Below are positions 1 through 40,364 of a stretch of 40,364 bases of DNA, piece after piece. The notes beneath the pieces were generated by a model. The model had not been told where the DNA came from and searched no databases. It worked only from the letters and a program-made list of their open reading frames with translations. Source of the DNA: Alphaproteobacteria bacterium. GTDB lineage: Bacteria; Pseudomonadota; Alphaproteobacteria; Caulobacterales; Aquidulcibacteraceae. The stretch lies in the NCBI GenBank assembly GCA_027484265.1, contig JAIXTH010000296.1, forward strand, positions 1 through 40,364, written 5' to 3'. The stretch's first letter is position 1; each line of letters starts with the position of its first letter. The position numbers and the translations under genes are program-made.

Positions 1-1
1 C

Positions 2-646
2 GAGCGGGAGGTGGTGGTGGTCACCACCTCCAACCGGCATCCCGACGAGCTGTACCGCAATGGCCTGAACCGCCAGCTGTTCGTGCCCTTCATCGAGCGG
101 ATCAAGGCGCAGCTGGATCTGCATGCGCTGGAGGGGCCGCGCGATTACCGGCTGCAGCGGCTCGAGCAGGAGCCTGTGTACCACGCACCGCTGGGCCCGG
201 CCGCTGCCGATGCGATGGACCGGGCCTGGACCCGGATGACACAGGGCGCGGCGCCTGCTCCGCAGACGCTGCTGGTGTCGGGGCGGGCGCTGGAGGTGCG
301 GCGGGCCGCCGGGGGCTGCGCGCGCTTCTCGTTCGAGGAGCTGTGCGCCCGTCCGCTGGGAGCGGCCGACTATCTCGCGATCGCGCGCCAGTTCCATACG
401 GTGCTGCTGGAAGGCGTGCCCAGGCTGGGCGCGGGCCTGCGCGACCAGGCGGCGCGCTTCCGCAATCTGATCGACGCGCTATACGAGAACCGCACCAAGC
501 TGATCGTCAGTGCCGATGCCGAGCCGGACCGACTGTATACGGAGGGTGTGCAGTCATTCGAGTTCGAGCGGACAGCCTCGCGTCTCTACGAGATGCGATC
601 GCACGCCTATCTGGCACAACGGCGCGGCGACGACGGCAGTGATTGA
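2..646 (+). CDS. zapE: Cell division protein ZapE / AFG1-like ATPase, C-terminal part (5' truncated by window edge)
   Basis: Frame open to window start; REVVVVTTSNRHPDELYRNGLNRQLFVPFI and C-terminal LYENRTKLIVSADAEPDRLY...FEFERTASRLYEM are typical of ZapE/AFG1 ATPases. Confidence 0.93.
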   Translation, partial: EREVVVVTTSNRHPDELYRNGLNRQLFVPFIERIKAQLDLHALEGPRDYRLQRLEQEPVYHAPLGPAAADAMDRAWTRMTQGAAPAPQTLLVSGRALEVRRAAGGCARFSFEELCARPLGAADYLAIARQFHTVLLEGVPRLGAGLRDQAARFRNLIDALYENRTKLIVSADAEPDRLYTEGVQSFEFERTASRLYEMRSHAYLAQRRGDDGSD

Positions 647-682
647 GGTGCGCTGGCGGGGAAGCCCGCGCGCTGCACCTCA
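644..682. terminator. Putative bidirectional terminator between convergent zapE and pgl
   Basis: Outer arms TGAGGTGC (644-651) / GCACCTCA (675-682), inner stem GCGGG-GAAG-CCCGC (656-669); includes both stop codons. Confidence 0.6.
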
Positions 683-1387
683 GGGCGCCCACAGCACCAC
701 GCCAGCTGGCCCCGCCGCTTCCAGGGCTGCCCGTACCGGGGCTGCCAGCGGGTCATCTGCCAGTGCGGATTCCAGCACCGACCGCTTGTCGTCCCCCGCG
801 ATCAGCAGGCCAGTCCAGCCAGCTTCCGCGATGGCGGGCAGTGTCAGGGTCGCCCGGTGCGGCCAGATCTGCGCGCCCGCACAGCCGGTGGCATCGATCG
901 CGGCCAGAGTTGCCTGGCCATCAGGGTCCAGCGCCGCGGCGAGGCCGGCAGAGCCGGGGAACCACGACGCCGTGTGCGCATCACCCCCCATGCCCAGCAG
1001 GACCGCATCGAACGGCCGCAGCCGGGCATAGACGGGCTCGGCCATGCCGACGCCTTCGGCGGCAGCGGTGCCGGGCTGGTAGAGGCCATGGATGGTCACC
1101 CCGCTGGCGGCTGCAAAAGCCGTCCGCAGCAGGGTCTCGTTCGAGCCGGCTTCGCCTGGCGCCACCCACCGGTCATCCACCAGCGCGAGGTCTACCCGGC
1201 TCCAGTCCAGTGCCTGTGCAGCCAGGGCGCGGTAGGCCGGCTCCGGCGTCGACCCGCCCGACAGCGCCACAGAGACCCGCGCCTTGCGGGTCAGGGCATC
1301 GCGGATGACATCCGCCAGCATGCCGCTTGTGCCCTGCATCAGGGCGTCGCGGCTATCGAAGCTCAGGAGGGGCAGGTCGGGAATCAC
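680..1387 (-). CDS. pgl: 6-phosphogluconolactonase
   Basis: Protein contains VSVALSGGSTPEPAYRALAAQALDWSRVDLALVDDRWVAPGEAGSNETLL, typical of Pgl/DevB. Start placed at GTG 1387 (VIPDLPLLSF...); ORF track extends to 1540. Confidence 0.9.
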   Translation of the reverse strand: MIPDLPLLSFDSRDALMQGTSGMLADVIRDALTRKARVSVALSGGSTPEPAYRALAAQALDWSRVDLALVDDRWVAPGEAGSNETLLRTAFAAASGVTIHGLYQPGTAAAEGVGMAEPVYARLRPFDAVLLGMGGDAHTASWFPGSAGLAAALDPDGQATLAAIDATGCAGAQIWPHRATLTLPAIAEAGWTGLLIAGDDKRSVLESALADDPLAAPVRAALEAAGPAGVVLWAP

Positions 1388-1659
1388 GGTGACTCGGCTT
1401 GTCGGCAAACGGGGATGATCGTGGACATTTGCCTGCAGCGCCGCAACCCGTGCGCAGCAGCCACCTGCGGTCTGTCCAGCAGCTGTCCAGCAGCGTCCTC
1501 TGATCCGGCGATGTCCACGCGTTCCAGAAAGGCCATGCAAAACAATCCAGAAGGTCGCGGCGCTGTGCGGTTGTGCAGCGGGAGTCGCGCTGCACCTGTC
1601 CGACCGATCTGCTGCGGCGGTGATGCTGGCGGCCTCACTTCAGGACCGCCGCAGGATGC

Positions 1660-2991
1660 ATGTCACACGCTCTTCCGTCCAACCCTTTGTCTCCGGCCCA
1701 GCGCGCCGCGCTGCTGCCGTCCCGTCTGCGCGATCAGCTGTTCCGGCAGGTGGGTGCGCATCGGCTCCAGCATGTGCTGGAAGACTGGCGGATCTGGGCC
1801 CGGCACGACCAGTTGCCGCCGCCAGGCAACTGGCGGACCTGGCTGCTGCTGGGCGGGCGCGGCTCGGGCAAGACCCGGGCAGCGGCCGAGTGGGTGCGTG
1901 AGCGGATGGAATCCGGAACCGCTTCCCGCGCCGCCCTGATCGGCCCCACCTTTGCGGATGTGCGCGATGTGATGGTGCTGGGTGTATCCGGCCTGATCGC
2001 CACGGCGTCCTCCGGGTTGGAGCCGGTCTTCCAGCCGTCGCTGCGGCGGCTGGTGTGGCCCACCGGCGGCCAGGCCCTGCTGTTCAGCGCCGAGGATCCC
2101 GACAGTCTGCGCGGCCCGCAGTTCGACCTCGCCTGGGGCGACGAGATTGCCGCCTGGAGCGCACCCGACGACCTGCTCGACCGGCTGCGCCCGGCGATGC
2201 GGGTCGGGGAGGATCCCCGGATGGTGCTGTCCACCACGCCGCGCCCGATCCCCGCGGTGAAGCGGCTGCTGGGCGACCCCGCCTGCCGCATCACCCGCTC
2301 CAGCACCGCCGCCAATGCCGCCAATCTGGCTCCGGCCCTGATGGATGACCTGGCGGCCCGCTATGGCCAGTCGGTATGGGCACGTCAGGAGCTGGGCGGC
2401 GAGCTGATCGAGGATCCCGAAGGCGCCTTGTGGACACGGGCCGACCTTGACGCCGCCCGTGCCCGCTTCGAGGACGTTCCGTTCGACCGGCTGCTGGTGG
2501 CGGTGGATCCGCCGACTTCCAAAGGCGACACGGCCGACACCTGCGGCATCGTCGTGGCCGGCCGCATCGGCTCCGGCCGGACAGCCCGGGCCATGGTCCT
2601 GGCAGACTGCTCCGTACAAGGATTGCCGCCCCGCGGCTGGGCCGCAGCTGTGACAGGCGCCTTCCAGAGCTATCAGGCCGACTTCGTCCTGGCCGAGGGC
2701 AACCAGGGCGGCGAAATGGTGCGGGCGGTGCTGCAGGAGGCCTGCCCCGGCCTGCCGGTGCGCCTGGTCCATGCCAGCCGCAGCAAGCGTGCCCGCGCCG
2801 AACCGGTGGCGATCGCCTACAACACGGGACGGGTCGGCCACGCCGGCCTGTTCCGCGAGCTCGAGGACCAGATGTGCTGCTTCGGCGCACCCGGTTTCCG
2901 CGGCAGCCCCGACCGCCTCGACGCCCTGGTCTGGGCCATCACCGATCTTCTCCTCACCGCGCCGGCCGAGCCGCGCGCCCGCTCCCTGTGA
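1660..2991 (+). CDS. GTA/phage terminase large subunit (RcGTA g2-like)
   Basis: Walker A-like WLLLGGRGSGKTRAAAEWVRE, WGDEIAAW Walker B-like motif, RNase H-like nuclease region LLVAVDPPTSKGDTADTCGIVVAG; first gene of a collinear GTA cluster. Confidence 0.95.
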   Translation: MSHALPSNPLSPAQRAALLPSRLRDQLFRQVGAHRLQHVLEDWRIWARHDQLPPPGNWRTWLLLGGRGSGKTRAAAEWVRERMESGTASRAALIGPTFADVRDVMVLGVSGLIATASSGLEPVFQPSLRRLVWPTGGQALLFSAEDPDSLRGPQFDLAWGDEIAAWSAPDDLLDRLRPAMRVGEDPRMVLSTTPRPIPAVKRLLGDPACRITRSSTAANAANLAPALMDDLAARYGQSVWARQELGGELIEDPEGALWTRADLDAARARFEDVPFDRLLVAVDPPTSKGDTADTCGIVVAGRIGSGRTARAMVLADCSVQGLPPRGWAAAVTGAFQSYQADFVLAEGNQGGEMVRAVLQEACPGLPVRLVHASRSKRARAEPVAIAYNTGRVGHAGLFRELEDQMCCFGAPGFRGSPDRLDALVWAITDLLLTAPAEPRARSL

Positions 2992-3001
2992 GTGACCTGC
3001 C

Positions 3002-4189
3002 ATGCGCTTTGCTCCGTTCAGACTGTTCCAGCGCCCACCGGCACGCTCCGAGCCCGAACAGCGGCAGGCTGGCCCGCTCGTGGCATGGTCCACCCCCGGC
3101 CAGCCGGCCTGGACCACGCGTGACTATCGGGCGCTGGCCCGCGAGGGCTATCAGCGCAACGCCATCGCCTATCGGTGCGTGCGGCTGGTGGCAGAGGCTG
3201 CGGCGTCCGTGCCGCTGCGAGCCGATGCCGGGTGTGCGCCCGATCATCCGTATCTGGCGCTTCTCGCCAGCCCCAATGGCGAACAGTCCGGCACCGAACT
3301 CCTCGAGAGCCTGTTCGGGCACCTGCAGATTGCGGGGAACGGCTGGCTGGAGCTGACGGCCATCGACGGTGTCCCGCGGGCCATCATGGCGCTGCGGCCC
3401 GATCAGGTGCGGATCATTCCGGGTACTGACGGCTGGCCGGCCGGGTGGGAACACCAGGCAGGGGCGCGCACCCGGCGCCTGTGGCGCGACGCTGCCAGCG
3501 ATCGCGCCCCGATCCTCCAGTTCAAGCTGTTCAACCCCGTGGACGATCTGTACGGCCAGTCGCCGCTCGAGGCCGCCGCGACGTCCGTCGACATCCACAA
3601 TGCCGGCGGGGCCTGGAACAAGGCGCTGATCGACAATGCCGCCCGCCCGTCCGGGGCGCTGGTCTATCGCGGCACCGACAGTGACCTCAAGATGCCCGAC
3701 AGCCAGTTCGAGCGCCTGAAGGCCGAGATGACCCAGCTCTATGCCGGTGCGGGCAATGCCGGCCGGCCCATGGTGCTGGACGGGGGGCTGCAATGGACCC
3801 CCATGAGCCTGACGCCCACCGAGATGGATTTCATCGAGGCGCGGCGCTCGGCGGCGCGTGATATCGCCCTGGCCTTCGGCGTGCCGCCGATGCTGCTCGG
3901 CATCCCGGGTGACAACACCTACGCCAATTACCGCGAGGCCAATCTCGCCTTCTGGCGCCAGACCGTGCTGCCGCTGGCCCGCAAGGCCGCTGCGGCCCTG
4001 TCCACCTGGTTGCGGCCTTGGAGCGATACCCCCTTCGCCATCACGGCAGACCCCGACGGCATCCCCGCCCTGGCCGACGAGCGCGCGGCGCTGTGGGCGC
4101 GGCTGGAGGCCTCGAGCTTCCTCGGCACCGACGAGAAGCGCGCCCTTGCGGGTCTGCCCCCCCTTTCCAACGGGAGCCTGCAGCCATGA
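3002..4189 (+). CDS. GTA/HK97-type portal protein (g3-like)
   Basis: YQRNAIAYRCVRLVAEAAASVPL, NPVDDLYGQSPLEAA, FGVPPMLLGIPGDNTYANYREANLAFWRQTVLP: phage portal hallmarks. Confidence 0.95.
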   Translation: MRFAPFRLFQRPPARSEPEQRQAGPLVAWSTPGQPAWTTRDYRALAREGYQRNAIAYRCVRLVAEAAASVPLRADAGCAPDHPYLALLASPNGEQSGTELLESLFGHLQIAGNGWLELTAIDGVPRAIMALRPDQVRIIPGTDGWPAGWEHQAGARTRRLWRDAASDRAPILQFKLFNPVDDLYGQSPLEAAATSVDIHNAGGAWNKALIDNAARPSGALVYRGTDSDLKMPDSQFERLKAEMTQLYAGAGNAGRPMVLDGGLQWTPMSLTPTEMDFIEARRSAARDIALAFGVPPMLLGIPGDNTYANYREANLAFWRQTVLPLARKAAAALSTWLRPWSDTPFAITADPDGIPALADERAALWARLEASSFLGTDEKRALAGLPPLSNGSLQP

Positions 4190-4464
4190 GCGAGAGTCAG
4201 TTCGGGCGATCCGGACCGGACAGCCCCCGCCTGTTCGATCCGCGCATCACCATCGCCGTTCTGCTGACCCTGTCGGTCGAGGTCGGCGGCGCCCTGCTCT
4301 GGATCGGATCGGCAGCCCAGCGGATCGCTGCGGTGGAGACCACCCTGGCAGTCCAGGCGCCGGTGGCCGAGCGTCTGGCACGGCTGGAGGCCGAGATGGC
4401 GGCGGCGCGCGCCGCGCTGAACCGGATCGAAAGCCGCCTCGACCGTGACGGGGGCCAGCCATGA
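4186..4464 (+). CDS. Small membrane/coiled-coil protein, GTA g3.5 position
   Basis: 92 aa, ATGA overlaps with both neighbours; one hydrophobic helix (ITIAVLLTLSVEVGGALLWIG) followed by a coiled-coil-like segment. Confidence 0.75.
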   Translation: MSESQFGRSGPDSPRLFDPRITIAVLLTLSVEVGGALLWIGSAAQRIAAVETTLAVQAPVAERLARLEAEMAAARAALNRIESRLDRDGGQP

Positions 4465-4898
4465 CCGGCCTGTTCGTGGCCGGTTACGCCAGCCTGTTCG
4501 GGGTGGCGGATCTGGCGGGCGACGTGGTGTCGCCAGGCGCCTTTGCCGGCAGCCTGGCGGTCCTGCCCGCCACCCGCCTGCGGATGCTGATGCAGCATGA
4601 CCCGTCCCGCCTGCTCGGTCGCTGGACCTGCGCGCGGGAGGACACGGTGGGCCTGTGGGTCGAGGGCCTGCTGGACACCGCCAGCGCCGAGGGTCTGCGC
4701 GCAGCAGCCCTGGTGGGCACCGGCAGCCTCGACGGGCTGTCGATCGGCTTCCGCACCCTGGCGGCCGCACCCCGCAGCGGCGGCGGCCGCCGCCTCGACC
4801 GCATCGACCTGCGCGAAGTCTCGCTCGTTGCCTTTCCCATGCTGCCGCAGGCGCGCCTGCGCATCGCGGCCAGCCCCGCCAGCCTCCTCGCCGCCTGA
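4461..4898 (+). CDS. GTA/HK97 prohead protease (g4-like)
   Basis: GYASLFGVADLAGDVVSPGAFAGSL...RMLMQHDPSRLLGRW...GLSIGFRT...RIDLREVSLVAFPMLPQARL. Confidence 0.93.
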   Translation: MTGLFVAGYASLFGVADLAGDVVSPGAFAGSLAVLPATRLRMLMQHDPSRLLGRWTCAREDTVGLWVEGLLDTASAEGLRAAALVGTGSLDGLSIGFRTLAAAPRSGGGRRLDRIDLREVSLVAFPMLPQARLRIAASPASLLAA

Positions 4899-4929
4899 GT
4901 GCGGCGCCTTCACCCGGAGAAACCAGCCC

Positions 4930-6174
4930 ATGGAAACCAAGATGCATCCCCCCGCCACCGGTCCGGCCAGCCCGGCCGAGGCCCGTGCCGCGCAGCAGGC
5001 GCTGCTGGCCACCTTCGAAGCCTACAAGACCGCCAATGACGAGCGTCTGGCGGCGCTGGAAGGCAAGGCCGCCACCGACATCCTGCTGGATGACCGGGTC
5101 GGCCGGATCGACGCCGCCCTCGCCCGCGCCCAGGCCAGCCTCGACCGCCTGGCCATCAGTGCCGCCCGTCCGGCCCTCGGCGCCCCCGCCGATCCGGCTG
5201 GGGACGAGCGCAAGGAGGCATTCGCCGCCTATCTGCGCCGCGGTGATGAAGCCGCCCTCATGAGGATCGAGGCCAAGTCGCTGTCGGCAGCGGTGCCGTC
5301 CGAGGGCGGCCATGTGGCGCCGCCCGAAGTGGCCGCCTCCATCGACCGCCGCCTGACCGCCGCCTCGCCGATCCGCAGGATCGCCACCGTCCGCGTGACC
5401 GGCTCCGGCACCTTCCGCAAGCCGGTCTCCATCACCACCCCCGCAGTTGGCTGGGTGAGCGAGAAGGCGGTGCGCCCGGAGACCGCCACCCCGAGCCTCG
5501 ATCTGCTGAGCTTCCCGGTTGGCGAGGTGTATGCGATGGCCGCCGCCACCCAGACCCTGCTGGAGGACGCCATCGTCGACATCGACCAGTGGCTGGCGGG
5601 CGAGATCGCCGAGAGCTTTGCCGTTGCCGAGGGCGCAGCCTTCGTTACCGGAGACGGCCTCAGCAAGCCCAGGGGCTTCCTGGCGGTACCCAGTGCTCCT
5701 GAAGCCTCCGCCCAGTGGGGCCAGCTGGGCTATCTCGCCACCGGTGCGGCCGGTGCCTTCCCCACCAGCAATCCGGTGGACCGGCTGGTGGACCTCACCT
5801 ACGCGCCCCGCACCCCGTACCGGGGCAATGCCAGCTTCGTCATGAACCGCCGCACCGTCGGCACGGTGCGCAAGTTCAAGGACGGACAGGGCAATTACAT
5901 CTGGCAGCCGTCGCTGGTGGCCGGACAGCCCGCAACCCTGCTCGGCTTTGCCGTGCACGAGTGCGAGGACATGCCCGATGTGGCGGCCGATGCCATGGCC
6001 ATCGCCTTTGGCGACTTTGCCCGTGGCTATCTGGTGGTGGACCGGGCCGATGTCCGGATCCTGCGCGACCCCTTCACCGCCAAGCCGTTCGTGATGTTCT
6101 ACGTCACCAAGCGGGTTGGCGGCGGGGTGCAGGACTTCGACGCCATCAAGCTCCTCAAGTTCGCAGCCAGCTGA
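4930..6174 (+). CDS. GTA/HK97-type major capsid protein (g5-like)
   Basis: N-terminal coiled-coil prodomain then EGGHVAPPEVAASI...GWVSEKAVRPETATPSL...FVMNRRTVGTVRKFKDGQGNYIWQPSL...DFARGYLVVDR; ATG 4930 chosen over the longer ORF. Confidence 0.95.
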   Translation: METKMHPPATGPASPAEARAAQQALLATFEAYKTANDERLAALEGKAATDILLDDRVGRIDAALARAQASLDRLAISAARPALGAPADPAGDERKEAFAAYLRRGDEAALMRIEAKSLSAAVPSEGGHVAPPEVAASIDRRLTAASPIRRIATVRVTGSGTFRKPVSITTPAVGWVSEKAVRPETATPSLDLLSFPVGEVYAMAAATQTLLEDAIVDIDQWLAGEIAESFAVAEGAAFVTGDGLSKPRGFLAVPSAPEASAQWGQLGYLATGAAGAFPTSNPVDRLVDLTYAPRTPYRGNASFVMNRRTVGTVRKFKDGQGNYIWQPSLVAGQPATLLGFAVHECEDMPDVAADAMAIAFGDFARGYLVVDRADVRILRDPFTAKPFVMFYVTKRVGGGVQDFDAIKLLKFAAS

Positions 6175-6190
6175 CGCAGGAGCCACCACC

Positions 6191-6709
6191 ATGCCGCTGC
6201 ACACGCTGGTTCCCCCCGCCGCCGAGCCGGTCAGCCTGGACGAGGCCCGTGCCTGGCTGCGCCTTGGCCATGACGGGGACGACACCGCCCTGATCCCGGC
6301 GATTGCCGGCGCCCGGGCTGCGTTCGAGGCCCGTACGGGCCGTGCCCTGGTGGCGCGGACGGTCCGGGAGAGCTTTGCGGCGGCCCGGACTGCGGGGGCG
6401 GGGCCACGCCTCCTCACCCCGTCCCTGCAACCGGTGACGGCACTTGCGGCCGTCACCCTGACGGGTCCCGCCGGAGCTGCCTCCCCGGCTCCGGCGGGGC
6501 TTGTCACCATCGAGGACGGGCGCCTGCGCCTGTCCCGCGCGGTGGAGGGCCTCACGGTTGATTATGTTGCCGGTGCAGCCACCAGCACGGCGGCGGTGCC
6601 GCCTGCGGACCGGGTGGCGGTGCTGGAGGAACTGGCGGCCCTGATGGCCCGGCGCGAAGCCGGCGTGACGGCGCCCGCGCCTCCGGGGCAGGCGGAGCCA
6701 CGGCTGTGA
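6191..6709 (+). CDS. GTA head-tail connector (g6-like)
   Basis: PAAEPVSLDEARAWLRLGHDGDDTALIPAIAGARAAFEARTGRALV is characteristic of gp6/connector proteins; position after capsid. Confidence 0.88.
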   Translation: MPLHTLVPPAAEPVSLDEARAWLRLGHDGDDTALIPAIAGARAAFEARTGRALVARTVRESFAAARTAGAGPRLLTPSLQPVTALAAVTLTGPAGAASPAPAGLVTIEDGRLRLSRAVEGLTVDYVAGAATSTAAVPPADRVAVLEELAALMARREAGVTAPAPPGQAEPRL

Positions 6710-7107
6710 CCGCTGCTGCCACCCGCGCTGCCCTGGCTGCCGCCTTCGCTGCCGACACCGGTGTGCGGGCCAGCCTCGGCAACCCCGTGCGTCTGATGGA
6801 GCCCCCCGCCAGGGGCGCGCTGCCGGCAGCGGTCTGGCGCCGCTGGGAGACCCGTCCCGCCGGCGCCAGCCTTGCCCCCTCCGACGAGCACACCATCACC
6901 CTGGAGGTGGTCACGCGCGAGGCCGGGGTCGAGGCGGCGCGCGCCGCCATCGCCGCCCTCTCGGCAGCTGCCGCCAGCATGCGGCCGACCCCGCCGGACG
7001 TGCACATCGTGCTGGTCCTGCCGGTCTATGCCGACGTGATGCGCCAGGCCGACCAGCGCGGCTGGACCGGCATCCTCCGCCTCAAAGTGATCGCCGAGCC
7101 GATCTGA
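6706..7107 (+). CDS. GTA tail terminator / DUF3168 protein (g8-like)
   Basis: GTGA overlap with the previous gene; DUF3168-like composition and position just upstream of the major tail protein. Confidence 0.82.
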   Translation: MTAAATRAALAAAFAADTGVRASLGNPVRLMEPPARGALPAAVWRRWETRPAGASLAPSDEHTITLEVVTREAGVEAARAAIAALSAAAASMRPTPPDVHIVLVLPVYADVMRQADQRGWTGILRLKVIAEPI

Positions 7108-7132
7108 ACCCCTCGCACTCTGGAGAGCTCCC

Positions 7133-7549
7133 ATGGCCGGACAGGCAGGACGCGATGTCCTTCTCAAGATATCCGACGGGGCGGCCACGCCGTCCTTCAC
7201 CACGGTTGCCGGCCTGCGGGCGCGGACCATCGCGCTGGCATCCCGGCTGGTGGATGCCACTGCCTCGGACAGTCCGGGCAACTGGCGCGAGCTGCTGCCG
7301 GCTGCAGGCCTCAAGGAGGTGAGCGTGTCTGGCTCGGGCGTGTTCAAGGATGCCCCGTCCGATGCGCTGGTGCGCGCCAGCTTCTTTGCCCAGGACGTGC
7401 GGGTCTGGCGGCTGGTGATCCCGGACTTCGGCACGCTGGAAGGGCCGTTCCAGATCTCGAACCTCGAATATGGCGGGGCCCATGACGGCGAGGCGACCTT
7501 CTCGCTCACGCTGTCCAGCGCCGGCGCTATCGGGTTTGCGGCGCTATGA
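7133..7549 (+). CDS. GTA major tail protein (g9-like)
   Basis: MAGQAGRDVLLKISDGAATPSFTTVAGLRARTIAL...FEGPFQISNLEYGGAHDGEATFSLTLSSAGAIGF (TIGR02126-like). Confidence 0.92.
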   Translation: MAGQAGRDVLLKISDGAATPSFTTVAGLRARTIALASRLVDATASDSPGNWRELLPAAGLKEVSVSGSGVFKDAPSDALVRASFFAQDVRVWRLVIPDFGTLEGPFQISNLEYGGAHDGEATFSLTLSSAGAIGFAAL

Positions 7550-7833
7550 GCGGGGCGGTGAATCCCGAACGCGGCGAGACCGTGCTGCTGGTGGACGGGG
7601 CACCGTTGCGGCTGTGCCTGACCCTGGGTGCGCTCGCCACGCTGGAGGCGGCGTTCGGAGCGGATGCGCTGGAAGAGCGGCTGCGCAAGGTTTCGGCGGA
7701 GGATCTGCTGGTGCTGGTGTCGGCCCTGTCAGGCGATCCGGCGCTGACGCCGCAGGCGCTGGCAGGGCGCGCGATCCACCCGGCCGAAGCCGCCCGCGCG
7801 GTGGCCGAGGCCTTCCGTCTCGCCTTCGCCTGA
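7546..7833 (+). CDS. GTA tail assembly protein (g10-like)
   Basis: MSGAVNPERGETVLLVDGAPLRLCLTLGALATLEAAFGADALEERL; ATGA overlap with g9. Confidence 0.88.
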   Translation: MSGAVNPERGETVLLVDGAPLRLCLTLGALATLEAAFGADALEERLRKVSAEDLLVLVSALSGDPALTPQALAGRAIHPAEAARAVAEAFRLAFA

Positions 7834-7845
7834 GGGAGCAGGCCG

Positions 7846-8043
7846 ATGCGCGCCCACTGGCAGTCCCGTCTGGCCGGCGCCCTCGCGGCGGGGATCCAGC
7901 CTGCCGCCTTCTGGCAGCTGTCGGTGGCCGAGTGGCGCGCGCTGGCGGCCATCGCCGTCGATGCGCGCCTCGACCGCCCGGGCCTTGCAGCCCTCGCCGC
8001 CCGCTTCCCCGACCAACCGGTCAACCAGGGAGAAACGCCATGA
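7846..8043 (+). CDS. GTA tail assembly chaperone-like protein (g10.1 / rcc01693-like)
   Basis: 65 aa, GIQPAAFWQLSVAEWRALAA; position between g10 and g11. Confidence 0.83.
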   Translation: MRAHWQSRLAGALAAGIQPAAFWQLSVAEWRALAAIAVDARLDRPGLAALAARFPDQPVNQGETP

Positions 8044-8603
8044 GCGACAGTCTTGAATCCGGCCTGACCGAAGCCGCCGACCAGCTGGCCGCCTTCGCCG
8101 ATGGCCCTGCGCGCGACGCCGCCGATGCCATATCCGAGGCCTTCAACAGCACGGGCCGCACCATCGCTTCGGCCCTGGGCCGTGCGGCCCGCTCGGGCGA
8201 GCTGTCGATCAAGGGGCTGGCGGCATCGATCCTCAAGGACCTGTCGGGCCTCGCCATCAACCAGTTCGTCACGGCGCCGCTGCGCGATCTGTTCACCGGC
8301 CTCAGCAAGGGCGTGGTCCAGTCCCTGGGTCTGCCGGGCCTGCCGGGGGTGGGCGGCGCGCGGGCAGGCGGTGGCCCCGTCACGTCCGGAAGCGCCTATC
8401 TGGTTGGCGAGCGCGGACCCGAGCTGTTCGTGCCCAGCGTGACCGGCACTATCCGCCCGCATGGCGATACCGGCGGCCCGCCGCCGGTGACGGTCCATAT
8501 CCACCTTGCCCAGGGGGCAGGCCTCAACGAGGTGCGCCGCTCGTCGGTGCAGGTCGCCGCGGCCCTGGCCAAGGCGGTGCAGCGCGGGAGCCGGGTGCTG
8601 TGA
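8040..8603 (+). CDS. GTA short tape-measure protein (g11-like)
   Basis: 187 aa from ATG 8040; C-terminal GGPVTSGSAYLVGERGPELFVPSVTGTIRPHG is the classic tape-measure C-terminal motif. Confidence 0.9.
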   Translation: MSDSLESGLTEAADQLAAFADGPARDAADAISEAFNSTGRTIASALGRAARSGELSIKGLAASILKDLSGLAINQFVTAPLRDLFTGLSKGVVQSLGLPGLPGVGGARAGGGPVTSGSAYLVGERGPELFVPSVTGTIRPHGDTGGPPPVTVHIHLAQGAGLNEVRRSSVQVAAALAKAVQRGSRVL

Positions 8604-9232
8604 GCGCGTTCCATGACATCCGCCTGCCGCTCAAGCTGGCGCGCGGCGCCGTGGGCGGACCCGAGCGGCAGACCGACGTGGTGGGACTGGCCAATGGCCG
8701 CGAGGTGCGGATCGCCAGCCTGGCGGCCAGCCGTCGCCGGTGGGAGCTGGCTGGGGCCTTGCGCTCGCTGGACGAGCTGGCGCTGCTGACCGCCTTCTTC
8801 GAGGCGCGGCTGGGGCGCCTGCATGCCTTCCGGTTCCGCGACCCCGCCGACCACAAGAGCTGTGCGCCCTCCGCGGTGCCGGGGCCGGGCGACCAGCTGC
8901 TGGGCACCGGCGATGGCAGCCGCACCACCTTTGCCCTGGTCAAGCACTATGGCGATGCCGCCGGCAGCCACGCCCGCCCGATCCGGCTACCGGATCCGTC
9001 CAGTGTGCGCGTGCAGGTTGGACCGGCAGAGCTGGCGGCCAGCGGCTTTTCCGTGTCGGTCCCCGATGGCACAGTCACGCTCGCTACGGCGCCGCATGTG
9101 GGAGCACAGGTGCGGGCGGGGTTCGTGTTCGATGTGCCGGTGCGGTTCGATACCGACCGGCTGGATGTGGCGCTGGATGCTTTCGATGCCGGACGGCTGG
9201 TGTCGGTGCCGCTAGTGGAGGTGGTGCTGTGA
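8600..9232 (+). CDS. GTA distal tail protein, DUF2460/TIGR02217 (g12-like)
   Basis: MSAFHDIRLPLKLARGAVGGPERQTDVVGLANGREVRIASLAASRRRWELAGALRSLDEL. Confidence 0.92.
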   Translation: MSAFHDIRLPLKLARGAVGGPERQTDVVGLANGREVRIASLAASRRRWELAGALRSLDELALLTAFFEARLGRLHAFRFRDPADHKSCAPSAVPGPGDQLLGTGDGSRTTFALVKHYGDAAGSHARPIRLPDPSSVRVQVGPAELAASGFSVSVPDGTVTLATAPHVGAQVRAGFVFDVPVRFDTDRLDVALDAFDAGRLVSVPLVEVVL

Positions 9233-10116
9233 GGGCGCTGCCGACGGCTCTGGCCGCGCGCCTCGCGGACGGCGCGGTGACGCTGGCGCGCTGCTGGCGG
9301 CTGGTGCGGCGCGACGGGGTGGAGGTGTGCGCCACCGACCACGACCGCCCGCTCTGTGTGGACGGCCGCACCTATCAGCCCGCCACCGCCCTGGCCGCAG
9401 GCCATGCCGAGCACGAGCCCGGCCGCGACCGCCTGAGCGTCACCGGCGCCCTGGATGTGGCCGGGATCAGCGAGGACGACCTGATCCTGGGGCGCTGGCA
9501 CCACGGGCGGGTCGAGCTGCTGGTGGCCGACTGGCAGGACCCCGCGGTGTTCGTGCGGCTGTGGAGCGGCCGGGTTGGCCACGTGACCCGGCGGGACCGG
9601 GCCTTCGAGCTGGATCTGGAGAACGCCGCTGCGGCGCTGGATGTGCCGGTCGGACGGGTGTTTGCCCGCACCTGCGATGCCGTGCTGGGCGATGCCCGCT
9701 GCGGCGTGGATCTGGACCAGCCGGGCCGCTCGGTCACGGGCACGCTCGACAGTGTGTCCGATGCCCGCACCCTGCTGGTGGCAGCGGCGGGCGGGCCGTG
9801 GCCCGCACTGCCCTGGACCGATTGGGCCGGATCGCAGGTCCAGGTGCAGACCGGGCGGCTGGCGGGGACCGGCTGGCCGGTGCTGGCCGCACGGCTGGAG
9901 GCGGGCGTGATCCGCCTGTCGCTGGCACAGGCGATGCCGCTGCTGCCGGCGCCGGGCGACGCGGTGCGGCTGGTAATCGGCTGCGACCACAGCTTTGCCA
10001 CCTGCCGCGACCGCTTTGCCAACCAGCTGAACTTCCGGGGCTGTCCGCTGATGCCGGGGGACGATGCGGTGCTGTCCGGCCCTGCCGGCTCGGGCAATGA
10101 CGGGGGGCGCCGATGA
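9229..10116 (+). CDS. GTA tail hub protein, DUF2163/TIGR02218 (g13-like)
   Basis: GTG start at 9229; C-rich C-terminus VIGCDHSFATCRDRFANQLNFRGCPLMPGDDAVL typical of DUF2163 proteins. Confidence 0.92.
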   Translation: MRALPTALAARLADGAVTLARCWRLVRRDGVEVCATDHDRPLCVDGRTYQPATALAAGHAEHEPGRDRLSVTGALDVAGISEDDLILGRWHHGRVELLVADWQDPAVFVRLWSGRVGHVTRRDRAFELDLENAAAALDVPVGRVFARTCDAVLGDARCGVDLDQPGRSVTGTLDSVSDARTLLVAAAGGPWPALPWTDWAGSQVQVQTGRLAGTGWPVLAARLEAGVIRLSLAQAMPLLPAPGDAVRLVIGCDHSFATCRDRFANQLNFRGCPLMPGDDAVLSGPAGSGNDGGRR

Positions 10117-10538
10117 GTGCCGGTCCCGGTCAGCTGGAGGCCGAGGCCCGGCTCTGGCTCGGCACGCCGTTTGCCGAGGGCGCGGCAGTGCGCGGCGCTG
10201 GCTGCGACTGCATCGGCCTGATGGAGGCTTTGGCGCGCGCCCGCGGCCTGGCGCCGCCACCACGTGGGACTTTGTCGCTGGAAGCGGGGCTGGCGCAGGT
10301 GATGGTGCCGCGCACCGGGCCGCCGCAGCCGGGTGACGTACTGCTGCTGGCGCGCGAGCCCGGCGGGCCGCCGGTCCACGCCGCCCTGCTGACCGCCACC
10401 GGCACCCTGATCCACGCCCACTGGAGCCAGGGCGTGGTGGAGAACCGTTTTGGCGGCTGGTTCCAGGCCCGGCTGGTGGCGGTGTTCGCCTGGCCGGTCC
10501 CACCCGATGAGGAGGGCAAGACCCCATGGCAGCCCTGA
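10113..10538 (+). CDS. GTA NlpC/P60-type cell-wall peptidase (g14-like)
   Basis: LGTPFAEGAAVRGAGCDCIGLMEAL (Cys nucleophile context) and GPPVHAALLTATGTLIHAHWSQGVVENRF. Confidence 0.92.
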   Translation: MSAGPGQLEAEARLWLGTPFAEGAAVRGAGCDCIGLMEALARARGLAPPPRGTLSLEAGLAQVMVPRTGPPQPGDVLLLAREPGGPPVHAALLTATGTLIHAHWSQGVVENRFGGWFQARLVAVFAWPVPPDEEGKTPWQP

Positions 10539-13500
10539 TCTTCTCGCAGATCGGCTCGAACCTGTTCGGCACAATCGGTGGATTCATCGGTGCGCTGGCG
10601 GGGGCGCGGATCGATGCCGTGGCGGGCGCAGCCCTGGCGCCCACCCGGGTGATGCCCTCGCGGCTCAAGTCGCTGTCGGTGCAGGCCTCGCAGGAGGGCG
10701 AGCCGATCCAGCTGGTGCATGGCCGGGCGCGGATCACAGGACAGGTGGTGTGGGCCTCCCGCTTCCGCGAGACCAGCACCGCACGGCGCGTGGGTGGCAA
10801 GACCGGCCAGCGGGTGGTGGAGCATCACTACGACATCTCGTTTGCCATCGGCCTGTGCGAGGGCCCGATCCGGGGGATCGGCCGGGTGTGGGCCAATGGC
10901 GATCCGCTGGACCTGTCGGCATTGAACTGGCGGCTGCTGCCGGGCGGACCGGACCAGATGCCCGACCCGCTGATCGAGGCGATCGAGGGGCTCGACCGCG
11001 CGCCTGCCCATAGGGGCCTTGCCACCATCGTGTTCGAGGACTTCCCGCTGGACGGCTTTGGCGACCGGATCCCGCAGCTGTCGTTCGAGGTGTTCACCCA
11101 GACCGCTGGCGGCAGCGAGCCCGGCAGCCTGGAGGCGCTGGCGCGCGGGGTGAACCTGATCCCGGCGTGCGGCGAGTTCGTCTATGCCACCACGCCGGTG
11201 CGCACAGTGCTGCGCCCGGGTCGGGAGCGGGTCGAGAACCTCAATGCCAGCGCCGGGCGCACCGATTTCAGTGTGGCGCTGGACACGTTGCAGCGTGATC
11301 TGCCGGGCGTGGACCATGTGTCGCTGGCGGTGGCCTGGTTCGGCGACGACCTGCGCTGTGGCAACTGTCAGGTGATGCCGCGGGTGGAGGTGCGGGGGAA
11401 GGTCAACCGGCCGCTGGCCTGGGCGGTGGCGGGGCTGACGCGGGCCACGGCGCCGCTGGTCTCCACCGTGGACTGGCGTCCGGCGCTGGGCGGCACGCCA
11501 GCCGATTTCTGTGTGATCGAAGCCCTGCGCGAGCTGAAGCTGCGCGGCTTCAAGGTCACGCTCCATCCGTTCCTCCTGATGGACATCCCGGCTGGCAACA
11601 GCCTGCCCGCACCGACCGGCGGCACCCAGCCGCCCTATCCCTGGCGGGGGCGGATCAGCTGCCATCCCGCACCCGGTCACCCCGGCAGCCCCGCAGGCAC
11701 CGCTGCCGCCGATGCGCAGGTGCAGGCCTTCTTCGGCGCGGCCACGCCTGGCCAGATGACAGTCGGGGCGGGCACGGTGAGCTGGCAGGCCGGTACGCCC
11801 TGGGGCTACCGGCGGTTTGTGCTGCATCTGGCGGGCCTGGCACAGGCCGCAGGCGGCGTGGACGGGTTCCTGCTGGGCTCGGAGCTGTGCGGCCTCACCC
11901 GGGTGCGTGGAGCCGGCGGCCAGTTTCCGGCGGTGGAGGCGCTGCGCACCCTGGCGGGCGAGGTCCGGTCACTGCTGGGGCCTTCCACCGCTTTGTCCTA
12001 TGGCGCGGACTGGACCGAATATGGCGCGCAGGTGCCGGCCGATGATCCGTCGGGTCTGGTGTTTCCGCTCGATCCGCTCTGGGCCGATCCGCTGATCGAC
12101 CATGTCGGCCTCGACTGGTACCCACCGCTCGCCGACCAGCGGCCGGGCGAGGGGCGCCCCACCCGCGCCGCGCTGGCGGCAGGCATGGCCTCGGGCGAGG
12201 CCTATGACTGGTACTATGCCTCCGACGCAGACCGCGCCGCCGGCACGCGCTCGCCAATCCAGGACGGCGGCTATGGCGAGCATTGGGTGTGGCGGCAGAA
12301 GGACCTGCGCGGCTGGTGGCTGAATGCGCATCACCCCCGCACTGGCGGCGTGCGCGCGGCGACGCCGACAGGGTGGCAGCCGGGCATGAAGCCGGTGCGG
12401 CTGATGGAGCTGGGCTTTCCGGCGGTGGACCGGGGCGCCAACCGACCCAGCGCCTTTCCCGATCCCAAGAGCGTGGAGAGCGTTCTGCCGCCCTTCTCAA
12501 CCGGCGCCCGCGACGATGCCGCCCAGCGCACGGCGCTGGAAGCTGCACTGGCCTGGTGGCACGTCCCCGGCAACAATCCGGTCTCGCCCGCCACGGGCGC
12601 ACCGATGCTGGACCCGGCGCACACCCATCTGTGGTGCTGGGACGCCCGTCCCTATCCGCAGTTTCCGGCCCGCACCGACCTGTGGGCCGACGGACCCCAT
12701 GCCGCCACCGGTCACTGGCTGGCCGGGCGGGCCGGGGCGGTGTCGCTGGGCGCGGTGCTGGCAGACATTGCGGGGCGGGCCGGCGTGACGCTGGACGTCA
12801 GCGGGGTGGAGGGCACGCTGGAGGGGCATGTGCTGGCGGGCACCACCCCGGCGCGCGATGCGCTGGCGATCCTGGCCCTGGCGTTCGGCCTCGAGGCCTG
12901 CACCCGCCCCGACGGCACCCCGGCGCTGCGCACCGCGCCCGGGCCGGTGGCGGCGCACCTGCTGTCCGACGCGGCCCTTGCCCGGTCCGGCAGCGGCCCG
13001 GCGACGGTGGCCGAGCATGATCTGGCAGCAGGCCCCGCCGCAGCCCGTGTCGAGACCTGGTCGAGCGAGCGGGCGCTGCAGCCAGCCGCGGCCCTGGCCG
13101 GGCCGGTCAGCGAGGGGCACGGCACCACCGCCCTGGCTGTGCCGATCATCGCCGATGCCGGGCTGGCGCGCACGATCGCCGCGCGCCTGGCAACAGTCGC
13201 AGCGCTGCCGCGCGAGCAGCTCCAGATCACGGTGGGACCCCTGGCAGGCCTGGCCATCGAGCCGGGCGACCGGCTGGCGCTGGCAGACGGGCGCGTCTGG
13301 CGGGTGGAGGCGGTGGAGGGCGCGCTCGCCCCGGCGCTCACGCTGGTGCCTGCGCCGCCGCGCGGCATTGCCCCCATGACCGGCTTTGCCCCCGGCAGCG
13401 TCGAGCCACCGCCAGTCCCGGCAGCGCCGCTGCTGCGGGTGCTCGATCTGCCCGCACCCTTTGTCGAGCCAGCCGATCCACGCCCCCTGCTGGCGGTGGC

Positions 13501-14329
13501 CGCCGATCCCTGGGGTGGCAGTGTGGCCGTACTGGCCAATGGGAGCCCGGCCGCGACCGTGGCGGGGCCGGCGCGGATGGGCGAGCTGGTCACGCCGCTG
13601 CCGGCCACCCGCGCGGGCGTCAGCCTGCCCGGCGCGGTGGAGGTGGGGCTGTGGTCCGGCACTCTTGGCACCGCTGGCGGGATGGCTGCGGTTCTGGACG
13701 GAGCCGGGCAGGTGCTGGACGTGCTGTCCTGGCGCGCGGCAGCTCTGGTGGCGACCCGGCGCTGGCGCCTGGCGGGGGTGTCGCGCGGGCTGGCGGGGGC
13801 GGCTGCACCGCCGGCCATCGCCGCCGGCAGCGACGTGGTGGTGCTGGATCCGGCCCTCGGCAGGGCCGCGCTCGCGCCCGGCCTCGCCGGAAGCTGGATC
13901 AGCTGGCAGGCGCGCGCCAGCGCTGCGGCCTGGCCGGACGATGAAGCAGCGCTGTCCGCCTTGTGGCAGGCTGTGGCGGCCCGGCCCTGGTCGCCGGTGC
14001 ATCTGCGGGCGGTGCGGACCGCGCCCGGTGTCCGGCTGTCGTGGACGCGGCGGGCGCGCGGTGACGGCGATGCCCTCGATCCGCCCGACGTGCCCGCGGC
14101 CTCGGTCAGCCCGCTGTTCCGGCTCGAGATCCAGTCGCAGGCCGGTGCCCCCGTGCGCACCCTCACCACGACAGTGCCCGAGCTGATCTACCCGTCAGCC
14201 GACGAACTGGCTGACTTCGGCGGGGTGCAGAGCCATCTTCAGGTGGCGGTCTGCGAGCTTGGTGACGGGGGCCGCACCGGTGTGGCGGCATCGGCGCTGC
14301 TGGAGGTGCGCGCAGCCGGTCGGATCTGA
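10526..14329 (+). CDS. GTA host-specificity / TIM-barrel-like baseplate megaprotein (g15-like)
   Basis: 1267 aa; FSQIGSNLFGTIGGFIGALAGARIDA, SALSYGADWTEYG...PLIDHVGLDWYPPLADQR...GGYGEHWVWRQKDLRGWWLNAHHPR, HLWCWDARPYPQFP: GTA TIM-barrel-like domain. Confidence 0.95.
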   Translation: MAALIFSQIGSNLFGTIGGFIGALAGARIDAVAGAALAPTRVMPSRLKSLSVQASQEGEPIQLVHGRARITGQVVWASRFRETSTARRVGGKTGQRVVEHHYDISFAIGLCEGPIRGIGRVWANGDPLDLSALNWRLLPGGPDQMPDPLIEAIEGLDRAPAHRGLATIVFEDFPLDGFGDRIPQLSFEVFTQTAGGSEPGSLEALARGVNLIPACGEFVYATTPVRTVLRPGRERVENLNASAGRTDFSVALDTLQRDLPGVDHVSLAVAWFGDDLRCGNCQVMPRVEVRGKVNRPLAWAVAGLTRATAPLVSTVDWRPALGGTPADFCVIEALRELKLRGFKVTLHPFLLMDIPAGNSLPAPTGGTQPPYPWRGRISCHPAPGHPGSPAGTAAADAQVQAFFGAATPGQMTVGAGTVSWQAGTPWGYRRFVLHLAGLAQAAGGVDGFLLGSELCGLTRVRGAGGQFPAVEALRTLAGEVRSLLGPSTALSYGADWTEYGAQVPADDPSGLVFPLDPLWADPLIDHVGLDWYPPLADQRPGEGRPTRAALAAGMASGEAYDWYYASDADRAAGTRSPIQDGGYGEHWVWRQKDLRGWWLNAHHPRTGGVRAATPTGWQPGMKPVRLMELGFPAVDRGANRPSAFPDPKSVESVLPPFSTGARDDAAQRTALEAALAWWHVPGNNPVSPATGAPMLDPAHTHLWCWDARPYPQFPARTDLWADGPHAATGHWLAGRAGAVSLGAVLADIAGRAGVTLDVSGVEGTLEGHVLAGTTPARDALAILALAFGLEACTRPDGTPALRTAPGPVAAHLLSDAALARSGSGPATVAEHDLAAGPAAARVETWSSERALQPAAALAGPVSEGHGTTALAVPIIADAGLARTIAARLATVAALPREQLQITVGPLAGLAIEPGDRLALADGRVWRVEAVEGALAPALTLVPAPPRGIAPMTGFAPGSVEPPPVPAAPLLRVLDLPAPFVEPADPRPLLAVAADPWGGSVAVLANGSPAATVAGPARMGELVTPLPATRAGVSLPGAVEVGLWSGTLGTAGGMAAVLDGAGQVLDVLSWRAAALVATRRWRLAGVSRGLAGAAAPPAIAAGSDVVVLDPALGRAALAPGLAGSWISWQARASAAAWPDDEAALSALWQAVAARPWSPVHLRAVRTAPGVRLSWTRRARGDGDALDPPDVPAASVSPLFRLEIQSQAGAPVRTLTTTVPELIYPSADELADFGGVQSHLQVAVCELGDGGRTGVAASALLEVRAAGRI

Positions 14330-14361
14330 TGCGCAACGCGGCAAACCGGGACCTTGCGCAT
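14329..14361. other. Inverted repeat at the 3' end of the GTA cluster (possible terminator or operator)
   Basis: ATGCGCAA (14329-14336) / TTGCGCAT (14354-14361), 17-nt spacer; no T-tract. Confidence 0.4.
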
Positions 14362-14405
14362 TCTCCACCATAGCCCCCAGCCGGGAAACCCTCTAGTCTG
14401 GCACC

Positions 14406-16664
14406 ATGGCAGCCGCCCCTCCAGGAACCGCTGGCGCCTCGCGCGCCCTGCTCAAGTCGCTGCGCGACCTGATGGGTTCCGCGCGCGACACGCAGTCGAG
14501 CCTCGACCGCACCGTCACGCTGGTGGGCAACGCGATGGTTGCCGATGTCTGCTCGATCTACCTGCGCCGCACCGACGGCATGCTGGAGCTGTGCGCCACC
14601 GAAGGCCTCAAGCGCGAGGCGGTGCACCGTACCCAGATGAAGCCGCGCGAGGGCCTCGTCGGCCTGGTAGCCGAGCTGGCCGAGCCGGTGGCGCTGTCGG
14701 ATGCGCCGTCGCATCCGCGCTTCTCGTACCGGCCCGAGACCGGGGAGGATCCCTACCAGTCATTCCTGGGGGTGCCGATCCTGCGGTCGGGCCGCCTGAT
14801 CGGCGTGCTGGTGGTGCAGAACCGCAACCCGCTGAACTGGGCCGATGACGACATCGAGGTGCTGCGCACGATCGCGGCCTTCATCGGCGAGCAGGTGCCT
14901 GATGACGGCGCCGGTGGCGCGCTCGCCGGGTTCGAGATCAAACCGACCCAGCCGGTGCGGATGCGCGGCAAGGTGCTGTCGCAGGGCCTGGCCGAAGGCG
15001 TGGCGGTGCTGCACGAGCCGGTGGTGGCCGCCACCCGCATCCTCGCCGAGGACCCGGTGGCCGAGGAACAGCGGCTGCAGACCGGTCTGATCGACCTGCG
15101 GTCCGGGCTGGAACGGCTGCTGACCGGCGACGCCGAGACCCTGGGCGGGGTGCCGTACGAGGTGCTGGAGACGTTCCTGCTGCTCAGCCAGGACCGCGGC
15201 TGGGAGCGGCGGCTGGTGGACGGTGTGCGCGCCGGCCTGACGGCGGAGGCCTCGGTCGAGCAGGTGCGCTCCGAGCACCGGGCGCGCCTTGCCAACGCCA
15301 AGGACAATTACCTGCGCGACCGGCTGCAGGATCTGGAAGAGCTCGACAACCGGCTGCTGCGCCACCTGTCGGGGGCCAGCGCCCCGTCGCTGGCGCCGGG
15401 GGCCGATGCGATCATCGTGGCGCGCGATATCGGCCCCGCCGAACTGCTGGAATATGGCGCCGACCGGATCAAGGCGGTGCTGCTGGAGGAGGGCTCGCCG
15501 TCGGGCCACGCCGCCATCGTGGCGCGCGCCATGCGCCTGCCGATGATCGGCCAGCTGCCGGGTCTGCTCAGCCAGGTCGAGGCCGGTGATCCGGTGATCG
15601 TGGATGCGGGCGAGCACACCGCCTATCTGCGACCCGAGGCCGCCGTGCGCCAGGCCTTCGACACCCGTCTGCGGCTGCAGACCGAGGAGCGTGCGCAGTT
15701 CGCCGCCCAGCGCGACGAGCCCTGCATCACCCGCTGCGGCCAGCGGGTCGGCCTTCTGCTCAATGCCGGGCTGGCGGTTGACATGGAGCAGCTCGATCTA
15801 ACCGGGGCCGACGGCGTGGGCCTGTTCCGCACCGAGTTCCAGTTCATGGTGTCCGACACCATGCCCCGCCTCGAATCCCAGACCGAGCTCTATTCGGCGG
15901 TGATGGCGGCGGCGGCCGGCAGGCCGGTCACGTTCCGCACCCTGGATCTGGGCTCGGACAAGATGGCGGCCTTCATGCCGAAGGAGCGCGAGGAGAACCC
16001 GGCCATGGGCTGGCGGGCTGTCCGGATCGGGCTTGATCGCCCGGCCCTGTCGCGCTACCAGCTGCGGGCTCTGGTGCGGGCCGCGGAAGGCCAGCATCTG
16101 CGGGTGATGTTCCCGCTGGTCACCGTGATCGAGGAGTTCCGCAAGGCCCGGGCCCTGCTGGCGCAGGAGCTGGACTGGGCGCGCAAGCATGGCCGCACCG
16201 GGCCGGTACGGCTGGAAGTCGGCGCCATGGTCGAGGCGCCTGCATTGGCGTGGCAGACCCGCGAGATTGCCGCCGAAGCTGATTTTCTGTCGGTGGGTAC
16301 CAATGATCTACTGCAGTTCTTCTTTGCAGCCGATCGCGGATCGGCCCGGATGGCCGAGCGTTTCGACATCCTGTCGCGCCCGGCCCTGGGCTTCCTGCGG
16401 CACATCCGGACCTCGGCAGGCAGCACACCCATGTCCGTATGCGGAGAGCATGCAGGCCGTCCGGTCGAGGCAATGGCGCTGATTGCACTGGGTTTCGACC
16501 GGCTTTCCATGCCGGCCGGCGGGATCGGACCGGTCAAGCGCATGGCGATGGCCACCGACTTCGACCACCTGCGCCCGCGCCTGGAAGCCTGGCTGGAAGA
16601 CCCTAAGGTGGATATTCGCGCCGCCCTGTGCGCATATGCAACAGAAAACAGCATCGTACTGTAA
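14406..16664 (+). CDS. ptsP: Phosphoenolpyruvate-protein phosphotransferase PtsP (EI-Ntr) with N-terminal GAF domain
   Basis: GAF region then EI: GSPSGHAAIVARAMRLPMIG, GLFRTEFQFM, FRTLDLGSDKMAAF, FLSVGTNDLLQFFFAADR, MSVCGEHAGRPVEAMALIALGF. Confidence 0.96.
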   Translation: MAAAPPGTAGASRALLKSLRDLMGSARDTQSSLDRTVTLVGNAMVADVCSIYLRRTDGMLELCATEGLKREAVHRTQMKPREGLVGLVAELAEPVALSDAPSHPRFSYRPETGEDPYQSFLGVPILRSGRLIGVLVVQNRNPLNWADDDIEVLRTIAAFIGEQVPDDGAGGALAGFEIKPTQPVRMRGKVLSQGLAEGVAVLHEPVVAATRILAEDPVAEEQRLQTGLIDLRSGLERLLTGDAETLGGVPYEVLETFLLLSQDRGWERRLVDGVRAGLTAEASVEQVRSEHRARLANAKDNYLRDRLQDLEELDNRLLRHLSGASAPSLAPGADAIIVARDIGPAELLEYGADRIKAVLLEEGSPSGHAAIVARAMRLPMIGQLPGLLSQVEAGDPVIVDAGEHTAYLRPEAAVRQAFDTRLRLQTEERAQFAAQRDEPCITRCGQRVGLLLNAGLAVDMEQLDLTGADGVGLFRTEFQFMVSDTMPRLESQTELYSAVMAAAAGRPVTFRTLDLGSDKMAAFMPKEREENPAMGWRAVRIGLDRPALSRYQLRALVRAAEGQHLRVMFPLVTVIEEFRKARALLAQELDWARKHGRTGPVRLEVGAMVEAPALAWQTREIAAEADFLSVGTNDLLQFFFAADRGSARMAERFDILSRPALGFLRHIRTSAGSTPMSVCGEHAGRPVEAMALIALGFDRLSMPAGGIGPVKRMAMATDFDHLRPRLEAWLEDPKVDIRAALCAYATENSIVL

Positions 16665-16754
16665 ATTCAGCTGCAGTTCATTGATGAACGGGTAACCCAA
16701 TTGTAGTGCAACCGTCGTACAACGGTTTCAGAATTCTGGCATGAAAGGCTGGAG

Positions 16755-17693
16755 ATGTCGCCCGCCGAAGCCCAACGCCTGCTTGACGATGCCGCCCTCC
16801 CGGGCGGCGTCGCGCATCTGCGCGTGGTGGACGAGGCTGTCGTTCCGCTGGCGGACGATCCGGGTGCGTTCCTGCGGCGCGGGCGCAAGGCCCTGGACCT
16901 GTCGGTCCCGCAAGTCGCCGGCCTGCTCAAGCTCAAGTCCGCGATCATCGAGGACATCGAGGCCAGTCACTTCAACCGGCAGCTGGGCCTCGGCTATGCG
17001 CTCGGTTTCGTGCGCACCTATGCCGAGCTGATCACCGCCCGCAGCCCGGATCCGCAGCTGGTGGAAGACATCGTCGACACCTTCCGTGGCCGCTGGGAGC
17101 CGCAGCAGACCGCCGCGGAAGCACGGCGCAAGCCGTTGCAGGCCGCCACCTTCGTGCCGATCGGTGCGGTGCTGGGCCTGGGTCTGGTGGGCTGGTTTGC
17201 GGTCAGCATGCTGATGCAGTCGGTCGGCCCGCGCGAGCCCGAGCCGGTGGCACCGCCCGACGAAGCCATCCGCGCCTGGAGCCAGACCCCGCAGGCCGTA
17301 CCCGGCCGCGCCGTTGCTGCCGTCGATCCGCTGATCACCATCCATGCCCTGCGCGACGTGCGCATCACCCTGCGCGGCGAAGACGGTGCGCTGGTGGCCG
17401 ACCGCTATATGCGGGGCGGCGAGGCGATGTCGGCGGATGGTCTGGGCCGGTTCTTCATCACCACCCCCGATGCAGGCGCGCTGGAAGTGCGCGGGCACGG
17501 CCAGTCGATTGCTGTCGGCGACCCCGGCGTGAAGGCCGACTGGTGGCGGGTGCCGGACCTGGTGGCCGTCGAACAGGCTGCGATCGAGGCACGGCGTGCC
17601 GAGGCGGCTACTGCGGCTACGGCGGCTACTGCGGCAGCCACAGCGACCCCTGCTCCGGCTGCGCCAACCAGCCCGGCAGCGCCAACCAACTAA
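16755..17693 (+). CDS. RodZ-like helix-turn-helix, single-TM protein with C-terminal DUF4115
   Basis: GRKALDLSVPQVAGLLKLKSAIIEDIEASHFNRQLGLGYALGFVRTYAELI; TM GAVLGLGLVGWFAVSML; C-terminal DVRITLRGEDGALVADRYMRGGE. Confidence 0.88.
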   Translation: MSPAEAQRLLDDAALPGGVAHLRVVDEAVVPLADDPGAFLRRGRKALDLSVPQVAGLLKLKSAIIEDIEASHFNRQLGLGYALGFVRTYAELITARSPDPQLVEDIVDTFRGRWEPQQTAAEARRKPLQAATFVPIGAVLGLGLVGWFAVSMLMQSVGPREPEPVAPPDEAIRAWSQTPQAVPGRAVAAVDPLITIHALRDVRITLRGEDGALVADRYMRGGEAMSADGLGRFFITTPDAGALEVRGHGQSIAVGDPGVKADWWRVPDLVAVEQAAIEARRAEAATAATAATAAATATPAPAAPTSPAAPTN

Positions 17694-17713
17694 AGGCAGG
17701 AATGCGGCCTCAG

Positions 17714-17733
17714 TGCGCGGCCTGCGCCGCGCA
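17714..17733. terminator. Hairpin between convergent rodZ-like and methyltransferase genes
   Basis: TGCGCGGC-CTGC-GCCGCGCA, perfect 8-bp stem, lacks U-tract. Confidence 0.5.
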
Positions 17734-17789
17734 TCGTCCCGCCGCCAGGCGCTGCAGCGGCGGCGGGTTCTGGCGGCAGCGAGGCGTCC

Positions 17790-18563
17790 TCAGCCATCCG
17801 GCCAGCCGGGCAGCCGACCACCGGCGAACACCGCCTCCGCCTCCGGCGTGAACCGGCCGGCGCCAGCCTCCGACGGATGCAGGTCCAGCCCCTTGAGCAG
17901 ACTCAGCGGCGCGCGCGAACCCTTGCGGGCCAGCACCAGAACCCGCTTGGCCGGCTGGTCCGCTGCCGGGCGCAGCGGATAGACCCGCACATCCCCCGCC
18001 CGCCCCGGCAGCCAGGCCAGGATCTCGCCCAGCCGGTCGGCCCGGTGCAGCACCAGCACCCGGCCCTTGGGCGCCGCCAGCTTGAACATCGCCTTCAGCC
18101 AGTCTTCCAGTGGCACCCCTGCGACCCACGCCGCCATCCGCGCCTGTGCCGGCGGCCGGATCGCGCGCAGGTCATCGAAGAACGGCGGATTGGAGAACAC
18201 GAGGTCGAACGACCCCGCCAGCTCCGGCGCGGGCAACAGCGCGTCGGCCTCGATCACCCGGACCCGCCCCTCCAGGGCATTGGCCCCCACATTGCGCCGG
18301 GCCAGCGCCGCGGCGCCAGGCTCCCTCTCGATCCCGGTGAAGCAGGTGGCGGGCGCGAGGGTGGCGGCGGCCAGCATGGCCGTGCCTACCCCGCAGCCGA
18401 CATCCGCAGCTTTCGCGGCCTCAAGCCCGGCGACGGCCGCACCCAGCACCAGCGCATCCATCCCTGCCCGATAGCCTTCTGCAGGCTGATGGATGGCCAG
18501 ACGACCGTCGAGGAACAGGTCATGGGTTGTCGCCGGAGCGGTGGGTGTGCTGTCAGGCTCCAT
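17790..18563 (-). CDS. tRNA1(Val) A37 N6-methyltransferase-like (TrmN6 family) SAM methyltransferase
   Basis: DLFLDGRLAIHQPAEGYRAGMDALVLGAAV, VGCGVGTAMLAAA, FDLVFSNPPFF (NPPF motif). Confidence 0.88.
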   Translation of the reverse strand: MEPDSTPTAPATTHDLFLDGRLAIHQPAEGYRAGMDALVLGAAVAGLEAAKAADVGCGVGTAMLAAATLAPATCFTGIEREPGAAALARRNVGANALEGRVRVIEADALLPAPELAGSFDLVFSNPPFFDDLRAIRPPAQARMAAWVAGVPLEDWLKAMFKLAAPKGRVLVLHRADRLGEILAWLPGRAGDVRVYPLRPAADQPAKRVLVLARKGSRAPLSLLKGLDLHPSEAGAGRFTPEAEAVFAGGRLPGWPDG

Positions 18564-18822
18564 CCGGGTCCCCGTCGTCGAAACAGTCGTCGGGCCAGTC
18601 GTCGATGGCTTCCCAGGCGCCGGCCTGGATGGCTTCGATCAGGCCCCGGGCCCGGTCGGCCTGCGTTGCGGCCACGCACAGGCGCCTCGGAATGGCTCCG
18701 ATCGAGCCTTCAACGGCTGCTGCGTGTTCGTCGAACACCACACACTGAATGGCGGCGTCGCGCAGCACCGCCTGTGCCAGCGACAGAAGGACGATGTCAT
18801 TGGTCTTCAGGACGGTTTCCAT
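18553..18822 (-). CDS. DUF2007 domain-containing protein
   Basis: METVLKTNDIVLLSLAQAVLRDAAIQCVVFDEHAAAVEGSIGAIPRRLCVAATQADRARGLI. Confidence 0.87.
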   Translation of the reverse strand: METVLKTNDIVLLSLAQAVLRDAAIQCVVFDEHAAAVEGSIGAIPRRLCVAATQADRARGLIEAIQAGAWEAIDDWPDDCFDDGDPDGA

Positions 18823-18957
18823 GCGGTGCTTTCCCGGGCCTGCGACCTTCTCCCGCAGCTTGCGGAGCCACCGGTTTCAGCGCGGACGCTTGACCCATCC
18901 TATCCCCCTGCGCCATGCCGGTGCAAACCGGGGCCGCAGGATGTCGCCCCTCGGAGT

Positions 18958-19980
18958 ATGCCCAGCGTGAACGTGCCCGTGCGAGCCCACGAAGCGGTCC
19001 CTGCCAGCCCTGTCGAGGCGCTGTCCGCGATCCTGTCGTCCGAGCTGACGGCGACGGATGCCGAGATTGCGGCCAGTCTGCACAGTCCGGTGGGCCTGAT
19101 CCCCGATGTGGCGCATCATCTGGTGGACGCCGGTGGCAAGCGCCTGCGGCCGCTGCTGACCCTGGCGGCGGCACGTGTCGGCGGCGGCGTGGGGCCTGGC
19201 GCGATCAAGCTGGCGGCTGCTGTCGAGTTCATCCACACCGCCACCCTGCTGCATGATGATGTGGTGGACGGATCGTCGCTGCGCCGCGGCCGCAAGGCGG
19301 CGAACCTGATCTGGGGCGAGAAGGCCAGTGTGCTGGTGGGCGATTTCCTGTTCGCCCGCGCCTTCAACATGATGGTGGCGACCGGCTCGATGCGCGTGCT
19401 CGATATCCTCGCCCGCGCCTCCAGCGTGATCGCCGAAGGCGAGGTGATGCAGCTGGCCGCCATCGCCTCGGGCGAGGCCAGCCGCGATACCTATCTCAAG
19501 GTCATCGAAGCCAAGACGGCAGCGCTGTTCGCGGCGGCCTGCGAAAGCGGCGCCATCACCGCAGGCGCCAGCGATTCCGATGTGGCCGCGCTGGCCGACT
19601 ATGGCCTGCAGCTGGGTCTGGCGTTCCAGATGGTGGATGATGCGCTGGATTACGGCGGTCTGACCCGCGAGCTGGGCAAGAATACCGGCGATGATTTCCG
19701 CGAGGGCAAGGCGACCCTGCCGCTGATCATCGCGCTGGAGCGGGCCGACGGCGACGAGCGGCTGTTCTGGCAGCGGGTGCTGGCCCGCCGCCATCAGCCC
19801 GAGGAACTGGGGCAGGCCATGGCACATCTGCGCCGGACCGGTGCGGTGGAGGCTACCGTCGAGGAGGCCCGCACCCGCATCAAGGCTGCCCGCGCCGCAC
19901 TCGACCGGCTGTCGCGGCAGGATATCGTGACGGCGCTGCTGGGTGATCTGGCGGATTATGTTGCCGCCCGCGTCAGCTGA
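18958..19980 (+). CDS. Polyprenyl (octaprenyl-type) diphosphate synthase
   Basis: GGKRLRPLLTL, LLHDDVVDGSSLRRGRKAAN (FARM), FQMVDDALDYGG (SARM); ATG 18958. Confidence 0.94.
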   Translation: MPSVNVPVRAHEAVPASPVEALSAILSSELTATDAEIAASLHSPVGLIPDVAHHLVDAGGKRLRPLLTLAAARVGGGVGPGAIKLAAAVEFIHTATLLHDDVVDGSSLRRGRKAANLIWGEKASVLVGDFLFARAFNMMVATGSMRVLDILARASSVIAEGEVMQLAAIASGEASRDTYLKVIEAKTAALFAAACESGAITAGASDSDVAALADYGLQLGLAFQMVDDALDYGGLTRELGKNTGDDFREGKATLPLIIALERADGDERLFWQRVLARRHQPEELGQAMAHLRRTGAVEATVEEARTRIKAARAALDRLSRQDIVTALLGDLADYVAARVS

Positions 19981-21042
19981 TCAGGCCGGGGGCGGCACGG
20001 GCGGGCCAAGCCTGCGCCGCACGCTGCGCACCAATACTGCTGCCGCAGCCGAAACCGACAGAAGCAGCACGAGCGGCATCCAGCCGCCGTCGTGACCGCT
20101 GGCCGCGAGGGCCAGCGCCAGGCTGCCGCACGCGGCGGTGGCACCCCACCAAAGCAGTGCCACCCGCACAGCCGGCTGCCCGCTTTGCCGCATCCACTGA
20201 TACAGGTGCTGGCGGTGCGGGCGCAGCAGGACCCACAGCCCCCCGTCATGCACCTCCCCGTCATGGCGCGCCCGCCACCCGACGGTGAGGATCACATCCG
20301 CCAGGATCGGCAGCAGGCACAAAGCCACCAGGGCTGCATTCACACCCTGCTGCGTGGCCAGGAGCCCGGTTCCCGCGAACCAGATACCCGCGAACAGCGA
20401 GCCGGTATCCCCCGCAAACAGCTTCCCGCCGGGCACGTTCCAGACCAGGAACCCGGCGCAGCCCGCGGCGCCCGCCAGTGCCAGCACCCCGGTCAGCGCC
20501 GCGCCAGGCTCCAGGGCTGCGAGGCCTGCCAGACAGACCAGCCCCACCGCCACCGACCCCAGTGCCAGGCCGTTGGAGCCGTCCATGAAGTTAACCGCAT
20601 TGGCGCACACCATCAGCCAGAGCCACGTACCGGTCAGCGCCAGCAGGACAGCCGCCACCTCCGGCAGCGCGACCGGCAGGAACCCGAGATCTGCCTGCAG
20701 GCCCGGGGCAGCACTGGCTGCGGCGACCGACAGCAGCAGCAGCTTGATGCGGGTGGGAACCACCTTGATGTCATCGACAAGCCCCAGGGCGGCGCCGAAG
20801 CTGGCCAGCATCACGATCGCCAGCAACGGGCCCGCAGGCCAGGGGCCTGCGCCGCCTGTCCCGGAGGCCAGCCAGACCGCCAGCAGCGTCCCGGCCCAGA
20901 CCCCCAGTCCGCCCGCCACGGGTGTCGGCGTCACGTGCACCTTGTGACCGCCGGGCTGGTCGCGCGGACCCCACCGCACCAGTGCGCCGCAGACCAGGAA
21001 CGAGGCGAGAGCGCCCAGCAGGAGCGCGGCGGGCAGGCTCAT
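19981..21042 (-). CDS. WecA/MraY/RgpG-type undecaprenyl-phosphate glycosyl-1-phosphate transferase
   Basis: HKVHVTPTPVAGGLGVW, GLVDDIKVVPTRIKL, NAVNFMDGSNGLALG, FAGDTGSLFAG, LLRPHRQHLYQ. Confidence 0.9.
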   Translation of the reverse strand: MSLPAALLLGALASFLVCGALVRWGPRDQPGGHKVHVTPTPVAGGLGVWAGTLLAVWLASGTGGAGPWPAGPLLAIVMLASFGAALGLVDDIKVVPTRIKLLLLSVAAASAAPGLQADLGFLPVALPEVAAVLLALTGTWLWLMVCANAVNFMDGSNGLALGSVAVGLVCLAGLAALEPGAALTGVLALAGAAGCAGFLVWNVPGGKLFAGDTGSLFAGIWFAGTGLLATQQGVNAALVALCLLPILADVILTVGWRARHDGEVHDGGLWVLLRPHRQHLYQWMRQSGQPAVRVALLWWGATAACGSLALALAASGHDGGWMPLVLLLSVSAAAAVLVRSVRRRLGPPVPPPA

Positions 21043-21947
21043 CTGCCGTCTCCCAGGACAGTGGGTGCAATCCACCAGGCCGGCTGTTGCGCGGCCAGCA
21101 GGCTGGCGGCTGCGTCACGCTGGTCCGGGCTGGCGAAGATCGCAAAGCAGGTGGCGCCCGATCCCGACATCCGCACCAGGAGAGCCCCTGTGCAGCTGCG
21201 CAGTGCCGCCAGGCAGGTGCCAATCGCCGGGATGCGCGCCACAGCAGGCACCTCGAGGTCGTTGCGGGTCCTGGCCAGCCAGCCGGCAAGGGCCGCGGTG
21301 CTGGCCAGCTCGGGCTCTGGCAGATCCGGATGGGTCAGACTGCCGAACCGGCCAATCTGATCATAGGCGGCATACACCGGCCCGGTGGGGCAGGCCACGT
21401 TCGGATTGACCAGCAGGGCGGGCAGGGGCGGCAGCACCGGGCCTGACCGCAGCCGCTCGCCCATGCCCTCCATCCAGCAGGTGCGTGCCTGCACGCAGGC
21501 GGGGACGTCCGAGCCCAGCTCTTCAGCAACCGCTTCGAGTTCAGTCAGGGTCGCCCTGAGGTCCCAGAGCCGGTTCAGGGCGCGCAGGGCTGCCGCCGCA
21601 TCCGCCGATCCGCCACCGATCCCCGACGCCACCGGCAGCTGCTTGTCCAGCACCAGCTCGGCGCCGGCCTGCGTCAGGCCGCCATGGCGGGCGAGCGCCT
21701 GCGCTGCCATCAGCACCAGGTTGCTCCCGTCCGCCGCCAGTCCGGCCGCGAACGGCCCCTCGATCCGCAGCGACAGGGCATCGGCAGGGCGCGCCTGCAG
21801 CCGGTCGCAGGCGCCCGGCGCAAATGTCACAAGCGAGGCCAGCGGATGCAGGCCCGACCGGGCCGGGGCGGCGACATGCAGTGTCAGGTTCACCTTGGCA
21901 GGCGCTGCTTCGACCACCACCCGTGCATCGGCCGCCGTAACGTCCAT
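21039..21947 (-). CDS. ispE: 4-(cytidine 5'-diphospho)-2-C-methyl-D-erythritol kinase
   Basis: APAKVNLTLHV, LPVASGIGGGSADAAAALRALN, LGSDVPACVQARTCWMEGMGERL, ALLVRMSGSGATCFAIF. Confidence 0.95.
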   Translation of the reverse strand: MDVTAADARVVVEAAPAKVNLTLHVAAPARSGLHPLASLVTFAPGACDRLQARPADALSLRIEGPFAAGLAADGSNLVLMAAQALARHGGLTQAGAELVLDKQLPVASGIGGGSADAAAALRALNRLWDLRATLTELEAVAEELGSDVPACVQARTCWMEGMGERLRSGPVLPPLPALLVNPNVACPTGPVYAAYDQIGRFGSLTHPDLPEPELASTAALAGWLARTRNDLEVPAVARIPAIGTCLAALRSCTGALLVRMSGSGATCFAIFASPDQRDAAASLLAAQQPAWWIAPTVLGDGR

Positions 21948-23770
21948 CAGCTGGCGCTCTCCGGCCGGGCCGCCAGGCGTGCGGCATTCTCGACGGCATC
22001 CAGGCCCTGCGCCAGCTTGGCCTCGATCCGCGCCGCCAGTTCCGGTGCAGGACGCAGGGCGAGTGCCTTGCTCCACTCCATCCGGGCATCATTCTCCCGC
22101 CCGACCTTCCAGTAGGCATCCCCCAGATGGTCGATGATCTCGGGCGAGGCCGGCGCCAGCATCACAGCCCGTTCCAGTGTGGAAACAGCCTCCTCGTAAT
22201 TGCCGGCGCGGTAGTGGGCCCAGCCCAGGGAATCGATGATGGCGCCGTTGCGCGGATCCAGCCGCGCCGCCTGACGCAGCAGCCGCAGCGCCTCCGGCAG
22301 GTTCTGGTTCCGGTCGGCAAGGCCATAGCCGAGGCCATTGAGATAGCTGGCATTGCGCGGTTGCAGTTCGACGGCGCGGCGCAGGTCGCGCTCGGCCTCC
22401 GGCCACCGGTCGAGGGCTTCCAGCGCGGTGCCGCGCCCGTAGTGATAGCCCGCCAGCGTCGGGTTCGACGTGCCGGCGGCGGCGGCCCCGTCGATCAGGC
22501 TGGCATAGCCCGCCACGGCCTCTGCAAAGCGCCCGTCCATCAGGTCGAAGGCGGCGCGGGCCTCGATCATGCGCGGCACGGTGCTGGTGGCGGCCGTGGT
22601 GCGCAGCAGGGTGCCGGCGGCTTCCACTTCGCCGCGCTGGCGCATCAGCCAGGCGCGGGTGATCACGGCATCCACATAGTATCCGCTGCGCGGCCCGATC
22701 TCTTCGAGGCGGAGCAGGGCCTCGCTGACGCGCCCCCGCGCCACCAGCCAGGCCGCCAGCGGGACCCGGGCCTCGTCCAGTTCAGGCTGAAGATACAAAG
22801 CAAGGCTCAGGGCGGTCACCGGCGAGGTGCCGCGCGGATCGGAGGCCTGCGCCTCGCCGATCAGGAACAGGCTCCAGACTGCGGTCTGGCGCACGTCGGG
22901 CAGGCGCGGGACGCGCCCCGCCTCGATCTGGGCCTTCAGGCTGGTGAGAAGCGGCACCTGTCCACTGGCGGCGATGCCCTGCTCGAGGGTGGCCAGCGCG
23001 GCGGCGCGGTCGCCAGCTGCAGCTTCGGCGCGGGCCTTCAGCCAGGCGACACCCACGGTCTGCTGGCCATTGTTCCAGGCGGTGCCATAGGCCAGCAGCG
23101 CACCGTCGCGGTTGCCCGACTGCTCCAGCACGAGGCCACGGGCAGCCATGGCGGCACGGCTGGCGCCGCGCGTTCCCTGCAGGTCTGCCGTGAGGGCCAG
23201 GGCCTCGTTCCAGCGGCGGCGCATGGCGTGGCCGGCTGCCTGCAGCGCCATGGCCAGCATCCGGTCCCCCGGCTCCCACGCCGGTCCCTCGAACAGGGCC
23301 GGTATCTCCTGCGGACGGCGCCGCTGGATCGCGTCCACCGCCAGCACCAGGGCGGCCGGGCCCGACCGGGCATCGGCCGGCATCCGCCTTGCCAGCCGCA
23401 GGGCCTGGGCCGGCTGTCCGGCATCGATCCAGGCATCGGTGGCACGGCGCAGCAGCCCCATGTCGGCCGGCCGCGCATCGGCAGCCCGCTCGAAGGCGCG
23501 GGCCGCCAGGATCGGGTCGTCTGCATTGCGGGCGAGGCGCCCGGCGATGGTGGCCGAGAACAGCCGCGAATCCTGCACCAGCGCCATGTCGTCGCCGCGC
23601 TGCAGCTGCACCGGTCCACCCCGCTGCTCGCTGCTCTGCACCGCGGCCTGCGCCGGCGTGGCGCCCAGCGGCACGAGGGCAACAGCGGCCAGCGCCATCA
23701 GTCCGGCACCGCGCCAGGTGTGGCGGCGCGGCAGGCGGGCAGGGAATGAGCGGGAGGTAGGCTGGGTCAA
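21947..23770 (-). CDS. Exported tetratricopeptide-repeat protein
   Basis: Signal-like N-terminus; repeated TPR units, e.g. YLNGLGYGLADRNQNLPEALRLLRQAARLDPRNGAIIDSLGWAHYRAGNYEEAVSTLERAVMLAPASPEIIDHLGDAYWKVG. Start uncertain (TTG 23770 in track). Confidence 0.9.
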   Translation of the reverse strand: MTQPTSRSFPARLPRRHTWRGAGLMALAAVALVPLGATPAQAAVQSSEQRGGPVQLQRGDDMALVQDSRLFSATIAGRLARNADDPILAARAFERAADARPADMGLLRRATDAWIDAGQPAQALRLARRMPADARSGPAALVLAVDAIQRRRPQEIPALFEGPAWEPGDRMLAMALQAAGHAMRRRWNEALALTADLQGTRGASRAAMAARGLVLEQSGNRDGALLAYGTAWNNGQQTVGVAWLKARAEAAAGDRAAALATLEQGIAASGQVPLLTSLKAQIEAGRVPRLPDVRQTAVWSLFLIGEAQASDPRGTSPVTALSLALYLQPELDEARVPLAAWLVARGRVSEALLRLEEIGPRSGYYVDAVITRAWLMRQRGEVEAAGTLLRTTAATSTVPRMIEARAAFDLMDGRFAEAVAGYASLIDGAAAAGTSNPTLAGYHYGRGTALEALDRWPEAERDLRRAVELQPRNASYLNGLGYGLADRNQNLPEALRLLRQAARLDPRNGAIIDSLGWAHYRAGNYEEAVSTLERAVMLAPASPEIIDHLGDAYWKVGRENDARMEWSKALALRPAPELAARIEAKLAQGLDAVENAARLAARPESAS

Positions 23771-23866
23771 GGAAGGTCCCCGGAAGAAGTCCGGCTCACC
23801 CTACGGCCACCCCGCCCCGCCAGCAACCGGCCAGCGGCATGGGCGTGCCCCCTCAGTCTTGGCCCC

Positions 23867-24853
23867 TCAGGCCGGGATCCGCATCCGGGCCACACGGGCA
23901 TCGAGGATCTCCTCGGCTTCGGTGATGATCCGGTCCATCAGCTGCTGGCAGGTGGGAATGTCGTGGATCAGGCCCTGCACCATCGAGGCCCAGAACACGC
24001 CCTTGGACAGATCGCCGGTATCCAGCAGCTCCTTGCCGGCGCGGCCGTTCACCAGCTCGGCCACATCCGCGAAGGTCGCGCCCGGCTCGGCCAGACGGCG
24101 CACCACTTCGGCCGACACCTCGCTCTTGCCGACCCGGGCGGTGTTCTTCAGCGAGCGGAAGATCAGGTAAGTGCCGCGTTCGTCATTGTCGACATAGGCC
24201 TGCTTGACGTTGGGGTGGATCGGCGCCTCGACGGTGGCGCAGAAACGGGTGCCCATGTTCACGCCTTCGGCTCCAAGCGTGAGGGCTGCCACCAGACCGC
24301 GCCCGTCGCCGAACCCGCCCGAGGCCAGCATCGGGATCTTCACCTTGTCCGCCGCGCAGGGAATCAGGATCAGGCCGGGGATGTCGTCCTCGCCGGGGTG
24401 ACCGGCGCATTCGAAGCCGTCGATGGAGATGGCCTGCACCCCCTTCTTCTCGGCGCTGACGGCATGGCGGACGGCGGTGCATTTGTGGATGATGCAGGTG
24501 TCGGCCTTGCGCAGCTCGGCCCAGACCTCGGCGACCGCCTGGGTTCCGGCAGTCTCGAAGATCCGCACCCCGCCCTCCAGCGCGGCGCGGGCATAGGCCG
24601 CATAGTCCGGGCTGTTCATGGTGGGGAACACGGTGATGTTCACGCCGAACGGCTTGTCGGTCATCGACTTGCAGCGCTCGATCTCGTCGCGCAGCGCCTG
24701 CGGGCTCGGCTGGGTGAGGGCGGTGAGGATGCCGAGGCCCCCGGCATTGGACACGGCGGCGGCCAGTTCGGCCACGCCGACGGACTGCATCCCGCCTTGC
24801 ACGATGGGGTGCTGGATGCCGAGCATGTCGGTGATACGGGTCTTGAATGGCAT
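23867..24853 (-). CDS. Nitronate monooxygenase / NPD-type flavin oxidoreductase
   Basis: MPFKTRITDMLGIQHPIVQGGMQSVGVAELAAAVSNAGGLGILTAL; CAGHPGEDDIPGLIL; ASGGFGDGRGLVAALTLGAEGVNMGTRFCAT. Confidence 0.94.
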   Translation of the reverse strand: MPFKTRITDMLGIQHPIVQGGMQSVGVAELAAAVSNAGGLGILTALTQPSPQALRDEIERCKSMTDKPFGVNITVFPTMNSPDYAAYARAALEGGVRIFETAGTQAVAEVWAELRKADTCIIHKCTAVRHAVSAEKKGVQAISIDGFECAGHPGEDDIPGLILIPCAADKVKIPMLASGGFGDGRGLVAALTLGAEGVNMGTRFCATVEAPIHPNVKQAYVDNDERGTYLIFRSLKNTARVGKSEVSAEVVRRLAEPGATFADVAELVNGRAGKELLDTGDLSKGVFWASMVQGLIHDIPTCQQLMDRIITEAEEILDARVARMRIPA

Positions 24854-25004
24854 GGCGTCTGTCTCCCTGATGCCGTGGTGGTCACAGCGCCGCTCTTCTT
24901 GGGGAAGCGGCTTGAGGCGCACTATGGCGCAGATTATCGGTGTGGGCCAGAACCGGCGGACGCCTGCGGCCAGGCGCGCCACTGGCCGGCCGGACGGGGG
25001 TGCG

Positions 25005-25973
25005 ATGACACATGCGATGACACGGCGCGAAGCGCTGGCGCGGCTCGATCCCGAGCTGGCATCCAGCCTGGTGGGGCCTGATGTCGACTTCACCACGGTC
25101 GACCTGCCCGCCTACCGCGCACTGGCCCGCGCTTTCCAGGCCCAGCTCTATCCGGCCCCGGACCAGCCGGTGGAGGTGGTCACCTGCCCCGGGCTCGACG
25201 GCCAGCCTGCCACGCAGGTGCGGCTGCTGCGCCCGCGCGATGGCAAGGCGCCGCGCGGGGCGCTGCTGTTTGTCCATGGCGGCGGGCTGGTGGTGGGGGA
25301 TGCGGCCACGCTGGACGGCCGCAACCAGCAGCTGGCCGATGACACCGGCTGGCTGGTGGCCGCCGCCAGCTACAGGCTGGCGCCGGATCATCGCTGGCCC
25401 GGCGCCCTGCTCGATGTGGCAGCTGCCTGGCGCTGGCTGTCCGCACAGCGCAGCGGGCTGGGTCTGAGCGGCCTGCCGCTGGTGGTCTATGGCATGAGTG
25501 CCGGGGCGGGGCTGGCGGCAGCGCTGTGCCTGTGGCTGCGGCGCGAGGGGCTGGACCAGCCCGATGGCCAGCTGCTGGTCTATCCGATGCTGGACCACCG
25601 CACCGGGCGCGGGGTGCCGCCGGAGCAGGATGGCTGGATCGGCTGGACCTGCGCCAGCAACCAGTTTGGCTGGACCAGCTATGCAGGCCCGGCGGGGCCG
25701 CCCGCCGACCTGACAGACGGCGTGTTCGCCCCGGCCCTGGCTGCCGACCTGTCGGGCCTGGCGCCGGCCTGGATCGGGGTGGGCACGCTGGACCTGTTCC
25801 TGGACGAGTGCATCGCCTATGCGGGCCGCCTCGCCGGTGACGGCGTGGACACCACGCTGCAGACCTATCCCGGCGCGGCCCATGGCTTCGTGCGCGTCAC
25901 ACAAGCCGCCTGCAGCCGCCGCTTCCAGGCCGACACGGTCGCCTGGCTCGACCGCCTGCACATCGGCCGCTGA
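25005..25973 (+). CDS. HSL/GDXG-family alpha/beta hydrolase (esterase)
   Basis: LLFVHGGGLVVGD (HGGG oxyanion motif), YGMSAGAGLAAAL (GxSxG), SYRLAPDHRWPGAL, GAAHGF; ATG 25005. Confidence 0.92.
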   Translation: MTHAMTRREALARLDPELASSLVGPDVDFTTVDLPAYRALARAFQAQLYPAPDQPVEVVTCPGLDGQPATQVRLLRPRDGKAPRGALLFVHGGGLVVGDAATLDGRNQQLADDTGWLVAAASYRLAPDHRWPGALLDVAAAWRWLSAQRSGLGLSGLPLVVYGMSAGAGLAAALCLWLRREGLDQPDGQLLVYPMLDHRTGRGVPPEQDGWIGWTCASNQFGWTSYAGPAGPPADLTDGVFAPALAADLSGLAPAWIGVGTLDLFLDECIAYAGRLAGDGVDTTLQTYPGAAHGFVRVTQAACSRRFQADTVAWLDRLHIGR

Positions 25974-25981
25974 GGAGAGCC

Positions 25982-27973
25982 TCAAATCGCGTCGGGATCG
26001 TCGGCCACCGGCAGGTCGCGGCGCGGCGGCGCCGGCGTGACGAGCCCATCGGCCAGTTTCGCCCGCAGGGCCGGCAGGCCGTCATAGGACATGTCGATCT
26101 CGCTGGCCTCGCGCCAGCGGGCACGCGCCTCGTCGCGCCGACCCAGATGCCACAGCACATCGCCCAGATGGTCGATCACCTCGGCGCTCGGGTCCTCGGC
26201 GGTCTGGCTCACCGCCAGCTCCAGCAGGCGCAGCGCATCTTCCAGATGGCCCAGCTTGTAATAGGCCCAGCCGAGCGAGTCGGTGATCGAGGCGCTGTCG
26301 GGATTGCGCTCGTGGGCGGTCTGCAGCAGCAGGAAGCCCTCCTCGAGATCATAGTCCTTGTCCACCAGCGCATAGCCGAGATTGTTCAGCATGTCCGGCG
26401 AGCGCGGCCGCATCGACAGGGCCTCGCGCAGGTAGCCGATGCCCTCTTCCAGGGTCGCTTCGTTCTCCGTGAGAATATAGCCGAACGAAGCCAGATAGTT
26501 ATGGTCGACCCCGAACCCACCGAGGCTGCGCCTCAGGACGCGTATCATCTCCGGCCGCCGGTCGGGCAGATAGAAGGAGATGCTGAGGGCGATATAGCCG
26601 CGCAGGATGTCGTCGGCCGCGACGGCCTCCAGGGCCCCGTCCAGCAGCTGCGTCCCGGTTGCGGCATCGCCGGTCTGGAAGAAGACCCCCGCAGCCTGCC
26701 AGCGCGACCCGGCCAGCACGCGTTCATCGCCCGACTGCTCCGCCAGTCGCAGGGCCGTGCGCATCTCCTCGATCGCCTTGGGCCACTGGCGCTGCGCCAC
26801 TGCCAGCCAGCCACGCCGGTGATGCCAGGTGATGGTCCGGTCGGCGGCAGGCACCCGCTCGATATAGGCTACCGCATCGGCAATCCTGTGCATGGCCGAC
26901 GCATAGCCCGACAGTTCCATCAGGGTCTCGGACGAGGGTGGCGGTCCACCCGGGGCCTCCAGTACTGCCAGCGCGGCCCGGTCCTCGCCATAGTCCGACA
27001 GAAGCCCTGCCATCTCGGAGCGCAGCTCGGGATTGTTGGGCTCCAGGACCAGGGCGGTGCGCAGATAGAGGGCGTCGTTGATGAACACCATGTCGGCGTC
27101 GGGACGCTGTGGCGCGCGGCGTCCGCGCCGCTGTTCCTGCGGGGCCATCCGCGCCAGCTGCATCAAGGTCACATAGCTGCGCAGCATCTCGGCACCGGCC
27201 TGGCGCACGGTCAGTCCGGGCAGGCTGGCGCGGCCAGCCTGGATCGCGGCCCGCAGGTCGCGCATCTCCTGGTCCATGATCTCGACCGGACCGAACAGGT
27301 CGTCCATCCGCTCCAGCGCCGCCTGCGGACCATCGGTCTGCGCCAGCAGCACGAAATAGCGCTTGGCGATCACCGGCGAGAACAGCAGCTCGCTGTTGTC
27401 ATCGGCCTCGCGCCAGAGCGCGAGCGCAGCTGCCCTGTCATTGGCCCGCTCTGCCAGCCAGCCGCGCCAGGCCCGGTAGAACGGCGCGCCACCGGCTTCC
27501 TCGCCGAACTGCTCCCAGCGGGCGATCCCGTCTGCCTCATTGCCGATCTGCAGCTGGGTGATCATGCCGAGGGCCGAACCCACCATGTCGTCGCTCTCGG
27601 TGCGGGCAAAGGCCGTGGCGGCGGCGTTGAAGTCGTCCCGCTTGAGGGCCTGCACCCCGCTGACAAAGCCCAGCAGCTCGCGCGAGGACGTGGCGGTGGC
27701 GAGGCCGCCCAGCGTGGCCACCGCAAATTCGAAGTCGCCCTCGACCAGCGCGATATACATCGCGTCCTCGATGCTGAGGTCGAAATAGCGCAGGGCCCGG
27801 TCCTCGGCGCTGCTGCGCGGCGTTCCCGGCTGGACGGGCGCCGCCGGGCCTTCCGGTGCCGCCACAGTGATCACGGCAGCCTGAACCGGCGGCGGCACCA
27901 GCATGGTGGCGGTCATCAGGGCCAGCACAAGCCGGGTGCCAGATTGCGAGGGCGAGCGCGAGGAAAGGCGCAT
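25982..27973 (-). CDS. Exported tetratricopeptide-repeat protein
   Basis: Signal-like N-terminus LALMTATMLVPPPVQA; C-terminal TPRs incl. LGYALVDKDYDLEEGFLLLQTAHERNPDSASITDSLGWAYYKLGHLEDALRLLELAV...EVIDHLGDVLWHLGRRDEARARW. Confidence 0.9.
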   Translation of the reverse strand: MRLSSRSPSQSGTRLVLALMTATMLVPPPVQAAVITVAAPEGPAAPVQPGTPRSSAEDRALRYFDLSIEDAMYIALVEGDFEFAVATLGGLATATSSRELLGFVSGVQALKRDDFNAAATAFARTESDDMVGSALGMITQLQIGNEADGIARWEQFGEEAGGAPFYRAWRGWLAERANDRAAALALWREADDNSELLFSPVIAKRYFVLLAQTDGPQAALERMDDLFGPVEIMDQEMRDLRAAIQAGRASLPGLTVRQAGAEMLRSYVTLMQLARMAPQEQRRGRRAPQRPDADMVFINDALYLRTALVLEPNNPELRSEMAGLLSDYGEDRAALAVLEAPGGPPPSSETLMELSGYASAMHRIADAVAYIERVPAADRTITWHHRRGWLAVAQRQWPKAIEEMRTALRLAEQSGDERVLAGSRWQAAGVFFQTGDAATGTQLLDGALEAVAADDILRGYIALSISFYLPDRRPEMIRVLRRSLGGFGVDHNYLASFGYILTENEATLEEGIGYLREALSMRPRSPDMLNNLGYALVDKDYDLEEGFLLLQTAHERNPDSASITDSLGWAYYKLGHLEDALRLLELAVSQTAEDPSAEVIDHLGDVLWHLGRRDEARARWREASEIDMSYDGLPALRAKLADGLVTPAPPRRDLPVADDPDAI

Positions 27974-28114
27974 GACAGGTTCTTTCTATCCGGGACAGCC
28001 CGGTTCCTTACCCTAAAGACTGTGGCTGCGGCGTGGCAAGACAAGCTCGATCGCCAGTTTGGAAGCCGCACCGGCAGCACCCGCCGCAGGTGCCGCGACC
28101 AGCCGGGTCCCGGC

Positions 28115-28489
28115 CTAGCCGAGGGGCTGTTGCAGGGCGATGCGGTTGCCTTCGCTGTCGCCGATTTCCGCCACCAGCAGGGTGGCGGTTGCGGGCTCCG
28201 GGCCGAACAGGATGGAGCCGCCTGCCGCAGTGGCGCGGGCGAGGACCGCGGCGATGTCGTCCACGGCCACATAGAGGATCGCGCCGTCCCGGGTCGGCCG
28301 GTACACCTCGCCCTGGCAGAGGGCAGCGCTGGCGCCCATCTCGGCCTCGTCCACCTCGAAGAACGCCATGCGGTTGCCGTGAATGATCTCGACGGCCCCC
28401 ACGCGCGCACCGAACACCCGCTCATAGAAGGCTCTGGCCCGGTCAAGGTCGCCGACCGGGATTTCGACATGAAGGACCGCAAAGCTCAT
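28115..28489 (-). CDS. VOC (glyoxalase/bleomycin resistance-like) family protein
   Basis: MSFAVLHVEIPVGDLDRARAFYERVFGARVG...ILYVAVDDIAAVLARATAAGGSILFGPEPA...GDSEGNRIALQQP. Confidence 0.93.
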   Translation of the reverse strand: MSFAVLHVEIPVGDLDRARAFYERVFGARVGAVEIIHGNRMAFFEVDEAEMGASAALCQGEVYRPTRDGAILYVAVDDIAAVLARATAAGGSILFGPEPATATLLVAEIGDSEGNRIALQQPLG

Positions 28490-28533
28490 GGCGCTGTTCC
28501 TACAGATGGAGTCCCCGGGCCGCCCAGGCACAA

Positions 28534-29568
28534 TCACCCCAGTAGCAGCCAGGCCAGAGCGGCGTCCACGCGGGTGCGCCAGCTGGCTTCATTGTGGCCG
28601 CTGCCTTCGATCACCAGGCTGCGCAGGCCGGTCTGTTCGGTCCAGCCGAGGGCGGCCAGGCGCCGGTCCATGGCGGCCTGATAGGGCGGGTAGAGCGTGT
28701 CGCGGCCTTCTGTACCGCGATCGAGGAACAGGCGATGGCCGCCGCCAGGGCGCAGCATGGTATCCGCCATGAAGCGGTCGAGCGCTGCCAGCACCCGCCC
28801 GGTCTGCAGATCGCCCCGCTCATAGGCCGCCGCATCGGTCAGCAGCGGCCAGTGGATCGACAGACACCCGGCCCCGCCAAACAGCTGCGGATAACGGCAC
28901 AGTGCCGCCAGCGAGATCAGCCCGCCCATGCTCGAGCCCATCACCAGCGTATCGGCCCGCTGGCGCGACACCGGCAGGCTGGCCCGCGCCCATGGCACCA
29001 GCTCATCGGCCAGGAAGGCCAGATAGCCATCCGAGAGGGGCGGGCCGCCATTGGCTGCCGCAATCCGGTCGCGCAGATCCTGGGGCAGCGCGCGCTCCAT
29101 GTCGGTGGGCAGATACTCGCGCCGCCGCGCCGGGGTGTTCCAGACCCCGACGATCACGGGCGCCTGATCGGGGCTGCCAGCTGCACGCAGGGCGGCCGCG
29201 TGCATGTCCCAGGCCTGGCCGCCAAAGGCAGTGCGGGCTTCGAGCAGATTCTGACCGTCCTGCATCACCAGCAGGGAATGACTGCCCTGCGCCGCCTCGG
29301 ACCGCAGTCCGGCCCCTGGCGGCAGCCAGATGTCCACCCGCCGCGGCGCCGCATGGCGGCTGGGGAACGCGCGCACCGACAGGAGGCTGCCGGGTCCGTT
29401 CCAGCCCGCCACGGGCAGCGCGACCGGCCTTGCGACCGCACGGCCGGCTCCCGGGCCGCCTGCCGCGGCGGGCGGCACCAGTCCCAGACCTGCAAGCGCA
29501 AGGCCGCCGACTGCCACGTAACGGCGATCTGGTTTCCGGCGGGACAGGGCGGGATCGGGGTTGTCCAT
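28534..29568 (-). CDS. Exported alpha/beta hydrolase, esterase-D/enterochelin-esterase-like
   Basis: RRYVAVGGLALAGLGLV Tat-like N-terminus; SLLVMQDGQNLL, VIVGVWNT, TLVMGSSMGGLISLAALCRYPQLFGGAGCLS (GxSxG), IEGSGHNEASWRTRVDAALAWLL. Confidence 0.88.
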   Translation of the reverse strand: MDNPDPALSRRKPDRRYVAVGGLALAGLGLVPPAAAGGPGAGRAVARPVALPVAGWNGPGSLLSVRAFPSRHAAPRRVDIWLPPGAGLRSEAAQGSHSLLVMQDGQNLLEARTAFGGQAWDMHAAALRAAGSPDQAPVIVGVWNTPARRREYLPTDMERALPQDLRDRIAAANGGPPLSDGYLAFLADELVPWARASLPVSRQRADTLVMGSSMGGLISLAALCRYPQLFGGAGCLSIHWPLLTDAAAYERGDLQTGRVLAALDRFMADTMLRPGGGHRLFLDRGTEGRDTLYPPYQAAMDRRLAALGWTEQTGLRSLVIEGSGHNEASWRTRVDAALAWLLLG

Positions 29569-29689
29569 GCTGATGTCGTCCCCTGTCACCGATCCGAAAT
29601 CAAGTCTTCACAGCTCTGTCGGCTGGCCGTCACCCTAGCATCGCACGACCTGCCTAACTGCCCCGCCCGAGGTCAAATCGGGGGCTGTG

Positions 29690-32323
29690 ATGAGAGTTTC
29701 GGGGCGTATGGGCGGTCGTGCGGGCCGGTTGCTGGCGGCAACAAGTCTGGTGACCGGGGCAGCGATGCTGTGGTCTGGCGCGGCGGCAGCCCAGAGCGCT
29801 CCGGCCGACACCGCCAGCGAGGCGGGTACGTCTGGCAATCCCGAAGTGGTGGTCGTCACAGGCTCGATCCGCTCGGCGCAGGCTGCTTCGATTTCAGCCA
29901 AGCGCGTGGCCGAAAACCTGGTGGATATCGCGGCCGCAGACACTGTGGGCCGCTTCCCGGATCAGAACACCGCAGCTGCCCTTGCGCGACTGCCCGCCGT
30001 CGCGGTGCAGCGTGACCAGGGCCAGGAGCGCTATGTGCAGGTGCGCGGCGCGCCCAACCGCTGGATCTCGGTGAGCTTTGACGGCATTCCGGTGATCGGG
30101 GTCGATGAAGGCGGTGCCACCCGCGCGTTCCGCTTCGATGCAGTGCCGGCCGTGATGCTGAGCTCGGCGGCAATCAACAAGTCGCTGACCCCGGATATCA
30201 CCGCCGAAGCCATCGCTGCCAATGTCGATCTGCGCACATGGTCGCCGCTGTCGGCCGACGGCTTTGACCTGCAAGGTGACATCGGTGCAGGCGAGATGGA
30301 TCTTGGCGGCGGCGAGCAGCGCCAGGGCTCGATCCGCGCGGCCTGGTCGAACGGCACCATCGGCCTTGTCGCCGGTGCCTCGACTTACCGCCGCGAGCAG
30401 GTGACGGACAATCGCGAAGTCGGTGCATGGGCGGGCCGGGTGCCGACCGAACTCGACATCCGCAACTACCAGCTCATCCGCGAGAACAACGGCTTCTTCC
30501 TGGGGGCGGAGTACCGGGTTAGCGATCGGCTGACAGTCTCGGTCAAGGGCATCGTCACCGAGTTCACCGACACCGAAGACCGCGACCAGTATGAGTTCCG
30601 CCTCGACCGGGCACCAGGCTTTGCCACGGCGCAGCGCAGCGGCGATCTCGTGAATGTGCCGGTGCGCGGCACCTTCAATGAGGGTGACTATCTGACCCGC
30701 TACGAGATCATCACGGCTTCGGCGGACTATGAGGGCGAGCGGTTCGATCTGTCTGCCCGGATCAACCACACCGTCAGCGACAACACGACGTTCCTGCCGC
30801 TGATCCAGGTCAGCTCCTCGAGCAGCCAGAACGTGTCGCTGAACTACAATCTGGCCGACCCGAACTTTCCGATTGTCAGCCTGTTCCGCACTGTGCCCGG
30901 TACGCCGCCAGTGCGCGGGGCCGCAATTGCGTCCATCGACCAGGCCGCCTTTCCAAGCGTGACCTATATTCCGGTGCTTCAGGACAGCTTCTCCGAGAGC
31001 TGGTCCGGCCGGATCGACGGTCGGCTGCAGCTGCGCGATGATGTCGAAGTGGCGGTCGGCGCGTTCTGGAGTGACCGTGCGCTGGACGGCTTTACCTTCG
31101 CCACGTCCAATGCCGTCAATCTGACCGGGCGGGTCAACATCGGCGAGTTTGTGACCGGTCAGCCATGGACCACCGGTTTCCCGCTCGGGACGACGTTCAA
31201 CCTGATCGACAATCAGCGCCTGCGTGCCGCTGCTCTGGCTGCCCTGCAGGGTGCCCCCACCTTCGTGCCGGGCCAGACCTATGACCGCGCCCGGGACGTG
31301 CCGGACATCAACCGCTACGATCTCGATGAGCGGCTTCTGGCGCTGTATGGCCGGGTCACCTGGGAGTTCGGCGCCACGCGCGTGGTGGCAGGGCTGCGGC
31401 TCGAGCGGTTCGAGGTGGACAATCGTGGCACGGTGCAGATCGGTGCCAACCGTTTCGAGCGGCTGGAGGTCTCGACGGAACAGACCGACCTCTTCCCCAG
31501 CATCAATGTGCGTCACGAGATCGGCGAAAACTGGGTGGTGCGGGCCTCGGTACAGCGCGGCATTGCCCGCCCCTCCTTCGGCGAAGTGCGGGTCGGCGCT
31601 TCGGTGAACGATACCACCAGCCCCGGCACTGTCAGCGGCGGGAATCCGGCCCTTGAACCGGAATACACCTGGGGCACTGACTTCAGCATCGAGTTCTACC
31701 CCAACCGGTCCAGCATTGTGGCGCTGTCGGTCTACCGTCGCTGGGTCTCCGGTGTGCTGTATTCCAACACGCAGACGGTGGGATCGGACGCCTTCAACAG
31801 CAATGGCATCGACCGCTCGAACTACCAGCTCACTTCGACCTTCAACGGTGAAGACGGCGAGCTGACAGGTGTCGAGCTGAGCTATCAGCAGCAGTTCTCG
31901 TGGTTCCCCGCGCCGTTCGACGGGCTGGGCGTGCAGGGAAATCTGGCCTTCATCGATGGATCGTTCGACACCGTGCAGCGCCGTGGCATCGATTTCCCCG
32001 GCACGTCGGGCCGGATCATCAACGCGTCCATCTATTACGAGAAGTACGGCGTCTCGGCCCGGATCAGCTACCAGCACCGCACCGAATGGCTGGACACGCT
32101 GGGGGGGCTCGGCGTTGGCTCCACGGGCGATGAGTTCCGCGACGGATACGGCAATCTCGATATAGCCCTGCGCTATAGCGTGAACGACCAGCTGACCCTG
32201 TTCGCCGACTTCTCGAACCTCACCGACGAACTTTATGTTGCCTATCTGGGCGATCCGGGACGGCCGACCGAAGTCGAGCAGATCGGCTCCCGGTTCCTGG
32301 TGGGCATCCGTTTCAGCTACTGA
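29690..32323 (+). CDS. TonB-dependent outer membrane receptor
   Basis: Signal peptide (LLAATSLVTGAAMLWSGAAAAQ), plug domain (VVVVTGSIRSAQ...DTVGRFPDQNTAAALARLPAVAVQRDQGQERYVQVRG), C-terminal beta signal RFLVGIRFSY. Confidence 0.95.
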   Translation: MRVSGRMGGRAGRLLAATSLVTGAAMLWSGAAAAQSAPADTASEAGTSGNPEVVVVTGSIRSAQAASISAKRVAENLVDIAAADTVGRFPDQNTAAALARLPAVAVQRDQGQERYVQVRGAPNRWISVSFDGIPVIGVDEGGATRAFRFDAVPAVMLSSAAINKSLTPDITAEAIAANVDLRTWSPLSADGFDLQGDIGAGEMDLGGGEQRQGSIRAAWSNGTIGLVAGASTYRREQVTDNREVGAWAGRVPTELDIRNYQLIRENNGFFLGAEYRVSDRLTVSVKGIVTEFTDTEDRDQYEFRLDRAPGFATAQRSGDLVNVPVRGTFNEGDYLTRYEIITASADYEGERFDLSARINHTVSDNTTFLPLIQVSSSSSQNVSLNYNLADPNFPIVSLFRTVPGTPPVRGAAIASIDQAAFPSVTYIPVLQDSFSESWSGRIDGRLQLRDDVEVAVGAFWSDRALDGFTFATSNAVNLTGRVNIGEFVTGQPWTTGFPLGTTFNLIDNQRLRAAALAALQGAPTFVPGQTYDRARDVPDINRYDLDERLLALYGRVTWEFGATRVVAGLRLERFEVDNRGTVQIGANRFERLEVSTEQTDLFPSINVRHEIGENWVVRASVQRGIARPSFGEVRVGASVNDTTSPGTVSGGNPALEPEYTWGTDFSIEFYPNRSSIVALSVYRRWVSGVLYSNTQTVGSDAFNSNGIDRSNYQLTSTFNGEDGELTGVELSYQQQFSWFPAPFDGLGVQGNLAFIDGSFDTVQRRGIDFPGTSGRIINASIYYEKYGVSARISYQHRTEWLDTLGGLGVGSTGDEFRDGYGNLDIALRYSVNDQLTLFADFSNLTDELYVAYLGDPGRPTEVEQIGSRFLVGIRFSY

Positions 32324-32371
32324 TGGCGCACCCTGCGCCGGGTCCCTGACGGGGCCGGAAGGAGACTATTG

Positions 32372-33505
32372 ATGGACCGCCGCAAGCTGCTGCAAGGGGG
32401 CCTCGCCTCCGTCCTGACCTTCTCTGCCATTGGAGCGGCAAACGGCACGCTGGCGGGCTGTGTGCCGTCGGCCCGCGCCACGCTGCCGGCCGATGCCACG
32501 GGCGAGGTGGTGCGCATCGCACCTGACCGGTTGCGGGTCAGCTGGCAGGGGCTGGAGGGGCCCGTGCGGGTCTTCCTGTCGGCCGGGGGCGACGCGCCTG
32601 CAGGCAAGACGGCCGAAGTGGCTGCCGCTGCCACTTCGCCGGTGGAGATTGCCGCTCCGGCAACGCCGCGACCATTCATTGTGATCGAGACCGATACAGG
32701 AGCGCGCATGCAACTGGCCGAACGCGTACTGCCGCTGGAAGGCGGGCGCAATTTCCGGGATCTGGGCGGCTATCGCAGTGAGGATGGCCGGCAGGTGCGC
32801 TGGGGGCACCTGTACCGCTCCGGAGTCATGGCCGAGCTGACTGCGGGCGATCTTGCCTATCTGCGCAGCCTCGGCATCGCGCGCGTGTGCGACTTTCGCA
32901 GCAGCGACGAGATGAGCCGCGAGCCCTCCAGGGCTGCCGGGGTGGAGGGGCTCGACTATGTGGCCTTCGCCTATGACATGGACATGGGCTCCAGCATCGG
33001 CCCGCTGCTTGCAGCGCAGACCCGCGAGGAGGCTGTGAAGGCCTTTGCCGATGGCTACCTTGGCATGGCCGCCCTTCTCAAGCCGCACTTCACCGATCTG
33101 TTCGATCGACTGACTGCCAGCACCACCCCACTCGCCATGAACTGCTCGGCCGGCAAGGACCGCACCGGGGTCGCTTCGGCCCTGATCCTCGGCGCGCTGG
33201 GTGTGCCGCGCGACACGATCATCGCCGACTATGCCCTCAGCGAAACCATCGTGCCGCCGGACAAGTATCTGGAGGCCATCCGCTCGGACAATGGCGGCAT
33301 GTCCATGCCCGCAGAGCAGCGCGCGATGTTCGCCCGCGTTCCGGAGCCTGTCCTGCGGGTGCTGTTCGGCACCGATCCAGACGTCATGCGACTGACCCTT
33401 GACCGGATCGATGCCGAACATGGCGGTCTGGCCACGTACGCGGCGACAAACTTTGGTCTGGATGCGGAACGTGTCGAGGTGCTGCGCAACAGCTATTTGG
33501 TCTGA
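32372..33505 (+). CDS. Predicted Tat-exported lipoprotein tyrosine phosphatase (Y_phosphatase3/IphP-like)
   Basis: MDRRKLLQGG...GTLAGC (twin-Arg + lipobox), GGRNFRDLGGYRSEDGRQVRWGHLYRSG, active-site loop NCSAGKDRTG. Confidence 0.9.
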   Translation: MDRRKLLQGGLASVLTFSAIGAANGTLAGCVPSARATLPADATGEVVRIAPDRLRVSWQGLEGPVRVFLSAGGDAPAGKTAEVAAAATSPVEIAAPATPRPFIVIETDTGARMQLAERVLPLEGGRNFRDLGGYRSEDGRQVRWGHLYRSGVMAELTAGDLAYLRSLGIARVCDFRSSDEMSREPSRAAGVEGLDYVAFAYDMDMGSSIGPLLAAQTREEAVKAFADGYLGMAALLKPHFTDLFDRLTASTTPLAMNCSAGKDRTGVASALILGALGVPRDTIIADYALSETIVPPDKYLEAIRSDNGGMSMPAEQRAMFARVPEPVLRVLFGTDPDVMRLTLDRIDAEHGGLATYAATNFGLDAERVEVLRNSYLV

Positions 33506-33691
33506 GGCCTCAATGAGGCAGGCCGCCGCCGCTTGGCAGCCTGCGCCATCTGCCGGGGACCATGCCTGCGCGTTTCGAACAGGTTCCAGCCATCGTGCCG
33601 CACCCGCGGCCCATGGCCGTGGCTCAGCCCGCCGCGGCTCGCAGACCGGCGGCCAGCGGTGCCCCGGTGAGGGCGCGTCGGGCCGGGCCGT

Positions 33692-35767
33692 TCATCGGGC
33701 GGTGCTCCGGTCCAGAGCCCGGAAGCGGATCGCGGTGCCGCCGCCCGCCGCCAGCTGCAGCGTCAGGGACTGGCCAGCCTGCACCGTCACGGTCTCTATG
33801 GTGATGACGGTCGGGTTGGTGTCGAAGTGCGCCCCGGGGCCGTCGCGATAGATCTGCGCCTCGTAGCGGCGGGCCGGGTCGAGGAAGTCCAGCCGCACCT
33901 CGAGCGTGCGGGCACTCTCGTCGGTGATGGCGCCCAGATACCAGTCGGCCGAGTTGCGGTCCTGCCGGGCGATCACGGCATAATCGCCCACCTCGCCCGC
34001 CAGCGGGCGGGTGTCTTCCCAGTCGGTGGGCACGTCGCGAATGAACCGGAACGGCGCCGGATTGGCCTCGTAGTGCTCCACGAGGTCGGCTGCCATCTGG
34101 ATCGGGGAATAGATCACCACATAGAGCGCCAGCTGCTTGGCAAGGGTGGTGTTGACCTGCCGCCCGGCCTGCGTCGGCTTCAGGGCGAAGATGCCGGGGG
34201 TGAAGTCCATCGGCCCGGACAGCATCCGGGTGAAGACCAGATTGGCCTCGTGTTCCGGCGGATTGGTGGGACTGCCCCAGGCATTGTACTCCTGCCCGCG
34301 GGCGCCCTCGCGCGAGACCCAGTTGGGATAGGTGCGGCGCAGGCCCGTGTCCTTGATCGGCTCGTGCGGATTGATTGCGATCCGGCGGCGGGCAGCCTCC
34401 TGCACCACCAGCAGATGGTGACGGGCCGCCAGCTGGCTGTCGTGCCAGCCACGCACGAACGTGCCGTCGGGCAGGCGGAAGCGGGCCTGGCCTGCGTCGG
34501 CCACATAGCCGGTCTTGATCGAATCCACCCCGAGCCTTGCATAGAGGTCCAGCGCCGGACCCAGCTGCGCCTCATAGCCCGCCACATCGCCGCCGGTCTC
34601 GTGGTGCCCCACCAGCCGCACCCCCTTGGAGGCCGCATAGGCGGCCAGGCCCTCGAGGTCGAAATCCTCATAGGGGGTGACGAAGTCGAACACCGCCTCG
34701 CCGCCCCACCACTGACCTTCCCAGCCCCTGTTCCAGCCTTCCACCAGAACGCCGCGGATGCCGTTGGCGGCGGCAAAGTCGATGTAGCGGCGCACATTGG
34801 CATTGGTGGCGCCGTGGCGCGGCCCCGGTGCCCAGGTCCAGCGATCCAGATGCATGCCCCACCAGATGCCGACATATGTGTGCGGGACCACCCAGCTGAC
34901 GTCCCCCAGCGCATTGGGCTCGTTGAGGTGCAAGGTGATGTCGGCGGCCGTGATCAGTCCCGGTGCATCCGGCGCCATCAGCACCGTGCGCCACGGCGTG
35001 CTGAACGGGGCGGACCGCACCACCTTGGGGCCGGTGGGCGAGGGCGACAGGCTGGCCCGGAACAGCGTCCCTTCCACCCGGCGCAGCCACATGGCGGAAT
35101 AGTCCACCAGCGCCGCCTCGTGCAGCGCGAGGTGCAGGCCGCTGTCGAGCTTCAGGGTGATGGGCGTATGCGCCTGTCCGACTTCCGCAATCGGGGTGCG
35201 GCGGTAGAGATACTCGTACCGGTTCCACTCGCCCGCCGGGATCCACCAGGCCGTTCCGGCCTCCGCGACAGCAAACTCGGTCAGCTCCTCCTGGATCCGC
35301 AGCTCCTTCAGGCGCGGCTGGTCCGGGAACTCGTAGCGGAAGCCGAGGCCATCGGCGAACAGCCGGAACACGACGTCGAACCGGCGCCCATCGGGGCCGC
35401 CCTCTGCGAAGGTGACCCGCAGCTCCTCGTGCCGGTCGCGCATCGCGCGCCGCTCGCCCCAGGGCTGCTCCCAGCGGGTGTCGCGGCTGGTGCGGGCGGC
35501 GGCCACCACCGACAGGCCCCGCTCCAGCTTGGTCTGGTCGGCCAGGATGAAGCCGAGGCGCGAGGGGGCGATCACGGGGCTGCCATTCCAGCTGGCAGAC
35601 CAGACCGGAGATCCACCTTCGGTTCCAACGCGCAGCTCGATATGGCCGTCAGGACCGCGCAGGGTCTCGAATCGCTCCTGCGCCAGGGCAGGTGCCACCC
35701 CCGCCAGCAGCGCCGACAGGCCCAGAATCAGCCCGAACAGCCCGAAAATGATGGTTCTGCACCGCAT
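33692..35767 (-). CDS. Glycoside hydrolase family 97 (alpha-glucosidase/SusB-like)
   Basis: Signal MRCRTIIFGLFGLILGLSALLAGVAPALAQ; WWIPAGEWNRYEYLYRRTPI, YIDFAAANGIRGVLVEGWNRGWEG, VGHHETGGDVAGYE, DSIKTGYV, NPHEPIKDTGLRRTYPNWVSREGARGQEYNAW, LSGPMDFTPG. Confidence 0.93.
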   Translation of the reverse strand: MRCRTIIFGLFGLILGLSALLAGVAPALAQERFETLRGPDGHIELRVGTEGGSPVWSASWNGSPVIAPSRLGFILADQTKLERGLSVVAAARTSRDTRWEQPWGERRAMRDRHEELRVTFAEGGPDGRRFDVVFRLFADGLGFRYEFPDQPRLKELRIQEELTEFAVAEAGTAWWIPAGEWNRYEYLYRRTPIAEVGQAHTPITLKLDSGLHLALHEAALVDYSAMWLRRVEGTLFRASLSPSPTGPKVVRSAPFSTPWRTVLMAPDAPGLITAADITLHLNEPNALGDVSWVVPHTYVGIWWGMHLDRWTWAPGPRHGATNANVRRYIDFAAANGIRGVLVEGWNRGWEGQWWGGEAVFDFVTPYEDFDLEGLAAYAASKGVRLVGHHETGGDVAGYEAQLGPALDLYARLGVDSIKTGYVADAGQARFRLPDGTFVRGWHDSQLAARHHLLVVQEAARRRIAINPHEPIKDTGLRRTYPNWVSREGARGQEYNAWGSPTNPPEHEANLVFTRMLSGPMDFTPGIFALKPTQAGRQVNTTLAKQLALYVVIYSPIQMAADLVEHYEANPAPFRFIRDVPTDWEDTRPLAGEVGDYAVIARQDRNSADWYLGAITDESARTLEVRLDFLDPARRYEAQIYRDGPGAHFDTNPTVITIETVTVQAGQSLTLQLAAGGGTAIRFRALDRSTAR

Positions 35768-35888
35768 GACCCGCCCTCTCTCAGGCTGTATTGAACGGTG
35801 TCGGCAGCGGGTCTGGCAAGGGCCGCGCACATTGTGCCAGCCGGCCGGCCAGCTGCCCGAAGCCATGTCCTGATGTGATCGATCTGGC

Positions 35889-35904
35889 GTTGCCGAACGG
35901 CAAC
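35889..35904. promoter_or_regulatory. Inverted repeat (possible operator) in GH97/TonB-receptor divergent region
   Basis: GTTGCCG-AA-CGGCAAC, perfect 7-bp arms. Confidence 0.45.
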
Positions 35905-36021
35905 ACCCTAAAAACCTCATAAAAACAGAGAAAGTCCGCTCACGCACCCGTGACAGTTGTGTGAAAGAATTCGCTGTGCGGCATTGCCAGCTCTTCACGT
36001 TCCTGCAATGTAGCTTTCCTA

Positions 36022-36038
36022 CACGCAGCTGATGCGTG
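36022..36038. promoter_or_regulatory. Inverted repeat in leader of TonB receptor gene
   Basis: CACGCA-GCTGA-TGCGTG, perfect 6-bp arms, 5-nt loop. Confidence 0.3.
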
Positions 36039-36205
36039 CCATGCGGGGCAACCTGTGGGCTGCATCCAGCTGTGGGCTGGAAGGCGGGGTGATCCTGCCG
36101 GCACGGCTCGGTAGCGCAAGGTGGTCCGTTACAGGCGGGTCGGGCTTGCGGGGGAAAAGAGGGCAGGGGTCGCCAAGAACCCCGGTCCATTGGGAGGTAC
36201 ATCGC

Positions 36206-38998
36206 ATGCATACTCGGGATCTGTCCCGGAGCGCGTCGTCGCGCGCCCGCCTTCACATGCTCGCAGGCGCTGCCAGCGGTCTGGCGCTTGCCGTAGCCAT
36301 TGCGGGCCCGGCCTCGGCGCAGGACGCCCAGACCGGCTCGACCAGCACGGCCGAAGAGGAAGTGGTTGTCGTCACCGGCATCCGCGCCTCGCTGCGCAAC
36401 TCGGTCAACGTCAAGCGCAACCTCGATGTGGTCGCCGAAGTGGTTTCGGCGGAAGACATCGGCAAGCTGCCGGACATCTCGATCGCCGAATCGATCGCCC
36501 GTCTGCCGGGCCTCGCCGCCGAGCGCGTGGACGGCCGTGCCGCCCGGATCTCGGTGCGCGGCCTCGGTCCCGACTTCACCACCACGCTGCTCAATGGCCG
36601 CGAGCAGGTGTCGACCAATGACAGCCGCGGCGTCGAGTTCGACCAGTATCCGTCGGAACTCCTCAGCGGCGTGAACATCTACAAGACCACCCGTGCCGAC
36701 CTGTCGGCCCAGGGCATCGCCGGCACCGCCGACCTGCGCACCATCCGCCCGCTGAGCTCGCGCCCTGTGGCCGTGGTCTCGGCCCGCGTGCAGTGGAACT
36801 CGCTGGGCGAAGTCATGCCGGACGTGGACGAGTACGGCTACCGGCTGACCGCGGCCTGGTCCGACCGGTTCATGGACGACACGCTGGGCCTGGCCTTCGG
36901 CGTTGCCTACATGAACTCGCCGAGCGTGACGAACCGCACCGAGGCCTATGACACCCAGACCACCAATGCCCGGATCGCGAACGCTGCTGGCGTGACCCAG
37001 CCGGGCGGCCTCGGCGCGAACGTGTTCTCGCCCGGCGGCCTCAAGGTGCTGGCCTCCTCGACCGTGATCGAGCGCCTCGGCTTCATGGGTGTGATGGAGT
37101 GGCGTCCGACCGACCGGTTCTCGGTGCTGGTCGATGCGTACTACTCGACCTTCCAGCTCGAGCAGAACAACCGCGGCGTCGAGATCAATCTCGGCCAGGG
37201 CGTGAACGGCGGCTGGGTTCCCGGCACCGTGCGTACCACTGATCGCTATGTGACCCAGGGCACGTTCTTCGCCCGCTATGCGGTGCGGAACATCTTCAAC
37301 GGCAACGAAGCGGATGTGTCGGCCCTCGGCGTGAAGGCCGAGTACGAGCTGTCGGACCGGACCACGATCTCGTTCGACGCAGCCTATTCGGGCGCCGACC
37401 GCGAGACCGTGTTCATCGAGACCCAGCCCTGCGTGGGCGCGGGCTGCACCGGGACCGGCGCGCAGATCAACTACAGCCTCAACAGCGAAGGTGCGATCCG
37501 CCTCGGCATCAACGAGAACCTGAACGACCCGGCCCGCTTCCTGCTGGCCGACCCTTACGGCTGGGGTGCCCAGGGCTTCATCAAGTTCCCGTCGATCAAC
37601 GAAGAGCTGATCACCCTGCGCTTCGATGTCAGCCATGACCTCGAGGGCGGCGGTGTCGACAACATCTCGTTCGGCGTGATCCGGTCGGATCGCCGCAAGG
37701 AGCGGGTGTTCCGCGAAGGCTTCCTGCGCACGGCGAACGCCACCACCCCGATCACCCCGTCGGCGATCGTCGGCTCGGTGGATCTCGGGTTCGGCGGCCT
37801 TGGCAACGCGATTGCCTTCAGCCCGCGTGCCCTGATCGGCAATGGTCTGCGCCAGGAAATCGCCACTGACTGGTGGGCCGTCCTCAAGGACTGGAACGTC
37901 GATGAAGTGGTGACCACGGTCTACTTCAAGGCCGACATCGACACCGAGTTCGCCGGCATCCCGACCACCGGCAACTTCGGCCTGCAGTATATCCACACCG
38001 AGCAATCGTCGGACGGTCTGTTCGGCGCCTACTTCCTGGCCAATGGCGGCCGCGATGGTGGCACCGAGGCGCGCCAGGCCGGCGTGTCCTATGGCGAGCT
38101 GCTGCCCAGCCTGAACCTGAACTTCGAGGTGGCGGAAGACTTCTATGTCCGGGTTGGTGCCTCGCGGGTTCTGTCGCGTCCGCCGATGAACGACATGCGG
38201 ATCACCCGGGAAATCAACTTCAACCCGGACCGCATCGACTCGACCGACCCGTTCCGTTCGCCCTACACCGGCGACGGCGGCAACCCGTTCCTGCGGCCCA
38301 CGATCTCGCGCAACTTCGACATCTCGTTCGAGCGCTATTTCGGCCAGGGCGGCAACGTGGTTCTGGCGCTGTGGCAGAAGAACCTCGAGACCTACCTGCG
38401 TCCGGGCGGCGACCGGTTCTTCATCGACCTGTCGGGCTATCCGTCGCCGGCATGGCTCGGCCGCGAGCCGCTGATCCGTACCGCCTATGTGACCACGCCG
38501 GGCAATGCCGAAGGCGGTGAGCTGAAGGGGATCGAATTCTCCTTCAACGTGCCGCTGGAAGTGCTCAGCCCCGCGCTGGAAGGCTTCGGCATCTATGGCA
38601 ACTTCGCCCAGAACTGGAGCAACGTCGAGTTTGCCGACAGCCGCGCCGGTGACACCGAGCTCCCCGGCCTGTCCAAGCAGACCGCGGCCTTCGGTGCCTA
38701 TTACGAGCGCGGTGGCTTCCAGGTCCGCCTGAACGCCCGCTATCGCTCGTCGTTCCTGCAGGAGATCGTGGCCTTCGATGCCAATATCGAACGCCGCGTC
38801 ACCGACCCGGAAACGATCATCGACGCACAGATCGGCTATGAGTTCCAGTCCGGTCCGCTGGAAGGGCTCTCGATCCAGCTGCAGGGTCTGAACCTCGGCG
38901 AGGAGCCGTGGGTGACCTATTACGAGAACCCGTACCGGGGTCTGAACTACGACGAATACGGCACCACCTGGATGCTGGGCGTCTCCTACAAGTTCTGA
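36206..38998 (+). CDS. TonB-dependent outer membrane receptor
   Basis: ATG 36206 with GGGAGG upstream; signal ending IAGPASAQ; plug EEEVVVVTGIRASLRNSVNVKRNLDVVAEVVSAEDIGKLPDISIAESIARLPGLAAERVDGRAARISVRGL; C-terminal LGVSYKF. Confidence 0.96.
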   Translation: MHTRDLSRSASSRARLHMLAGAASGLALAVAIAGPASAQDAQTGSTSTAEEEVVVVTGIRASLRNSVNVKRNLDVVAEVVSAEDIGKLPDISIAESIARLPGLAAERVDGRAARISVRGLGPDFTTTLLNGREQVSTNDSRGVEFDQYPSELLSGVNIYKTTRADLSAQGIAGTADLRTIRPLSSRPVAVVSARVQWNSLGEVMPDVDEYGYRLTAAWSDRFMDDTLGLAFGVAYMNSPSVTNRTEAYDTQTTNARIANAAGVTQPGGLGANVFSPGGLKVLASSTVIERLGFMGVMEWRPTDRFSVLVDAYYSTFQLEQNNRGVEINLGQGVNGGWVPGTVRTTDRYVTQGTFFARYAVRNIFNGNEADVSALGVKAEYELSDRTTISFDAAYSGADRETVFIETQPCVGAGCTGTGAQINYSLNSEGAIRLGINENLNDPARFLLADPYGWGAQGFIKFPSINEELITLRFDVSHDLEGGGVDNISFGVIRSDRRKERVFREGFLRTANATTPITPSAIVGSVDLGFGGLGNAIAFSPRALIGNGLRQEIATDWWAVLKDWNVDEVVTTVYFKADIDTEFAGIPTTGNFGLQYIHTEQSSDGLFGAYFLANGGRDGGTEARQAGVSYGELLPSLNLNFEVAEDFYVRVGASRVLSRPPMNDMRITREINFNPDRIDSTDPFRSPYTGDGGNPFLRPTISRNFDISFERYFGQGGNVVLALWQKNLETYLRPGGDRFFIDLSGYPSPAWLGREPLIRTAYVTTPGNAEGGELKGIEFSFNVPLEVLSPALEGFGIYGNFAQNWSNVEFADSRAGDTELPGLSKQTAAFGAYYERGGFQVRLNARYRSSFLQEIVAFDANIERRVTDPETIIDAQIGYEFQSGPLEGLSIQLQGLNLGEEPWVTYYENPYRGLNYDEYGTTWMLGVSYKF

Positions 38999-39025
38999 TC
39001 CGGCCCGGACCAGATCAACATTCGG

Positions 39026-39060
39026 GCCCCCGCCAGACCACTGGCGGGGGCTCTGTCTTG
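39026..39060 (+). terminator. Rho-independent-like terminator after TonB receptor
   Basis: GCCCCCGCCAG-ACCA-CTGGCGGGGGC (perfect 11-bp stem, 39026-39051) followed by TCTGTCTTG. Confidence 0.8.
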
Positions 39061-39126
39061 TGACTTGCCAAACAGACCTTCTCGGCGTCAAACAGAGCCA
39101 AGAGAACATCGTTGGGAGCGACCTCA

Positions 39127-40364
39127 GTGAGCCATCAACCCATCAACCGGATCGTGATTGTTGGCGGCGGAACCGCTGGCTGGATGGCCGCCGCGATCAT
39201 GTCGCAGGCGTTCCAGGGCCGTCTGTCGATCGAGCTGGTGGAATCCGAGGAGATCGGCACCGTCGGCGTCGGCGAGGCCACGATCCCGCAGATCGCGATG
39301 TTCAACGAGTATCTCAAGTTCGACGAACACGACTTCATCGCCCGCACCAACGGCTCGATGAAGCTGGGCATCGAGTTCGTGAACTGGGGCCAGCTGGGCG
39401 ACCGCTACATCCACACCTTCGGCCACATCGGCCAGGACAAGGACCTGATCGGCTTCCATCACTACTGGCTGCGCGCCCGCACGCTCGGGCTCAAGAACAG
39501 CATGTGGGACTATTCGATCCACGCCTATGCCTCGAATGCCAACAAGTTCGAACGGCTGCGCAATTACGGCAACCAGTCCCAGATGGGCTATGCCTATCAC
39601 TTCGATGCCGCGCTCTATGCCCGCTTCCTGCGCGACTATGCCGAGCAGCGCGGCGTGCGGCGCACCGAGGGCAAGATCAAGGACGTGCATGTCCATGGCG
39701 AGAGCGGGCACGTCACCCATGTCACCCTGGAAAGCGGCCGCGACGTGGAAGGCGAGCTGTTCCTCGACTGCTCGGGCTTCCGCGGCCTGTTGATCGAAGG
39801 TGCGCTCAAGACCGGCTACGAGAACTGGAGCCATCTGCTGCCGTGCGACCGCGCCCTGGCGGTGCCCTGCGAGAGCGTCAGCCCGCTCACCCCCTTCACC
39901 CGCTCCACCGCCCGCAAGGCCGGCTGGCAATGGCGCATCCCGCTGCAGCACCGGATCGGCAACGGCCATGTCTATTGCTCGAGCTTCATCTCCGACGACG
40001 AGGCGGCCTCGGTCCTGATGGCCAATCTCGATGGCAAGCCGCTGGCCGATCCCAAGCAGCTGAAGTTCGTCACCGGCAAGCGCAAGAAGGCGTGGAACAA
40101 GAATGTGGTGTCGCTGGGCCTGGCGTCCGGCTTCCTCGAGCCGCTGGAAAGCACCTCGATCCACCTGATCCAGTCGGGCCTCGCGCGGCTGATGCAGCTG
40201 TTCCCCAACAAGGACTTCAACCCGGCCGACATCGACCAGTTCAACACCGAGACCGATGTCGAATACGAGATGATCCGCGACTTCCTGGTGCTCCACTATC
40301 ACCTGAACCAGCGCACCGATTCCGAGTTCTGGATTCACTGCCGGGAGATGCCGGTGCCCGAGAC
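39127..40364 (+). CDS. Flavin-dependent (tryptophan-type) halogenase, 3' truncated by window edge
   Basis: My own translation from GTG 39127 (absent from + strand ORF track because no stop in window): VSHQPINRIVIVGGGTAGWMAAAIMSQAF...VGVGEATIPQIAMFN...GSMKLGIEFVNWG...KAGWQWRIPLQHRIGNGHVYCS...FLEPLESTSIHLIQSGL. Confidence 0.95.
   Translation, partial: MSHQPINRIVIVGGGTAGWMAAAIMSQAFQGRLSIELVESEEIGTVGVGEATIPQIAMFNEYLKFDEHDFIARTNGSMKLGIEFVNWGQLGDRYIHTFGHIGQDKDLIGFHHYWLRARTLGLKNSMWDYSIHAYASNANKFERLRNYGNQSQMGYAYHFDAALYARFLRDYAEQRGVRRTEGKIKDVHVHGESGHVTHVTLESGRDVEGELFLDCSGFRGLLIEGALKTGYENWSHLLPCDRALAVPCESVSPLTPFTRSTARKAGWQWRIPLQHRIGNGHVYCSSFISDDEAASVLMANLDGKPLADPKQLKFVTGKRKKAWNKNVVSLGLASGFLEPLESTSIHLIQSGLARLMQLFPNKDFNPADIDQFNTETDVEYEMIRDFLVLHYHLNQRTDSEFWIHCREMPVPE

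Follow-up and report, generated by a model that had tools for sequence, protein, structure and literature searches.

The neck of the gene transfer agent (GTA) RcGTA consists of the portal, the adaptor g6, the stopper g7 and the terminator g8 (PMC7296036). The stopper gene is missing from some otherwise RcGTA-like clusters of Sphingomonadales: among 55 genomes, the g7 locus is empty in 26 and occupied by an unrelated gene in 22 (PMC9765227). Because many of these GTAs are without g7, we did not treat this gene as defining for an RcGTA-type GTA; g1 was not treated as defining either. In terms of regulation, the Caulobacter proteins GafY and GafZ are the counterparts of the N-terminal and C-terminal portions, respectively, of GafA (PMC9632790), and homologues of GafA are annotated as DUF6456 (PMC9638019). 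CcGTA and other Caulobacterales GTAs, such as those of Brevundimonas (L138, L169), share both the bacterial order and the cluster with the locus described here. The Brevundimonas clusters are accompanied by g7 and by a gafY–gafZ pair, whereas the present locus has a GafY-like gene only and appears to have been relocated.

The window, i.e., the whole stretch of DNA that was analysed (40,364 nucleotides), is an entire contig (G000:C163) of a draft metagenome-assembled genome (MAG) of 3.07 Mb, which is 87% complete and divided into 326 contigs. Its host is a member of the Caulobacterales near Candidatus Phycosocius, Aquidulcibacter and Pseudaquidulcibacter. The region corresponding to positions 1660–14329 contains 15 ORFs that cover 99.6% of its length, with 4-base overlaps between most of them (Table 1). 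Gene identities were assigned from matches to Pfam, PHROGs and NCBIfam HMMs together with gene position, and these matches bear out the first-pass annotation of 15 consecutive same-strand genes in RcGTA order, with 15 of 15 reading frames open. The description of this cluster as near-complete stands for the 15 genes and their order, with two gaps corresponding to g1 and g7. The strongest single sign of a GTA is g15, which carries the GTA TIM barrel and, in the GTA-specific profile search that had been suggested, scored 1315 bits against the NCBIfam “megatron” model (NF048004, cut-off 800). The assignment of this region as the head–tail cluster of a vertically inherited RcGTA-type GTA is well supported by these sequence comparisons and those below. 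We also consider it highly probable that the cluster was relocated and that its stopper was lost within its branch.

Table 1. Genes of the RcGTA-type cluster, with positions in the window.
Gene	Product	Position	Strand	Supporting matches
g2	Large terminase subunit, 443 aa	1660..2991	+	PF03237 2.4e-27; PF17289 7.3e-17
g3	Portal, 395 aa	3002..4189	+	PF04860 3.8e-78; TIGR01537 above cut-off
g3.5	Small protein, 92 aa	4186..4464	+	No family above cut-off; same place in relatives, 35–57% identity
g4	Prohead protease, 145 aa	4461..4898	+	PF04586 1e-22; TIGR01543 above cut-off
g5	HK97-fold major capsid protein, 414 aa	4930..6174	+	PF05065 7.7e-86; TIGR01554 394 bits
g6	Head–tail adaptor, 172 aa, shortened in clade	6191..6709	+	TIGR02215 3.7e-19; AlphaFold model
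g8	Tail terminator, 133 aa, directly after g6	6706..7107	+	PF11367 2.5e-14; AlphaFold model
g9	Major tail tube protein, 138 aa	7133..7549	+	PF06199 2.8e-43; TIGR02126
g10	GTA-gp10 family, 95 aa	7546..7833	+	PF11836 31.3 bits, above cut-off
g10.1	Tail assembly chaperone, 65 aa	7846..8043	+	PF09550 4.5e-11; TIGR02216 (rcc01693 family) below cut-off
g11	Short tape measure protein, 187 aa	8040..8603	+	PF09718 9.8e-9; RcGTA_tape NF058675 weak, below cut-off
g12	Distal tail protein, 210 aa	8600..9232	+	PF09343 1.5e-73; TIGR02217 227 bits
g13	Baseplate hub, 295 aa	9229..10116	+	PF09931 2.1e-46; TIGR02218 188 bits
g14	NlpC/P60 peptidase, 141 aa	10113..10538	+	PF00877; TIGR02219 just below cut-off
g15	Megatron with GTA TIM barrel, 1267 aa	10526..14329	+	NF048004 1315 bits; PF13547 6.5e-122

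The cluster is similar to RcGTA (L203, L205) in the order from g2 to g15, in the HK97-type head, the short tape measure and the distal tail, hub and megatron proteins. It differs from RcGTA in the absence of g1 (small terminase) and g7 (stopper, Rcc01689 family), in a shorter adaptor, and in an activator that is not a fused GafA. Genes homologous to those of its tail tip are also found in the phages MW202777 (L305), R4C, RcRhea and RcMeacham, and in L305 the homology extends to the head genes. However, these phages feature long tape measures as well as replication and lysis genes, and L305 has a g7-type stopper; the tape measure of the window comprises 187 residues, compared with roughly 600–750 in related phages. 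Carbon content per residue of g3 and g5 was set aside as a GTA sign: the values (4.79 in the window, 4.82–4.83 in GTAs and 4.86 in phages) lie in the right direction, with overlapping ranges.

A capsid scan of named genomes identified the nearest relatives at 63–68% identity, all of them Caulobacterales: Hyphomonadaceae bacterium UKL13-1, Aquidulcibacter sp., Ca. Phycosocius bacilliformis and spiralis, Pseudaquidulcibacter saccharophilus and related MAGs. The clusters of these three genera (L154–L163 except L162, and L170) also lack g7. The order of the cluster genes is conserved across the Caulobacterales loci compared, so that the synteny proposed as a check was indeed found in relatives. 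In a tree of g3 and g5 (72 rows, quick LG+G4 search), the window falls into a clade of 12 rows with its host relatives (SH-aLRT 100), which is composed of the window, the two nearest genera (genus codes g6 and g13) and two IMG/VR contigs. This clade is followed by the rest of the window's family (f1) and then by families f2, f3, f4 and f5, roughly according to host group. The IMG/VR phages are localised to a separate side of the tree, and L305, the only one of the four phages above that was placed in this head-gene tree, is basal to or outside the GTAs on a long branch. Four phage-labelled records, MW091529 (L302), MW462191 (L303) and the IMG/VR contigs L034 and L035, hold RcGTA-type clusters and look like misnamed GTA clusters; that of L303 is flanked by chromosomal genes for a penicillin-binding protein, an usher, a transporter and a regulator, and L034 and L035 branch with the near relatives of the window.

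A prophage or defective phage that recently entered next to ptsP would account for a position on the ptsP side that is not common to relatives, and single genes of the cluster are up to about 56% identical to phage genes. The window genes nevertheless branch with those of host relatives and not with phages, the tape measure is short, and the GC3 of the cluster (0.861) is close to that of three flanking genes (0.851). In agreement with the first-pass annotation, no integrase, repressor or lysis gene was recognised in the cluster or among the flanking ORFs scanned with Pfam (a scan covering part of the ORFs at 17–40 kb). No tRNA gene lies beside the cluster, and the longest exact word common to both flanks is 13 bases, which leaves no att-like repeat. 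A recent phage entry is therefore extremely improbable. The preference stated at the outset for a domesticated, vertically inherited GTA is upheld by the position in the tree, the shared gene order and the purifying selection observed in relatives, as described below.

The flanking genes are housekeeping genes as first described, zapE (3′ part) and pgl upstream and ptsP and a rodZ-like gene downstream, yet this site differs from that of relatives and does not appear to be ancestral. In relatives from families f1, f2 and f3, g15 is followed by the same dnaJ-like gene, a neighbour they have in common with CcGTA-type Caulobacterales GTAs, and in the two nearest genera g2 is preceded by a penicillin-binding-protein gene. 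In the window, the cluster instead adjoins ptsP, and the penicillin-binding-protein and dnaJ-like genes of the same genome are on other contigs devoid of the cluster, the latter gene being truncated by a contig end. Because ptsP and the rodZ-like gene are also adjacent in close relatives, where they are not accompanied by a GTA, and because the ancestral neighbours are elsewhere in the genome, the cluster rather than ptsP would have moved, unless the assembly is wrong. Judged from gene order, the pgl/ptsP site is new and the ancestral site is between the penicillin-binding-protein and dnaJ-like genes. Fragmentation of the draft MAG and the mere 1.66 kb of contig left of the cluster would fit an assembly artefact, with the cluster truly located elsewhere. 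This is quite unlikely, since the right flank runs continuously through ptsP and the rodZ-like gene in the order found in relatives, and the penicillin-binding-protein gene is flanked by other genes, neither by a cluster nor by a gap. Relocation would mean that GTA clusters can switch chromosomal site while still being inherited; here, a cluster passed down in the host lineage would have taken up its new chromosomal position after the split from those relatives.

The most prominent difference from RcGTA concerns the neck. The stop codon of g6 overlaps the start of g8, which leaves no room for g7. A g7 profile (A2) built from 19 GTAs recovered the solved RcGTA stopper (R. capsulatus being part of the profile) and SPP1 gp16, and matched stopper-bearing GTAs with E values of 1e-21 to 1e-37, all six control genomes being recovered at 1e-21 or better. 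The same profile revealed nothing convincing in the source genome, in nine cluster-bearing genomes of the two nearest genera, in six genomes of family f2 or in G043, even though the source genome, the two genera and f2 retain g6 and g8; the best matches in the source genome (E 0.5–0.8) are at chance level and were rejected. Six-frame searches of the loci, including those of the named relatives, showed the same absence, whereas among 83 mostly phage loci such searches detected g7 in 60 and g6 in 69. Mapping of g7 presence on the tree required three changes by parsimony, as against a single loss shared by the f1 branch and f2, which was just not rejected (AU p 0.052). Since stopperless clusters are already reported in Sphingomonadales, the window represents a further case; the two belong to different bacterial orders and are likened here by description and not by sequence, and the g7 losses are presumably independent. 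In the literature searched we found no report of stopperless Caulobacterales clusters, though an earlier one may exist. With respect to g1, the short gap between pgl and g2 contains no fitting ORF, and a search with the single RcGTA g1 sequence matched only loci L179–L233 and no Caulobacterales locus; this search replaced an iterated g1 profile, which had drifted onto off-frame ORFs inside g2.

Structural models are consistent with the roles assigned to the remaining neck proteins. The AlphaFold model of g6 (pLDDT 88) is most similar in fold to the RcGTA adaptor (6toa/6tba, TM about 0.7), and that of g8 (pLDDT 92) to chain 4A of the RcGTA virion (6tba, TM 0.80), followed by lambda gpU; since chain 3A is the stopper, chain 4A was taken to represent the terminator. 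In the stopperless branch of f1, g6 has lost 12–14 residues of its beta domain and has a short tail past the last helix, which in the window is predicted to be disordered. This shortening is suggestive of neck remodelling but no more than a lead, as a few clusters that do have a stopper show comparable shortening. The deletion was accordingly rejected as an indicator of stopper loss, given that some clusters with a stopper likewise have this segment reduced and that f2 retains it. In the alignment, g6 of L135 and L169 (Brevundimonas and a relative) seems to be without the whole beta attachment domain, similar to the minimal adaptors of some phages.

The shortened adaptor might dock directly on the terminator, or an unrelated protein encoded elsewhere might bridge the two. 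Replacement of g7 by an unrelated gene has been proposed for some Sphingomonadales (PMC9765227), and a stopper-like protein of unrelated sequence would be invisible to sequence searches. However, the g6/g8 overlap and the dense packing of the 15 genes leave no spare ORF in the cluster, and a stopper gene outside it would be separated from neck genes that stand side by side in the other loci examined, so we regard this substitution as rather unlikely. In one genus of family f2 (genus code g15) that is also without g7, a small ORF between g5 and g6 (L145:8195–8398, L147:8035–8331) is a possible stopper replacement in that genus.

The distribution of g15 in the family and order is patchy. Matches were found in 54 of 61 genomes and none in the other seven; about 45 of the 61, the source genome among them, have the greater part of the gene (in some cases split over contigs), and the remaining matches are fragments only. 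Some fragment-only genomes (G017, G034 and G036) also hold a broken or partial gafZ, and the patchiness thus looks like decay in place; the remnants suggest that an inherited element decayed, not that one was gained, although the uneven presence that the first-pass annotation had held to speak against a GTA is real within the family. Several family members hold only cluster remnants, which suggests that the element is dispensable. Three loci of the same family (L126, L131 and L133 in G015, G020 and G013) have kept the head and tail-tip genes and are missing part of g7–g11; they are possibly decaying clusters or tail variants. The other finding named in advance as contrary, placement inside active phages, is not what the tree shows. 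As the window has no close enough relative, pairwise dN/dS was measured in its stopperless relatives only, and amounted to 0.02–0.25 for nearly every one of the 15 genes, with single values up to about 0.35 in g6 and g10.1; dS is high in some of the pairs, whose ratios are therefore rough. In these relatives, each of the 15 genes evolves under purifying selection, g6 and g8 beside the lost g7 included.

The absence of g7 and GafZ and the megatron fragments and broken gafZ of other family members would also agree with an inherited relic that no longer produces transferring particles, in which the loss of g7, g1 and GafZ represents early decay. Against this, all 15 frames are open, decayed family members look different (fragments and stops), and strong purifying selection acts on every gene of the stopperless relatives. 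Because this selection extends across two diverged stopperless genera, it requires long continued function after the loss of g7, and we consider a relic unlikely.

The source genome encodes a GafY-like protein with a DnaA C-terminal domain (DnaA_C) on another contig (G000:C254:12629–12799, L318), and this protein is probably the activator of the cluster. In G038 (family f3), the GafY-like homologue overlaps a DUF6456 gene, which from its domain and neighbourhood we infer to be gafZ; a control search with the DUF6456 Pfam model matched in Caulobacter vibrioides only, in agreement with this identity. No convincing DUF6456/GafZ match was found in the source genome (87% complete), in the two nearest genera or in family f2, whereas the domain occurs in f4, in part of f3 and in the majority of those f1 members that carry the stopper. 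Judged from the absent gene, GafZ-type anti-termination seems to be missing. The source genome combines a GafY-like gene and an intact structural cluster with no detectable GafZ, which its close relatives likewise lack. A link between the losses of g7 and GafZ was dropped, as it is contradicted by family f5 (g7 present, DUF6456 absent) and by G043 (DUF6456 present, g7 absent).

By homology with RcGTA and CcGTA, transcription of the operon would start in the gap that precedes g2; the capsid protein g5, after processing by g4, would assemble into a small head into which g2 packs pieces of host DNA via the g3 portal, and g6 to g15 would make up a short tail with the hub and megatron at its tip. 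Particles would be released by host lysis and inject their DNA into kin. With no detectable g7 in cluster or genome, this branch has very probably lost the stopper ring. We tentatively propose, as a possibility short of an even chance, a working GTA in which the terminator binds the portal adaptor directly, with neither stopper ring nor GafZ anti-termination; the stopper would have been lost repeatedly within the Caulobacterales, with continued selection on the remaining genes. These clusters document a Caulobacterales GTA lineage that lacks a protein regarded as a neck component of the particle, with the other genes under selection, and the stopperless relatives (Pseudaquidulcibacter and Ca. 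Phycosocius) offer a direct test of a siphophage-like particle without a stopper ring.

Elsewhere in the window, a tRNA-Arg (CCT) gene was identified at 20797–20877, 6.5 kb downstream of the cluster; no phage genes were noticed adjoining it. In the regions corresponding to 29687–32323 and 33692–39109, a TonB-dependent receptor gene and a gene of glycoside hydrolase family 97 lie close together and make up a small sugar-use locus.
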